Origin: Nakaseomyces glabratus
Taxonomy: Eukaryota; Ascomycota; Saccharomycetes; Saccharomycetales; Saccharomycetaceae
Direction: 5' to 3'
DNA: 64,000 nucleotides
Assembly: GCF_010111755.1 (NCBI RefSeq)
Contig: NC_088951.1
Location: 186,001-250,000, forward strand
This document shows positions 1-64,000 of the stretch, piece after piece. Under the pieces are notes generated by a model. It saw only the letters and a program-made list of their open reading frames with translations. It was not told the DNA's origin and made no database searches. Made by a program: the position numbers and the translations under genes. Every line of letters begins with the position of its first letter. Positions within the stretch are counted from its first letter, which is position 1.

Positions 1-1
1 A

Positions 2-997
2 ATCTTGGAGAGTTTCTACGGTGAAGTGCCGATAATAGTGCAGGCTTATAAGCTGATGCCCAGTAATATATTGAAGGCTGACTTCCTACGGTATCTGCTG
101 TTATATGCCAGAGGTGGTATATATAGTGACATTGATACGTTCCCATTGAAAGATTTCAGGGATTGGCCTTCCATGAACCAAGAAGATATGAAGAAATTGA
201 AGAAAGCCAAGATAATTCCATACAAGAACTTTGATAAAACAATGATAAACGGTATGAACTTTATTGATCCAGGTCTGGTAGTTGGTATTGAGGCCGACCC
301 TGATAGACCTGACTGGGCTGACTGGTACTCCAGGAGAGTGCAATTTTGTCAATGGACAATTCAAAGTAAGCCTGGACATCCTGTTCTAAGAGAGCTAATT
401 CTGAATATAACGGCTACCACCATATATTCTTCAGCTAAAACTCCTGCCCATTTGAAGTCATTGATTGATAATTCTGCCGATGAAAAAGATTTCAATATCA
501 ATTATAGACATCGTAGGAGGTTTGATAAAGAATATGATCACAGTCAAAAGAAACAAAGGAAAAATGTTGATGGTACTGATATTATGAACTGGACTGGTCC
601 AGGTATCTTCTCTGACAGCATTCTAAATTACTTGACTAATATCATTAGAAAGAACCGCAATATATTGTTATTGAATAGTAACTTAGATTCAAAACAAAAA
701 GAAATACCCTCCTCAGCAGCAGGTTCTCAAGAGGAAGAGGAAGAAGAAGACTTAACTTATTCGACAAAGAAGTTTTATAATGAAATTTCAACTAGTCTAT
801 TATCATCTGCAAAGATGCCATGGGAGTTTTTCTCACTAATAACAGAACCTTTATTAGTAGATGACATTATGGTATTACCTATTACTAGTTTTTCTCCTGA
901 TGTGATGCAAATGCAGGCCGAAAGTAGTCAGCACGAATTGGCACTTGTGAAACATATGTTTCATGGTAGTTGGAAAGAAGAGGCTGACGGGCATTAA
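2..997 (+). CDS. OCH1: Och1 alpha-1,6-mannosyltransferase, 3' part
   Basis: The start lies outside the window; the frame is open from base 2, and about 331 of the roughly 480 residues usual for Och1 are present. Och1 adds the first alpha-1,6-mannose to N-glycan cores in the cis-Golgi, starting the yeast outer chain. Visible features are the glycosyltransferase-family-32 donor-binding DxD motif in GGIYSDIDT, the GIEADPDR block, FCQWTIQSKPGHP, and NVDGTDIMNWTGPGIFSD, ending in KHMFHGSWKEEADGH. These match Och1 rather than its relative Hoc1. A glutamate-rich, low-complexity loop lies near residue 245 of the visible part. The N-terminal signal anchor is not visible. It converges on MSR1. OCH1 is not next to MSR1 in S. 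cerevisiae, so this is a lineage-specific junction. Identity is secure; the 5' end is missing only because of the window edge. Confidence 0.93.
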   Translation: MLESFYGEVPIIVQAYKLMPSNILKADFLRYLLLYARGGIYSDIDTFPLKDFRDWPSMNQEDMKKLKKAKIIPYKNFDKTMINGMNFIDPGLVVGIEADPDRPDWADWYSRRVQFCQWTIQSKPGHPVLRELILNITATTIYSSAKTPAHLKSLIDNSADEKDFNINYRHRRRFDKEYDHSQKKQRKNVDGTDIMNWTGPGIFSDSILNYLTNIIRKNRNILLLNSNLDSKQKEIPSSAAGSQEEEEEEDLTYSTKKFYNEISTSLLSSAKMPWEFFSLITEPLLVDDIMVLPITSFSPDVMQMQAESSQHELALVKHMFHGSWKEEADGH

Positions 998-1255
998 ATG
1001 TCTATTAGAACTGTTTCATAAATATGCATATAGAGAATAATCAATCACTCAGGTATCATAGTCAATACATAAATAAGTGAATAAACTGCTATCGACAGTT
1101 CCAAAAAATTATTACAAGATTCGGGACGAGGTGTATCTGCATTGTTCAATGAATGAATAGAAGCTGGATGATCAGTATTTACATTAATTACTTCTAGTCT
1201 TTTTGCATAATGATTAGTTATTATGGAATATTTACAATTATGACTGTCTTTTTAT
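998..1255. terminator. Shared 3' region of OCH1 and MSR1
   Basis: This is a 258-base AT-rich gap between two convergent genes. It should hold both cleavage and polyadenylation regions. I see no other gene, tRNA or repeat in it. Confidence 0.5.
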
Positions 1256-3073
1256 TTACATTCTATCTACAGGTGTTACCCCCAGCAACTTCAGTCCATT
1301 ATATAGTATTTGTCTCGAAGCCATGAAAAGATGTAGTCTGGCTTTTGCAACATCATCTGGTTGTCCTGATACCCACACAGTACGATAGCATTTTGATACT
1401 TGATGTGCGATCTTGAATAAGTATGTTACCAATGTTGATGGCTCCCTGGTTTCTAGAGCTTTTTTTAGAACTTCGTGGTACCGGCTCATTACCCTTACTA
1501 AATCAAGGGCATCTTGCTCTCCTATCAATTCATAATTAACTGGTGTTAAACTTTCATGGAGGTGTTTATTTTTGAGTTCAATAGATTTAAGCCTGGAATG
1601 AGCATATTCCAGATATGGGCCTGTATCACCCTCGAAAGTAAGCATTCTCTCCCATTTGAATTTATAGTTGTTTTTTCTTTTACTTTGCATATCCTGAATC
1701 ATAACAGCAGATGTGCCTATCAGGTATGCAATTTCAGATGGATTTTTAACCTGAGTAAATTTTACGTCATTCTTCGACATTACACTTAACATTTGCTGTT
1801 GTGCTTCCTCTAGAATATTATCTAGAAATATCACGGTACCCTTTCTTGTAGACATTCCTTGAACCATGCCAAAGTTAATGTGTTCCAATGAGGTTGCCCA
1901 TTCAAATTTCAGTTCCTTGAGAATTTGATACAATTGTTTCATGTGGAGATCTTGTTGGGAGGCTACTACGTATATCATTTTGTCGAAATTATATTCTCTT
2001 TTTCTTTCTATTGCAGCAGCTATATCTCTGGTAATGTACAAGCTAGCTCCATCAGATTTTTGTACAACCACAGCCCCCAGAGATTTTTGAGCTTTAGACA
2101 AGTCCACAACTTTAGCTCCATTTGATTCTTTCAGCAGCCCAGAAGCCTGTAGCATGTTGTTTACTAAAAGAATTGTTTCTTTAGAGACTTGGGATTCGCC
2201 AGAGTAAACATCATAATCGATATTGAGCTTTGAGTATGTTTCTTTATATTTCCGAATTGAAAGATTGCGGAACTTCTTCCATAGTTTTATAGCATCTGTG
2301 TCATTGTTTTCTAGCTTGCAAAAATATTCTTTAGCTTGTTCATCAATAAGACTTTTCCCATTAGATGACTTTTCGTTTTCTATATCTTTATTGATCTTAA
2401 CATAAACTTCAAATAAATGGTTTATGGCATCTGTTTCTAGCATTTTTTCATCGCCATATCTTTCGAATCCTACAGCTAAGACACCAAATTGTTTACCCCA
2501 GTCACCCAGATAATTCATCTTTGTAACGTTCCATCCGAAATTCTGGAAAAGATTGCTTAAGAACCCACCTATTATGGTCGATCTTAGATGCCCTGCATGA
2601 AACGGTTTTGCAATATTGGGTGAAGAGAACTCTATCAACACCTTCTTATCTTTTACCAATGGGATTTGTCCATATCTCTCTCTTTCTTCTAAAATTTTGG
2701 GTAGTAATTTCCCAGTTAAGTAGTGTGGTTCAATGAAGAACTGTAAAAAAGGGCCATTAGCAACTACCTTAGCCATGTATGGCTGATCCGATAACTTCTC
2801 CCCCCAGGTTCGTGCTAGTGATACCAAGTCTTCTTTGTGTGCCACAATCTTCGGAAGTGGGATGATTAGATCACCTTTCTCTAACCCTGATGTGACGTCG
2901 ATAGAGTTGAATACCTTGTTATTATCAACTCCCGATAGACTAGAGAGTTTGTTTGACAAATTTTCCTTGATTATGTCAAGGACATTGTGTTCAGGAAAGC
3001 TTACTTTCGCAACACTATACGACCTGCTGAACACCAGAATTCGAGTTGAAGACAAGCATCGACTCGGTAGCAT
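1256..3073 (-). CDS. MSR1: Mitochondrial arginyl-tRNA synthetase
   Basis: A 605-residue class I synthetase that charges mitochondrial tRNA-Arg. The HIGH-type motif reads HAGHLRST near residue 157 and the KMSKS-region equivalent reads MSTRKG near residue 405; ArgRS of this family lacks a canonical KMSKS. The first 27 residues contain Arg and Ser but no acidic residue, as in a mitochondrial presequence, and alignment with the paralogue at 55593-57410 begins just after, at SFPEHNVLD versus SFPEVNVVD. Codon use is ordinary, unlike the strongly biased cytosolic paralogue. As in S. cerevisiae chromosome VIII, the gene lies beside an HXT cluster on the same strand. The start is the first ATG in frame with the presequence. 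Confidence 0.93.
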   Translation of the reverse strand: MLPSRCLSSTRILVFSRSYSVAKVSFPEHNVLDIIKENLSNKLSSLSGVDNNKVFNSIDVTSGLEKGDLIIPLPKIVAHKEDLVSLARTWGEKLSDQPYMAKVVANGPFLQFFIEPHYLTGKLLPKILEERERYGQIPLVKDKKVLIEFSSPNIAKPFHAGHLRSTIIGGFLSNLFQNFGWNVTKMNYLGDWGKQFGVLAVGFERYGDEKMLETDAINHLFEVYVKINKDIENEKSSNGKSLIDEQAKEYFCKLENNDTDAIKLWKKFRNLSIRKYKETYSKLNIDYDVYSGESQVSKETILLVNNMLQASGLLKESNGAKVVDLSKAQKSLGAVVVQKSDGASLYITRDIAAAIERKREYNFDKMIYVVASQQDLHMKQLYQILKELKFEWATSLEHINFGMVQGMSTRKGTVIFLDNILEEAQQQMLSVMSKNDVKFTQVKNPSEIAYLIGTSAVMIQDMQSKRKNNYKFKWERMLTFEGDTGPYLEYAHSRLKSIELKNKHLHESLTPVNYELIGEQDALDLVRVMSRYHEVLKKALETREPSTLVTYLFKIAHQVSKCYRTVWVSGQPDDVAKARLHLFMASRQILYNGLKLLGVTPVDRM

Positions 3074-3665
3074 TATCCTTGATTAATAATGTGAAATTAT
3101 AAGCCCACAAATGTTCAATTGGATTGGTGATAACAAGCTCCGTTGCGATCAATGCATTTAGTTTAGTCTTCAAGTGTGAATTATGTGAATTTCATTGATT
3201 TTCTCAGAATGACATCCTCTAATTTTCCGATTGTACGAAATCTTCTAGGGTGGTATCTAGTTTTCCTTTCAAAGGACCCTTTAAAATATAAAATCCGATC
3301 CTCGAGATGAGCTAGTGGTTTACATAGCTATACACTCAGTATCTATGAACTCGGATAGGATTTAATGAGAGTAATTTAGATGAATTTATAATCTGAATTA
3401 TCAAAAGTATTTATAATATTTAAAAGTCATAAAAATTGGTTCGTTAAAATTGTTGGAAAGAAAAAGGGATAGATATTTCCCAAAGTGTATTAAAGTGTCA
3501 CGATGCAAATCAGGTAAAGTATGTGGCTTACCTTGATTTGTACCTCTATTCCGACGTATTAAAAAGTTTGCTTTAAAAATTAATTGCGACGCTAGACAAC
3601 ACTGGTCACATTGATGAATCTATTAAACAGATGGCTCTAAAGAAAGCTAGGGACTAGTCATTTCC
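3074..3665 (-). promoter_or_regulatory. MSR1 upstream region and HXT4-like 3' end
   Basis: A 592-base gap without a supportable gene. A degenerate PAC-type motif (GAGATGAGCTA, 3304-3314) lies about 230 bases upstream of MSR1. It differs by one base from the GCGATGAGCTA found upstream of the paralogue RRS1, so it may be a decaying remnant of the ancestral promoter. The distal part should hold the HXT4-like polyadenylation region. Confidence 0.4.
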
Positions 3666-5372
3666 TTATAGGAATCTCTTGTACCATGGGGTGTCATCGT
3701 GCATCAAAGCATCGGCATCATAATCAGCACCTCTTCTGGATGGAGGAACCCATTGAGAAGCCTTCCATGGCAAGACACCTTCTTCCCACATGGTGTTGAC
3801 TTCTTCCAAAGTTAGACCCTTGGTTTCTGGAACAAAGAAGAAAACGTAGAAGTAGGAGAAACATAGACAGCCCATGAAGACGTAACCATAGTTGAAGTTA
3901 ATAGCATCAGTAATGAAAGGAGTGAAGAAACTAATCAAGAAACCCCAGATCCAGTTAGAGGCTTGAGCAAGAGCCATACACTTGGCCTTGACTCTCAATG
4001 GGAAGGTTTCAGAACAGATAACGAAAGCTAGTGGAGCCCAGGTGGTAGCGAAACAGAAAATGTAGAAACAGGTGAAGACAATCATACAGTTACCAGCACC
4101 CTTGGAAGAACCATTACCCTTACCGTGAGGCCATAGTCTGGTGACACCGACAGAAGCGAAAACAACCATACAAGCAGTCATGGTAGCGGCACCCCACAAT
4201 AGACAGGTACGACGGCCAAATCTACCGACCAAGAAAATACCAACGAAAGTAGAGAAGAAGTTGACAACACCGATAACAATGGAGGTCTCGAAGGAATCTT
4301 CCAAACCAACAGCCTTGAAAACAATAGTACCATAGTAGAAGAAGTAGTTGTCACCTGTCAATTGTTGCAAAGATTGAATCATGATACCCATAACCAAACG
4401 TTGGAAAATCTTGGTCTTGGTTGAGAACAATTCACCCCAGGAAGCAGAACCAGCCAATCTTTCAGCTTCAACAGCAGCTTGAACACTGTCAACTTCAGCA
4501 ACGACAGCTGGATCATCAACCGAAACCTTGTTAGAAGACGCAATAGATCTCTTGGCATCCTCAATTCTACCTTTCTCGACCAAAAATCTTGGAGATTCTG
4601 GAACGAAGGTCATACCACTGATCATAAAGATAGCCCAAGCAAAACATAGACCTAATGGAACTCTCCATTGGACAGAGTTGGAGTAGTTCTTGGTACCGAA
4701 GTTAGTACAGTAACCCAAGAAAATACCCAATGTAATCATTAGTTGGTAGCACGCCACCAGAGTTGCTCTCAAGTGCTTTGGAGAGACTTCGGAAATCAAC
4801 ATAGGAGACAAGACAGCAATACCACCAACACCCAAACCGGAGATAATTCTACCGATGAAGTATTGGTACCACTTGTCAATAGTAGCGATCTGGATAATAA
4901 TACCAACGACATAAATAACGACAACGATAATCAAACCAGGCTTACGGCCGTACACATCACCCAATTTGGACAAGATAACACCACCAATGGCACAACCAAT
5001 GTTGAAAATAGAGACAACCAAACCAGTTCTAACCTTAGACAAGTAGTGTGTACCATTTGCACGCTTTTGACCCAATCTTCTAATGAAATCGGTTTGAGCG
5101 ACGAAACCAGAAATGGTACCAGTATCCCAACCGAAAACAAAACCACCAAAAGCGATGAATAGACAGAAGATAGAAACAGTAACATAAGCAGAAGCAGGCT
5201 TCTTTGGAATGTCTACTATTGGAGTTTGTTCGGCTTCTTCTTCAAGCTTCTTGACATCATTTTCATATGGGGAAGCAGATGAATCTTGTTGGGATAGAGA
5301 TGGAGAAAAGTCATTTTCTGGAGATGCCTCAGGAACGGCCTGAGGATCTTCCTTCTTTTTTGAGAAAAGCAT
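3666..5372 (-). CDS. HXT4: Hexose transporter, HXT4/6/7 clade
   Basis: A 568-residue major-facilitator hexose transporter with 12 predicted membrane segments, carrying glucose across the plasma membrane by facilitated diffusion. Visible motifs are [15 protein letters not shown] in TM1, [40 protein letters not shown] in TM7 and [11 protein letters not shown] after TM12. The N-terminal tail ([18 protein letters not shown]) resembles Hxt4/6/7. Its position next to MSR1 is that of HXT4 in S. cerevisiae. Two oddities stand out. The acidic residue before the conserved RxGRR loop is Gly (LVGRFGRR). The TM8 segment reads GVVNFFST as in Hxt1 rather than GIVNFAST, within a tract nearly identical to the neighbouring HXT1-like gene. 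Orthology within this recombining family is therefore tentative. Confidence 0.9.
4252..4393. other. HXT tract shared with 9423-9564
   Basis: 142 bases match the HXT1-like gene at 9423-9564 except for two positions. The sequence just beyond diverges. The tract encodes TM7 through the start of TM8. A second shared tract is 3675-3740 versus 8846-8911 (65 of 66 bases), encoding the C-terminus. Gene conversion is the likely cause; strong codon bias acting on conserved protein is the alternative. Confidence 0.6.
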
Positions 5373-8300
5373 ATTGATATTTTTTTGTTCTCTATTATAT
5401 GTTAATCACAAAGAATTAACTATAATTGTTTGTTATTATTCTTCAGATAAAAGATTTGAAATATAACATAATGGAAAAGAGATTGCAACTGAATACTAAT
5501 ATTTTTCGAATATTAGGCCAGTATTTATATCTTTTTTTTTACAACATGTTTCTTCAAAAATTGTTTGTTCAAAGTAAAACACAATCGCGCTGTTTCTACA
5601 GTAATTCACGGATAGTGAGGTGGACAGTCCACCATTTCCTCTAACATTTCTCTAATCGATACCAAGTACTTACTAGTACTAGTAAAAATTTTCTGTTATT
5701 TGCTTGTTATTTGATTTGAAATTATTTTATCAATGTGGGGAGTGGAATTAATATTTGATACAGCTAATACTGTGAAATAAGAGACCCCACCCCCGGAAAA
5801 ATTATTTTTTCAATGGTATTACTTAATTTATTGAAAAGTTTTTTATTCTTCCAGCTAATCCTTTGAATCAGACATCGCGGAGGTTTAATGGGGACTAATT
5901 TCAATACTCTCATGGTGGGGGATACAATCAGACAAATCATGCAGGACTAGATATCAATCATATTATTCCGAGGATAAGCAAAAACCTTTCTTACCCCTCC
6001 ATCCTTCTACTATGGTATTTTCTTTTGTTTCAAGTGGTTCATTTTTTTTTTGCCATTCGGTAATTTTCCCGCCCAACGTAATCGTTCCTGCTTGTGTTTC
6101 TGTCTTTGATCTTGAGTTTTTGTCATGTTCACACAGATTCTTCCGCATACTCTCCGAGATTTTCCTGTATTGTGCTGATTTTCTCTCCATGATCCGGATC
6201 GAGCACTGGACCCCTGCTTTAATTTGAGTTAGCTAAATTTTCCGGAGACAAGTGCACGTAGCTTCGGAAATTTCTGGGCAATTAATCAGTTCAAGGGTCT
6301 TTTCTCCGCTATTCTCCACGTAAAGTGACTTTTTTCTCCATTCATGTTTCCACGCGTATTCTTAGAAACTCCTTGCTCAGTTGTAATGTGATCCCACGCT
6401 TAAATCCTCTATATTTACCCCTTGCCCCTCCTCAAACCCCCCCCCACTTTTTGTTGATGCTGGCACAATATCCTAGCTCAGCACACATTTTGTTAGTGGC
6501 TAAACAGATAACGGTTTGTGGTGGGACCAGAGGGGAGCTCTTAAAAGCAAGGAGCCTACAGGTTGTATTTGAACATTGGTCTGCGACATCCTCTGTGCTT
6601 GTCTTTGCAGAGAAAAGGCAATGTACGCACAGATATACTGTTCCCAAATGGATATGTAGTTGAAAATGTTTTTCCGTGCACAGTTTCTCCCAGCACTCAT
6701 CAAAAGGACACTTAACATCCCATACGCCAGTCCGTCTTAAAAAAGTGATGCAAAGAAAAGATCTCGAGGAAAAAGTAGCATCGGTGTTCTCTGCACAACT
6801 CTCTGAGTGTTCGGCTAATAATGCACGGCTCCTTTTGTAACAAAAATTTTCCCGTTTTGTGCTTTCCTTTTTTCCCAGGGCCGTACGTAATCTGTTAGAA
6901 TGTGGACCCATTCCCATACAATAGCATCTACAATGTACTTCAAGGACGCTCGAAGAAACTGCTGCGCGGGTTTTTTTTTTTATTTTATTTTCACTTCTAT
7001 TTCCAGTTATTTTTTTCCGTTACAATGCCCATTGATCTAGAATAATTTTTCCGTGTATCTCCTATTTGTAAAGGGGTTTGATGCACGCTTTCTTCTAAGA
7101 AATCTGAATCTTGTGTTTTTCCCTTCGAGGATAATGGCGTAATTTTAACAAAAGATATAGAAAAAGAAAGAAAAGTTGAATGAAGAAGATCAAAATCTCG
7201 CAACTTGCTTTGTGCGAATTCTCTGCGCTTATTGCGCTTATCTTTTCGGAAAAATTATATATGACGCATATGCTATTAAAAATTGTTGAACTCTTAAGAA
7301 AAGTATGCAGTAGTGTCCGACGCATAAGATACAAACAAGGTCTTGAAAAAGAAATGATAACTTACTAGATAATTGCGTCATTTTGTTTCGTAATACCAGC
7401 ATTACAACTTGGGACGATGAAGGAAGCTTTCATGGAAATAGGAAATAGGAACTGCTTATGCAGTTGTTTTCCTGCTTGGAAGAACTGTGTTATGGGCGGA
7501 GCGGAAATTCAAACAATATTGAAGTTGTGTGTGCTGAGGGAATTATACTATATGAGGAAATCTTGAAACAAAAAATGCCTCGGATAAGAAAGGTCACACT
7601 CGCATATTATTCGGTTACTGAAAAAGAAAGAAACCTTTCTAATATTGTATTTCTTTGGACTGTGATGTTCTAGATTTCTTTTTTGAACAGAGCGGCGTAT
7701 CCCCATTTCCGTACCACTTTATCTACTACTTGCCGCCAACACAGAGAGAAATGCTTTTGGTTGTCGGCACATAAGCCTGTCAAAGCTATAATCCAGACAA
7801 CTTGCTCTACATATTTCTCCTTTCATTGCCGGCAGAAAATACCTCTTAATATGTTTCCAAAAAAGGAAGATATGGTAAAATTTTGACAGTAAACCAAACA
7901 TGTTCAGAGCCACTTTGGAAATTTGCCCCTCATTAATTTCTATTAAACTAAATTTTTATGGGGTAAACTAACCATAGCTTGAACCTGTTTTCTTCAATGG
8001 CGTGGGGTAATTTCAAACAGTGCAATGTTTTAGTTTTATTACTTTTAATCCCTGTAAGTATAAGAACAACAGGTACTCATATAAGGGATAATAAGGTTGC
8101 AATTGGGACAAAAAAATTAATGAGGGGTAACAAAAATAGAAACTTTGTACACATAACTGACTCTTCAGTTGATTTTGGTGTATTGGCCCTCGCCTTGGAT
8201 TTATGAACACGTCATTTAATAGCTCTCAAATTATTAGCATTCCAAAATGATCAAAACGCGACTATACATTTTCATCAATAGATAGCATTGTATCCAGAAG

Positions 8301-8827
8301 TTGGTGTATTGTTATAACCTACATATTGGCGACGCCACATGTCTTACAATTTGGAATACGATTTATGGTTTATCATTAATATTAACTAAAAAGTTGTTAT
8401 TTAGGTAAAAAAATAGAAACATTAAAAACATTGAATGTTGAAAAAAATGAAAAATAACGCAAACACATACAATCAAGACAAGCAAAGGTAGTTAAATCTA
8501 TATGGACTACACTTCTGTCCTGGCTTGTATACTTTTTGCGGTCATGAAACTAAAATTGAATTTCAGAGAAGTGAACATAATCCCAAATAGCGACGTAAGC
8601 CATCAATCCCTTTTATAATATAGAATTGACTGATTTTGAAAGTTTCGTGGCTCGTAAAATTGTGAGAAGGTTAACTCTTTATTTAAAATTCTTTATTTTT
8701 GTCATAAATGAAATGAAACATGATCAAATGCAAGAGTGCAATAGAAGATATGATGATAATCGTTAGAAAAATTTGATATTTGTCAACATCAATTTAGATT
8801 TGGACCTATTCATTGAAAGCAAGACAC
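5373..8827 (-). promoter_or_regulatory. HXT4-like upstream arc, glucose-control sites
   Basis: A 3.45-kb region without a supportable gene. On the minus strand a TATAAATA box lies at 5522-5529, about 150 bases upstream of the start codon. Rgt1-type sites (CGGANNA, either strand) occur at 5794-5800, 6190-6196, 6238-6244, 6302-6308, 7013-7019, 7047-7053, 7247-7253 and 7581-7587. Mig1-type sites (CCCC-R-S followed by an A/T run) occur at 5791-5805 and 6442-6452. In S. cerevisiae, Rgt1 represses HXT genes without glucose and Mig1 represses high-affinity HXT genes at high glucose. CCCCT stress elements are also present. The end nearest 8827 holds the HXT1-like 3' region. Site matches were read by eye and function is inferred. 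Confidence 0.6.
5791..5810. promoter_or_regulatory. Overlapping Mig1/Rgt1-type site
   Basis: CCCCGG followed by a long A/T run matches the Mig1 consensus. The CGGAAAA inside it (5794-5800) matches Rgt1, so the two repressors could not both bind freely. It lies about 420 bases upstream of the HXT4-like start. Confidence 0.5.
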
Positions 8828-10519
8828 TTAACCTCTACCAACAACTCTCTTGTACCATGGGGTGTCGTCGTGCATCAAAGCATCGGCATCATAATCAGCA
8901 CCTCTTCTGGAAGCAGGAACCCATTTGGAAGACTTCCAAGGCAAAACACCTTCGGCATACATTTCGTTAACCTCTTCTAGAGTTAAACCCTTTGTCTCTG
9001 AGACAAAGAAGAAAACATAGAAGTATGCAAAAACCATACAGCCCATGAAAACATATCCGTAGTAGAAGTTAATGGCATTGGTGATGAATGGAGTGAAGAA
9101 GGCAATCAAGAAACCCCACATCCAGTTAGCAGCAGTTGCAATGGACATGGCCTTGGCCTTGATTCTCAATGGGAAAGTTTCAGAGATAATAACATAAGCG
9201 ATTGGAGCCCAGGTGGTAGCGAAACAGAAGATGTAGAAACAGGAGAAGACGATCATACAGTTACCGGCACCCTTGGAAGAGCCATTACCTTGACCATGGG
9301 GCCATAATCTTGTGACACCAACAGAAGCATAGACAACGTAACAGCAGACCATACCGATAGCACCATACAGTAAACAGTTACGACGACCGAAACGATCGAC
9401 AGTTAGCAAAGAGCAACAGGTGGAGAAGAAGTTGACAACACCGAAAACAATGGAGGTCTCGAAGGAATCTTCTAAACCAACAGCCTTGAAAACAATAGTA
9501 CCATAGTAGAAGAAGTAGTTGTCACCTGTCAATTGTTGCAAAGATTGAATCATGATACCCATAAGAGTACGTCTGAACATAGCTGGCTTACCGGTAAATA
9601 ATTCGCCCCAAGAAGCAGAACCTGCAGATCTAGCTTCATCAACACTAGCTTGAATTAAGTCTAGTTCTTGTTGGATGTATGGGTGATCTGGGGAACATTT
9701 GTTGATTCTGGCCAAGGATGATCTGGCTTCTTCAATTTGACCAGCTTCAACCAAATAACGTGGGGATTCTGGAACGAAGGTCATACCACCGATCATGAAA
9801 AGAGCCCAGGCGAAACATAGACCCAATGGAACTCTCCATTGGACAGAGTTAGTGTAGTTCTTGGTACCGAAGTTAGTACAGTAACCCAAGAAAATACCCA
9901 ATGTGATCATCAATTGGTAGCAAGAAACTAGAGAACCTCTTAGATCACTTGGAGCGACTTCAGAAATCAACATTGGAGATAGAACAGAGATACCACCAAC
10001 ACCCAAACCAGAGATAATTCTACCGATGAAGTATTGGTACCACTTGTTAATGGAAGCGATTTGGATGATGATACCAACGATGTAAATAACAACGACAACA
10101 ACCAAACCCATCTTACGACCTTTAGTGTCACCAAGCTTAGATAGAATAATACCACCGATGGCACAACCAATATTGAAGATAGAGACAATTAAACCAGTTC
10201 TGACCTTGGATAAGTATTCAGTTCCGTCAGGATGCTTCATACCAAATCTGTGAATGAAATCCTTTTGTGCGACAAAACCAGAAATAGTACCGGTATCCCA
10301 TCCAAAGACAAAACCACCAAAAGCGACCATGAAACAACTGATAATGACACCGACAAAAGCACCTTTACCAGTGTTTGGGTTGGCAATCATTTCGTTCTGA
10401 ACAAATTCGTCAGCCATATCATTCTTGCCGACTTGGTTTAGATATTTGGATTCATGAGAATCCACCTCATTTGAAGAAGAGGATTTTTGTGGACTTATCA
10501 AATCCGGTTGAGAATTCAT
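8828..10519 (-). CDS. HXT1: Hexose transporter, HXT1/HXT3 clade
   Basis: A 563-residue, 12-segment hexose transporter of the plasma membrane. It carries the family motifs [44 protein letters not shown] and [10 protein letters not shown]. The segment [20 protein letters not shown] followed by [20 protein letters not shown] is typical of Hxt1/Hxt3, low-affinity carriers in S. cerevisiae. It is the middle of three tandem HXT genes, as HXT1 is in the MSR1-SFB3 interval of S. cerevisiae. The cytoplasmic N-terminus is divergent and lacks the IPKKPASAY block. Codon use is strongly biased, suggesting high expression. Two stretches are almost identical at DNA level to the HXT4-like gene. Assignment to the clade is good; one-to-one orthology is less certain. 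Confidence 0.9.
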
Positions 10520-12660
10520 AATGTTTAATTATTGTGTTGTTTTTTTATTTGTTGTAAGATAAAAATAATTGAAATGAGTTAACCCCAGATGAAAAACATC
10601 AATGCAAAAAAATACTTCTGGGGGAAATAGTTCCTCTTTTATACTCCAGAAAAATTTTTCTCAATTCCCAGTTCGTACCTTACTTCCATTATTGACGCAT
10701 TTACTATTCTCGTTTCGGCTCCTATATCGCAATGAATTTGGGGAATATGTTAGTAAACAATATCTTCACGCCATTGTGGTGTGTACTGATGTTATGTCAC
10801 CCATACTATGCTATCTCCTTTCTTTTCATGTCGGTCAGTATAATTAGTGCAATATCAAAAAATCTCGCGGGTACGAATGTACCCGAAAGCACTCTACAGG
10901 CTACTTGCAGGTACGATTATGTTTTAGCGTTTATGTTATTAGTGCCGCTGTGGGAAAATGACATATCAAAAAGTTTTTCCGAAAATGATACGGCTGTTTC
11001 ACTGAGTTTTTCCGGCTGATGCAGGGATCGATGTTTTCTTAAAAGGCTTTTTCTTTCTTTTTTTATAATTTGCTATATAATTTCGCGCAAACCTTCATTT
11101 TTACGGAGTTCCCACGGAAAAACTCTCCTGATATTTTAGTTTTTCCGTGGTCAAGCGAGATTTTTAGATCTGAATTGGGACTATATTTGGCCCAATGACG
11201 CCATATCTGCAGGAATTTTACGTCATATCTACATTTCGGAGAGATGAGGTCAAATTAGGGCTTCCTGTATCATTGTTTTTTCTATATTTCTGAGATACCA
11301 TTGTTTGCTATTGCAAGAAATTGCCGATCGTATATTGGCGGGTACCAATTGCTTCAAGAATCGGTAAAGTCATATTATTCAGGTGTTAAGTTTTAATTGT
11401 GATATTAGTTTCTTGGTATCTTAATTTGGAACAGAACTAATGTTTGAATTGTCGTTTTTATTATCATCTTTTCTAAAGTTTTGTCATATATTTGAGCTTG
11501 ATAAGATGAACCTTGTTTTTGAGACAAATCGAAAGTCTAGCGAGGCCAAAAACCTGAAATTTCTCACGCAGTAATCTTTACGAGATTTCTTTGTGAGCAA
11601 GCATCTCCCTTAAGATATTTCTTGCACCTCTTTTGTGTGTTATAGTTTTTCCGATGCACAAAAGGCTCATCAAAAAAGGCACCTATTATACCATTTGACT
11701 GTTATCGGGATTTTAATTCAGATATTTGTGACGCGTTAACTTGAATAAAACTATTAATAATTCCGAAATAAATAAAAGCTCGTGTTAGTGATTGGCGATC
11801 TAATAGAAATGTATTAGCCGAGTTTCTCCATCATAATATGTCTCGCTTTTCCTCTGTGGTACATGTTCCCTAGGAACCTTTTGAAGCTGGATTCGATTAA
11901 AATAATATATTCTTCGTTAAAAATATTGCGGGACAATATTACTTTGATATTACTAGGTCATGCACATCTGGGTTTACGCGTATACAGGCGACTACTGTCA
12001 AACGGATCCGTGCATTATATTTTGGTGATGTTTTTGCTATTGTTTGGTGGAAATGTTTCTCAAAAACTCTTCTACCAAAAGCCTATCACATATAGAAATA
12101 TGTCAGTCTAAGAAAGGAATGAATTGGCCTTAGCATTTTTAAAGGCTTTGGGTTAAGCATAAAAGATGAATTATTCAAATATTACCCAACAGTGCCCTCT
12201 TTAATTCCAAGACAGATAGAAAACCATGCATCTAGCATCAATTCAGTTTGTTATGAACTTCATATGCCGATCTTGACCATGAACAATTTTGCTATTTAAC
12301 CTCACCTATAATGGCAATTATTTTTGCACCAGCGGCATGTCAATAATAGAATGGATAGCTTGTTTGGTATTAATGATATATTGGCTAAATGATTGGTGAA
12401 TATTGGTGAAAAAGTGAAAAGTGGATTAAATTAAAAAATTACAAAATTTTTTTGATATATGATTATTAGTGTAGTCATTATTATTATCAATTTTAAAACA
12501 ATAGATTAGAGAATAAAAAAAACCTTGTCATTCATTAAATGTTTGCATTTAATAGTTTATTAATAGTGTGTAATATTTGTGACACCAATGCAAGCTCAAT
12601 CAACGTTTTTAAAAAGTCTTGTTTATTATTATTGTGGAAATAATAAAATTGCTGAGATTA
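10520..12660 (-). promoter_or_regulatory. HXT1-like upstream arc, Rgt1-type site cluster
   Basis: A 2.14-kb region without a supportable gene. On the minus strand a TATAAAAG box lies at 10636-10643, about 120 bases upstream of the start. Five Rgt1-type sites occur at 10975-10981, 11008-11014, 11115-11121, 11141-11147 and 11647-11653. Four fall within about 175 bases, a dense array like those through which Rgt1 represses HXT genes in S. cerevisiae. I see no convincing Mig1 site, which fits an HXT1-type gene. The segment near 12660 holds the HXT5-like 3' end. Confidence 0.6.
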
Positions 12661-14427
12661 TCAATTTCTTGAGAATACTCTCTTATACCATGGCTTATCA
12701 TCGTGGGAATAGTCATCCAAATTGTACTCGGCAGTTCTTCTGTCTGGAGGCACCCAACTGGATGACTTCCATGGAAGTACACCCTCTTCATACATTTGAT
12801 TAACTTCTTCTAGAGTTAATCCTTTTGTTTCAGGGACAAAGAAAAAGACGTAGAAGTATGCAAATACCATACAGCCCATGAAGACATATCCGTAATAGAA
12901 ATTAATGGCGGATGTGATGAAAGGAGTGAAAAAAGCAATCAAGAAACCCCAGATCCAGTTAGCAGCAATAGCGATGGACATGGCCTTACCACGAATTCTT
13001 AGTGGGTATGACTCAGAGACAATAACATAGGCAATTGGTGCCCATGTAGTGGCAAAACAGAAAATAAAGAAACATGCAAAAACAATCATACAGTTACCAG
13101 CACCTTTGGAAGAGCCGTTACCCTCACCATTTGGCCATAGTCTCGTTACACCAACAGAGGCATAGACAACGTAACAACATACCATACCAACACAACCCCA
13201 CATTAAACAATTACGGCGACCATAGTGGTCTACAGTATACAAGGCATAGAATGTTGAAACAAAGTTGACAACACCTAAAACAATTGCAGTTTGGAATGAA
13301 TCATCTAATCCAACAGCTCTGAAAATGGTAGTACCATAGTAGAAGAAGTAGTTTGCACCCGTTAATTGTTGTAGCGACTGGATCATCATACCCATGATTG
13401 TACGTCTTAACATTTGTGGTTTACCTGTGACTAATTCTCCCCATGATGCAGAGCCGGCCAGACGTTCAGCTTCAACTGATGCTTGATATTTGTCCAGTTC
13501 CAAAAGGACGATTGGAGAATCTACAGTTGTTTTATTGGCTCTGGCAAGAGAACGCTTGGCTTCTTCTAACTTGCCTACTTCCACAAGATATCTTGGAGAT
13601 TCAGGAACACACATAACACCAAATATCATAAATAATGCCCATGCGAAACATAACCCTAATGGAACTCTCCATTGGACAGAGTTGGAGTAGTTTTTTGTAC
13701 CGTAATTGGTACAGTAGCCCAAAAAGATACCACATGTAATCATTAGTTGGTAGCAAGAAACTAATGTACCTCTTAATTGTTTTGGAGAAACCTCAGAGAT
13801 TAACATTGGTGACAAGACAGCGATACCACCGACACCTAAACCGGAGATAATTCTACCGATGAAGTACTGGTACCATTTATCAATAGAGGCGATTTGGATA
13901 ACAATGCCGATTGTATATACAACCACGACCGTAACCAAGCCCAATCTTCTTCCCCAAATATCACCAAGTTTTGAAAGGGTAATACCACCAATAGCACATC
14001 CGATATTAAAGATAGCGACAATTAAACCTGTTCTAACATTAGACAAGTAATAGGTACCATCACTTCTTTGTTGTCCAAATCTTCTCAGAAAATCTGTTTG
14101 GTTAACAAAACCAGAAATAGTACCTGTATCCCAGCCAAAAACAAAACCACCAAAGGCAACCATAATACAGCATAAGGAGACAAATATTAGGTCACTCTTC
14201 TTTTTGTGGTGCAGTTCTTCTTCAACCTCCTTTTGAAGTTCTTCCTTAGGGCCGCTGATCATACTATCAGTCCTTGTTTGCTTGACGCCGTTGGCATCGT
14301 AAATATAATCTGAACCTGACTTTGAGCCCTCATCGGAAATTGTGGCTTGAGTTGGTGGGATATATCCTGCATTTGTTGTCTGAGTGGGTGGTATATACGC
14401 TGGGTTCGTGGGATCAACGTTGGACAT
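12661..14427 (-). CDS. HXT5: Hexose transporter Hxt5-like
   Basis: A 588-residue, 12-segment hexose transporter with the long N-terminal tail typical of Hxt5 (592 residues in S. cerevisiae), including [20 protein letters not shown] before TM1. Hxt5 is the moderate-affinity carrier made in slow growth and starvation. Position next to SFB3 is as in S. cerevisiae. The tail contains a near-perfect tandem repeat of about 11 residues around YIPPTQ. Two conserved sites are changed: TM7 reads [13 protein letters not shown], with Ala at residue 358 where the other three HXT proteins here have Asp, and the loop reads VDHYGRR, with His at 401 instead of Arg. Codon bias looks weaker than in the other three HXT genes. 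The frame is intact, so it is likely functional but possibly changed in kinetics. Confidence 0.92.
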
Positions 14428-16547
14428 TGTGGCTAAATTATAATAGAATTAATTTTATCAAACGCTAAAAATATAACACTTTCCAAAATTTAAAGGATTA
14501 AAAACCTATGAAATATAACTGTTAACACTTTTGTAGTATTTGGTCAATTTTAATGTTATATGGATTTTTTATTGCAAAAGGAGGCCAACTTCAAGAGGAG
14601 TTCGATATATACATAACTCGGGTGATAGTTTGAATTACTTTTATACTAATTTGGAGGAACATTTTTAGAGCCAGGTGGTGTTCGATTATCCGGCTGTTTT
14701 TACAATAGATTACATTTGTAATGCCAATTTTTAGGGATTTTTACTGTTGAAATAAGTTCTCATAGAACAATCCTGCTGGTTTGTATAGTATGAAGCAGTT
14801 ATTTGGAAATGCTGGCCTATTTACATTACCTTTAAACCCCTCAGTACACTATTGCCATTATACTCTAGTAGAGTGGCACAAATTTCCGCTACTTTGATAA
14901 TTGGTATCCCTATTATATTTTGCAAGTTGATGTAAAGATGAGCAAATAGGCTAAGAATGTGGACGATATTTCTGGCGATACAGTCATCCCTAGCAGTTTA
15001 AATTTAACCTTGTAGCGAACTGCTGTTATATTAGAGGTGCAGAACTAGTTTTGTTGCTATCGTTTACTATTTTTACCGTGTGTATGGATGCACTAACCCC
15101 TGCTTCAAATAACTATAATAATGTCTGTATACATCTAGAGTACAAAGTCTATTTTCTCCACACCAGTGCTGATGGGCAACTTTCCATATTAACACGCAGC
15201 ACATTACCGTCTATCTAAATTAACACCTGGACTAACGGCAATAATTCTAAGGTTTGTTCTAATATCAAAAAGGAATTGGTGTTGGACAAGGCTAGGTTGC
15301 TACAATGAATATAGTTACATATACCTTTCTCTTCCTCTAAACTCTCGGAGTTCCAAGAACTGCAAGTATGAACTTTGTACACTGTTGAGAGACCCCTTAA
15401 AATATAGTTACGGGGAGGAGTTGCTGTGTCTATTAAGCTTCTGACAATACATGCTTGTGGTGAGAGGCTATTATATTGGCTAATTAATTTGTTCATATTC
15501 AGCTGTTGTATTGTATGAACCCCGTTTTTATTTCTAACAGCTTTAACGCTTAGAATCCCCTACAGGAGCCTCTTCACTTTAGGGTAAAGGTATCTGACCT
15601 CACTAAAACTCCGCGGTATGATGCGTTTGCGGGTTTAGGGTAAGGCAACGAAGGCAATTTTAGAAAAATAAAGTTTATATTGCTATGCAGCAACTTCTAG
15701 CTTATTTTAGTTTGTTGTGGAGCGGAAAAACTACCCTTCAAATGATCAAAGGTTGTATCTCTTGCACTGAAGAGCCCCTACAGATTAATTTCGCTTTGGT
15801 TTCTCTATTTAAATATTATGCCGGTGTTTCCTACGAGTGTTTCTGAGAACATCGGTGAAATTTAGGGAAAATTGCAAAGTTCTTCCCTGTTGATTGGTGC
15901 CAAGACATTTGAACAATGGGAGCACAGAAATGGTGCGGAAGGTTCTGTAAGAAAATAGTGAACAGTTTTTCCGGATTCTCCGATCTTTATTGGCTGCAAA
16001 ATGTTTCTGCGGGGTTCATAAGTGGAGATGAGCCTCACTAATTTTTACCCAAAAAATAATTATTGTGCAGCATTTTCTCTGTGACGGAAGAAGAGTGACC
16101 ACTGGTTGATTTACCCGGCTTCTACACTTTTAACAAAAGTCATGGGTTTATTGAATGTCTTAAGTATTTCATGTTTTGTAGATGTCAGCTCACTAAAAAC
16201 AGTACAACTGCCCTAATTATTTGTATCCACAATCTTCGTGCGGTGAAATTATTGTTTTCCTCATTCATTGAACACATGTTTTCTATTATCATTACAAATT
16301 ATCTTTTTATATACTGGGGTGGCTACCAATATTGAATGCTACGTTGGTTAGTAGCATTCTTCTTGGATGGGGGAGTTTGTTATAGCGTTAAATATTTAAA
16401 GTAATAACGGTGGAGAAGAGAGCTTATACATCTTTTCTACTCCAGCAAACAAAGAAGTGGCACTCTTAAAGGTTCATAAAAAATGTGGTTATCCTATGAG
16501 CTACAGCATATATCAACCTATCCCATACTTAGTTTTCAGATTTCCTT
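14428..16547 (-). promoter_or_regulatory. HXT5-like upstream arc, STRE and HAP sites
   Basis: A 2.12-kb region without a supportable gene. On the minus strand a TATAAAAG box lies at 14638-14645. Five CCCCT stress elements occur at 14837-14841, 15097-15101, 15393-15397, 15557-15561 and 15775-15779. A Hap2/3/4/5-type site (TGATTGGT on plus) is at 15891-15898. Rgt1-type sites are at 15723-15729, 15967-15973 and 16085-16091, and a Reb1-type TTACCCG at 16111-16117. S. cerevisiae HXT5 is known to be controlled by STRE and HAP elements, which this matches. The S. cerevisiae gene of this interval, YHR097C, has no recognisable counterpart here. The end near 16547 holds the SFB3 3' region. Confidence 0.6.
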
Positions 16548-19352
16548 TTAAAATTGAACAAATTTTTGGTGGATATCGTCTCCACCACGACTCTTCGTGG
16601 AGATCTTGATGTAATCTTCCTTCTTCAATTTCTCCTGAATTTGCCTATGCAAAGCAACGAAATAATTGTCACCACTCTCGATCATGTTGATACTCTTGTC
16701 CTCACATAATACCTGACTGATAATAGAGCTGTAATATTGATCAATGTTTGGTCTCAATGGAATAATTGGCAGAGATTTCTTATTAACCATTTGGCCCCAA
16801 TATCTAATCAAATTAAATGCCTTGTTGTTAATCTCTGTACCTGTCTCAGGTAGCATACCCCCATAGAGTGTTATTTGATTGATAGGGAAATCTGGGTCAA
16901 TTCCAAGAAGATCTTGCAACAATAATCTATTAGTGTGCACATTGAACCACAAGTACACGGAATCACCATTGAAGATCAAGTAACAACCTCCATCTGTCAA
17001 GTTTGAATGCATATTACGGACAGATACTTCATCAAGAGAATCCTCTTGAATCTGTAATAGTTTATCATTAGCATCGTAAAAAGAGAAATCATTTTCTTCC
17101 AGCAAAACATGCATTGGAATTATTTGTGGGTATAATTTGTATAGTAGCTCCGCTGGGTTTATTGTCTCATATCTGATCAAATCATACACTCTCTCATTAC
17201 CACGAGTGCTTTGTTGGTTAGGTTTCATCAAATCCTGCTTTTGGAAACTCAAAATATAAGATGGTAGAGTCTTTAGTGAGTCAGGTAAAACAAGTTGAGA
17301 AGAGCTGTTGCCGCTAACCAAACCTCTGTATTGGGTCAAAATATCGACCAGTTTGGTATCGAGAGACTTTCTTATAGCTGCGAAATCACAATCGCCTAAC
17401 GTCCTGATAACATCCTTTACAATGATACGCAAAACACTATTTTGATTCACGAACTTAAATACTTCACGAACATTATTTGAAACCGCACCATTAGTATTCA
17501 AGGAACGAACTTTTCTGATACCATGCACATCAGTATACAACAAAGCACATTGGAAATGTATATCGGTACCGGCCTTCAACTTTTCTTGATATTTCAGAAG
17601 CACATCAATGGTCGTATCTTTGGTTAAAACAGGAAGAATCACATCTTTATCAGTGTAGCCAGATGCATCTGTATAGTACATGTCCACACCGACACCAGTG
17701 GAACAACGTAGTTTTAACACAGCTTGGTAACCAACTGTATTAGCAATATTTGATACCATATCTTGGACCAATCTCGCCTCGTCATTCTGTTGTATAAAGT
17801 GTGGATAGTACTTAAGAGAACCGTGAGTAACTAGAGTTGGATGACCGACATTAGTCAAATCAACAAAACCACCACTTGTAACAATTAAATCTATGGAAAC
17901 ATAGCTGGCTAATAGGTCATGTGCAAGCTTTTTGTAAAAGTCGTTATCACATCTCATATGATGAACATGTGCATTGTCCTTTTTTAAATATAAGTTACCA
18001 TTACCGATTGTTGGTAGTGAGTTCAAAGAACACACAACTTTACCACCCTCGTCACCTGTGAAGGTTTTCAATGCTAATTTCGCAGCCTGAATAGCTGACC
18101 CGAAACAGGCCTGTGGAACGTGGTAGTACTTGTCGTTAGTAATAAAAGCAGCCAATCTACTTAGAGTTTGGTCAATGACATGCTTAGATTCAGCAGGGTC
18201 TGCAAATAAGCCATTATAGAAAGGTAGGAATACATCGTCTAATTCTGAAATCACGTACTCTTGGGCTGTCTCTAATTCAGGTTTCAGATTGAAAAACTTC
18301 AATTTGTTGTCATATGCAATGATAGCAAGTTTACAGTTTGGTTGATTTTCGATAATGTAGTCAACAGAGCTTCTGATACCTTCAATGACAGCCAAAGAAC
18401 TACCATTTTCATTTGCTAATGATGTAACATCTATCAAAAAGACATAATGCAATGGTACACTTGGTTTATCTGGGTGTGCATTATAGATAGGTGGAACAAT
18501 GAAATCGACAGCGCCTTTAGATAATTCAGGCCTGATTTCTGCATCAGTTCTTTGCCCATTTGGACCAACAGCACTGGAGTAATCATAAGGTGCTGGCTGC
18601 TTAATTTGACAAATATTACAAATCGCCTTCGAATCATAGTTAAATTGAAACTTGGGATTGATGTAACAACGGCAACGTTTACATCTCATTGGACCTTCTA
18701 AATTCTTCATAGTATCTGCAGCTATCCCATCACCAGAAACTGGAACAGAGCCTGGTGTAATATCAGCAAAAGGCTGAATAGTAACACCCAAAGGCAATTT
18801 AGTTGCTGCTCTCAAATGCTGATCCTCGGGGATGTTATACATGGACAATTGCATCAATCGAGGATCACACGAACCAGAGTCGCTAGAGTAAAACTCAGTG
18901 GTAGACGATGGCGGAACCGAGTCCCTTGTGGTATCAAATGCTTTAGTCAAATAACGAAGTTGCTCTTCCCAACGTTGAGTGGGAACAATATGAGAGAAGA
19001 CATTTTCGTTATTGCCATTGGGGAAAAAATAACCTGGTGAGTGTGCTCTTGGAGAAGCATTACCACCCATTACTGGTGTCCTAGGAGGGTTACCATACTG
19101 CAATACTGGTGAATTAACAGTCTGGCTTTCAACCCTCTTTGGCGTAAAAACTCCATTGTTGTCTGCAACTTTTGGAGTTTGGTAATTTGATTGAAATGCA
19201 TACATGTTCGTAGTTGGAGAAGATTGCACAGGGTTGCCTGAGAAAGTATGAAAAGCCCTTGTTGGTCTCTTGGACTTACCCTTTTTCAATTCATTACTTT
19301 GGGATTGCTCTAAGGAAAGATCCGACATGGACCCAGCTAGCTCAAAAGACAT
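16548..19352 (-). CDS. SFB3: Sfb3/Lst1 COPII cargo adaptor (Sec24 paralogue)
   Basis: A 934-residue Sec24-family protein (929 in S. cerevisiae). Lst1/Sfb3 pairs with Sec23 in COPII coats on the endoplasmic reticulum and loads cargo such as the proton pump Pma1. The N-terminal 200 or so residues are polar and proline-rich. A zinc finger with CKRC and CNIC follows near residues 221-245, then the trunk (VFLIDVT), beta-sandwich, helical and gelsolin-like domains (YLIFNGDSVYLWFN). The C-terminus reads STKSRGGDDIHQKFVQF. It lies between HXT5 and TRA1 as in S. cerevisiae, except that a sortilin-like gene and a longer gap have intervened. The first ATG is used; a second ATG eight codons downstream is an alternative. 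Confidence 0.95.
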   Translation of the reverse strand: MSFELAGSMSDLSLEQSQSNELKKGKSKRPTRAFHTFSGNPVQSSPTTNMYAFQSNYQTPKVADNNGVFTPKRVESQTVNSPVLQYGNPPRTPVMGGNASPRAHSPGYFFPNGNNENVFSHIVPTQRWEEQLRYLTKAFDTTRDSVPPSSTTEFYSSDSGSCDPRLMQLSMYNIPEDQHLRAATKLPLGVTIQPFADITPGSVPVSGDGIAADTMKNLEGPMRCKRCRCYINPKFQFNYDSKAICNICQIKQPAPYDYSSAVGPNGQRTDAEIRPELSKGAVDFIVPPIYNAHPDKPSVPLHYVFLIDVTSLANENGSSLAVIEGIRSSVDYIIENQPNCKLAIIAYDNKLKFFNLKPELETAQEYVISELDDVFLPFYNGLFADPAESKHVIDQTLSRLAAFITNDKYYHVPQACFGSAIQAAKLALKTFTGDEGGKVVCSLNSLPTIGNGNLYLKKDNAHVHHMRCDNDFYKKLAHDLLASYVSIDLIVTSGGFVDLTNVGHPTLVTHGSLKYYPHFIQQNDEARLVQDMVSNIANTVGYQAVLKLRCSTGVGVDMYYTDASGYTDKDVILPVLTKDTTIDVLLKYQEKLKAGTDIHFQCALLYTDVHGIRKVRSLNTNGAVSNNVREVFKFVNQNSVLRIIVKDVIRTLGDCDFAAIRKSLDTKLVDILTQYRGLVSGNSSSQLVLPDSLKTLPSYILSFQKQDLMKPNQQSTRGNERVYDLIRYETINPAELLYKLYPQIIPMHVLLEENDFSFYDANDKLLQIQEDSLDEVSVRNMHSNLTDGGCYLIFNGDSVYLWFNVHTNRLLLQDLLGIDPDFPINQITLYGGMLPETGTEINNKAFNLIRYWGQMVNKKSLPIIPLRPNIDQYYSSIISQVLCEDKSINMIESGDNYFVALHRQIQEKLKKEDYIKISTKSRGGDDIHQKFVQF

Positions 19353-19982
19353 GGTCCAATAACTAAAATGGAGAAGTAAATAGATATGGTTATTCCTGGC
19401 TCTTTTTTAGTCCCAGAAAATTGAACACTTGCAGAAGTAGAAGGTTTGATGATCGATTCCAAGGTAAAATTCCAAGGTTTTTAGTTTCCTTTTAGATTTA
19501 TCAGGTTGCTTTTTAAAGCTGAATCTCTGAAACACAACTGCAATTAACAGATCCTCTTACAGAATTCCTATTTTTTACCAATTAAGCTTCCAAAAACTGG
19601 TGAACAATGGTATTATTCCCAGTTTTGTTCAGCATTTTGATCTACGTTGGTTGACAAGTCGATTGGATTCGCAAGTTTCCCACTTCGAACGTCGGATCGT
19701 CGTGCAAGTCTCACGACGTAGTAACTGATCGTCACATGATTTTAAAACTCATACAGTTTGATATTTATTATGTTAAATACTCATCTACTAGCATTGAAGA
19801 TAGCATTTACTATACCTAATGCATAGTCACTCTTCTATTTATGTCTTTTTATGTGATTACTATATCCGCGGGGATTCGCGCTCTCTATTCCCGTAGGTTT
19901 GACATGACGTGCATATAAAGGATCGAGAAATTATTTGCTGTAAACGATCGTAAATATACCTACCGGAACATACACTAATTAA
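19353..19982 (-). promoter_or_regulatory. SFB3 upstream region
   Basis: A 630-base gap serving as SFB3 promoter and 3' region of the sortilin-like gene. An inverted repeat with 7-base arms (CGTCGTG and CACGACG) spans 19698-19718. A GTCACATG element at 19734-19741 has no centromere element III at the right distance. No gene is evident, and I see no leftover coding sequence for the missing Vps10 C-terminus. Confidence 0.4.
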
Positions 19983-22367
19983 TCAGCATGAAGAAATATC
20001 CCACCTAGTGTTATTAATATTCAGTAGACACTGAGCTGATGGAGCCCTTCTGTTAATTTCGTAACGAGAACCGTTCAGGCAAGTACCGTTATTCAGCTTA
20101 AACTGTTCCAAGTCGCTTGAAGAGCTACAAAGCTTCCCGTTAAACAAGGAAGAGAAGTCTACAACTTCAGCAACATTTCGGAATCCTCTTCTGCTCTCAC
20201 CGGTTAGGATGAATTGCAACCCGGAGCTATCAGGTGTGGTACTAATAACATCATTGGAGAACAAAGGCACTGATGTAGGTAATCTATCCCAGGTAGCACC
20301 CATATTCAAAGAGTACACAAAACCAGTGGTATTTCTCAAGCCATTGTCTTCCGCAACAATGATGTTACCAAAGTTACCAAGGGCAACTGCCTTTGAGTAA
20401 TCTAATATTTGTTCCCACGTCATACCACCATCCTTTGACAGGAATGTCGTGGTCAAAAGGTAGAAATTATCGAAGTAATCATCACTATCAGTTTCTATAT
20501 CCGTTAGATTGTAATCGTCATACAAGTCATCAAGATTAGTTATATTGAAGGTCCTGTTGAAGTCTTGTGGAGTTAAATTAATATTTCCTTGCGCGACCAT
20601 GATACCGGTCTTTGAATATCCTAGAATGGCGGACAACTGTAAGGTACAGTTGTTGTGTGCAATACAAGAGTAATTTCCCTTTACACTAGAACTGTTGACT
20701 TTCAAATCATTCCATGTTGCACCATTATCAGTTGATATCTTTGATGTCGAGTTCCATATACCAAGAGGAGCCATGATTATAGTACCATTTAAATCCCCGA
20801 AAGTGTAGAGTTGGCTGAACAATGAGTCACTGTAGCTGATATTAGCACTAGTGAAATTCAACCCTGTAGAATCAGAAATAAATACAGAAGAAACATTAGT
20901 AGAACTATTAGAAGCCGTACTATTCGTTACCTCCGTAAATCCCAATGTGAATGGTGAGAAGCCATTACTAAATATTAACTTACCTCCCATTATTTCACTC
21001 ACTGAGAAGACATTGTAAGTAATGGCTGGAATGTTAGCCCTATTGAAATCCTTACCATCTTTGGATACGTAAAGATCAACTGTTCTGAACAATTCAGATA
21101 TTTGACTAAACAGATCCCCTATTGCACCATCAATACCATCGATTCCAGAAATACCGTCAATGCCAGGAATACCATCAACACCAGGAATACCATCTACACC
21201 ATCTACACCCGGAACACCATCAACACCATCTACACCCGGAACGCCACTAGCACCTGGAATTCCACTTGTACCTGGGATGCCACTTGCGCCAGGAATACCA
21301 GGCATACCTGGAATACCTGGAATACCACTAATACCAGGAATGCCGCTGAGGTGTGGTATATCGCTAATGCCTGGAATACCACTAATGCTAGGGAATCCAC
21401 TAATACCAGGTATACCAGGGAAATTTGAAATTCCTGGGAAGTCACTAACAGTTGGCGTAGGAGGTAAGTCATCACTATCATCAGAATCATCGTCGCTGTT
21501 TCCGTTATCATCTCCAAGATTGAATAACCAATTAGCAGCTGTAGTATTAGCGGTCTGCATGATCACATATGAGTCTGTTATCTGAACATCCAAAGGATAA
21601 ATTCCAGACGATAAATTAACGGCTTGCAAAGTTACACCAAAATCTCCTGAGAAAAATACAGTATTATTGAAGCCCCTGTTAGTAGATGTGAAGAAACATA
21701 CTAAATCACTACTGTTTTTGAATTTAGTGGTTGGAGTAGATGCCAGGAAGTGACATAAGAATTTGTCAACTACACTGTCATTCAAGTTAGGAATAGATGG
21801 CTTTATTTCTCTAAAAGATGTACCGTTATTGACCGATATGAATGATCTACCACGGTAGTGTTTTGTATCTAACACCTCGATGAAATTAGATATAATCAAA
21901 CTCTTATTGTGTACGTTTGTAGACACATCAAAGAGCATAGAAGAGTTAGTTAAGTTTGAAATAGGTCCAGATGTTTCATTTCTGCCCTGGGCGTCAAAAA
22001 CGTAGAACACATTCTTAAAACCATAAAATGCTCTTGATTCACTATACAAAGGATCAATAATTACTTCAGGTTCATAGTAAGATTCCATATCATCAAAGTA
22101 TTCACTATTTAGGAAATCGAAGTAGTTGAATGTCCTATTGCTACCATTATGTCTCTGAGGTGTCGCAGTATTGTTAAGCAAAACAGTCCAGTTTTTACCG
22201 TAGTTATTACTAAACAACACAGAAGAGCTATTGTATCTCAGCAAACTGCTTGAGTTACTGAAGACAGCAACACTCTCAGACTCAGTAGCATTGAAAGAGG
22301 TAGCATTTGGTGTAAATGCACATGAAAGCGATGCCAATGCGCACAAAAATATCAACGAATATATCAT
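19983..22367 (-). CDS. Secreted Vps10/sortilin-like propeller with collagen-like insert
   Basis: A 794-residue protein with a signal peptide (residues 1-17, hydrophobic, ending CAF). It is related to one lumenal domain of Vps10, the vacuolar sorting receptor. Asp-box repeats are visible: LYVSKDGKDF, ISTDNGATW, FLSKDGGMTW and YSLNMGATW. The end (LFNGKLCSSSSDLEQF, GTCLNGSRYEINRRAPSAQC) matches the close of the first Vps10 propeller. The protein stops there: no ten-cysteine domain, second propeller, membrane segment or cytosolic tail. Residues 286-300 are Asp/Ser-rich. Residues 312-417 are Gly-X-Y triplets, uninterrupted from 342, inserted in a propeller loop. I count roughly 35 N-glycosylation sequons. 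S. cerevisiae has shorter sortilin relatives (VTH1/2, YNR065C, YNR066C). Likely secreted or periplasmic; ligand unknown. Family assignment is firm; the function is not. Confidence 0.85.
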   Translation of the reverse strand: MIYSLIFLCALASLSCAFTPNATSFNATESESVAVFSNSSSLLRYNSSSVLFSNNYGKNWTVLLNNTATPQRHNGSNRTFNYFDFLNSEYFDDMESYYEPEVIIDPLYSESRAFYGFKNVFYVFDAQGRNETSGPISNLTNSSMLFDVSTNVHNKSLIISNFIEVLDTKHYRGRSFISVNNGTSFREIKPSIPNLNDSVVDKFLCHFLASTPTTKFKNSSDLVCFFTSTNRGFNNTVFFSGDFGVTLQAVNLSSGIYPLDVQITDSYVIMQTANTTAANWLFNLGDDNGNSDDDSDDSDDLPPTPTVSDFPGISNFPGIPGISGFPSISGIPGISDIPHLSGIPGISGIPGIPGMPGIPGASGIPGTSGIPGASGVPGVDGVDGVPGVDGVDGIPGVDGIPGIDGISGIDGIDGAIGDLFSQISELFRTVDLYVSKDGKDFNRANIPAITYNVFSVSEIMGGKLIFSNGFSPFTLGFTEVTNSTASNSSTNVSSVFISDSTGLNFTSANISYSDSLFSQLYTFGDLNGTIIMAPLGIWNSTSKISTDNGATWNDLKVNSSSVKGNYSCIAHNNCTLQLSAILGYSKTGIMVAQGNINLTPQDFNRTFNITNLDDLYDDYNLTDIETDSDDYFDNFYLLTTTFLSKDGGMTWEQILDYSKAVALGNFGNIIVAEDNGLRNTTGFVYSLNMGATWDRLPTSVPLFSNDVISTTPDSSGLQFILTGESRRGFRNVAEVVDFSSLFNGKLCSSSSDLEQFKLNNGTCLNGSRYEINRRAPSAQCLLNINNTRWDISSC
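21117..21434 (-). repeat. Collagen-like Gly-X-Y coding repeat
   Basis: A 9-base periodic tract with a glycine codon at every third position, covering residues 312-417 of the sortilin-like protein. Glycine is unbroken from residue 342 to 417 (26 glycines). From 312 to 341 the register holds with Asn, Ser, Asp and His replacing some glycines. Position X is mostly Ile or Val, position Y mostly Pro, Ser or Asp. An exact 18-base copy at 21198-21215 and 21225-21242 gives a 27-base period, suggesting replication slippage. Confidence 0.9.
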
Positions 22368-23793
22368 CTTTTTGCTTTATTGTCGACTTTGAATACGTTA
22401 AAATTTAAACAAGACATTGAAGGAGATACTTTTTGAAGATAGAATTGTCATACCTCTTTTATATGTTTTCTAAAACCAATTAAAAATGAGCGAATTAAGT
22501 TCAAAGTATGGACTGAAATTTCCCTGACCATATCCTTTTATTTATGATCTTTTAGTACCCTTTAATTTTGTAAGAGCAATGATATATCGTTATTGATTCA
22601 TAATTGACAGTTGCAATAAGGCTAGGGAATTTTGATAGACAGGACGCATTGCTATGAAAGCAAAGTAGCATGTGCGATATTTTTATGATCTACCTTGACT
22701 GAATAAGCCTGTTCATCGCCAAGCCTTCATTGGTGTTATTTTGGCTGTCTCATTGTTGTGCATGAAGAGGAACTAATTACATATTGAGTAACGGAAGAAC
22801 GCCTTAGAGACATTCTTTACATCTAAACTTCATGATCGGTAATAAAGGGTAGTGACAATTTAGGGGTGGCATCACTCCACTGAGTGAATTACCGTTAACA
22901 CATAAAGAATCTATGCTGTTGCAAATAATGTAATACCCAATTCAGCAAATTCGTAATTCTCAAGCCAATCAGCCCTTACTGAAGTCAGAATCCCTAATTT
23001 CTGTGTCATACTTTTGACATGTATTAGTGAGTACTTAAGGGTACTATGACGTGAGCAGTACCCTTTCGCAGCAGCACTAGATACATTAAAAAGTCATGTC
23101 CTTTACCGCAAGTAAACTATCGGCCATCTGTAGTTAAAAACCCTCAACAGACACGGATCCATACATACTCTGCATACTTATTTTTTTTTATAACACCGCC
23201 TATCCAAATGGGACACTCCCCACAAACACATCACAGACACAACAAAGGAAAACAATCCCCTCCAGAGTCTGCATTACAAAAGCCTGCGCTCTCCACCACC
23301 TACTTGACCCTCAGTGGCAAAGGACCCGGCGTGCTATACACAGCAAATGTAGAGAGACCCCAGGTCTTTACCCACCTATCTCACTACTTGGGCATAGTTT
23401 TGCTCTCCAAAGTAGCATTTTTAAAGGTTTTTCCTAATCGGGTAATAGATCACGTGATAACGATGCTTTCCTAGTCAAATCGGCATTTTCAGTGTTGTTT
23501 TCCCAAATTTTTCTCTTTCCCGTTTGGCATCGCCATCCAGTTTGGCGGGAAAAAAACAATACAATTTTAGAACACAACAGTGAACTAGATCTGAGCTATA
23601 TTTCTAAGCGCCGAACTCAATTACCGGAGTGCATAACTATTGTGATCCAGGACGCGAAACACGGGTCAGAAGGATCTTTTCATTTTGTTTTCGAAGTTCC
23701 TTAAGCTTATAGATTTTGCTTGCTCTGCGGAAGCATTTCCGAGAATACAACTTTACCGCTCTGGATATTGCATAGACTATATAGAAAGCAAGA
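22368..23793. promoter_or_regulatory. Divergent region, sortilin-like gene / TRA1
   Basis: A 1.43-kb divergent intergenic region. A Reb1-type CGGGTAA at 23439-23445 and a Cbf1-type CACGTG inside the palindrome ATCACGTGAT (23449-23458) lie about 340 bases upstream of TRA1. Such paired general-factor sites usually mark a nucleosome-depleted promoter. The small open frames here (88 and 70 codons) show no recognisable domain. I see no RNA gene I can support. Confidence 0.5.
23439..23458 (+). promoter_or_regulatory. Reb1-type and Cbf1-type sites upstream of TRA1
   Basis: CGGGTAA (23439-23445) and ATCACGTGAT (23449-23458) lie three bases apart. The second also fits centromere element I, but no AT-rich element II or CCGAA-containing element III follows, so a promoter role is preferred. 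Confidence 0.5.
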
Positions 23794-26700
23794 ATGGCGT
23801 CCGCTGATCAGATTAGTGAGTATGCCGAGAAATTGAAGGACGACCAGCAGAGTCTGGCGTCGCGGTACTCGACGGTGTCTGAGCTGTACGATTTGATGCA
23901 GTTACTGAACACGCCTGAAGAATTTCAAATGTTTCTCACCTCTATGGTGCCTATCATCCTGGAGCAATTGGAAAAGATTGACATAAGCTTCGAGTCCAAC
24001 TCCTACGAGCAGAAACTAAGGTTTTCCTTGCTGGAAATTTTGAACAAGTGTATGGTGAACCAAAGCTTTGAGCCATACGCGGTCAGAGTAGCAGATGCAC
24101 TACTAGATATTCTTCCTAAGGAAAACGAAAAGAACGGTGTTATAATAACCAAGATTCTGACTATACTCTTCAAGTCATTCAAGAATATTTTGGGTGAAAA
24201 GGTGAACTCCTTCATCGATATCATTATCCAATTCTATAAGAACAGGCCCGAGCTTGTGGAGAAGACTTTTTACTCCGATGAAAATGGTGGGTTGGAGAAC
24301 TCCAGTAGTAATGATGATGACGATACAAATAACAATTCCAATGATGAATCTACTATGGAGTCTAATAACGATAGTACCAACATCCTGGACGTCAAGAGCT
24401 CAAGGGGCTCTGTGGATGATGATGTTCACGAGAACTCAACCAAAGGTCAGAAGCTCAGACCATCTTTACACTCCTTTAAAATCTTATCGGAATGCCCAAT
24501 TACAATGGTCACCTTATATTCTTCCTACAAACAGTTAACCACGACTTCATTGCCCGAGTTTGCTCCATATATTATGACTTTATTGAGTATTGAAGTCAAA
24601 CAACAGAAACAAGCAAGAGAGGAAGCTGAGAAGAGAGGCGAACGCTTTGTCTCTGTATCACCACTAATTAATGATAAAGCAGCATACAACGACTTCATCT
24701 TGGCTCAAATTAAAGCTACATCATTTTTGGCATATGTTTTCATTAGAGGATACGCTGCGAACTCACTACAAAATTATATTCCAATTGTGCCTGATTTGAT
24801 TATACGCTTGTTGCAAGATTGCCCTCCTGAATTGCCATCAGCCAGGAAAGAGCTGTTACATGCAACTCGCCATATCCTTTCCACGAACTATAAGAAATTA
24901 TTTCTTCCAAAACTAGACTATCTGTTTGATAAAAGTGTCCTTATAGGCAATGGCTTCACAATGTATGAAACTCTTCGGCCTCTCGCTTACAGCACAGTTG
25001 CTGATTTTATCCATAACATAAGATCCGAGCTAAAACTTAATGAGATTGAAAAGACAATAAAGATGTATACCGAATATCTCATGGACGAGTCCCTTGCGCT
25101 CACAGTGCAAATTATGAGTGCCAAATTACTGCTGAATTTGGTGGAAAGGATCCTGAAACTAGGTAAGGAAAATCCACAGGAAGCACCTAGAGCTAAAAAA
25201 CTCCTAATGATTATCGTTCACGCCTATGTTACTAGGTTCAAAAAATTAAATAGACAATACAATACCATTATGAAACAGCATAAGAAAATTGAAAAGGAGA
25301 AAAATATAAAACAGCATTCAAAAAAGAACCCTCTACCAGAAGTTGCTGATGATACCGACAATTTCATTAAGTCAGTATTGAAGGAGAATTACCTGGAAGA
25401 CACTACCGCCAAAAATAAGGAAGACAAATCAGAGGGTAAGGTAGAAGAGATTGAAGTGGATGAGCCTGTAAATATAGAACTCTTTGAATTGCACGATCTT
25501 CTTCCAATTCAGCTATCCCCAAAGAGTCATAATGACCCTGTTAAGGATGCATTTTACCTTTACAGGACTCTGATGTCCTTCCTGAAAACTGTGGTTTACG
25601 ATCTGAAAATATTTAATCCATCAGCCAATGAGTACACCCTAGCTCATCCAAAACTTTGGGCTTCTGTATCAAGAGTTTTTTCATATGAAGAAGTTTTAGT
25701 ATTAAGAGATTTATTCCATGAGTGCATTATTGGGCTAAGGTTCTTCTCTAGTGAAAATCCTGTTAATAAAGACCTCCTCTCGAAGAAGCATTTTGATATT
25801 ACAATGCCAAGCCTCCCTGTATCAGCTACTAAAGATGGTAGGGAGTTGATGGATTACTTAGCATTCACTTTTATGCAGGTAGATAGTGCAACATTTAATG
25901 AAGTTGTGAACGCCGAAATGGACTTTTTATATGATAGAATGCTAGAAGATTCAGCGCTATTACATGTAGCACAATCTTTTCTAACAAGCGAATTAACATC
26001 TCCGAACTTTGCTGGCATACTGCTCAGATTTCTGAAAAGAAAACTGAAAACATTGGGCAACACTGATTTTAACACATCCAATATTCTCATCAGATTATTT
26101 AAACTTTCATTTATGTCTGTGAACTTGTTTCCTAATATTAATGAAATTGTTCTATTACCACATCTCAACGGACTAATATTAGATTCTCTGGAATACTCCA
26201 AAACTGCTGAAGAACCGCTAGTTTACTTCTACTTGATCAGAACGCTATTCAGAAGTATTGGAGGCGGAAGGTTTGAAAACTTGTACAGATCAATTAAACC
26301 AATTCTTCAAGTTTTATTACAATCCCTTAACGAGAAGATCGTTTCTGCTAGATTACCTCACGAACGCGAACTATATGTGGAGTTGTGCATTACGGTACCA
26401 GTAAGACTGAGTGTTTTGGCACCCTATTTACCATATCTGATGGAGCCTTTAGTATATGCTTTGCAAGAATATCCTGATTTAGTATCACAGGGCTTAAGAA
26501 CTCTTGAACTATGCATTGATAATCTGACTGCCGAGTATTTTGATCCAATCTTAGAGCCAGTAGTTGATCAAGTCTCTAAAGCTCTTTTCAAACTGCTGCA
26601 GCCACAGCCCTTTAACCACACAATCAGCCATAATGTTGTTAGAATACTGGGTAAGCTAGGAGGAAGAAATAGACAATTTTTAAAGACACCTACCGATCTA

Positions 26701-29700
26701 AAAACAGTTGAATCATTAAATGTCGATCTTGTTACAGAAGCAATGGCTAATGGTAAAAATGGCTCAATGTCACTTTCTGTTACTCCTGGTGTTGAGGCTG
26801 CGGTATCAATTATTGAAAATCATGCATCAGATTTGGAGGCCAAATTAAGTGCTTATAAGTATTTGAAATCGGTTTTCTTGCTGTTTATCAAATCTTCGAC
26901 TAAGTTTCCAGATGATTATCACAATATAATCAAAAAAGCAATTGACTTGTTACAGCAAGACAAATTAGAATTGAAGGAGGATTATTCTTTAGAGTGTTAC
27001 GTTCATAGGAAGGAATTTTATGATCAAGAGGCGCTTCTGATAAAGATATTTGAATCTATATTTCTGGCAACCTCTACACCTGAATTAAAAGAGGATGCAA
27101 TGAAATTACTAAATAAACTTGCTGACCATTTCTCCTTGCTACAGGTCAATAAAGCTCTGCAACAAAAACGGTTCCAGTCAGACACATTTAACATAGATAT
27201 CAAATACTCTGATCCGATGTTTTCGACCAATATTCTCACAAAAGCTCTCATGTCGGCACTATCCAGTTATAAGGAAGATGTAAGAGAGTCCAGTATATTG
27301 ACGATAAAGAGAATTTGCGAAAGAAGTTTACTTATCTTTGGTTCTAAATTAGTCTTTAAATACTCATTAGTCCCAGACCTGATGAAAGATGCAATTCATC
27401 TGTGTTTTGACGAGGCATTTTACAATAAAAGAGCTGGTGTACTAGGTATTGGTGCAATAATAGATAATATAGAAGCATCAGAGGAGTACTTAAAGTCTTT
27501 GAGATTTGAGCTAATTGATGGTCTGCTTTTTGTTCTCAAGGATACTCCCGAAGAAGCTCCCGTTCTTATTACAAATGAGGCTGAAAACTTATTCAACAAA
27601 ATCTTAGAGAGAACCTGTTCGGAAATCTCGGAAGATGATCTCTCATCAAAGGGATTACAAAACACCTTAACTGATATTGTTTGTGAACTAAGTAATGCCA
27701 ATCCCGTAGTTCGTAAAGCATGTAAGAATGCTTTAGAACTAATTTCAAAAAATTCTAATATGCCTATCGTCAAATTAATGGATCATTCGAAGCACTTTTT
27801 GCTCTCTCCAATCTTTGCAAAGCCTTTGAGGGCTCTACCTTTTACTATGCAAATAGGTAACCTAGATGCGGTTACCTTCTGTTTAAGCTTACCAGGAACT
27901 TTTTTGCAGTTTAATGAGGAGCTATTTAGACTGCTACAGGAAGCAATTGTTCTTGCTGATGCCGAAGATGAATCACTATCAACAGCTCAGAGAGCTGCAG
28001 AATATAAGACTTCCCAACAACTGACGCAATTGAGAGTATCCTGTATAAAACTTCTTGCACTTGCTTTAAAAAACGAAGACTTCGCCAATGCACAGCAGGG
28101 TAATATCAGAATTAGAATACTGGCCGTTTTCTTCAAAACAATGCTTAAAACATCACCAGTCATTATAGAAACTACATATGAGGCACTAAAAGATGCACTC
28201 TCTGAAAATTCCAGGCTTCCAAAAGAACTTCTCCAAAATGGTCTGAAACCACTTTTGATGAATTTATCTGACCATCAAAAACTTACTGTTCCAGGCCTTG
28301 ACGCTCTTTCGAAGCTATTAGAGCTTCTAATTGCCTACTTTAAAGTTGAAATAGGTAAAAAACTACTAGATCATCTTAATGCTTGGTGTAGAGTGGAAGT
28401 ACTTGATACTTTATTTGGTCAAGACATACACGAACAGACACCTACAAAAATTATTGTTAGTATCATTAATATCTTCCACCTTCTCCCCCCACAAGCTGAT
28501 ATGTTTCTAAATGATTTACTACTGAAAGTTATGTTATTGGAAAGGAAGCTGAGATTGCAAATCGATTCACCTTTTAGAGTTCCTTTAGCGAAATATATGA
28601 ATCGTTTTAGTTCATCAGTGATAGAATACTTTAAGAAGAATATGGCTTTAAGACAGTTGGTTGTATTTATGTGTAGCATCATACAAAAAGAGGAAGCGAA
28701 AGATCTAGCAACCCGCTTTGAAAATGAACTATCAAACTTTTATGAATTTTATATGACATCGATCCCTTCAAACCAAGTCCGTGTGGTGAGCTTTTTAACT
28801 AACATGCTCGATATATTTACAACTGTTTGGAAGATCAGAGGTAATGAATGGCTGAAAGATCAAAAGGATTTTGTAATGAAACTAAAAGATATGGTTGCAT
28901 TGACTATTGACACAATAAAGGAGAACAAATTTTATATAGACCATCTGCAACTGTCACAATCCATTGAGAAATTCCAATTCATATATGTCAACTTGCTAAC
29001 ACATTACCCTAATGAACAATCATTATTTTTTGAATTTATCGAGTTTTTAAATGCCAAGGATATCTGTATGACTGACTGCTTCGATGACTTCATCTTCAAA
29101 AATATTGTGTCCTTGTCTGATAAAGACAAACAAAATAGCTTACTTGAGGAGTCAATAGAATACTCTCTAAAAACTAAATCATTAAATGTGAGTGTATTCA
29201 TCTACAAAAAAATAGTCAACCCATCACTAATATTTGAAGTTGCTCAAAACCAAGATCTTAAATGCTATGGTGAAGCAAAATTGCCAGCCTGGCTCGAACT
29301 TATCGACTCTAAAATTTGGAAGACTAAGAACAGCTTATTATTAGGTACCACCGCAAATTGCCACGACAAGTTTAGGTTTGAGTTGTTACAACTGACTGCC
29401 ATATTGATAAAGTATGCACCAAAGATTCTAACTGATGTCAAAAGAGATATAATTAAGTTCACATGGCATTTTATTAAACTAGATGATATCATACTGAAGC
29501 AATCCGCATATTTGACAACAGCGCTTTACATCAAAGAATTCGACTTTCCTATTAAAGTAGCCACTCAAGTTTTCGTTTCATTACTGAGATCAAGTCCATC
29601 AGAGGGGAAATTTTTAGTGAAGCAGTCATTAGACGTCCTTGCACCTGTGATAGATGAAAGACTCAAGACGACAGAAGATCCAGATATTTGGATAAATTGG

Positions 29701-32700
29701 GTAAAGAGAGTAATGTTTGAGAACACTTCGAGTCAGAACATTATTCTATACCAGTTTATTATAGACCACCCAGACTTGTTTTTCAAATCTAGGAACCTAT
29801 TTGTTTCAAATATAATTCATCAAATGAATAAGATGTCTTTTATGTTGAACTCAAATCCAGAGAATCATATACTTGCGATCGACTTAGCTTCTCTTATTTT
29901 GAGATGGGAAAACAGATCTGCAGGTCAAGCGAACCAGCAATTATTGGATAAAGATGGTGATATCTCTATGTCAGATGCTAATGACACCAATGAGATTAAA
30001 ACTGAACATGGTGAGGGCGAAGTCGTAATAAGTACTATCCCAATGAATTTAAGAGAAACTTGTATTGCTTTCTTGATAAGATATATCTGTGCCAGCAACA
30101 ACCGTGCTTCTGATTCGGAACTGGGATCTCGTACATTGCAAATACTATCAGAATTCTTATCTGAGCAAAGCTGGGAGAATGTTAACGTCAAATTAGAATA
30201 CTTTGAGAAATTTCTCCTTTCACAAGATATGGAAACGGAAAACCTATTATATTATTGCATCAACGCTTTGGATGTCTTATATATATTCTTCCAAAATAAG
30301 ACCGACAAGTGGATTTATGAAAATCTTGCTAACATCGAACATTTGTTGTCGAAATGTATTAGAGCGCATCATCATGATCTCCAAGAAGCTTTACAAAAAG
30401 TTCTCGGCCTGGTTTTGAGAGCTATACGCTTACAAGAGAGCCAGGACAGTAGTGAAGAAGAACAACCTGGTAAGGGATTTATCAGCTCACTAATCAATGT
30501 CATCGAAAAAAATCTTCAGGAGACAGCATCTGTTGCAGCTGGTGTTACTTTGTCGTGGACATTATTTAAGACATTCCCTGACAGTATAGAATCTTTACTT
30601 TTACCCTTAATGAAAACCTTTAGCAAACTTTGTAAGGATCAGCTAAGCATGACTCAACCTAAAGATGCTGTCGCAATGGAAGAAGCACAACTAACTACCA
30701 AATTGCTAGAAAAAGTCTTATTTATTCTTTCAATCAGAATCGGCTCACTTGGTGATTCAAGAAGACCGTTCTTGTCGACGATGGCATTGTTGATAGACCA
30801 TTCAATGGATCAAAATTTCTTGCGTAAAATTGTTAGTATTACTCGTTATTGGATATTTAACAATGTCAGCTTCCCAACAGTGAAAGAAAAAGCTGCTATT
30901 TTAACAAAAATGCTTGCCTTCGAAGTTAGAGGAGAACCAACGTTATCGGAACTATTTTACAATACCGTCTTAAAACTATTTGACGATGGACAATCCACCA
31001 ATCCAGAGATTACTTCGCGAATGGAACAACCCTTCCTTGTTGGAACATGCACCAGCAATAAAGACATAAGAAAGAAATTTATGTCCATATTAAATTCCAG
31101 CATAAAGGATGATATAAAAGAGAGAATCTACTACATTATATGTGATCTTAACTGGGAGTTTATCGCTGACTATCCATGGTTGAATCAAGCGTTGCAGCTT
31201 TTGTACGGTTGTTTAGACTCTACTCAATCATATGAAATCATTAATAGCTATGAATTATCAACTCCATTAACTTTGAAGAGTCTTTTAGAGGAAACGAACT
31301 CTGAAAGTTCTGCTGACGAAACTACTGAAGAACTAACAGCCTTTATTACCACTCATAAGAATGATATTGAACAAATATGTGAAATCAAGAAGGCTGATAT
31401 TTTTGATCCATTGGTAGAAATATTTTATAAAGACCATAAATCAATTCAGAGGGCTTGGGTTAATTTTTTCCCTGAAGCCTATAAGTGCATTCCAAAAGAT
31501 GAAAAGTATGGCTTCATCCGATCTTTGATAGTTTTATTATCAAAACCGAACCCCACCAGACAAAATTCAAACAGGTTGAATGTAATTAACATGTGGTTAG
31601 AATCCTTTGGGAAGATAGAGTCATTCGAGGTTCCACCACATCTTGTAAAATATCTGGCCATTTCATGCAACTCATGGTATCAATCGATAAATATTTTGGA
31701 GTCAATGCAGAATAACTCACAAATTGAAAATGGAAAAATAATAGAGGCCGTTGAAGATTCCTTACTTGAATTGTACATCAACCTTCAAGAGGAGGACATG
31801 TTTTATGGACTTTGGAGAAGAAAAGCCAAATATACTGAGACCAATATTGCTTTATCATATGAACAAGTTGGTCTTTGGGAAAAGGCACAACAATTGTATG
31901 AGGTTGCCCAAGTTAAAGCCAGGAGTGGTGCTTTGCCTTACTCTGAACCAGAATATGCGCTATGGGAGGATAATTGGATTATATGTGCAGAAAAATTACA
32001 ACATTGGGACGTTTTGACTGAATTAGCCAAACATGAAGGTTTCACTGATCTTCTACTTGAATGTGGTTGGCGTGTGGCTGACTGGAATACAGATCGGGAA
32101 GCACTAGAACAATCAGTAAAAAGTGTAATGGATGTACCAACTCCTAGAAGACAAATGTTCAAAACGTTTTTGGCACTACAAAACTTTGCAGATACACGTA
32201 AAGGTGACCAAGATGTACGCAAATTATGTGGTGAAGGTATACAACTAAGTTTACACAAATGGGTCTCTCTTCCAGAGAGATACACTCCCGCACATAAGTG
32301 GCTACTTCACGGTTTTCAACAATATATTGAGTTTATGGAGGCAACCCAAATTTATGGTAACCTGCATACTACGACTGTACAGAACTTAGACGCCAAAGCA
32401 CAAGAAATTAAGAGGGTACTACAAGCTTGGAGAGATCGACTTCCAAATATCTGGGATGATGTAAATATGTGGAATGATCTGGTTACTTGGAGACAACATG
32501 CATTCCAAGTCATAAATAATTCTTACTTGCCATTGATCCCTGCTTTGCAACAAGCTAATAATAATGGCAATATTAACACACACGCTTATAGAGGTTATCA
32601 CGAAATTGCTTGGGTAATTAACAGATTTGCTCATGTGGCTAGGAAACACAACATGCCTGATGTATGTATTAATCAACTTGCAAGGATCTACACCTTACCT

Positions 32701-35025
32701 AACATCGAAATCCAGGAGGCTTTCTTAAAACTGAGAGAACAAGCTAAATGCCACTATCAAAATACCAACGAATTAACTACTGGTCTTGATGTTATCAGCA
32801 ACACTAACTTGGTATATTTCGGAACTGTTCAGAAGGCTGAATTTTTTACCTTAAAGGGTATGTTCTTATCCAAACTAAGGGCTTATGATGAAGCAAATCA
32901 GGCGTTCGCCACTGCTGTTCAAATCGATCTAAATCTCGCAAAGGCGTGGGCTCAATGGGGTTTTTTCAATGATAGAAGATTAACGGAAGAACCAAACAAT
33001 ATTAGTTTTGCAAGTAATGCCATCAGCTGCTATCTACAAGCTGCTGGCCTATACAAAAATTCTAAAATCCACGAACTACTTTGCCGTATTCTATGGCTGA
33101 TCAGTATGGATGACTCTTCAGGATCCATAGCAAACGCATTTGAATCTTTTAGAGGTGAGGTACCTGTATGGTATTGGATAACTTTTATTCCACAATTATT
33201 GACTTCGCTGTCTCACAAAGAGGCCAATATGGTGCGCCAAATATTAATTAGAATAGCTAAGAGTTATCCACAAGCTCTACACTTTCAATTAAGGACTACG
33301 AAGGAAGATTTCGCTGTAATTCAGAGACAAACTATGAATTCATCAGCCGAGAAAAAGGATAAAAATGAACAAATAGTCAGCAACGGAGATCATCGTCAAC
33401 CATGGGAATATTTGCAAGAACTAAATAATATTCTAAAGACCGCATATCCCTTGCTAGCTTTGTCTCTAGAATCCTTGGTTGCTCAAATCAATGAGCGGTT
33501 CAAAACAAGTACCGATGAAGATTTGTTTAGATTAATTAACGTTTTATTAATCGATGGCACATTCAATTATAACAGACTACCCTTCCCCAGGAAAAATCCA
33601 AAACTACCAACAACAACAGAAAACAATTTGATGAAATTTGCTAACACCTTGTTAGCACCTTATATTAGACCTAAGTTCAACGCTGACTTTATTGAAAGTA
33701 AACCAGACTTTGAGACATACATTAAAAGACTTCGCTATTGGAGAAAACGTCTGGAATCAAAATTGGACCGTGCTCCTGCTGTGGAAAACCTCGAACGAAT
33801 TTGCCCCCATTTGAGTAATTTTCACCACCAGAAATTCGAAGATATTGAGATTCCTGGGCAATATCTCCTGAATAAAGATAATAACCTGCACTTTGTTAAA
33901 ATTGCGAGATTCCTTTCTCGCGTTGATTTTGTTTATGGAACTCACTTTTCTTACAGAAGGATCACCATTAGAGGACACGATGGTAGCTTGCATTCTTTTG
34001 CAGTACAATACCCAGCCGTACGTCACTCCAGAAGAGAAGAGCGGATGTTCCAACTCTACAGATTGTTTAACAAGACATTATCGAAAAATGTTGAAACCAG
34101 ACGTAGAAACATTGAATTCCATCTTCCAATTGCTGTACCATTGTCTCCTCAGGTACGTATTATGAACGATAGTTCATCATTTGTGACAATGCAACAGATT
34201 TATGATCAATATTGCGAAAAGAATAAAATTGACCCTTACATGATTCAGGATTTTATTTCCGAAAAGTTGAATTCCGCATATGATAAGGCACTTCCTCCAC
34301 CTGATAGCACTGTCCTGAAGGTAGAAATTTTCAGTTCTATCCAATCATTATATGTTCCAACGACAGTTATGAAGGATTATTTCTTGAATTTGTTCACTTC
34401 TTTTGAAGAATTTTGGCTTTTCAGGAAACAGTTTGCCTCTCAGTATAGTGCATTTGTATTCATGTCTTTCATGATGATGATCAACAGTAGATCACCACAT
34501 AAAATCCATGTCGACAAGAATTCTGGTAATGTTTTCACCCTTGAGATGCTTCCTTCTAGATATCCGTACGAAAGAGTGAAACCATTACTCAAGAACCAAG
34601 AATTGAACCTACCATCTGATGCTCCGATTTTCCATAATAACGAGCCAGTTCCTTTCCGTATGACCTCTAACATCCAAACTTTGATTGGAGAAACAGCACT
34701 TGAAGGTGTGTTTGCTGTGGACCTGTTTACTATAGCAAAAGCATTGATTGAACCAGAAAACGAACTAAACACGTTACTGACCCTATTTATTAGAGATGAA
34801 ATTATTTCATGGTACAGTAATCTACACAGGCCAATAATTGAAAATCCACAATTGAGAGATATGGTACAAACCAATGTTGATTTGATAATAAGAAGAGTTG
34901 CGCAAATGGGACATGTTAGTTCCACTCCTACTGTCATTACGCAATTCATTCTTGACTGTATCAGTGCATCAGTAAACCCTAGGAACCTAGCCAAGACTGA
35001 CATCAGTTTCATGCCATGGTTTTAG
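23794..35025 (+). CDS. TRA1: Tra1, SAGA/NuA4 activator-binding scaffold
   Basis: A 3743-residue protein, one residue shorter than S. cerevisiae Tra1 (3744). Tra1 is the shared subunit of the SAGA and NuA4 histone acetyltransferases and contacts transcription activators. Most of the length is HEAT-type helical repeats, followed by a FAT domain and a pseudo-kinase (PIKK-like) domain from about residue 3350. A FATC tail ends the protein (NPRNLAKTDISFMPWF). As in the family, catalytic motifs are absent: the region near residue 3569 reads KIHVDKNSGNVFTLEML where a kinase would have its catalytic and DFG loops. An Asp/Asn/Ser-rich loop occupies residues 167-209. The frame is intact and the start is the first ATG. 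The upstream neighbour SFB3 is conserved; the downstream neighbour is not. Confidence 0.98.
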   Translation: MASADQISEYAEKLKDDQQSLASRYSTVSELYDLMQLLNTPEEFQMFLTSMVPIILEQLEKIDISFESNSYEQKLRFSLLEILNKCMVNQSFEPYAVRVADALLDILPKENEKNGVIITKILTILFKSFKNILGEKVNSFIDIIIQFYKNRPELVEKTFYSDENGGLENSSSNDDDDTNNNSNDESTMESNNDSTNILDVKSSRGSVDDDVHENSTKGQKLRPSLHSFKILSECPITMVTLYSSYKQLTTTSLPEFAPYIMTLLSIEVKQQKQAREEAEKRGERFVSVSPLINDKAAYNDFILAQIKATSFLAYVFIRGYAANSLQNYIPIVPDLIIRLLQDCPPELPSARKELLHATRHILSTNYKKLFLPKLDYLFDKSVLIGNGFTMYETLRPLAYSTVADFIHNIRSELKLNEIEKTIKMYTEYLMDESLALTVQIMSAKLLLNLVERILKLGKENPQEAPRAKKLLMIIVHAYVTRFKKLNRQYNTIMKQHKKIEKEKNIKQHSKKNPLPEVADDTDNFIKSVLKENYLEDTTAKNKEDKSEGKVEEIEVDEPVNIELFELHDLLPIQLSPKSHNDPVKDAFYLYRTLMSFLKTVVYDLKIFNPSANEYTLAHPKLWASVSRVFSYEEVLVLRDLFHECIIGLRFFSSENPVNKDLLSKKHFDITMPSLPVSATKDGRELMDYLAFTFMQVDSATFNEVVNAEMDFLYDRMLEDSALLHVAQSFLTSELTSPNFAGILLRFLKRKLKTLGNTDFNTSNILIRLFKLSFMSVNLFPNINEIVLLPHLNGLILDSLEYSKTAEEPLVYFYLIRTLFRSIGGGRFENLYRSIKPILQVLLQSLNEKIVSARLPHERELYVELCITVPVRLSVLAPYLPYLMEPLVYALQEYPDLVSQGLRTLELCIDNLTAEYFDPILEPVVDQVSKALFKLLQPQPFNHTISHNVVRILGKLGGRNRQFLKTPTDLKTVESLNVDLVTEAMANGKNGSMSLSVTPGVEAAVSIIENHASDLEAKLSAYKYLKSVFLLFIKSSTKFPDDYHNIIKKAIDLLQQDKLELKEDYSLECYVHRKEFYDQEALLIKIFESIFLATSTPELKEDAMKLLNKLADHFSLLQVNKALQQKRFQSDTFNIDIKYSDPMFSTNILTKALMSALSSYKEDVRESSILTIKRICERSLLIFGSKLVFKYSLVPDLMKDAIHLCFDEAFYNKRAGVLGIGAIIDNIEASEEYLKSLRFELIDGLLFVLKDTPEEAPVLITNEAENLFNKILERTCSEISEDDLSSKGLQNTLTDIVCELSNANPVVRKACKNALELISKNSNMPIVKLMDHSKHFLLSPIFAKPLRALPFTMQIGNLDAVTFCLSLPGTFLQFNEELFRLLQEAIVLADAEDESLSTAQRAAEYKTSQQLTQLRVSCIKLLALALKNEDFANAQQGNIRIRILAVFFKTMLKTSPVIIETTYEALKDALSENSRLPKELLQNGLKPLLMNLSDHQKLTVPGLDALSKLLELLIAYFKVEIGKKLLDHLNAWCRVEVLDTLFGQDIHEQTPTKIIVSIINIFHLLPPQADMFLNDLLLKVMLLERKLRLQIDSPFRVPLAKYMNRFSSSVIEYFKKNMALRQLVVFMCSIIQKEEAKDLATRFENELSNFYEFYMTSIPSNQVRVVSFLTNMLDIFTTVWKIRGNEWLKDQKDFVMKLKDMVALTIDTIKENKFYIDHLQLSQSIEKFQFIYVNLLTHYPNEQSLFFEFIEFLNAKDICMTDCFDDFIFKNIVSLSDKDKQNSLLEESIEYSLKTKSLNVSVFIYKKIVNPSLIFEVAQNQDLKCYGEAKLPAWLELIDSKIWKTKNSLLLGTTANCHDKFRFELLQLTAILIKYAPKILTDVKRDIIKFTWHFIKLDDIILKQSAYLTTALYIKEFDFPIKVATQVFVSLLRSSPSEGKFLVKQSLDVLAPVIDERLKTTEDPDIWINWVKRVMFENTSSQNIILYQFIIDHPDLFFKSRNLFVSNIIHQMNKMSFMLNSNPENHILAIDLASLILRWENRSAGQANQQLLDKDGDISMSDANDTNEIKTEHGEGEVVISTIPMNLRETCIAFLIRYICASNNRASDSELGSRTLQILSEFLSEQSWENVNVKLEYFEKFLLSQDMETENLLYYCINALDVLYIFFQNKTDKWIYENLANIEHLLSKCIRAHHHDLQEALQKVLGLVLRAIRLQESQDSSEEEQPGKGFISSLINVIEKNLQETASVAAGVTLSWTLFKTFPDSIESLLLPLMKTFSKLCKDQLSMTQPKDAVAMEEAQLTTKLLEKVLFILSIRIGSLGDSRRPFLSTMALLIDHSMDQNFLRKIVSITRYWIFNNVSFPTVKEKAAILTKMLAFEVRGEPTLSELFYNTVLKLFDDGQSTNPEITSRMEQPFLVGTCTSNKDIRKKFMSILNSSIKDDIKERIYYIICDLNWEFIADYPWLNQALQLLYGCLDSTQSYEIINSYELSTPLTLKSLLEETNSESSADETTEELTAFITTHKNDIEQICEIKKADIFDPLVEIFYKDHKSIQRAWVNFFPEAYKCIPKDEKYGFIRSLIVLLSKPNPTRQNSNRLNVINMWLESFGKIESFEVPPHLVKYLAISCNSWYQSINILESMQNNSQIENGKIIEAVEDSLLELYINLQEEDMFYGLWRRKAKYTETNIALSYEQVGLWEKAQQLYEVAQVKARSGALPYSEPEYALWEDNWIICAEKLQHWDVLTELAKHEGFTDLLLECGWRVADWNTDREALEQSVKSVMDVPTPRRQMFKTFLALQNFADTRKGDQDVRKLCGEGIQLSLHKWVSLPERYTPAHKWLLHGFQQYIEFMEATQIYGNLHTTTVQNLDAKAQEIKRVLQAWRDRLPNIWDDVNMWNDLVTWRQHAFQVINNSYLPLIPALQQANNNGNINTHAYRGYHEIAWVINRFAHVARKHNMPDVCINQLARIYTLPNIEIQEAFLKLREQAKCHYQNTNELTTGLDVISNTNLVYFGTVQKAEFFTLKGMFLSKLRAYDEANQAFATAVQIDLNLAKAWAQWGFFNDRRLTEEPNNISFASNAISCYLQAAGLYKNSKIHELLCRILWLISMDDSSGSIANAFESFRGEVPVWYWITFIPQLLTSLSHKEANMVRQILIRIAKSYPQALHFQLRTTKEDFAVIQRQTMNSSAEKKDKNEQIVSNGDHRQPWEYLQELNNILKTAYPLLALSLESLVAQINERFKTSTDEDLFRLINVLLIDGTFNYNRLPFPRKNPKLPTTTENNLMKFANTLLAPYIRPKFNADFIESKPDFETYIKRLRYWRKRLESKLDRAPAVENLERICPHLSNFHHQKFEDIEIPGQYLLNKDNNLHFVKIARFLSRVDFVYGTHFSYRRITIRGHDGSLHSFAVQYPAVRHSRREERMFQLYRLFNKTLSKNVETRRRNIEFHLPIAVPLSPQVRIMNDSSSFVTMQQIYDQYCEKNKIDPYMIQDFISEKLNSAYDKALPPPDSTVLKVEIFSSIQSLYVPTTVMKDYFLNLFTSFEEFWLFRKQFASQYSAFVFMSFMMMINSRSPHKIHVDKNSGNVFTLEMLPSRYPYERVKPLLKNQELNLPSDAPIFHNNEPVPFRMTSNIQTLIGETALEGVFAVDLFTIAKALIEPENELNTLLTLFIRDEIISWYSNLHRPIIENPQLRDMVQTNVDLIIRRVAQMGHVSSTPTVITQFILDCISASVNPRNLAKTDISFMPWF

Positions 35026-35177
35026 GACATCTTTTTGGTTTCTTTATACTTTGTAATATTAACATGTAACTTAAATGATATACTTGTATACATAACATTG
35101 TTTTTCTCCGATGTATATAAAATATCTTGATATGCTGTTACTAGAGCTTTACCTACTTAAAACAATTGATAAAAAAA
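35026..35177. terminator. TRA1 3' region
   Basis: A short AT-rich segment between TRA1 and tRNA-Gly. A T7 run on the minus strand (plus A at 35171-35177) directly follows the tRNA and is its RNA polymerase III terminator. Confidence 0.6.
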
Positions 35178-35248
35178 TGCGCAAGCCCGGAATCGAACCG
35201 GGGGCCCAACGATGGCAACGTTGGATTTTACCACTAAACCACTTGCGC
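35178..35248 (-). tRNA. tG(GCC): tRNA-Gly (anticodon GCC)
   Basis: A 71-base cloverleaf on the minus strand, starting GCGCAAGTGGTTTAGTGG and ending CTTGCGCA. The acceptor arms GCGCAAG and CTTGCGC pair fully. The B box GGTTCGATTCC is present, the anticodon loop contains GCC, and a T7 terminator follows. There is no intron. It sits where the chromosome VIII-like block (SFB3-TRA1) meets the chromosome XV-like block (TSR4-LAG2). Confidence 0.97.
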
Positions 35249-35628
35249 TTAGTGTCTTATTGGTTGGTGAAAAACAATTAACTAGTATCAGTGCTCTAAG
35301 TAAAATGCTCGTGTGCTCTGAATTCCTTCATATAATAGTAAAACAAATGATTTAGGGTTTACAAAGCAGTATTTATGATATTGAAACCGAGGCACAATGC
35401 GTGCTTTTGCTTAACATATTTAATTTTGGGACTTTTGCCAATGAATTTTATACTAGGCACTACAGAAATTAGTGAAAAAAAAATTTATCACCGAGATGAA
35501 TGCGATGAGCTACAAGAACAAATCAATGATATTTTATAGGATCAGAAAATTAATACAATTCCAAGCTTTGCTATATTTATCAAAGAACATATTAGTTAAA
35601 TCCAAGAGAATATCGACAAATATTGATC
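35249..35628 (+). promoter_or_regulatory. TSR4 promoter with PAC and RRPE motifs
   Basis: A PAC motif GCGATGAGCT lies at 35502-35511, about 120 bases upstream of the TSR4 start. An RRPE-like TGAAAAAAAAATTT lies at 35473-35486. This pairing marks ribosome-biogenesis genes in yeasts and fits the role of Tsr4. The 15-mer TGCGATGAGCTACAA (35501-35515) recurs exactly upstream of RRS1. Confidence 0.7.
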
Positions 35629-36849
35629 ATGTCAGATACAGAACACTCTACATTTGAGGACGACGAGTATATTAGCAAACCGGGCGACGTTTACCTTGCC
35701 TTTGTTGACACTCCAGTTAAGGAAGATGATGAACTGACCATAGAGGACACTTTTATCGGCGGGGAACCAGTTTGGCTAGCTGAGGATTCTTTGCCCCCAA
35801 AAGATATGCTAAGATGTGGTGCATGCAAAGGATCAAACAACTTCAAACTCTTGTTACAGGCGTTCTCACCATTGGACATAGCCCAAGTTGAAGAGGTACA
35901 AAAAAAATTGAGTGTACAAGACCTTACCCATGTAAATCCAGATGATGATCGGGTTTTATATGTATTTATCTGTACTAAGTGTCAAAGGAAACCCAATTCT
36001 GTGCGTTGCATAAGAGGTATAAAAAAGAACAAGAGTACCACAAACCGGGAAAGCGTTGATAAAAAGATGCAACAATTGTCAGAACCAAAAGAATTTAAGA
36101 TCAATCCATTTGACATCACCAAAAGTGACACTTCGAATCCTTTCAGCAATCCTTTTGGATCACAAGACAACTCGAATCCTTTTTCTACAAACGTTAAAAG
36201 TGGAGAGATAGATGATATAAAAGAACCTCAATTATCTACTAAGGCCCAACTGAAAGCAGCTCAGTCAGAGCATGATAAAAAGAAGAACAAAGAGTTTGAC
36301 ACATCAAAAGTGTTCAAGAGCTATCTGCTATACGTAGAAGAAGAATCTTTCAAAAATAAGAAACCAGATCATCTAAAACTACCGAAAAACCTGAAAATTG
36401 ATAAAGAAGCACTTGATCTAACAGGTACAGACGAAGATGACCTCGAAAAAGATCCTATAAAACTAGATCCTAGAACTGAAAAACTTTCCAAGTTCTTGGA
36501 TGACGATACTTTCCAAAAGTTTCAGGAAGTTGTCGCATACAATCCACATCAAGTACTACGCTATGATTTAGGAGGTATGCCTTTGCTTTATGCCGACATG
36601 AAAACGGAACAACCTCCATTCCGTGTTCCAAATCCAAGTTACAATTCTCAAAGTTGTAGGGTTTTTGAAATGCAATTGATGCCGAAGCTAATAATGGATT
36701 TGGAAGATGAAACCGATGTTAACGAAGGTATGGAATGGGGTACAATTCTAATTTATACTGATATCCAAAATTTCACACCACAATGTGATGAGAATGATGT
36801 TGCATATGTTGAAGAGTATGTAAAAGTTCAATGGGAATCGAGGAAATAA
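35629..36849 (+). CDS. TSR4: Tsr4, Rps2 chaperone (PDCD2 family)
   Basis: A 406-residue protein (408 in S. cerevisiae). Tsr4 is a cytoplasmic PDCD2-family chaperone that binds the small ribosomal protein Rps2 (uS5) as it is made and is needed for 20S pre-rRNA processing. Zinc-ligand pairs are visible in RCGACKGSNNF and FICTKCQRK, and the C-terminal PDCD2 domain includes YNPHQVLRYDLGGMPLLY and MEWGTILIYTD. Repeated NPF-type motifs (NPFSNPFGS, NPFST) lie in the variable middle. The frame is open from a TTG at 35623, but the ATG at 35629, followed by SDTEHSTFEDDEY, is taken as the start. It converges on IFM1, as YOL022W and YOL023W do not, so local orientation has changed. Confidence 0.93.
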   Translation: MSDTEHSTFEDDEYISKPGDVYLAFVDTPVKEDDELTIEDTFIGGEPVWLAEDSLPPKDMLRCGACKGSNNFKLLLQAFSPLDIAQVEEVQKKLSVQDLTHVNPDDDRVLYVFICTKCQRKPNSVRCIRGIKKNKSTTNRESVDKKMQQLSEPKEFKINPFDITKSDTSNPFSNPFGSQDNSNPFSTNVKSGEIDDIKEPQLSTKAQLKAAQSEHDKKKNKEFDTSKVFKSYLLYVEEESFKNKKPDHLKLPKNLKIDKEALDLTGTDEDDLEKDPIKLDPRTEKLSKFLDDDTFQKFQEVVAYNPHQVLRYDLGGMPLLYADMKTEQPPFRVPNPSYNSQSCRVFEMQLMPKLIMDLEDETDVNEGMEWGTILIYTDIQNFTPQCDENDVAYVEEYVKVQWESRK

Positions 36850-36958
36850 CGCGACTCTAATATTAAGATCTTTCAACAATTGTTAGCCGTTAGGGTAAAT
36901 GCAATTTTATTTATACAAGAACTATGCATTTCTATACCTATCTATGTACATGTTATAA
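36850..36958. terminator. Shared 3' region of TSR4 and IFM1
   Basis: A 109-base AT-rich gap between convergent genes. TATGTA and TTTATTTATA elements suit polyadenylation on either strand. No gene is seen. Confidence 0.5.
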
Positions 36959-38986
36959 TTATAGGTATCTTTGTTGTTGAATATTTTCATAAACCTGGAT
37001 AATATCACCTTTTTCATAATTTTCAAAACCAGAATCAAATGTAATGCCACATTCATGGCCTTTAGTCACGGTTGCGACATCATCTTTACCGTGTTTTAAT
37101 GTCGATAGTTTTCCATCATATACTATATTTTTGTCACTCCCTCTCGTTAATTGTACCAGTGAATTTCTATTTATCTGGCCGTTCAATACTTTACATCCAG
37201 CGATTTTGAGTTTCTTCTTTTTCAAACTATATTCGAATATATCCCTAATCTCAGCTGATGCCACAATCTTTTTCTCAAATACGGGCTTCAAATTGTCAAT
37301 AAGAATTTGAGTAACATCTTCAATCAATTTATAGATGACGTTGTATTGTCTAACCTGAACTTTTAATGTGTTATTTAGAACATCATTAGGTAATGGCCCA
37401 AGATTAAAACATAATATTGTACTGTTAGTAATATTGGCTAATTGTAAGTCACTTTCAGTTGGAATGCCTACTGAGCTTGAGACAACCTTACATTGTACTT
37501 CCTCATTCCCTAAATGCGATATACTTCCCACAACTGCTTCAACAGAACCAGAGACATCTGTTTTGACTATAAAATTAATGTCTTTTACCTTAGGTATCTC
37601 ATCTTCTACATCATCATTCTCAAATTCGTCAACATCATCGGATTTCTGAGCTTGCTTTTGAAGTGCAACTTGCACACTTTCCTCATTCATTTTCTCAACC
37701 AGCTCTGCGCCTTTTTCAGCATCTAGTAGTTTCTGTCTTTTTGTAATATATTTCTTTGCTACTGATTCACTTTTTACTTGGATTATCTCGTCACCTACAT
37801 CAGGGAGATCTTTCCATCCAGATATTTCAACTGCTTCAGCAGGTGGAGCAAGATTCAAGGATTTATTATTTTCGTCACTGCCTCTCATACTTCTAACCTT
37901 ACAATAAGTGTTTCCACAAAGTAAAATATCACCTTTCTTTATTGTTCCTTTCTTAACTAGAACTGTAGCAGCGTTTCCGATGGTCTTTCTAACTTTACTC
38001 TCGAGGATCCAGCCTTCCGCCACAGTTCTGGGACCATTTTCTGACCTTATGTCCATAATATCACTCAATAATACGATGGACTCTTCAAATGTATCCATGT
38101 TTTCACCATTCTTTGCACTTACAGGAATAACTTGTACATCACCACCAATTTTTTCAATTTCAATTCCTTGTGAAATCAGATCATTCTCAACTTTTTCCAA
38201 ATATTTATTTCTTTGGCTTTTATCTGGCATTTTGTCTATCTTCGTTATTGCTACAATTAGTTGATTACCTGAGTTTTTTATGTGCTTTATGGCTTCAATT
38301 GTTTGCGGCATGACAGAATCTTCTAATGAAACTACTAAAACAATAATATCGGTAATATTCGCACCTCTCTCTCTCATTTTTAAAAACGCAGCATGTCCAG
38401 GAGTGTCAAGAAATGTAATTTTTCTACCAGAGAGGGGCGTTACTACTTGGAAAGCCCCAATATGCTGTGTTATACCTCCATGCTCCTGTTCAACCATGGA
38501 AGATTTCCTCAAATAATCAATGATCGTTGTCTTTCCATGATCAACATGCCCCATAATGGTTACCACTGGTGGACGTTTTTTTAAAAGCTTTGGATTTATA
38601 GGTGATTTCAGCTCATCATATACATTACTAATTGTCAGAGCAGACGCTGATGAAGAAATGTCGTAGTTGTACTCTTGCAAAATCAATTCCGTTAGTTCCT
38701 TAGACAATATATAATTGTTTGTAATACTCTCAAAACCCAGCTTTCTAAGATCTCGAATTAAATCCTCCACCCTACAATTTATTAAATTGGAAAGTTTGTT
38801 CACAGAAATGTAGTTCGGTATACTGAATGTCAACGGTCTCAATTCAGCTAGCTTCCTTTTATTCTTCAGCTTATTGTTCCTCGATAATTTTGGTGCTGTT
38901 GATGTGTACCAATTAACCATTGAAGTCCTGTATGGTAGCAGCCATCTAGATGATGGCCTGGCTGTCCTCAGAGTGTGCTTCAACAT
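36959..38986 (-). CDS. IFM1: Mitochondrial translation initiation factor IF-2
   Basis: A 675-residue GTPase that brings formyl-Met-tRNA to the mitochondrial ribosome. An Arg/Ser-rich, acid-free N-terminus (RTARPSSRWLLPYR) fits a mitochondrial presequence. The IF-2 N-domain follows, then the GTPase domain with GHVDHGKTTI near residue 147, DTPGHAAF, TKIDK in place of the usual NKxD, and SAKNGEN. Domains II to IV follow, including FIVKTDVSGSVEA. The neighbours TSR4, an IGD1/YOL024W-like gene and LAG2 match the S. cerevisiae YOL022W-YOL025W block. The start is the ATG before LKHTLRTARPS. Confidence 0.93.
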   Translation of the reverse strand: MLKHTLRTARPSSRWLLPYRTSMVNWYTSTAPKLSRNNKLKNKRKLAELRPLTFSIPNYISVNKLSNLINCRVEDLIRDLRKLGFESITNNYILSKELTELILQEYNYDISSSASALTISNVYDELKSPINPKLLKKRPPVVTIMGHVDHGKTTIIDYLRKSSMVEQEHGGITQHIGAFQVVTPLSGRKITFLDTPGHAAFLKMRERGANITDIIVLVVSLEDSVMPQTIEAIKHIKNSGNQLIVAITKIDKMPDKSQRNKYLEKVENDLISQGIEIEKIGGDVQVIPVSAKNGENMDTFEESIVLLSDIMDIRSENGPRTVAEGWILESKVRKTIGNAATVLVKKGTIKKGDILLCGNTYCKVRSMRGSDENNKSLNLAPPAEAVEISGWKDLPDVGDEIIQVKSESVAKKYITKRQKLLDAEKGAELVEKMNEESVQVALQKQAQKSDDVDEFENDDVEDEIPKVKDINFIVKTDVSGSVEAVVGSISHLGNEEVQCKVVSSSVGIPTESDLQLANITNSTILCFNLGPLPNDVLNNTLKVQVRQYNVIYKLIEDVTQILIDNLKPVFEKKIVASAEIRDIFEYSLKKKKLKIAGCKVLNGQINRNSLVQLTRGSDKNIVYDGKLSTLKHGKDDVATVTKGHECGITFDSGFENYEKGDIIQVYENIQQQRYL

Positions 38987-39354
38987 TTTTCCACAATCAC
39001 CTCTAATACAGTTTTATAATACTAATGATGTACAGCAACTATTAGGTATAGCCTTCTTACACTTCTCAATTGTTCACATGTGTTAAAACTTGGATAGTTT
39101 TCGAATATTTAATATCCATAACTAGAATTTGGCAAATCCGCTGGATTATTTTGTCAATAATGATTTGAATTTATTCAGGCTTGTTTGACCGTAACGAAAG
39201 GTCTCTAATAAAATACTAAATTACATAGACATATTGGTATTTAATATTTATTCTATAGTAAGTGGCAATAAGATAAAATGATAATGTAGATTCCATAAAA
39301 TACTTCTTCGGCCCACCCTCAATGAATCGCCGTTGGAGCTTTTCCTTTTGACAA
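38987..39354 (-). promoter_or_regulatory. IFM1 upstream region and IGD1-like 3' region
   Basis: A 368-base AT-rich gap. It must hold the IFM1 promoter and the polyadenylation region of the IGD1-like gene. I see no tRNA, repeat or conserved element in it. Confidence 0.4.
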
Positions 39355-39735
39355 TTATTCGAATAGCTTTGATCTGTTGTAAATATTCTTTTTGAAGTCT
39401 TCATACTCAAATGAAGATCTTCTTCTGCCAGTTAAGGGTCTTTCCTGTTGTCTGGAATGATTGTTTCTTTTCATGTAGTCTACTTCGTCTTCTTCTGCCA
39501 CTTTATTACAATTGCTTGTCTTACTATCATGATCTGATTGCTCTATAGAGGAAAGCTGATGTCTGGCATTTTGCATATCCATTGATATGGGGTCACTCTC
39601 CTCGTTTCTCTTTGAACTTAACGCATCAATATAGTTGCTAGACCTACGTCTATTTAGAAATTGTGGTGGTGTTTGGATATCTTGTTCTTTCGCCTCTGGG
39701 GCCTCCTCTATATGTGTGTAGCTATGATTCATCAT
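39355..39735 (-). CDS. IGD1: IGD1/YOL024W-like small protein
   Basis: A 126-residue polar protein. Two family blocks are visible: NRRRSSNYIDALSSKR near the middle and TGRRRSSFEYEDFKKNIYN near the C-terminus, resembling S. cerevisiae Igd1 and its duplicate YOL024W. Igd1 inhibits the glycogen debranching enzyme Gdb1 and so favours glycogen build-up. The RRxSS sequences look like protein kinase A targets. The open frame extends to a TTG at 39774, but ATG codons at 39735 and 39732 make a better start. Position between IFM1 and LAG2 is that of YOL024W. It is shorter than either S. cerevisiae copy. The upstream region has three stress elements, fitting stress induction. Family membership is likely; the biochemical role is inferred. 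Confidence 0.75.
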   Translation of the reverse strand: MMNHSYTHIEEAPEAKEQDIQTPPQFLNRRRSSNYIDALSSKRNEESDPISMDMQNARHQLSSIEQSDHDSKTSNCNKVAEEDEVDYMKRNNHSRQQERPLTGRRRSSFEYEDFKKNIYNRSKLFE

Positions 39736-40476
39736 TGTATTGTTTATATGGTTTGTTTGCTGTGTGATATTCAAATATACAAGATTAAGTGTTCATAGCT
39801 ATAAATGCAAGACTTAGTATTGCTCTTTCATCCCGTAATTTATATACGTTTCAATGAAGGTATACGCACTTTACAGCTGATAGAACGTTAAGTGATGGAA
39901 ACAGACCATGCCGGTCAATTCAGAAGCTTATCCATTACAATTTGTTTCGAAAAGGGGAGAGGTTTATTGACGTATAGCCTGTGATCTGGTGATAGGTTAT
40001 TGTCGAAGTATTTTAGAGTAAGTGTGACTCGACAATGCAGAAAAGGAGATAAGTGCTGCAAACATTAGTAATTGTGCCAAAACCGAACAGACATACAAGT
40101 TAAGGGATCGAGTAAACATACAGGAGAGAATCATTAAACGTACTCAACTCAACAAAGGTCCCCTTGGTTGATGACTCCCTTTGGCAAGGGGATTAAGGGA
40201 GCAATGTCAAATGAAGGTGGGAGAGAACTATCAAAGGTACAAAATGACCCTTGACACTTCTACGAGCCCCATCATCTCAAGTCATGAAGACTTTAGCCTT
40301 ACCCTTTTAGACTTGATTGAGGTATTAATGTTACGAGAAGTTATGAAACGCTTCATTTATATAGTCTATTGGACGTGTATTATGTGTTGGTACAGATTTG
40401 TCAGGTTTCGAAATTGTCAATGCTGTATAATCAAAACTGACTGATTCCCAAAAAAATAAAATAAACATCTTACATT
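39736..40476 (-). promoter_or_regulatory. IGD1-like promoter with inverted STRE pair
   Basis: A 741-base region upstream of the IGD1-like gene; LAG2 ends at its other side. Stress elements AGGGG/CCCCT occur at 39953-39957, 40160-40164 and 40187-40191. The last two sit in an inverted repeat with 8-base arms, TCCCCTTG (40159-40166) and CAAGGGGA (40185-40192). A Gcn4-type TGACTC is at 40172-40177. Small open frames here look like chance. Confidence 0.55.
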
Positions 40477-42549
40477 CTAGCTATCAACAGTATGGAAAGT
40501 AAATGGTGGGTAAGCTGTTAGGAAATTGTTTGTTGGTAAAGTGGATTCAGCGATTATTGGTACTAAATACTTACTATACCATGTGGTCTCCAAAGCCAGT
40601 ATTTCTTCGTAGTGTTCATCTAGTAGTTTCTTCAAGATAGACTGTGCAATATCTCTGATTAAGTCCTGTTTATCTTTAATACCATAATGTAATAAACACT
40701 CTATAACTTTGCACACTAGTAGATGTTTGGTGATATCAAGGCGCGAAAGAGTAGTGTATATCATTGTTCGCAATGTTGCCCCGTTATCTACTTTCTTGGA
40801 GATATTGCCCGCCTTAAAGGTATGGACGAAGCTCTTATTCATTCGTAGATGGGGTAATAAAGCCTCAGCAATCAAATTCTCATCATTTCCGCTAAGATAT
40901 TTGTCGTTATCGCCATCGGTTACTCTAACATCGATCAAATGATCAATTAGCTCAATAATCGATTGTAACTCCTCAAGACTCACCTGATCTTTGCCGAGAT
41001 ATTCAATTAAAGTGAAAACAACAGCCCCTTTCCTCTCAGGAATTGGTGTTGAAATTTCAGTTTTTAATTCTTCTATGCTTAAAACTTCATAAGTTTCAAA
41101 TACTTTTCTATCAAAGTCTTCTAGACGCTCAAAAAAGTGTGTAAAAAGACTGAACGTTTTCGAATCCAAATTAGAGTCAGAAACTTTGGATTTTATACAA
41201 TTTAATTTTTCCCTTGCTGTAGCGAGGTGTGGTCCAAACTGTATTACACCAGTACGTTCAGCAAGAAATACATCGTAAAGTATGTTCAAGGAATGCTTTA
41301 CAATTACATCGTAGTCACGGTTATAGATATCAATATCCTGCAACTCTTCCTCCGTCACCTCCAGTAGATTACTAGAGGTGTCGTCACCCTCAAAATCTAC
41401 TGTAAAACTTAAATCTTCATCATAATTTGAAGACATACCTGCATCAAGCTCGTCAAGATAAGCTTGCTGGTCAATATCTTCAACGACAATATCGGTATCA
41501 CTTTCAGTGGTAACTAGGTCGTTATTATTGTGGTGTTTATTAATGACATCTCTGGATTCAATCGACGGGATAATGTTTGTTAAAATATTGAGAACTCGAT
41601 CGAGTAACAATATAGAAAGGTCGGACGGTAATTTCGGATGTCCTTCGTTGGTAATTGTTCCCTGTAATAAGTAATCTTTCAGGTTAGAGATAATTTCTAG
41701 CATTTTTGAAATGTCAGACTTCTCAGTCTCTTTGGTAATCTCATCAATCAGCTTGGGAATAATTCCTGAGCAGCATTCAGCGAATTTGTACCAATTCTTG
41801 GACATGAACTTCAGATTAGAGAGACTGAAATATTGCTGCGTTTGTGCCACAGCAGCGATATCTGTGTTTTCTATTACTTTATTGAGCAGCATCTCACTTG
41901 ACGTATTGTAATCCTCATAATCATGAAGGCTTTCGATACACATTTTCAGAGCTTTCGGGCTAAGGAATCTGAGTCTACCATCATAGGAAACCTCTATAAG
42001 TTTTTGTATTGTTTCTTGATATCCCTGTAGACCCGCTACAGTAGTTTCTTTTTGGCTTTCCTTTAGCATAAAAGACACTAGTTTCATGAACTCTTCATCT
42101 TGATATTTGGACTGATAGTTATCGCTCAGAATTTGATCATTACGTGTAACACTTTTGATATTCAAATCATTTGAAATCAATATATTTAGTATATTTCTCA
42201 ACGATTGGACTAGCAGATTGGTTATGGTTTCATTACCAGATTCTAAAGAATCTATAATAGGATAAAATACGTATCTTTCGATATAAGCCCACATCAGGCC
42301 ATTGCTGTTGTATTCTTCTACTTGTGAATCAAACAGGCTCAAAACAGCGCGAGGTAACACTTCAAAGGACACCAATTGTTGCAACTCAGAATCAACGTTA
42401 TGGGTCAAAACTGGTAAATAAAGATTGGCCATAAGTTTATCAAAATCTTTCTGAATACTGCGAATGAGCACTGGTTGCTTCAATGTCATATATCTGAAGT
42501 CATTGTCCTTGGCATTATTATACTCTTCGATAATGCTCGAAACCTCCAT
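40477..42549 (-). CDS. LAG2: Lag2, CAND1-like regulator of SCF ligases
   Basis: A 690-residue, mostly helical, Leu-rich protein (660 in S. cerevisiae). Lag2 binds the cullin Cdc53 and blocks its Rub1/NEDD8 modification, lowering SCF ubiquitin-ligase activity, as CAND1 does in other eukaryotes. No short catalytic motif is expected; recognition rests on overall pattern and on position after TSR4-IFM1-YOL024W. An acidic, low-complexity stretch (TESDTDIVVEDIDQQAYLDE onward) lies around residues 350-390. The start is the first ATG (MEVSSIIEEYNNAK). The identification depends more on synteny than on motif, so confidence is a little lower. Confidence 0.8.
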   Translation of the reverse strand: MEVSSIIEEYNNAKDNDFRYMTLKQPVLIRSIQKDFDKLMANLYLPVLTHNVDSELQQLVSFEVLPRAVLSLFDSQVEEYNSNGLMWAYIERYVFYPIIDSLESGNETITNLLVQSLRNILNILISNDLNIKSVTRNDQILSDNYQSKYQDEEFMKLVSFMLKESQKETTVAGLQGYQETIQKLIEVSYDGRLRFLSPKALKMCIESLHDYEDYNTSSEMLLNKVIENTDIAAVAQTQQYFSLSNLKFMSKNWYKFAECCSGIIPKLIDEITKETEKSDISKMLEIISNLKDYLLQGTITNEGHPKLPSDLSILLLDRVLNILTNIIPSIESRDVINKHHNNNDLVTTESDTDIVVEDIDQQAYLDELDAGMSSNYDEDLSFTVDFEGDDTSSNLLEVTEEELQDIDIYNRDYDVIVKHSLNILYDVFLAERTGVIQFGPHLATAREKLNCIKSKVSDSNLDSKTFSLFTHFFERLEDFDRKVFETYEVLSIEELKTEISTPIPERKGAVVFTLIEYLGKDQVSLEELQSIIELIDHLIDVRVTDGDNDKYLSGNDENLIAEALLPHLRMNKSFVHTFKAGNISKKVDNGATLRTMIYTTLSRLDITKHLLVCKVIECLLHYGIKDKQDLIRDIAQSILKKLLDEHYEEILALETTWYSKYLVPIIAESTLPTNNFLTAYPPFTFHTVDS

Positions 42550-44415
42550 TTTATATTTGTATGACCTTCTGGATAATAATTGGATAGATTATTAGCTGTT
42601 CCAACACTATTTCAACTGTATAATTCGTTTTGGTACAGAGATATGCAAATTAAACCAACATAAGTAAAGAAAGCCTCGAAATGATTCAATTTTTCACGCA
42701 AGAGAACTTTTGACTTCCCTTTATTGACTAAATGTTTTCCTTTGCAGCAGTGTAGCTTTTTTTCTTCTTCCTTCTGTTGGACAGGAAGAAGCTACCTTCA
42801 AATTAACCAGTCACTCTTCCCTCCCCCCCATTGTTCAATCCCAAACGGGAATTGATGTTCCCCTTAGGGGACATCAATCACTGCAAGAACTTCAGCAAGG
42901 AGAACTGACTGCAATCATTAACTTCCCACAAGAGAAACGGTGAGATCGTTATTGGCCACTCAAAAAACATATAAATCACGTGAATATAGATCCCCCATTA
43001 CATCCATAGCAAGGTTGATTGGCACAGACAAAGCCGAAGAATCACTGTTTCTGGGCAGCTTCACCTACTTTGCATAGAGACCACTGCACAGAGAGCCCAG
43101 TTTTTCCGAGTTTTGATTTATAACCGATGCAAGATCTGAAAATAGTTCCGATCGCAGTATTCAATGCAGAGAAAACGCGCAGACTATCCCAAAAAAAGAA
43201 AGAAAGCTCTCTCTAACGCTTTTTTTCCGAAGAAATCGCTATTTATTAAGACGTTGCTGTTCGGTCACCTCATTTGTACGTACGTTTCACTGGTAATGGT
43301 GGTGTATTAATCGATTGTATAACAGTTGTTCCCTTTCTTTCTTTTTTTTCATTTCATATTTTTCCGAGTCGAGACAATGCAGTTACCGAATAGTGTGCCC
43401 TCATTTCAGAGTAAATACATTTTTGCTATCCTTGAGTGTATCACCATTTTGCTTCTTGCTATAAGCTGTACCGCTTGCAAGAGCTGTCTTGTATCGTATG
43501 GATTGTCGGGTACCAATCACACGGAGTTTGGACTCGCCTTTTCGAGGCATGTTGTTTCTTTTTTTTAGCAACTGATCTCTATGTATATGCAATGCATTAG
43601 TGAAGCAATGTAGAACTCAGATCAGGTATTCAGTACGAGAGAAGTAGGCTTCTTTTATTGTTGTTCGGTGTCATTTCTATATGTAGATAACAGCAAGGAT
43701 TCTGCATTTTTTTAGAATCGAAATGGCTCCGTGCCCTCTGGTCCCGCATCAAGATTACGTCAACTGAGAATATTGCTTGAAGAGACATTGCTATTTCGCT
43801 ACAGAACTATGTGTTTTGAGATCTAGCATTCTAGGCTTTCTATAGTGAGTACATAATAGCACAGAGCGATGCTTCACATAGTTTAATCTCACAACTGAAA
43901 CTGATATGTTGATTGTAGAGCAAAATTCTTATGTAGAAGTTGTTCGATATCTCTATTTCTATATGAGGTACTCTCGACAATAGATCCGCAATTAGTATAG
44001 GTTTCATATAAATTAAATACATTTTGCTAGAGCTGGAGAAGTTCTGCCAATTCATTGAATCCGTTGGCATTCAGCAATAGTCCCACAGACCAAAAATTTC
44101 TTTTGACGAACATAGGGGTCACAAGCTTATAATCTGTTAAACTATTATCCATATACAGATCACTTATCTATTTGATTAGATTATCATTCTTTAGTCCCTC
44201 TCAGATACTCATTCCAAGATCCAATTCAGTACCTATATATTCTTTTGAAACGGCCACTGGGCACAATCAAACCTTCAAAATTATTGGTGAGCACCTAAGA
44301 TTACATCATCCACAGGTGCCTTACTTCATCATAGCTAGGTCATCACAAAGAAGGAACATCTAAGCATTTGCATCAAGACATTGGCATTCTCATCCAATAC
44401 ATTGCAGATATTGAA
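42550..44415. promoter_or_regulatory. Divergent region, LAG2 / ROD1-ROG3
   Basis: A 1.87-kb divergent region. A near-perfect palindrome containing a CCCCT/AGGGG pair lies at 42851-42878. CACGTG lies at 42977-42982. Three TTTTCCG elements, the reverse of the Rgt1 consensus, occur at 43102-43108, 43223-43229 and 43360-43366. A 63-codon frame from 43377, encoding one hydrophobic segment (FAILECITILLLAISCTACK), is too short and unsupported to call. No RNA gene is evident. Confidence 0.5.
42851..42878. repeat. 28-base palindrome holding two stress elements
   Basis: The left arm 42851-42864 and right arm 42866-42878 are inverted copies of ATTGATGT...CCCCT with one extra T in the left arm and a single central base. 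The core is CCCCTTAGGGG. It lies about 300 bases upstream of LAG2 and could bind Msn2/4-type factors on both strands or extrude as a hairpin. Confidence 0.7.
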
Positions 44416-46746
44416 ATGGTAGTAAGTAAGAATAGCAGTTCAAGGGATCCCCTTCTTTTTGATATAAGGTTACAAAGCACAGAGGATGGTATCATTTTAC
44501 TGAAGGGATCACCAGAGGAGGCCTCATCCATATTTCTTTCTGGGACAATAGTGGTTTCTGTTCAGCAGCCTATATATATCAAAAACTTGACGTTAAGACT
44601 TAATGGGAGAATATTGATGCATGTTCCAATAACTACCAATACTCCAAAGGGATCATACACTAGATATACCAAATTTCAAAAACGATTTTACCACCATCAA
44701 TGGGATGATTTTAACATTAAAAACTATTTTGCTAATCTGTATGACAATTACGGCAAGGCTGCCATTGAAAGTGAAAGTAATGTATCTAAGGAGGAACGGA
44801 AAGCTACAGAGAATTTGCTGAAAAGAAAGAGAGCCAAATCAACAAACTCCATTCTTTCATTCACAGGGACTTCCTCGAACGCAAGTTCAAATTATCATAC
44901 ACTTGTAAGGGGAAACTACGAGTTTCCATTCACAGCAATTTTACCAGGCTCCCTAACAGAAAGTGTTGAAGGTCATCCGAATGCTACAGTCATGTACTAT
45001 CTAGAAGCAGTTATAGAAAGGCCAAAACAATCGGACCTGATTTCTAAGAAGCATTTAAGAGTGATAAGAACACTAAGGCCTGATGCATTAGAATTGACTG
45101 AAACCATTTCAGTAGATAATACATGGCCGGAGAAGGTGGAATATTCAATTAGTATACCATCAAAAGCTGTTCCGATTGGCTCAAGTAGCCCCATTGATAT
45201 TTCAATTACACCATTGATGAAAGGGTTAAAGTTGGGTCCTGTGAAAGTTCAGCTAGTAGAGGTTGGTCAATTGTGCAGTGCCACTGGTGTCTCTTCATTA
45301 GATGATAGACTGGTGAGTAAAACCAAGATAAAAGATCCTTTTGGGCACTTAGCAAAATTACGTAAGAAGAAGTATACTGCAAAGAGTTTAACTGATCCTA
45401 ATTTTAACACCGGTTCTGATGATGATTCCGATATGGATTTCCAAGATAAATGGGATATTAATACAACAATTGAAATACCTCCAAATTTGCTGGCTTGTGT
45501 TCAAGATTGTACGGTCCTGAATAATGTAAAAATTCGTCATAAATTAAAGTTTGTCATCTGTTTAATTAATCCAGATGGGCATATGTCTGAATTAAGAGCA
45601 TCCTTGCCTATTCAATTGTTTATATCCCCTTTTGTTCCAATCAAGACCAAGTCTCCCGAAGCGATAGAGAGAGACATTAAACTATATGGTACTAATTATG
45701 CAAATGGTTCTTGTAGACCCACAATAACGATCGGTAGGTCTTCTGGAAATAATAGTCCTATAATACAACAGGAAAGCACTTTTTCAAATAATGACAATTC
45801 TGGTGCCTCAGAGAATGAAGATCTAATATTTTCGAAATCACTTTCCGCAGTTGAGTTATCCAGTATGAATGTCAATACCAGTGAGTCAGTTTCATCTCTA
45901 AATGGTCTCATGGTTCCTCCAAATTATGCAAATCATGTGTACGACCGATTATGGAATGGTAGAATGTCGCCTGTTGATGTGGTTCAAAAGGACACTGAAC
46001 CCAGTTTTTCACCAGATAATCGATCAGGGTATTCTACCCCTGTTGCCAATAGAAACAATTTTAATGTAGAACAACTTCAGGGAAGCTTGCAAAATCTAGT
46101 TATAGAAAATGAACAAGAGGGAACCAATGAAAATGAAACCCAACAATTGACTGCTATTCAACAAGATATGTTGTTGGCAAGTCCTTCGTTGGAACCGGAC
46201 TATGTACATATTTCTAGAAGTGCTTCTTTTAGTAGATTAGCATCATCTGCATCTTTGAAAAGCGACTGGCAAGTAAAGGATTTAACTAGTGTACCATCGT
46301 ATGATAGAGCTATGAAATCGGATTTGGTGGGTGATGATCTGCCACCAGCTTACCCAGATGAGGACAATCAAGACTCGAAGGATGCTATTGTCCTTGAGAG
46401 ACCACAATTTATACATCAAAAATCGAACTCTTCTCTTAACGTTCCTGGAAGAAGATATTCGCATAATTTTAGCAGGAGTAATAATAGTTCTAGCACTTCC
46501 TTAAATAATCTCTCAATGGCAACATCCGGGTATGGTCAAAACTTAGGAGTCAATAATTACAATAAGGGGAGCACAGCAAGTAAAAAATTTGCCTTCGAAA
46601 TGACACCAGTTGATAGTAACCACAACTTTGAAGAAAGCCATTCCTCCATACCTATGGAGCGGGCATCATCGAGGGCAAGCCTGAACTCTAATCATAGATC
46701 TGGTTCTTTTGCAAGTTTGGTTGAACTATTTACCAAGAAGAGGTAA
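44416..46746 (+). CDS. ROD1: Alpha-arrestin Rod1/Rog3, transporter endocytosis adaptor
   Basis: A 776-residue alpha-arrestin. Rod1 (Art4) and its duplicate Rog3 (Art7) link plasma-membrane transporters to the ubiquitin ligase Rsp5; Rod1 drives glucose-triggered endocytosis of carriers including Jen1 and Hxt6, and Snf1 kinase inhibits it. The arrestin N-domain starts at DPLLFDIRL, with FHHQWDDF-type and GNYEFPF blocks. The C-domain includes RHKLKFVICLINPDGHMSEL. Two Rsp5-binding PY motifs are visible: PPNY at residues 501-504 and PPAY at 643-646. The tail is Ser/Asn-rich and ends SGSFASLVELFTKKR. The frame extends upstream to a TTG, but the ATG at 44416 is the natural start. Length lies between Rod1 and Rog3, so which duplicate it is remains open. 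Confidence 0.88.
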   Translation: MVVSKNSSSRDPLLFDIRLQSTEDGIILLKGSPEEASSIFLSGTIVVSVQQPIYIKNLTLRLNGRILMHVPITTNTPKGSYTRYTKFQKRFYHHQWDDFNIKNYFANLYDNYGKAAIESESNVSKEERKATENLLKRKRAKSTNSILSFTGTSSNASSNYHTLVRGNYEFPFTAILPGSLTESVEGHPNATVMYYLEAVIERPKQSDLISKKHLRVIRTLRPDALELTETISVDNTWPEKVEYSISIPSKAVPIGSSSPIDISITPLMKGLKLGPVKVQLVEVGQLCSATGVSSLDDRLVSKTKIKDPFGHLAKLRKKKYTAKSLTDPNFNTGSDDDSDMDFQDKWDINTTIEIPPNLLACVQDCTVLNNVKIRHKLKFVICLINPDGHMSELRASLPIQLFISPFVPIKTKSPEAIERDIKLYGTNYANGSCRPTITIGRSSGNNSPIIQQESTFSNNDNSGASENEDLIFSKSLSAVELSSMNVNTSESVSSLNGLMVPPNYANHVYDRLWNGRMSPVDVVQKDTEPSFSPDNRSGYSTPVANRNNFNVEQLQGSLQNLVIENEQEGTNENETQQLTAIQQDMLLASPSLEPDYVHISRSASFSRLASSASLKSDWQVKDLTSVPSYDRAMKSDLVGDDLPPAYPDEDNQDSKDAIVLERPQFIHQKSNSSLNVPGRRYSHNFSRSNNSSSTSLNNLSMATSGYGQNLGVNNYNKGSTASKKFAFEMTPVDSNHNFEESHSSIPMERASSRASLNSNHRSGSFASLVELFTKKR

Positions 46747-47062
46747 ATCGTTTATAGGTGTACATATTTTTATGTAGAACTTGAACATTTTGAGTTTTCA
46801 TATATTGATTAATATTAGGAATGACAAAACCGAAACGAAGACTTGTTAGTTAAAAGAATTATCATCTTTCAGGTACCGGTTTAATTATGTCATTTGTTAG
46901 ATTAGAATCACCGGTATCAAAGACAAACGGGACGCCTACATTTTTTGAATCCTATGTACCACCAGCTACTGACATGAGCTTATACGTGTATATCCAGATC
47001 ACATGATATTCTTACTTGTTATGATATTTATCTATCATTTTTTAGATATCATTCAAAACATT
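46747..47062. terminator. ROD1 3' region and tRNA-Ala 5' flank
   Basis: A 316-base AT-rich stretch. It contains the ROD1 polyadenylation region and the upstream flank of tRNA-Ala. I looked for a Ty long terminal repeat next to the tRNA and saw none. Confidence 0.4.
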
Positions 47063-47135
47063 GGGCGTGTGGCGTAGTTGGTAGCGCGCTCCCTTAGCAT
47101 GGGAGAGGTCTTGGGTTCGATTCCCAACTCGTCCA
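47063..47135 (+). tRNA. tA(AGC): tRNA-Ala (anticodon AGC)
   Basis: A 73-base cloverleaf starting GGGCGTGTGGCGTAGTTGG and ending AACTCGTCCA. The anticodon stem CTCCC/GGGAG encloses loop TTAGCAT. The A box is intact and the B box GGTTCGATTCC is present; a T6 terminator follows directly. No intron. It separates ROD1 from the ProRS-DED81-YSC83-YSC84 block. Confidence 0.97.
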
Positions 47136-47302
47136 TTTTTTATTATTTTTTGCATTATGCAGTAGTATTTTACTTACAATTGTGTTCTAAATTATGTATA
47201 AAAATATAATACGTTTGCGTGTGTCATTAAAATTTAGCTATATTAATTTTACAGGATCAGTGCATATGCTATAAAGTTGTCTAATAAGTAAGTATATTAC
47301 TC

Positions 47303-49324
47303 TTAGTAAGAACGGCCAAACATACAGTATTGAATGGCAGCGCGATCACATTTGACACACTTTTGTCCTTCCTTTAGAGGTGGTTGCTCAAATGGTATAC
47401 ATAAGGATTTGGCACCCATACTAGGAGCCTTTTCATCTTGTTCAAATTCTTCACCATCATCCTTTCTGGCAGAGGCATCCTTAATATCCTCTTCACAGTC
47501 CATAACGCCACACCATGGAGAAAGTATGACATTCTTCTTGTTCAAAGCAGGAACAAAGTCCTTCCATTCATCAACAATAATTCTGTGGCTGTCAAATAGT
47601 TCCTTGGCTTTGTTGTACATATCGTTATGCATCTCGTCCATGATTTCAGGAATTCTTGACTCAAGTTCATCCAGCTTGACAACGTACTTACGGGAATCAT
47701 TTCTACGAACAACCACTACTTGACCTTGTTCAATATCCTTTGGACCTAACTCGACACGCAAAGGAATACCCTTCAACTCGTATTGAGAGAATTTCCAACC
47801 TGGAGTGTAGTTGTCGTTATAGTCACCGAATGCTCTAACAGATGCCTTTAGGAGACGGTCTTCAACATTCTTTGCAGCATCATGAATGCTCTTACGTTGT
47901 TCGTCAGTAGTCTTCTTAGTGATACCAACTGGGATAACTACGGCTTGGTGTTGGGCAACTCTTGGAGGAACAACTAGACCCTTGTTGTCAGAGTGGGTCA
48001 TAACCATGACACCAAGGGTACGAGTAGATAGACCCCAGGAGTTTTGGTAAGCATAGACCTTTGGATGTTCTGGACCCAATGGATTTTCAACAGAAAGGTT
48101 AAACATCTTAGAGAAGTTTTGACCCAAGTGGTGAGAAGTAGCACCCTGAATACCACGACCAGTTTCTGGAATGTAACCTTCAACAGTTGTGGTAAAAGCT
48201 GCACCAGCGAACTTTTCCTTTTCGGTCTTCTTACCCTTTACCACTGGAACAGCCAATAGTTCGTTATAAATACCGGCGTAGAAATCCAAAACTTGCAACA
48301 CTTCCTTTTCGGCGTCATCTTGGTCAAGGAAAGCAGTGTGACCTTCTTGCCACAAGAATTCTCTGGTTCTCAAAAATGGCTGAGGGTGCTTGAATTCCCA
48401 TCTAACGACAGAGTTCCATTGGTTCAACTTCAATGGCAAGTCTCTGTAGGATTGGATCCATTTTGCGTAGTATGGGTAAATAACGGTTTCAGAAGTAGGT
48501 CTGATAGCAATTGGTTCTTCAAGTTCAGAAGAACCAGCTCTGGTAACCCAAGCGACTTCAGGAGCAAAACCTTCAACGTGGTCCTTTTCCTTTTCTAGCA
48601 CACGGGAGGAGACGAACATTGGGAAGTAAGCGTTCTTGACACCGATGGCTTTGATTTTAGCGTTAAAGTAATCTTGGATGGATTCCCAGATGGCATAGGA
48701 GTTTGGTCTCAAGATGTAACAACCAGAGATATCATAGTAGTCCAACATTTCACCCTTAGTGACGACTTGCTGGTACCAGCCTGAGAAGTCTAGAGACTTG
48801 TCAACAGTGATACCGATCAACTTTGCATCTTCAATAGCAGCGTTAGTTTGAGCTGGCTTTTCCTTCTTTTGTTTAGGCTGGGCTTCCTTCTTGATTTCAA
48901 CAGAGAAGTCGACAATTTGCTTGTATTGATCAAATTGAGACAAGAAAGAGCATAGGTCGGACTTCTTGATGGACAACTCGTCGTTCAATTGCAATAGAGT
49001 TTCTGGGGCGACAGACTCCAGATTGTTATCAATTAACAGCTTGAATTCAGATTCTGCGTTAGTCAAGTAAGCCAAAGTGAAGCCCTTAGCGGTTTCACAC
49101 TTGAAGAAAGATTGAAACAATTCATCACGAGCCAATCTTGGGTCCTTTAGGCCAGAGTGGTGAGCAATAGCTGGAGATGGAGTGTTAGTGGATTGCAAAG
49201 CAACAACGACAATTGGAACCGGAGTGGCAGTCTTAGCAGTCTTTGGCTTGAAAACTAGCGACTTGACAGCAACAGCATCAGCTGGCTTATCCGACAAACA
49301 GAGCTTAGCAAAATCAACTGGCAT
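47303..49324 (-). CDS. YHR020W: Cytosolic prolyl-tRNA synthetase
   Basis: A 673-residue class II synthetase (688 in S. cerevisiae) charging cytosolic tRNA-Pro. The N-terminal ~150 residues are the editing-like domain of the yeast enzyme. The catalytic core has motif 2 in VVRWEFKHPQPFLRTREF and the WQEGHTAF block. The eukaryote-type C-terminal domain carries cysteines in SPWCGVMDCEEDI and KCVKCDRAAIQYCMFGRSY, probably binding zinc. Codon bias is strong, as for an abundant enzyme. The frame extends to a GTG at 49363, but the ATG at 49324 begins the conserved MPVDFAKLC and is preferred. It is divergent from DED81, the reversed order of S. cerevisiae YHR019C-YHR020W. Confidence 0.95.
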   Translation of the reverse strand: MPVDFAKLCLSDKPADAVAVKSLVFKPKTAKTATPVPIVVVALQSTNTPSPAIAHHSGLKDPRLARDELFQSFFKCETAKGFTLAYLTNAESEFKLLIDNNLESVAPETLLQLNDELSIKKSDLCSFLSQFDQYKQIVDFSVEIKKEAQPKQKKEKPAQTNAAIEDAKLIGITVDKSLDFSGWYQQVVTKGEMLDYYDISGCYILRPNSYAIWESIQDYFNAKIKAIGVKNAYFPMFVSSRVLEKEKDHVEGFAPEVAWVTRAGSSELEEPIAIRPTSETVIYPYYAKWIQSYRDLPLKLNQWNSVVRWEFKHPQPFLRTREFLWQEGHTAFLDQDDAEKEVLQVLDFYAGIYNELLAVPVVKGKKTEKEKFAGAAFTTTVEGYIPETGRGIQGATSHHLGQNFSKMFNLSVENPLGPEHPKVYAYQNSWGLSTRTLGVMVMTHSDNKGLVVPPRVAQHQAVVIPVGITKKTTDEQRKSIHDAAKNVEDRLLKASVRAFGDYNDNYTPGWKFSQYELKGIPLRVELGPKDIEQGQVVVVRRNDSRKYVVKLDELESRIPEIMDEMHNDMYNKAKELFDSHRIIVDEWKDFVPALNKKNVILSPWCGVMDCEEDIKDASARKDDGEEFEQDEKAPSMGAKSLCIPFEQPPLKEGQKCVKCDRAAIQYCMFGRSY

Positions 49325-49935
49325 TTTGCTATTCTTCTTTTGGATGTTTTTGTTTCCTTGCACTTGCTGCCGCCCTGGACTACAATAATTTTTTTGTATA
49401 TACGAAATAATAACACCAGCCGCTAGTCAGGAACAAACGAAATCACAGAACAGTGGTTTCTTGCAAGAGTTGTCACGAACAGAGTTGAGCATTATACTCA
49501 TCGAAAGTCAATATCATGCTGAACGTCACTGAAAATTTTTTAGTTTTTCCGTTTGTTTTGTTTTTTTTCAAGCAAATCACTTGTCCTGAAATCCGTAGTA
49601 AAGTGAAAAAACTTTTTGAAAAATTTTGGAAAAAAATCAATAAATCGCAGGTCATCGCAAGAAGGAAGTCACTTCAACTGCTGAGTTGTAGTGTTTAATG
49701 CTGTACTTAGTGTTCTGGTGACAGGTACCATTGGGAAGAGTTAACTTTTCTAGCTGTAATGAGTAATCTGAAGTGACCAGAGTGGATTCATTTTTTTTTC
49801 ACTTGTCGACGTCTATTGACACAAACTGTGAAATGTCTTTATCTATTGAAATTCAATTGGTTAAAGGTTATAAGCTTTGTAAACTTTGTATACTGCATTA
49901 TAAAAAACTTGGTTCAGCACTAATAAAGAACAACA
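49325..49935. promoter_or_regulatory. Divergent ProRS/DED81 promoter with RRPE
   Basis: A 611-base divergent promoter for two aminoacyl-tRNA synthetases. A perfect RRPE TGAAAAATTTT lies at 49617-49627. A PAC core (CTCATCG, reverse of CGATGAG) lies at 49497-49503. Both belong to the growth-linked ribosome-biogenesis regulon. Long T and A tracts nearby would also disfavour nucleosomes. Confidence 0.6.
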
Positions 49936-51582
49936 ATGTCTGTGTATATTCACGAGGTTAAAGGTGTTGACGAGACCGGTGTTGCTGGTACTCAAGAACA
50001 ACCATTCAAGACTGCTGCTTTCGCTCTATTTTGCAGTGAAACTGAACCAAAGTTGTTTGTTTACAAGGAAGCTGATGGTGAATACCAAGAAATTTCTGCC
50101 TCTGCTTTGAAGAAGGCTCGTAAGGGTTGTGAAGGTTTGAAGAAGAAGGCCATCAAGCAGAAGGAGCAAGATGCTAAGAAGCAACAGCAGGATGCCGACA
50201 ATGCCGCAAAGCAGATGGCAGCTTTGAACATTAAGATCGAAGAGGACAAGTCTCTCCCAGAAGCCAAGAAGTGCAAGATTGGTCAGTCCTATGAACTAGT
50301 TGGTCAAAGAGTCAAAATCTCCGGCTGGATCCACAGATTACGTTCTAACAAGAAGGTTATGTTCATTGTTCTGAGAGATGGTTATGGTTACTTGCAATCC
50401 GTATTAACTGGTGACTTGGCCATTGCCCAACAATCCTTGGACTTGACCATTGAGTCTACCGTCACCCTATATGGTACCATCACTAAGGTTCCAGAAGGTA
50501 AGTCCGCCCCAGGTGGTGTTGAACTGCTTGTTGACTACTATGAAGTAGTTGGGTTGGCTCCATCTGGTGACGAAGCTTTCACTAACAAGATCGCCGAAGG
50601 TGCTGATCCATCTTTGCTTCTAGACCAACGTCATTTGGCCCTAAGAGGTGAAACTCTGTCAGCCGTGATGAAGGTCCGTGCCGCTCTGATGAAGTCCATC
50701 AGACGTGTCTACACTGAAGAGAGTCTAACTGAAGTCACTCCTCCATGTATGGTTCAAACCCAAGTCGAAGGTGGTTCCACTTTGTTCAAATTGGACTACT
50801 ACGGTGAGCAGGCCTACTTGACTCAAAGTTCCCAACTTTATTTGGAAACTTGTTTGCCTTCTTTGGGTGACGTCTACTGTGTTCAAGAATCCTTCCGTGC
50901 TGAGAAGTCTCACACTAGAAGACATTTGTCTGAATATACGCACATTGAAGCCGAATTAGCTTTCTTAACATTTGAGGAACTGCTAGACCACATCGAGCGT
51001 GTATTGTGTAAGACCGTCCAATACATATTGGAAGACCCAATTGCTGGTCCACTGGTCAAACAATTGAACCCAGATTTCCAAGCTCCAAAGATGCCATTCA
51101 TGAGACTAGAGTACAAGGATGCCATTGAATGGTTGAAGGAACACGATATCAAGAACGAGGATGGTGAAGAATTCAAGTTCGGTGATGACATTGCTGAGGC
51201 AGCTGAAAGAAAGATGACTGACACCATTGGTGTTCCAATTCTATTGACCAAGTTCCCAGCAGAAATCAAGTCATTCTACATGCCTCGTTGTAAGGATGAC
51301 AACCGTGTCACTGAATCCGTTGATGTCTTGATGCCAACTGTCGGTGAAATTACTGGTGGTTCCATGAGAATTAACACTGAAGAAGAACTTTTGGCCGGTT
51401 TCAAGCGTGAAAACATTGATCCAAAGGCTTACTACTGGTTTATTGACCAAAGAAAGTACGGTACCTGTCCACACGGTGGTTATGGTCTAGGTACTGAACG
51501 TATCTTGGCATGGCTATGTAACAGATTCACTGTCAGAGACTGTTCTCTATACCCTCGTTTCTCTGGTAGATGTAAGCCATGA
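49936..51582 (+). CDS. DED81: Cytosolic asparaginyl-tRNA synthetase
   Basis: A 548-residue class IIb synthetase (554 in S. cerevisiae) charging cytosolic tRNA-Asn. A Lys-rich N-terminal extension (residues 50-100) precedes the OB-fold anticodon-binding domain (VKISGWIHRLRSNKKVMF). The catalytic domain has YLTQSSQLYLE, motif 2 near CVQESFRAEKSHTRRHLSEY, and motif 3 in GGYGLGTERILAWLC. Codon bias is very strong. The start is the first ATG. In S. cerevisiae the next gene in this direction is ARG4; here YSC83 follows after 213 bases, so ARG4 is missing from the locus. Confidence 0.97.
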   Translation: MSVYIHEVKGVDETGVAGTQEQPFKTAAFALFCSETEPKLFVYKEADGEYQEISASALKKARKGCEGLKKKAIKQKEQDAKKQQQDADNAAKQMAALNIKIEEDKSLPEAKKCKIGQSYELVGQRVKISGWIHRLRSNKKVMFIVLRDGYGYLQSVLTGDLAIAQQSLDLTIESTVTLYGTITKVPEGKSAPGGVELLVDYYEVVGLAPSGDEAFTNKIAEGADPSLLLDQRHLALRGETLSAVMKVRAALMKSIRRVYTEESLTEVTPPCMVQTQVEGGSTLFKLDYYGEQAYLTQSSQLYLETCLPSLGDVYCVQESFRAEKSHTRRHLSEYTHIEAELAFLTFEELLDHIERVLCKTVQYILEDPIAGPLVKQLNPDFQAPKMPFMRLEYKDAIEWLKEHDIKNEDGEEFKFGDDIAEAAERKMTDTIGVPILLTKFPAEIKSFYMPRCKDDNRVTESVDVLMPTVGEITGGSMRINTEEELLAGFKRENIDPKAYYWFIDQRKYGTCPHGGYGLGTERILAWLCNRFTVRDCSLYPRFSGRCKP

Positions 51583-51795
51583 ATTGTAAGATATTTTTTA
51601 TATATCATAATAATTCTGCATAATAAAATAATGACATAGTTGAAGAATTTTTGTTAGAGATTTTTATAAGTTCTCTTTACTAGAAACACAGATAGATTTG
51701 TTAATGTGATCTTGTTGGCTCCTATAAATAATACTAAAAAGCACATACTACAAGCAAATAATCTAGCCACATATTTGAAGTTGGTAAAAATAATC
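51583..51795. terminator. Shared 3' region of DED81 and YSC83
   Basis: A 213-base AT-rich gap between convergent genes. This is the ancestral place of ARG4; I see no trace of an argininosuccinate lyase reading frame in it. Confidence 0.5.
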
Positions 51796-53043
51796 TCATA
51801 GCACGTACCATTCATTCAACAATTTGTATAGCTTTGATGTAAATGGTAAGGTAAAAAGATAACTGAATTTACCCAAATAAAACGTTCTCTTCAAGCCAAA
51901 TAGTGAGCATATAGCTACATGTAATTTCTGAAATGTATTACCTCCTTTCATTTTAATAAAACAGTATATTGGCCAATACAGGTCATTGTAAATGTTAGAG
52001 CCTTTGACATTAAGATATTTGTAATTTGATAGTTGACCACCTAATTGGAAAAGACCAACATTAATCATGTAAGGATCGAAAATATGTGAGTGCTTGAGCT
52101 CTTCAAAAATAGTGGTCATTAAACCAGATATTAGCCATTCAACAGGATGCTCAACATTTTTCATATTTACTGATAATGAGGGGTTGTATATTAAAGTTGG
52201 AATTCTATTTGAGTTGGAGTTTTGCGGTAAGTGAGGGCTGATGGCCACAAGAGTACTGTAATATATCAAAACGTTAGAATGGAGTTCATTTTCCAACTGT
52301 TCTAAAGTAACTTGTCCAGTTGGGTGATAGGAAAGCTTAGGTATCAGAAGTATAGCGGATAAAGTATTAGTCGGGAATTTCCTAAAGAATTCGGAGAATT
52401 TTGCCCAATCGGATGTTGATTTGGGATCGATATAGTTCAAAAAGTCATCTTCATCGTTATGCGTTTTATAGGTACCAGCATTTTCGAGACACACAAAGAG
52501 AGTGAAGCCACGTCTGTAAAGATCCATGACTTGTCCTCTAATGATGGGATCTCTCATATCGCCGAAGACCAAGATGCATTGATTTTCTGTAGTGCTTAAG
52601 ATTGGACGTACTTTTAGTTGTGTGGAGCCCCAATATAAAGCAATTGATACTGCTGGGATCGCCATTAGGCTCCATGATCTTTTGGTATGTATGCCTGATA
52701 ATAAGGTAAAGGGAAGTCTAGTTATATTGCGAAGAATGTTGTCGTTATCAGATCTAGGTATCGTTGTATTTGTGCCTGCATCAATTACTTGAGATCCCTT
52801 ATGTAATATTTTATTCAAGATTGCAGAGCCGTTCTTTATGGCAGCTTCTTCTGAATTTTCGACACATTGCGACACCTTATGTACAATGTTATGCCCTTTG
52901 TCAAAGATCTTGTCCAAAAAGTCGCGATCTGAGTTCATTTCTCCTAGTATATATGAGAAACCAAAACCACAGGCTTGAAAATTGAATAATATAGGAGTCT
53001 TAAAAATTTTTAGGAAGAAAGACTTTGGAATTAAATATTTCAT
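51796..53043 (-). CDS. YSC83: Ysc83-like mitochondrial protein (DUF1776)
   Basis: A 415-residue protein by the ATG at 53043 (385 in S. cerevisiae). Ysc83 is a mitochondrial protein of unknown biochemical role with meiosis-induced mRNA, and belongs to the DUF1776 family, distantly related to short-chain dehydrogenases. Visible features are a hydrophobic segment (WSLMAIPAVSIALYWGS) after a polar N-region, then CILVFGDMRDPIIRGQVMDL, with a nucleotide-fold look, and FTLFVCLENAGTY. The frame extends to a GTG at 53079. A downstream ATG before NSDRDFLDKI would remove a Lys/Phe-rich lead that could be a targeting signal. It lies between DED81 and YSC84 as in S. cerevisiae apart from the lost ARG4. 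Identity rests on pattern plus synteny. Confidence 0.8.
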   Translation of the reverse strand: MKYLIPKSFFLKIFKTPILFNFQACGFGFSYILGEMNSDRDFLDKIFDKGHNIVHKVSQCVENSEEAAIKNGSAILNKILHKGSQVIDAGTNTTIPRSDNDNILRNITRLPFTLLSGIHTKRSWSLMAIPAVSIALYWGSTQLKVRPILSTTENQCILVFGDMRDPIIRGQVMDLYRRGFTLFVCLENAGTYKTHNDEDDFLNYIDPKSTSDWAKFSEFFRKFPTNTLSAILLIPKLSYHPTGQVTLEQLENELHSNVLIYYSTLVAISPHLPQNSNSNRIPTLIYNPSLSVNMKNVEHPVEWLISGLMTTIFEELKHSHIFDPYMINVGLFQLGGQLSNYKYLNVKGSNIYNDLYWPIYCFIKMKGGNTFQKLHVAICSLFGLKRTFYLGKFSYLFTLPFTSKLYKLLNEWYVL

Positions 53044-53910
53044 GCTAATATGGCTTCTCCAGTCTCGCTGTGATAGCACTTTAAGTATTTATCACCGCAC
53101 TTCGCTTCCGCAATTTTGTCATCTTTTCCCGTCACATGCATTTGCTGCTAGCAAGAGCTGACAATGATGGATAGGGCATGAGTGATCAATACTCGAATTT
53201 AAAAGTCATGAGTAAATCTCAAGTGTTAAAATACTGAGGAATAAATAGTACATGCGTTGGTACTTGTTAAATTATAGCTAGCTGAATTAGAATTGTCTGG
53301 GATGAATCGTGACAATATATTGTGTGTAAGATACATGAATCTTTGAAATTAACGGAGTATAATAACATGTGTGAAATATGAAACATCATGTTGTGGTTTC
53401 TAGATATCCTATAGTTCAGACTTAGTAACCTTGGTATTATCAATGAATCTGGTCTAGTTTTAGTGAGTTTTAACATTGCCCTGCATGTCTTGCATTATAA
53501 TTGTGATTTACGGAGATTTACGTAATTTATAGATCTCAGAAAACCCCGTACACATTACATCTACAAAATGCGTGGATACTATTTTTCCGAGAGGGAATAT
53601 TGTGTCTACGTAATCGCAGCAATGCAGCATTAATTTTATTGGGATCCTGAGTAATTTTGAATCATCTGCATTACGAGAGTAATAAAAAGGGGAAATTATG
53701 AGATAGGGGGGATCAAACGTTAGCTACATGTCTATTCTAATTAAATCGACAGACAGAGTTTTCATCATTCTTTGATGCTCGGAGCATTTGTTATTATATA
53801 AACAGCATGCAGATTTTACTAATTCCAAACTGAATCCTCATTCAATACTTTTGAAGCGATGATTTTTAACAGGAAAGAACTTAGTAAATATTAAACACAT
53901 ATTGTAAAAA
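53044..53910. promoter_or_regulatory. Divergent YSC83/YSC84 promoter region
   Basis: An 867-base divergent intergenic region, AT-rich. A TATATAAA-like element near 53794-53801 lies about 110 bases upstream of YSC84. I see no tRNA or repeat. The small minus-strand open frame at 53267-53476 shows nothing recognisable. Confidence 0.4.
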
Positions 53911-55092
53911 ATGGTCGGTCTTTCCAGTTTGACAAATCCAGTTCCAAGGGGCCTAGCAAATGAGGCTCAAAAGGCTGCAAAAATTCTTGAGGGTTTTATA
54001 GATCCAAGGCAAGCGTATGGTCCTGATCAGGTTATTCCTCCTTCAGTGCTAAGAAATGCCAAAGGTCTGGTTATAATTTCAATCCTTAAGGCAGGATTTT
54101 TATTCTCCGGTAGGGCTGGTTCGGGTATTATTGTGGCTCGTCTGAGGGATGGTACTTGGTCTGCACCATCAGCCATCGCAATGGGAGGTGCTGGTGCTGG
54201 TGGATTAATAGGTATGGAGCTAACAGAATTTGTGTTTATCCTGAATACCGATGAAGTTGTTGATTCTTTTTCTGAGTTCGGTACAGTGACCCTTGGTGGT
54301 AATGTATCAGTAGCTGCAGGACCTGTTGGCAGAGATGCGGAGGCTGATGCATCAGCTTCTGCTGCAGGTATTGCGTCAGTCTTTACATATTCTAAAAGTA
54401 AAGGATTGTTCGCTGGTGTTTCCGTGGAGGGTTCAGCCATTGTGGAAAGAAGAGATGAAAACAGAAAAGTTTATGGTGATAGAGGAACTACTAGAAGAAT
54501 CCTTAACGGTGAGGTGGAGCCATTGCCCTCGATGGATAGGTTGTATAGAATTCTGGAGTCCCCTAATTTTACCCCACAACCGGGCGAGGGTTATAGGACC
54601 AGCAGTTATTCTGAAGAGCAAGCCCGTCCTGACGAAAGGTATGGCAGAGAAAGATATGATAGAAGATACGATGAAGCATTATATGATGAAAAACCCAGGA
54701 GCAGAGCTAGATGGGATTCGGGCGACATGCCGCATAGCCGGGGAGGAGTTGAGAGACAGGATCATTTACAAAGAAATGATTATGATTCACACAATAGAGG
54801 AGGATATCCTCCACCTCCTTGTGAAAGAAATAAGGATGTACAAGGTCATGGTTCTGACGCTCATGCGCTTAATAGAAACAGACCAGTTCCGCCTCCTCCT
54901 CCAGCGGAGCGTAGTTTTCCTAAAGTGAGGGCATTATATGACTTCAATGGCCAACAACAGGGTGATCTTTCATTCAAAAAGGATGACATAATTGTTGTAC
55001 AAAAGAAGACAGACTCGCATAATGATTGGTGGTACGGCGTAGCCCATGGAGTTGAGGGCGTTTTTCCAGCGAATTATGTCGCAGACCTATAA
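53911..55092 (+). CDS. YSC84: Ysc84/Lsb3 actin-patch protein (SYLF + SH3)
   Basis: A 393-residue actin-patch protein. The N-terminal SYLF domain (about residues 15-215) binds phosphoinositides and actin; AGFLFSGRAGSG, GTWSAPSAIAM and LFAGVSVEGSAIVERR mark it. An Arg/Asp/Tyr-rich linker and proline runs (PPPPPAERSFPKV) follow. The C-terminal SH3 domain has ALYDF, the DWWYG segment and VFPANYV. It works in endocytosis with the Las17/Sla1 machinery. The reading frame is continuous from ATG to stop, whereas the S. cerevisiae duplicates YSC84 and LSB3 have an intron near the start. It could be either duplicate, though the YSC83 neighbour favours YSC84. Confidence 0.92.
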   Translation: MVGLSSLTNPVPRGLANEAQKAAKILEGFIDPRQAYGPDQVIPPSVLRNAKGLVIISILKAGFLFSGRAGSGIIVARLRDGTWSAPSAIAMGGAGAGGLIGMELTEFVFILNTDEVVDSFSEFGTVTLGGNVSVAAGPVGRDAEADASASAAGIASVFTYSKSKGLFAGVSVEGSAIVERRDENRKVYGDRGTTRRILNGEVEPLPSMDRLYRILESPNFTPQPGEGYRTSSYSEEQARPDERYGRERYDRRYDEALYDEKPRSRARWDSGDMPHSRGGVERQDHLQRNDYDSHNRGGYPPPPCERNKDVQGHGSDAHALNRNRPVPPPPPAERSFPKVRALYDFNGQQQGDLSFKKDDIIVVQKKTDSHNDWWYGVAHGVEGVFPANYVADL

Positions 55093-55267
55093 TAAATTGT
55101 AATGTTTTATATTATCACCAACAAATTTTGAAGACATGTAGAAATTGTTTCTGCTATATATGATAAAAATTGATATTCAGGATCTTGTCAGTAATCTAAC
55201 ATGGTAAAAAGTAATATTATAATACAACAGTGACCATAAAGTCAAATAGCAGAAACCAAAAAATAAT
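55093..55267. terminator. YSC84 3' region
   Basis: A 175-base AT-rich stretch before tRNA-Gln. The T6 terminator of the minus-strand tRNA (plus A6 at 55258-55263) is at its right end. Confidence 0.5.
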
Positions 55268-55339
55268 AGGTCCTACCCGGATTCGAACCGGGGTTGTTCG
55301 GATCAAAACCGAAAGTGATAACCACTACACTATAGAACC
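55268..55339 (-). tRNA. tQ(UUG): tRNA-Gln (anticodon TTG)
   Basis: A 72-base cloverleaf on the minus strand, starting GGTTCTATAGTGTAGTGG and ending GGGTAGGACCT. The anticodon loop is TTTTGAT. The B box GGTTCGAATCC is present. Acceptor arms pair with one G-T. No intron; a T-rich terminator follows. It lies between YSC84 and RRS1, another junction not found in S. cerevisiae. Confidence 0.97.
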
Positions 55340-55592
55340 TTTTGAAGTTCTTGATAACTGTACAAATTCTGGTCTTCTTGAATTTCTTATTTGAAATTAT
55401 TTAGAAAATATTATACATGCAGCATTGCTTACTTTATTGGAGAAAGTCTTATAATATTACACCACAAATCCTAACCTTCGATAATCCTCTTCTTATGAAG
55501 TTTCTAATGCAACATAGTATCAATAAGTTTATTATTTTTAAAGTGAAGATTATATTATATTATTATATTTCTCTAAAAACTTCTAGCTTCGT
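55340..55592. terminator. tRNA-Gln 5' flank and RRS1 3' region
   Basis: A 253-base AT-rich gap containing the RRS1 polyadenylation region. No retrotransposon remnant is recognisable beside the tRNA. Confidence 0.4.
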
Positions 55593-57410
55593 TTACATTC
55601 TTTCAACAGGTGTTAGACCTAGCAAGCGCATACCGTTGTATAGAACTTGTCTGGCAGCACCATATAGTGCAAGACGAGCAGTAGCAACCTCTTCAGTTTG
55701 GCCTGCAACCCATAGGACATCGTAACAAGAAGAAACTTGATGGGTTAATTTGAACAAGTAGGTAACAACAGTGGCAGGCTCATTTGTCTTCATAGCATTT
55801 CTTAACACATCTGGGTATTGGCCTAGCAATCTAACAAGAAGAGCGGCAGCTGGTTCCTTTAGTTGAGAGAAGTCAGCTGAAGCCCACTTTTCCTTTGGAA
55901 TTTCAGCGGCATTTCTCTCCACAGATCTCAATCTAGAATGAGCGTATTGCAGGTATGGACCGGTATCACCTTCAAATGAAAGCATTCTTTCCCATTTGAA
56001 TTCATAGTTGTTAATACGCTTAGATTGCATGTCTTGGATCATTACCGCAGATATACCGACTAAGTCCGCAACTTCATCTGGATTATCGATTTGAGCATAT
56101 TTAGCTTCATTCTTCTTCATAACTTCGTGCATCTTCTCTTTGGTTTCTTCTAGAATGTTATCCAGGAAAACAACCGTACCTTTTCTTGTAGACATACCTT
56201 GGACCATACCAAAGTTGACGTGTTGTAACTTGTTAGCCCAATCGAAGCCTAATTGTTTCAAGATTTCGAAGAATTGAGCTGTGTGCAGATCTTGTTGAGT
56301 AGCAATGACATAAATCATTTTATCGAAATGATATTTTTCGTAACGGTCCATGGCAGCACCAACATCTCTAGTCAAGTATAAAGTAGTACCATCTGATTTT
56401 TGAACAATGACCTTACCGAGCTTTTTGTTGAACTTTGTTAAATCAATTAGAGTAGCACCTCTATCTTCGTGAGTCAAGTTTTTCTCATGGAACATTTTTA
56501 GGGCCGTTTGCATAGATTCTTTAGAAACTTGGGATTCACCTGAGTAGACATCGTATTTAATATTTAGACGGGCGTAAGTGTCAATGTACTTTTCAATAGA
56601 GAAGTCACGGAATCTCTTCCAAATTTTCAAAGCTTCTGGGTCACCATCTTCCATTCTCTTAAAGTATTCACGAGCTTTACCGTTGGTAGATTCAGATTCA
56701 GGTAGAGAGTCACCTTCTTCTTCGATGTCCTTGTTGATACGAACGTAAACTTCGTATAGATGGTGGATAGGATCCTTGGCTAGCTTTTCTTCGTCACCAT
56801 ATCTTTCGAAACCAACGGCTAAGACACCGAATTGCTTACCCCAGTCACCTAGGTAGTTCATTCTAGTGACATCCCAACCAAGCTTTTCGTAAAGGTTGGA
56901 CAAGAAACCACCGATAATGGTGGATCTCAAGTGACCAGCATGGAAAGGCTTGGCAATGTTTGGGGAGGAAAATTCGATGATGATCTTTTTGTTGTCGACC
57001 ATTTTGCAAGCACCATATTCTTCACCTCTAGTGATAACATCCGGGATAACAGTCTTGTATAGGAATTCTGGCTTGAAGAAGAATTGAACAAAGGCACCGT
57101 TGGCTTCAACTTTTTCCAGAAAGTCACCGCATGGGAACTTCTCGGCCCATTCAGTAGCAATTTCTCTTGGGTTGGAGCCCTTGGTTCTGACCAATCTAGG
57201 AACTGGGATCAAAAGATCACCTCTGTCCATGGTGTTAGTCCATTCCAATGCAGGGAAGATTTGAGCAGCATCGACGCCGGAAATCTTGCTCAGTTCCTGG
57301 GCAATATAGTTTCTCATCAAATCAACAACATTGACTTCTGGGAAAGAACCTTCAAGAGCCTTTGGCTCTTCAATAGATAGATTTTTCAATTGGGCTGTCA
57401 AGCTAGTCAT
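55593..57410 (-). CDS. YDR341C: Cytosolic arginyl-tRNA synthetase
   Basis: A 605-residue class I synthetase charging cytosolic tRNA-Arg; the yeast cytosolic ArgRS is YDR341C, also called RRS1 in synthetase papers. HAGHLRST lies near residue 155 and MSTRKG near residue 403. The end (LLGLTPVERM) parallels that of MSR1. There is no presequence: the N-terminus has acidic residues within 15 positions. Codon bias is strong. It is followed on the same strand by an HXT gene, as MSR1 is at the left, and as YDR341C is followed by HXT7 in S. cerevisiae. The two genes are paralogues from the whole-genome duplication, here about 54 kb apart on one chromosome. The start is the first ATG. Confidence 0.96.
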   Translation of the reverse strand: MTSLTAQLKNLSIEEPKALEGSFPEVNVVDLMRNYIAQELSKISGVDAAQIFPALEWTNTMDRGDLLIPVPRLVRTKGSNPREIATEWAEKFPCGDFLEKVEANGAFVQFFFKPEFLYKTVIPDVITRGEEYGACKMVDNKKIIIEFSSPNIAKPFHAGHLRSTIIGGFLSNLYEKLGWDVTRMNYLGDWGKQFGVLAVGFERYGDEEKLAKDPIHHLYEVYVRINKDIEEEGDSLPESESTNGKAREYFKRMEDGDPEALKIWKRFRDFSIEKYIDTYARLNIKYDVYSGESQVSKESMQTALKMFHEKNLTHEDRGATLIDLTKFNKKLGKVIVQKSDGTTLYLTRDVGAAMDRYEKYHFDKMIYVIATQQDLHTAQFFEILKQLGFDWANKLQHVNFGMVQGMSTRKGTVVFLDNILEETKEKMHEVMKKNEAKYAQIDNPDEVADLVGISAVMIQDMQSKRINNYEFKWERMLSFEGDTGPYLQYAHSRLRSVERNAAEIPKEKWASADFSQLKEPAAALLVRLLGQYPDVLRNAMKTNEPATVVTYLFKLTHQVSSCYDVLWVAGQTEEVATARLALYGAARQVLYNGMRLLGLTPVERM

Positions 57411-58203
57411 GGTTGGATCAATATACTACCCTTCTCAGTTTCTTCCTAAATCCAAAACAAAAATTAAAAAAAAATAGCGGCAATATATCAAACATAATAT
57501 ATATTTCAAGAAATATTTAATACTTCGCAAAAGTGAGTATGTAGAGACAACTAATCATTGAATTACTCATTCTGCGATGAGCTACAATTGCTGTCATCCG
57601 TTCAACTCAGCTCTTCGCAGTGAAGGATTTTGAAAAAAAAAAAATTTTCAACCTGTGTGTCACATGGTTTATACATTTATACGTTTTCGGATCTCAATGA
57701 TTTTCGTCTTTTCAAATCAATTGGATCTTGCATTACTACATACGCTGGAATTAAATTGTGGGGTCCCCTATATAGTAGCATATCTGGTAAAATATATAAT
57801 TATCGAGGCACTATAGAAGCTAATAGATAATCAATTGTTTTTTTGAATAAATAAAAAGGTATTATTATTCTTTATTTATCATATATGATATATCTAAAGA
57901 GAGTAGTATATTATATCATGAATAAACAGATGTTAAAATGTCATTAGATTTTGATTAGAATCCTTGAGTAAAGAGATTAAAAATCAAATATTAATACGTT
58001 GCGTGACAAAAAAAAAATTAGCATTAACAGCGTAATCAGAATTGCATCCCGATATAGAAAGAGATTGCAAAACAAATAAAATTAAGAGTTGTTTGGAATT
58101 AATAAAGTTCAGATTTGAATTAATATTATCATTGAGAAAAAGATTTATCATAAGCCCAAATTCATTTGAGAATTCTAATAATGATTATTAGGGTTCAGGA
58201 GAT
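57411..58203 (-). promoter_or_regulatory. ArgRS promoter with PAC/RRPE, HXT 3' region
   Basis: A 793-base region. A PAC motif GCGATGAGCT lies at 57574-57583, about 165 bases upstream of the ArgRS start. An RRPE-like palindrome (TGA, a long A run, then TTTTCA) spans 57631-57650. The remainder is AT-rich and holds the 3' end of the adjacent HXT gene. Confidence 0.65.
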
Positions 58204-59862
58204 TTAAACAAATCTCTTGTACCATGGCTTGTCATCGTGCATCATAGCGTCAGCATCGTAAGAAGCATCTCTCTTGGATGGTGGAACCCAGTTTGGAGAC
58301 TTCCATGGCAAGACACCTTCTTCCCACAAAGTGTTGACTTCTTCCAAAGTTAGACCCTTGGTCTCTGGAATGAAGAAGAAAACGTAGAAGTAGGAGAAAC
58401 ATAGACAGCCCATGAACACGTAACCGTAGTAGAAGTTAATGGCATTGGTAATAAATGGAGTGAAGAAGGCAATCAAGAAACCCCAGATCCAGTTGGAAGC
58501 TTGGGCAATAGCCATACACTTGGCCTTAACTCTCAATGGGAAAGTTTCAGAGTTGACAACAAATGGAATTGGAGCCCAGGTGGTAGCGAAACAGAAAATG
58601 TAGAAACAGGTGAAAACAATCATACAGTTACCAGCACCCTTGGAGGATGGTTGGTCTTGACCATTTGGCCATAGTCTGGTGACACCGACAGAAGCGAAGA
58701 CAACCATACAAGCAGTCATAGCAGCGGCACCCCACAATAGACATCTACGACGACCGAAACGGTCAACAACGTACAAGGCAACGAAAGTGGAAGCGAAGTT
58801 AACAATACCAATGACAATGGAGGTTTCGAAAGAATCTTCCAAACCAACAGCCTTGAAAACAGTAGTACCATAGTAGAAGAAGTAGTTGTCACCTGTCAAT
58901 TGTTGCAAAGATTGAATCATGATACCCATAATCAAACGTTGGAAAACCTTAGTCTTGGTAGAGAACAATTCACCCCAGGAAGCAGAACCAGCCAATCTTT
59001 CAGCTTCAACAGCAGCTTGGACATTTTCAACTTCGAAAGTGACAGCTGGATCATCTGGAGAAACCTTGTTAGAGATAGCAATGGATCTTCTGGCTTCTTC
59101 AACTCTACCAACCTCAATCAAGTAACGTGGAGATTCTGGAACGAAGGTCATACCACCGATCATGAATAGAGCCCAGGCGAAACATAGGCCCAATGGAACT
59201 CTCCATTGGACAGAGTTGGAGTAGTTCTTGGTACCGTAGTTAGTACAGTAACCCAAGAAGATACCACAGGTAATCATCAGTTGGTAACAGGAAACCAAAG
59301 AACCTCTCATGTGCTTTGGAGAGACTTCAGAAATCAACATAGGAGACAAGACGGCAATACCACCAACACCCAAACCGGAGATAATTCTACCGATGAAGTA
59401 TTGGTACCACTTGTCAATGGTAGCAATTTGAATAACGATACCGACAATGTAGATGACAACGACACTGATCAAACCGATCTTACGACCATACATATCACCC
59501 AACTTAGACAAAACAATACCACCGATAGCACAACCGATGTTGAAAATGGAGACGACTAGACCAGTTCTAACCTTAGACAAGTAGTGAGTACCATTAGCAC
59601 GAGTTTGACCCAATCTTCTGATGAAATCAGTTTGGGCAACGAAACCAGAAATGGTACCAGTATCCCAACCGAAAACGAAACCACCGAAAGCGATGAATAG
59701 ACAGAAGATGGAAATAGAGACGTAAGCGGAAGCAGGCTTCTTTGGAATTTCAACCATTGGTTGACCTTCCTCATCGACATAAGCCTTGAATTCGTCTTCT
59801 CTGTCAGCCTTACTGTTGGAGGCTGACAAGACAGATTGTGATCTTGATTCTTGATCAGACAT
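58204..59862 (-). CDS. HXT7: Hexose transporter, HXT4/6/7 clade
   Basis: A 552-residue, 12-segment hexose transporter. The N-terminal tail ([19 protein letters not shown], then [17 protein letters not shown]) closely resembles Hxt4/6/7, as do [35 protein letters not shown] and [12 protein letters not shown]. All conserved motifs are standard, including [13 protein letters not shown] and VDRFGRR, so it is the best reference in this window for the altered copies. Next to cytosolic ArgRS it holds the place of HXT7 in S. cerevisiae; sequence alone does not separate HXT4, 6 and 7. Codon bias is very strong, predicting high expression. A run near 59340-59420 is almost identical to the HXT4-like gene. 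Confidence 0.9.
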
Positions 59863-62800
59863 TATTGTTATTTATTATTTGTAATAGTTTGAATAATCAA
59901 CTATTGCTTGATGATTTTTTATTATGAAGTAAGATATGAGATAGAATAGAAGGAATGATTGAATTCGAATTTATGTTGAATACTTGCCCTCTATTTATAC
60001 CATTTTTTTTGGTTCAAGAACTCGATTGTTGTTGAACAAGATCTTGGTATTTCTGACAAGATAGAATTCAAGGAGAAAAGTTTTTTCATTGCATATTCTT
60101 CTAGCGGTTTGCTCCTTCTCGAGCATCCCACATCCCCCGGATTAAAAAAAATTTCTTTTGAAGTTTTACTTTTTTCTTCTTCGTGCTGTCTAGAATAAGT
60201 CACTAGGCGCAAAAGAAAAGCTCTTACAACATTAGATCACAATTAGTTAAGTTCTATCTCTTTGTTTTTTTTTCTTTCAAAAATTTTTCTTAACAGAACG
60301 CGATGGACCTGCAGCATTTTGACTTAGTCAGTGAATGGAAAGATCTAAATAACTACAAGATACAGAATGAAAGTAAAAAAAGTAAGCAGCAGAAATTTTT
60401 GTAAGAGACGTAAAGTTCTTAGCTGGATAGTAAGCATCCTCGCAGCATAGTTTAGATTTTCCAACTACAAGGACATTTTGCCCCTTGCGATACTACAATC
60501 GCTACTCATCGAATGTATGATATTCCCATCTACTTTTACATGTTATCCAACATTTCTATTTTCAGAAACACTACTGGGCAACCTATGGGAGTTACTGAAC
60601 AAGGGAGGTTTACTTTTTTTTTACAATTTTACAATTTTACAAATTTACTTTTTCTATTGTATTTGTCCAACTTTATGACCCGAGGAACCTACCCCCCCCT
60701 GTCCCCCATATTAAATTCACTTTTCTTTTCACACAATGGATAATACTGGAATAACAAGTTCTATTAGCATTTCACTAGTATGAACGAAGATATGATCCAA
60801 TCTGGCAGCAGTTGCTTTTTTCATTTCAGAACATTGCCCCTCACCCCCATTATAGTTGCATCGCTGGAAGGGGGGGGGAAGGGATGAAAGGAAAAGTGTT
60901 GTGTGAGCAAAGAATCAGTTACACTACTCACCATTCTGTGCCTGGAAAAGTCATTGTTCTTTGCTAAGTTGTACACCGGAAAATCCCCTGTACTCTGTGG
61001 GAACAACAGGGTTCGGGAAAACTTTTTCCTATGCAGAGAAATAGCTGCAGGGCTGAGGTTGAACACCGCGACCTGACTTCTTTCATTTAAATTGTAAACC
61101 TTTTTTTTTAAAAAAAAAGTGGGGCAAAATCATTCTATTAGTCTTTTCGACATTGTACGTTGCTCTCTTAGCTGGAAAAACCATTTTTGTTGATATAGCG
61201 AAATCATGATTTTCCGAAAGGAAAAACTCATGTGTTTTGGGAGAAAAGGGGGGGTCAAGGAGACTAAATTTAGAGAATGGTACGAGTTAAGAAAGTGACA
61301 AAAAAATCATGGTGGGGGTGTCTTACTTAGACAAATCTGTAGCAGAGCAAGTACAGCTATCACAATAAGGAAAAACTGGGCCCGGGAATCAGCTCGAGCG
61401 GGCGAAAGAAGAAAAGGTCCTTTGAAAGAGATTTTCCATGTAGCAATAACGGAAAAGCTTTTTCAATTGCTAGGACATTTATCTGTGTACTGGGGTTTGA
61501 GAGGGTCCTTGTATCCTTTTGTCCTTAAAATGATCTCGTACTTGAGTATTCGTTGATAACGTTCTGTTCTATTGTTGGTTCACAGAGAAACAATCGGACA
61601 GTAGCTGTTTTGGTGCTGGTTGCGTTCACCTCCCATACAAACTTTTGTTGTTCCATTATGTGTAGTGGGGGGGTAGTGGAAAAATTCTTATTTTTCCGTG
61701 GTTGCACAAATCCTTCTTCGGGCATTAGGCTTGTGAATTACAGATACCAACCGAAAGTGGAAAGACAATAATACTTATTATTAGTTCTCAATGGTACTAG
61801 CGTTTTTTCTTCTTCAGAGTAAGGTGGGGTGTAAGGGTCTAGGAATGGAAGTAAGAATACTACAGTGATGTCCACAGTAAATAGCAAGGAGACGGTTTTT
61901 ATTTTATTGTTCCCGATTAAGTAAACTTAACACCTACGCTGGGTGAAATGATAATATCGTCAGGGTTTTCTTCTCTTGAAGAAGAAAAAATTGAACCAGA
62001 CCTAATGTGGGGCCCCGCAATAATCTTTATTTCTGATGTGTAATTCAATTTATTCTGGAAACCCTGGAAAACAAGAAAAATTAGGACAAATTTCTATATT
62101 GGGAAGAAATGTAAACAAGTTAGCTTCACAGCAAGAAAAATGCTTTGTTCACTTGCAACTGACAAAATCTTTACCTTACCAAGGACCAAAGGGCGAAGAC
62201 TAAACTTGGATTACTACGTCCAAAATCTTCTACATCAGGAAATGAGTTGCGAGAAAGAAAGCAGGAGTGGCATTGACCACTCTCATTGTGTCTTTGGGTC
62301 GGAATACATTGTTCTTACCTACACCATTTTACTAAGGGCTCGAAAGTTTTTCCGAAGCATGTTACTTTTCAAGAAGCTCAATGTGCAGCAGCAGGACAGA
62401 GTTTGGATAGCCTTTATTTTCTAAATTGTTATGCGAAGCTAATTTGTCACTTACTGTCTGCCCAGTAAAATAGAAAAAGAGATAGCTGTTATATTTTTGC
62501 CTCACCTTTCGTAATGTAATTGGACTTACGTATGGTTTGGATAATACAGTGTCTACGTAACATATCCATATGACGCCTTGCTTTGGATAAGACAGTTATG
62601 AGATTTTTGTCGCCAATGCTTTCTGATCACGTATGAATTGGAAATATACAATTTCGTCAGACACGAACCATACATATATATTGCCCCTTGATGTTTTCTC
62701 TTGCGGTTCATACTGTGCTGAAAAGAAGCGCTCTTCAAGGTTTTTCCGATACTTGAGTTTTACTACTGTGCGTCAGTTTACAGTTATTCTTCACCCTTGT

Positions 62801-64000
62801 TTCGCTCCACCCCCTGCCCCCCACTATATTTACGTCAATTTTATTTTAGCAAATTTACCCCTCGATGATTTTTCTGCTGTATTGCTATTAGTGTTTCTTA
62901 GGCTCAACACGTAAACCTGTTCGAATTGACAGGTGATTTCAAAGTACTCTTGTTAATAAAATCTATTTTAGGGACATTATTTGATAATGACAGCTAGGAC
63001 ATAACATACATTGTTGTTTCTACTACATTTAATAAGGTCTTTCTACAGGCGTTTATACATTAGCCTGGGGGGAGATGGAAGGGCGTTTCTTTGCACACGT
63101 TGTAACAAAAGGACTGGTGCAAAAAACTATCGGATGTCTATTAATGATATCGTAATATTAGTTCTTATCCTAGAAGCCACTATACTAGATGTTCACGTAT
63201 TAGTATTCTTTTACTAGTGCTGATATAACGGAATATTCTGAGAGATGAGTATTTTGGCGTTTCTTTCTTAATCACACAACAGATTTTCGCGCATCTTTTC
63301 TTAATACCAAATGTTGCTCGCCCAGAAATTTCCAGACCGTGAATTCAAGAATCAGCGCAAAAGATTTAGTTCACTCCATTAATTCAACAAAATATTACTA
63401 TACTGGGAAAAATTTATTGAGATTGGATTGCTTCTAATTGTTTTGTGCTGTTATCATATTCCGTCATGGAAATCATAGTTTGTCCCGTTGCATTATAATC
63501 CTATTTACATAATTGAATGTGGGGGCGGGGAAGGGAAAGACTACATTCTACATCGATACTTTTTCTGATAAATTGAAATAATTGAGCGATTTTTTTTCAT
63601 AATTTTTGTAATATGAACCACTTCCCCACAATTTTTTTATCAATTTTGCTAATTTAACTGGAATGTAAGGTTAAAACTTGATTAAACTAGTTCCCATCGG
63701 ATAGTTGCATAAGATACCACCAGGATCTGGGGGATCTAAGGTGGCTTTAAAATTTTAACGAGCCTCAAAATAACTTGAAGATATTTTTTGTTTCAATTAC
63801 TAGCTTTGCGTCACACTTGGTGGATAAACGAGGTGTTTTCATTGAATTTTACTTCATATGATTTCAACAATTCGTAGCAAAAAAAGAGTACTAGATGAGG
63901 ATTAGCCATAGTGACAACTACTTCTTCAAGTTGTTGTACCAACTCCCTTTTGTTAAAGCACTACAACAGTAAATTCTTAATGGTTCATTGAAATTTAATT
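59863..64000 (-). promoter_or_regulatory. Gene-free HXT upstream arc to window end
   Basis: At least 4.1 kb without a supportable gene. On the minus strand a TATAAATA box lies at 59992-59999. Rgt1-type sites occur at 60138-60144, 60977-60983, 61210-61216, 61450-61456, 61693-61699, 62300-62306, 62348-62354, 62742-62748 and 63229-63235. Mig1-type sites occur at 60135-60147 (overlapping Rgt1), 61111-61124 and 62819-62830. G and C runs are frequent, for example near 60870, 61668 and 63522. The right part may belong to the control region or 3' end of a further HXT gene beyond the window; S. cerevisiae has HXT6 and HXT3 there. Confidence 0.55.

Follow-up and report, generated by a model that had tools for sequence, protein, structure and literature searches.

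A divergent, probably secreted Vps10-domain paralogue of a budding yeast with a Gly-X-Y array in a propeller loop

Judged by its sequence, the gene at positions 19983–22367 (minus strand) of the window, the 64,000-nucleotide stretch of DNA analysed here, is a divergent paralogue of PEP1/VPS10 that is cut short inside the 10CC module. Our preferred reading, to which we give slightly better than even chances, is that this paralogue has become a soluble, secreted, N-glycosylated binding protein in which a Gly-X-Y loop forms an extended arm, and not a classical collagen rod. As the initial annotation had stated, the open reading frame is single and uninterrupted (794 residues). The Pfam families Sortilin-Vps10, Sortilin_C and Collagen all match its translation above cut-off. 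Its parts and neighbours are as follows.

19983..22367, minus: whole open reading frame (794 amino acids plus stop, intact frame), predicted secreted Vps10-domain protein with Gly-X-Y loop
22317..22367, minus: predicted signal peptide, residues ~1–17 (hydrophobic N-terminus; cleavage site judged by eye)
21543..22316, minus: N-terminal part of the Vps10 propeller, residues 18–275, divergent (PEP1 alignment and Asp-box-like motifs at 53, 178 and 240)
21084..21542, minus: loop insert, residues ~276–428 (alignments to the first PEP1 propeller, P0117 and sortilin; model pLDDT)
21468..21512, minus: Asp/Ser-rich stretch near the insert start, residues 286–300 (sequence composition)
21111..21434, minus: Gly-X-Y array, residues 312–419 (Gly starts 32 of 36 triplets)
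21111..21344, minus: uninterrupted core of 26 Gly-X-Y triplets, residues 342–419 (triplet count)
21087..21140, minus: possible short amphipathic helix at the array end, residues 410–427 (both AlphaFold2 models, pLDDT ~25–40; a lead only)
20130..21083, minus: C-terminal part of the Vps10 propeller, residues 429–746 (Pfam PF15902; 32% identity to the first PEP1 propeller)
19986..20129, minus: shortened 10CC region, residues 747–794, ending at the stop codon (PF15901 positions 1–80 of 167; Cys 747, 763, 780 and 794)
16548..19352, minus: neighbouring Sec23/Sec24-family protein, SFB3-like (family match)
23794..35025, plus: neighbouring 3743-residue open reading frame, TRA1-like (length, sequence, gene order)

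Relationship to PEP1/VPS10 and signs of secretion

The proposed kinship with sortilin and Vps10 is borne out by Pfam (Sortilin-Vps10, PF15902, 88.2 bits against a cut-off of 33, E = 6.7e-25; Sortilin_C, PF15901, 39.2 bits against a cut-off of 27, E = 1.2e-9), by profile matches to sortilins and by alignment to PEP1. In two-sequence BLAST, run with composition correction and masking off, residues 415–781 align with PEP1 residues 240–573 at 32% identity (E = 1.5e-45) and residues 5–272 with PEP1 residues 8–240 at 20% identity (E = 2.6e-11), the best match to the second PEP1 propeller being weaker (E = 1.5e-11). Of the single propeller originally described, the N-terminal half is only weakly recognizable, at ~20% identity to PEP1. 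The 10CC module is incomplete, with four cysteines and then the stop codon.

A database search with residues 424–794 listed two matches, a sortilin-like protein of Zophobas morio and P0117, a 579-residue Vps10 protein that has no insert and no signal peptide evident by eye; P0117 is the closest relative among the matches listed (27% identity over 85% of the query). A further search with a three-row alignment of our protein, the first PEP1 propeller and P0117, minus the insert, added two more Vps10 proteins. Four propeller cysteines (205, 224, 568 and 574) are invariant in this alignment, and a pattern search finds seven Asp-box-like motifs in the protein. At E up to 0.001, a sequence profile made from the protein minus most of the insert, together with the first PEP1 propeller and P0117, matched 14 distinct PDB sequences, of which 10 are sortilin, 3 SorLA and 1 SorCS2, sortilins being the best solved relatives (E = 2.4e-24). 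The 27 best Foldseek matches of an AlphaFold2 model are sortilin, SorLA and SorCS2 chains as well, at query TM-scores of just 0.31–0.37. Confidence is low in both AlphaFold2 models (mean pLDDT 43 for the first and 36 for the second), neither resolves the number of blades, and the second draws the strand after the insert differently from the first; the insert-flanking strands and the Foldseek ranking were taken from the first model, and the low-confidence helix at residues 410–427 from both.

Two genes with Vps10 matches were found in this genome of 13 contigs and 12.7 Mb, the gene studied here and a 1514-residue PEP1-like receptor on contig C10. Gene content and gene order suggest that the genome is that of a budding yeast. 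The 633 bases downstream of the shortened frame yielded nothing of the lost PEP1 sequence (best tblastn E 3.4). The Vps10-type gene lies between an SFB3-like gene (which we take to be SFB3 from the S. cerevisiae gene order) and a TRA1-like gene (presumably TRA1, to judge by its length, its sequence and its place in that order). As SFB3 and TRA1 are adjacent in S. cerevisiae, the Vps10-type gene may have been added there. It stands alone between the two, so that the earlier suggestion of an undescribed system finds no backing here. Elsewhere in the window, three tandem sugar transporter genes (3666–5372, 8828–10519 and 12661–14427, minus strand) lie beside an arginyl-tRNA synthetase gene.

The sequence features expected of a soluble secreted glycoprotein, as listed in the initial annotation, are in place. 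Hydropathy is highest in the whole protein at residues 1–19, consistent with a signal peptide; no 19-residue window starting after residue 25 exceeds a Kyte-Doolittle mean of 1.08, the C-terminus is polar, and neither a transmembrane span nor a GPI-type tail is evident from the hydropathy scan and the C-terminal composition. We counted 36 N-glycosylation sequons, close to the ~35 given before, all of them outside the insert; none of 10,000 shuffles of the non-insert residues reached this number (mean 15.0), and the first 680 residues of PEP1 contain four.

According to PMC6646403, yeast Vps10, whose S. cerevisiae homologues are Vth1 and Vth2, sorts CPY as a type I membrane receptor and also helps to target Pep4. 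As the frame of the paralogue ends inside the 10CC module, the second propeller, the membrane span and the cytoplasmic tail are missing from it. A cytoplasmic sorting tail is absent, both at the end of the open reading frame and from the 633 downstream bases; because such a tail is needed for receptor cycling, the protein would be unable to cycle as a sorting receptor and would leave the cell via the secretory pathway.

The loop insert and its glycines

The insert, of ~150 residues (about 276–428), stands where PEP1, P0117 and sortilin have a short turn in the alignments; in sortilin, the stretches flanking this turn read RFLFASVMA and RRIHVSTDQG. From the fold and from the low-confidence first model, in which residues 275–428 have pLDDT below 50 and lie between strands 268–274 and 430–435, we infer that the insert sits between neighbouring strands of one blade. 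The Gly-X-Y array, originally put at about 105 residues, is confirmed at residues 312–419 and matches Pfam Collagen (PF01391) with 53.1 bits against a cut-off of 27.2 (E = 2.7e-14). Gly occupies 31 of the 34 triplet positions of residues 318–419 (binomial p ~2e-29 at the protein's own Gly frequency) and 26 of 26 in residues 342–419. In the 32 Gly triplets of the array, position X is taken by Ile in 18, Val in 7, Ala in 3 and by Phe, Met, Thr and Asp in one each; position Y holds Pro in 14, Ser in 8, Asp in 8 and Ile and Leu in one each. TRF reports periods of 9, 18 and 27 bases. No copy of the array was found elsewhere in the genome, by a search that skips simple repeats and is correspondingly weak.

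It is very improbable that a misassembly fused a repeat to a PEP1 pseudogene, or that the gene is otherwise decaying. The shortened 10CC region would fit such a history, as would the lack of a close homologue among the matches listed for residues 424–794; against it stand the intact 794-residue frame, the gain of sequons and the lack of PEP1 remnants in the 633 downstream bases, and the insert itself keeps the frame on both flanks, is placed at the turn of its relatives and consists of DNA that matches nothing but itself in the assembly. An intron covering the insert was also considered and rejected. The consensus splice pair GTATGT (21701) and TACTAAC (21684) is just 17 bases apart, and the sole pair that brackets the insert, GTATGT at 21701 with a weak branch-like TACTAAT at 20901, would also excise conserved propeller sequence on both sides. 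On the opposite strand, an antisense open reading frame of 141 codons (21160–21585, plus) has a collagen-like reading as well (GIPSTPG...), seemingly because GGT/ACC repeats read alike on both strands.

Gly-X-Y sequence is not singular to the Vps10-type gene: three more genes of the same genome, all on contig C10, exceed the Collagen cut-off.

L009 5876-8488, minus, contig C10: adhesin-like gene with Gly-X-Y repeats
L010 295-2661, minus, contig C10: adhesin-like gene with Gly-X-Y repeats
L010 4528-7215, minus, contig C10: adhesin-like gene with Gly-X-Y repeats

These genes adjoin one another at ~266–277 kb. Their products are, like the sortilin-like protein, predicted to be secreted and to carry Gly-X-Y repeats. 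They differ from it in that the repeats, set beside SSSVEP stalks, are near-pure minisatellites (GQPGAA, GQAGQA), in their hydrophobic C-termini and in the absence of a Vps10 match; Hyphal_reg_CWP is above cut-off in two of the three, and the third has no Pfam match.

The codons of the array bear on whether its glycines matter. In the core, departures of Gly codons from the consensus number 8 of 26 at position 3 and 0 of 52 at the first two positions (Fisher p = 7e-5); when all 36 triplets are counted, position 3 departs in 13 of 36 and the first two positions in 6 of 72. Tandem units are not independent, and such p-values are therefore too small. The array does not look recent, since most of its repeat units are distinct (20 of 26 nine-base core units and 13 of 13 eighteen-base units); the adhesin-like arrays come closer to pure minisatellites, their distinct nine-base units numbering 9 of 26, 7 of 21 and 9 of 24. 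However, Gly codons of these recent-looking arrays also vary at position 3 alone (5 of 26, 10 of 21 and 6 of 24; positions 1 and 2 never), which weakens the codon argument: either all four arrays would be constrained, or the codon pattern weighs less than it seems. Among the matches listed there is no orthologue with a comparable loop, so that the evidence for constraint comes from codons within the array. With this proviso, selection seems to have maintained the array glycines, and this speaks against expansion by neutral processes alone.

We consider it unlikely that the loop is such an expansion, that is, a functionless coding minisatellite that slippage has lengthened where a surface loop tolerates it, in an otherwise ordinary secreted Vps10 paralogue. 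The 9-, 18- and 27-base periods, the Asp/Ser-rich low-complexity sequence that adjoins the array and the behaviour of the adhesin-like genes, whose Gly-X-Y minisatellites show the same pattern of codon change, are all consistent with slippage; yet the array has diverged, and throughout this divergence its core has never lost a Gly.

Composition, geometry and the prospect of a triple helix

The core contains no Pro at X and no Lys or Arg, and its X residues are hydrophobic in 81% of triplets, compared with a maximum of 71% among 108 collagen-like matches. These are the 108 of the 115 proteins matched by the whole sequence that have at least 20 scored triplets (seven were dropped), and were thus picked by similarity to the array itself. 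Eleven of them also lack Pro at X and 15 lack Lys and Arg, so that it is the hydrophobic X alone that falls outside their range; Pro at Y is at 42% in the core, the median of the matches being 32%. The composition is not of the kind that favours a triple helix (Pro at X, Hyp at Y or charge pairs). The sole match to PF13640 (2OG-Fe(II) oxygenase) in the genome is a TPA1-like open reading frame of 648 residues with no signal peptide evident by eye, and a secretory prolyl 4-hydroxylase was not found in this genome search, which covered the PF13640 family. In the review PMC7824840, the stability of Hyp-free Scl2 is put down to Pro at X and to charge interactions. As far as its sequence tells, the Gly-X-Y stretch does not look well adapted to forming a stable collagen helix of the classical type.

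Geometry sets a second limit. Taking 0.286 and 0.36 nm as the rise per residue, 34 triplets make a rod of 29 nm. As the loop begins and ends at the same turn, a closed propeller leaves no room for a parallel triple helix of full length, and the full 34-triplet rod is excluded for this reason. A closed loop is estimated to hold at most ~28 triplets with the rest fully stretched. The 26-triplet core fits if the 66-residue N-flank is stretched to 94% of its contour, and 15–20 triplets fit easily.

Within these limits, trimerization is possible as far as the sequence goes. A collectin-like trimer, in which the 26-triplet core would form a partial or complete triple helix nucleated by the amphipathic helix that follows, with three propellers per stalk and multivalent binding, is in our estimate rather unlikely. 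It would account for the strict Gly of the core with its synonymous drift, and for the heptad spacing, judged by eye, of I416, L419, I423 and L426 at the array end, where both AlphaFold2 models draw a helix (pLDDT ~25–40); a partial helix of up to ~20 triplets would be easily accommodated. By contrast, of what PMC7824840 names for Scl2 (Pro at X and charge interactions), Pro at X is absent here, as are basic residues, the hydrophobic X content exceeds that of every match compared, the hydroxylase search was negative, and the full rod cannot close the loop. Thus, of the collagen-type multimer first envisaged, the strict Gly-X-Y repeat stands, and the position of the array in a propeller loop, its composition and the solitary TPA1-like PF13640 match tell against the rest. 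The boldest version, three secreted propellers joined by a Hyp-free hydrophobic Gly-X-Y triple helix from a propeller loop into a soluble, multivalent, collectin-like Vps10 binding or decoy protein, which would have arisen independently in budding yeast and be the first sortilin-collagen fusion as far as searched, we regard as quite unlikely.

Strict Gly over 26 triplets nevertheless exceeds the need of a flexible arm and favours some triple-helical or polyproline-II packing. In our preferred reading of a secreted paralogue with an extended arm, the Gly-hydrophobic-Pro/Ser/Asp loop would project as a polyproline-II-prone arm free of N-glycans. The protein would act in the wall space or the medium, its propeller binding peptides or proteins, and the arm would contact the wall or sister molecules, perhaps with some self-association.

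Comparison with known proteins and implications

With Pep1/Vps10 the protein shares the signal peptide, a Vps10 propeller with Asp boxes and the start of Sortilin_C. Pep1/Vps10 has two propellers, a membrane span and a tail, whereas the paralogue has one propeller, a shortened 10CC and neither span nor tail, and adds its 36 sequons and the ~150-residue loop with Gly-X-Y. Ectodomains of animal sortilin, SorLA and SorCS are the best solved relatives, both by profile and by fold of the weak model; these proteins have a complete 10CC and a membrane anchor, and sortilin has no Gly-X-Y insert at the matching place in the alignment. Collectins and C1q likewise combine a collagen-like part with a binding domain, and a short helix that follows the array may be a further parallel. 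Their collagen part is N-terminal to the head, whereas here Gly-X-Y sits in a loop of the head, its composition is poor and a trimer would be hypothetical. The bacterial adhesins Scl1/Scl2 and Lcl likewise have hydroxyproline-free Gly-X-Y sequence, and their NCBIfam models match weakly, well short of the thresholds (35.5 of 325 bits for SclB, 34.6 of 500 for Lcl); Scl2, as described in PMC7824840, relies on Pro at X and charge, and the yeast array has neither Pro at X nor Lys or Arg.

The sortilin-collagen combination is unusual, and limited searches returned no second fusion. Nearly all of the 115 matches listed for the whole protein have a Collagen domain, P0068 being an exception, and by precomputed domain assignments none of the 119 proteins among the matches listed has both PF15902 and PF01391, in keeping with the earlier remark that no other sortilin-family protein is known to contain collagen-like sequence; the protein search needs shared five-residue words and lengths of 0.55–1.75 times the query and scores a limited number of candidates, and diverged orthologues can escape it. 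In the open-access literature, no title among the matches listed named a sortilin-collagen or a budding-yeast collagen-like protein, and no paper was found that joins Vps10 with a collagen-like domain or Kazachstania with collagen-like sequence. One paper on entomophthoralean fungi reportedly contains the words collagen triple helix repeat.

The best-known role of Vps10-domain proteins is that of membrane sorting receptors. If our reading is true, a soluble, hyperglycosylated Vps10 protein with a kept Gly-X-Y loop would be an example of a yeast putting this fold to use outside the cell. The array also asks whether a Gly-hydrophobic-Pro/Ser/Asp repeat without Pro at X or basic residues, and probably without Hyp, can pack triple-helically, which is not expected from current stability rules.
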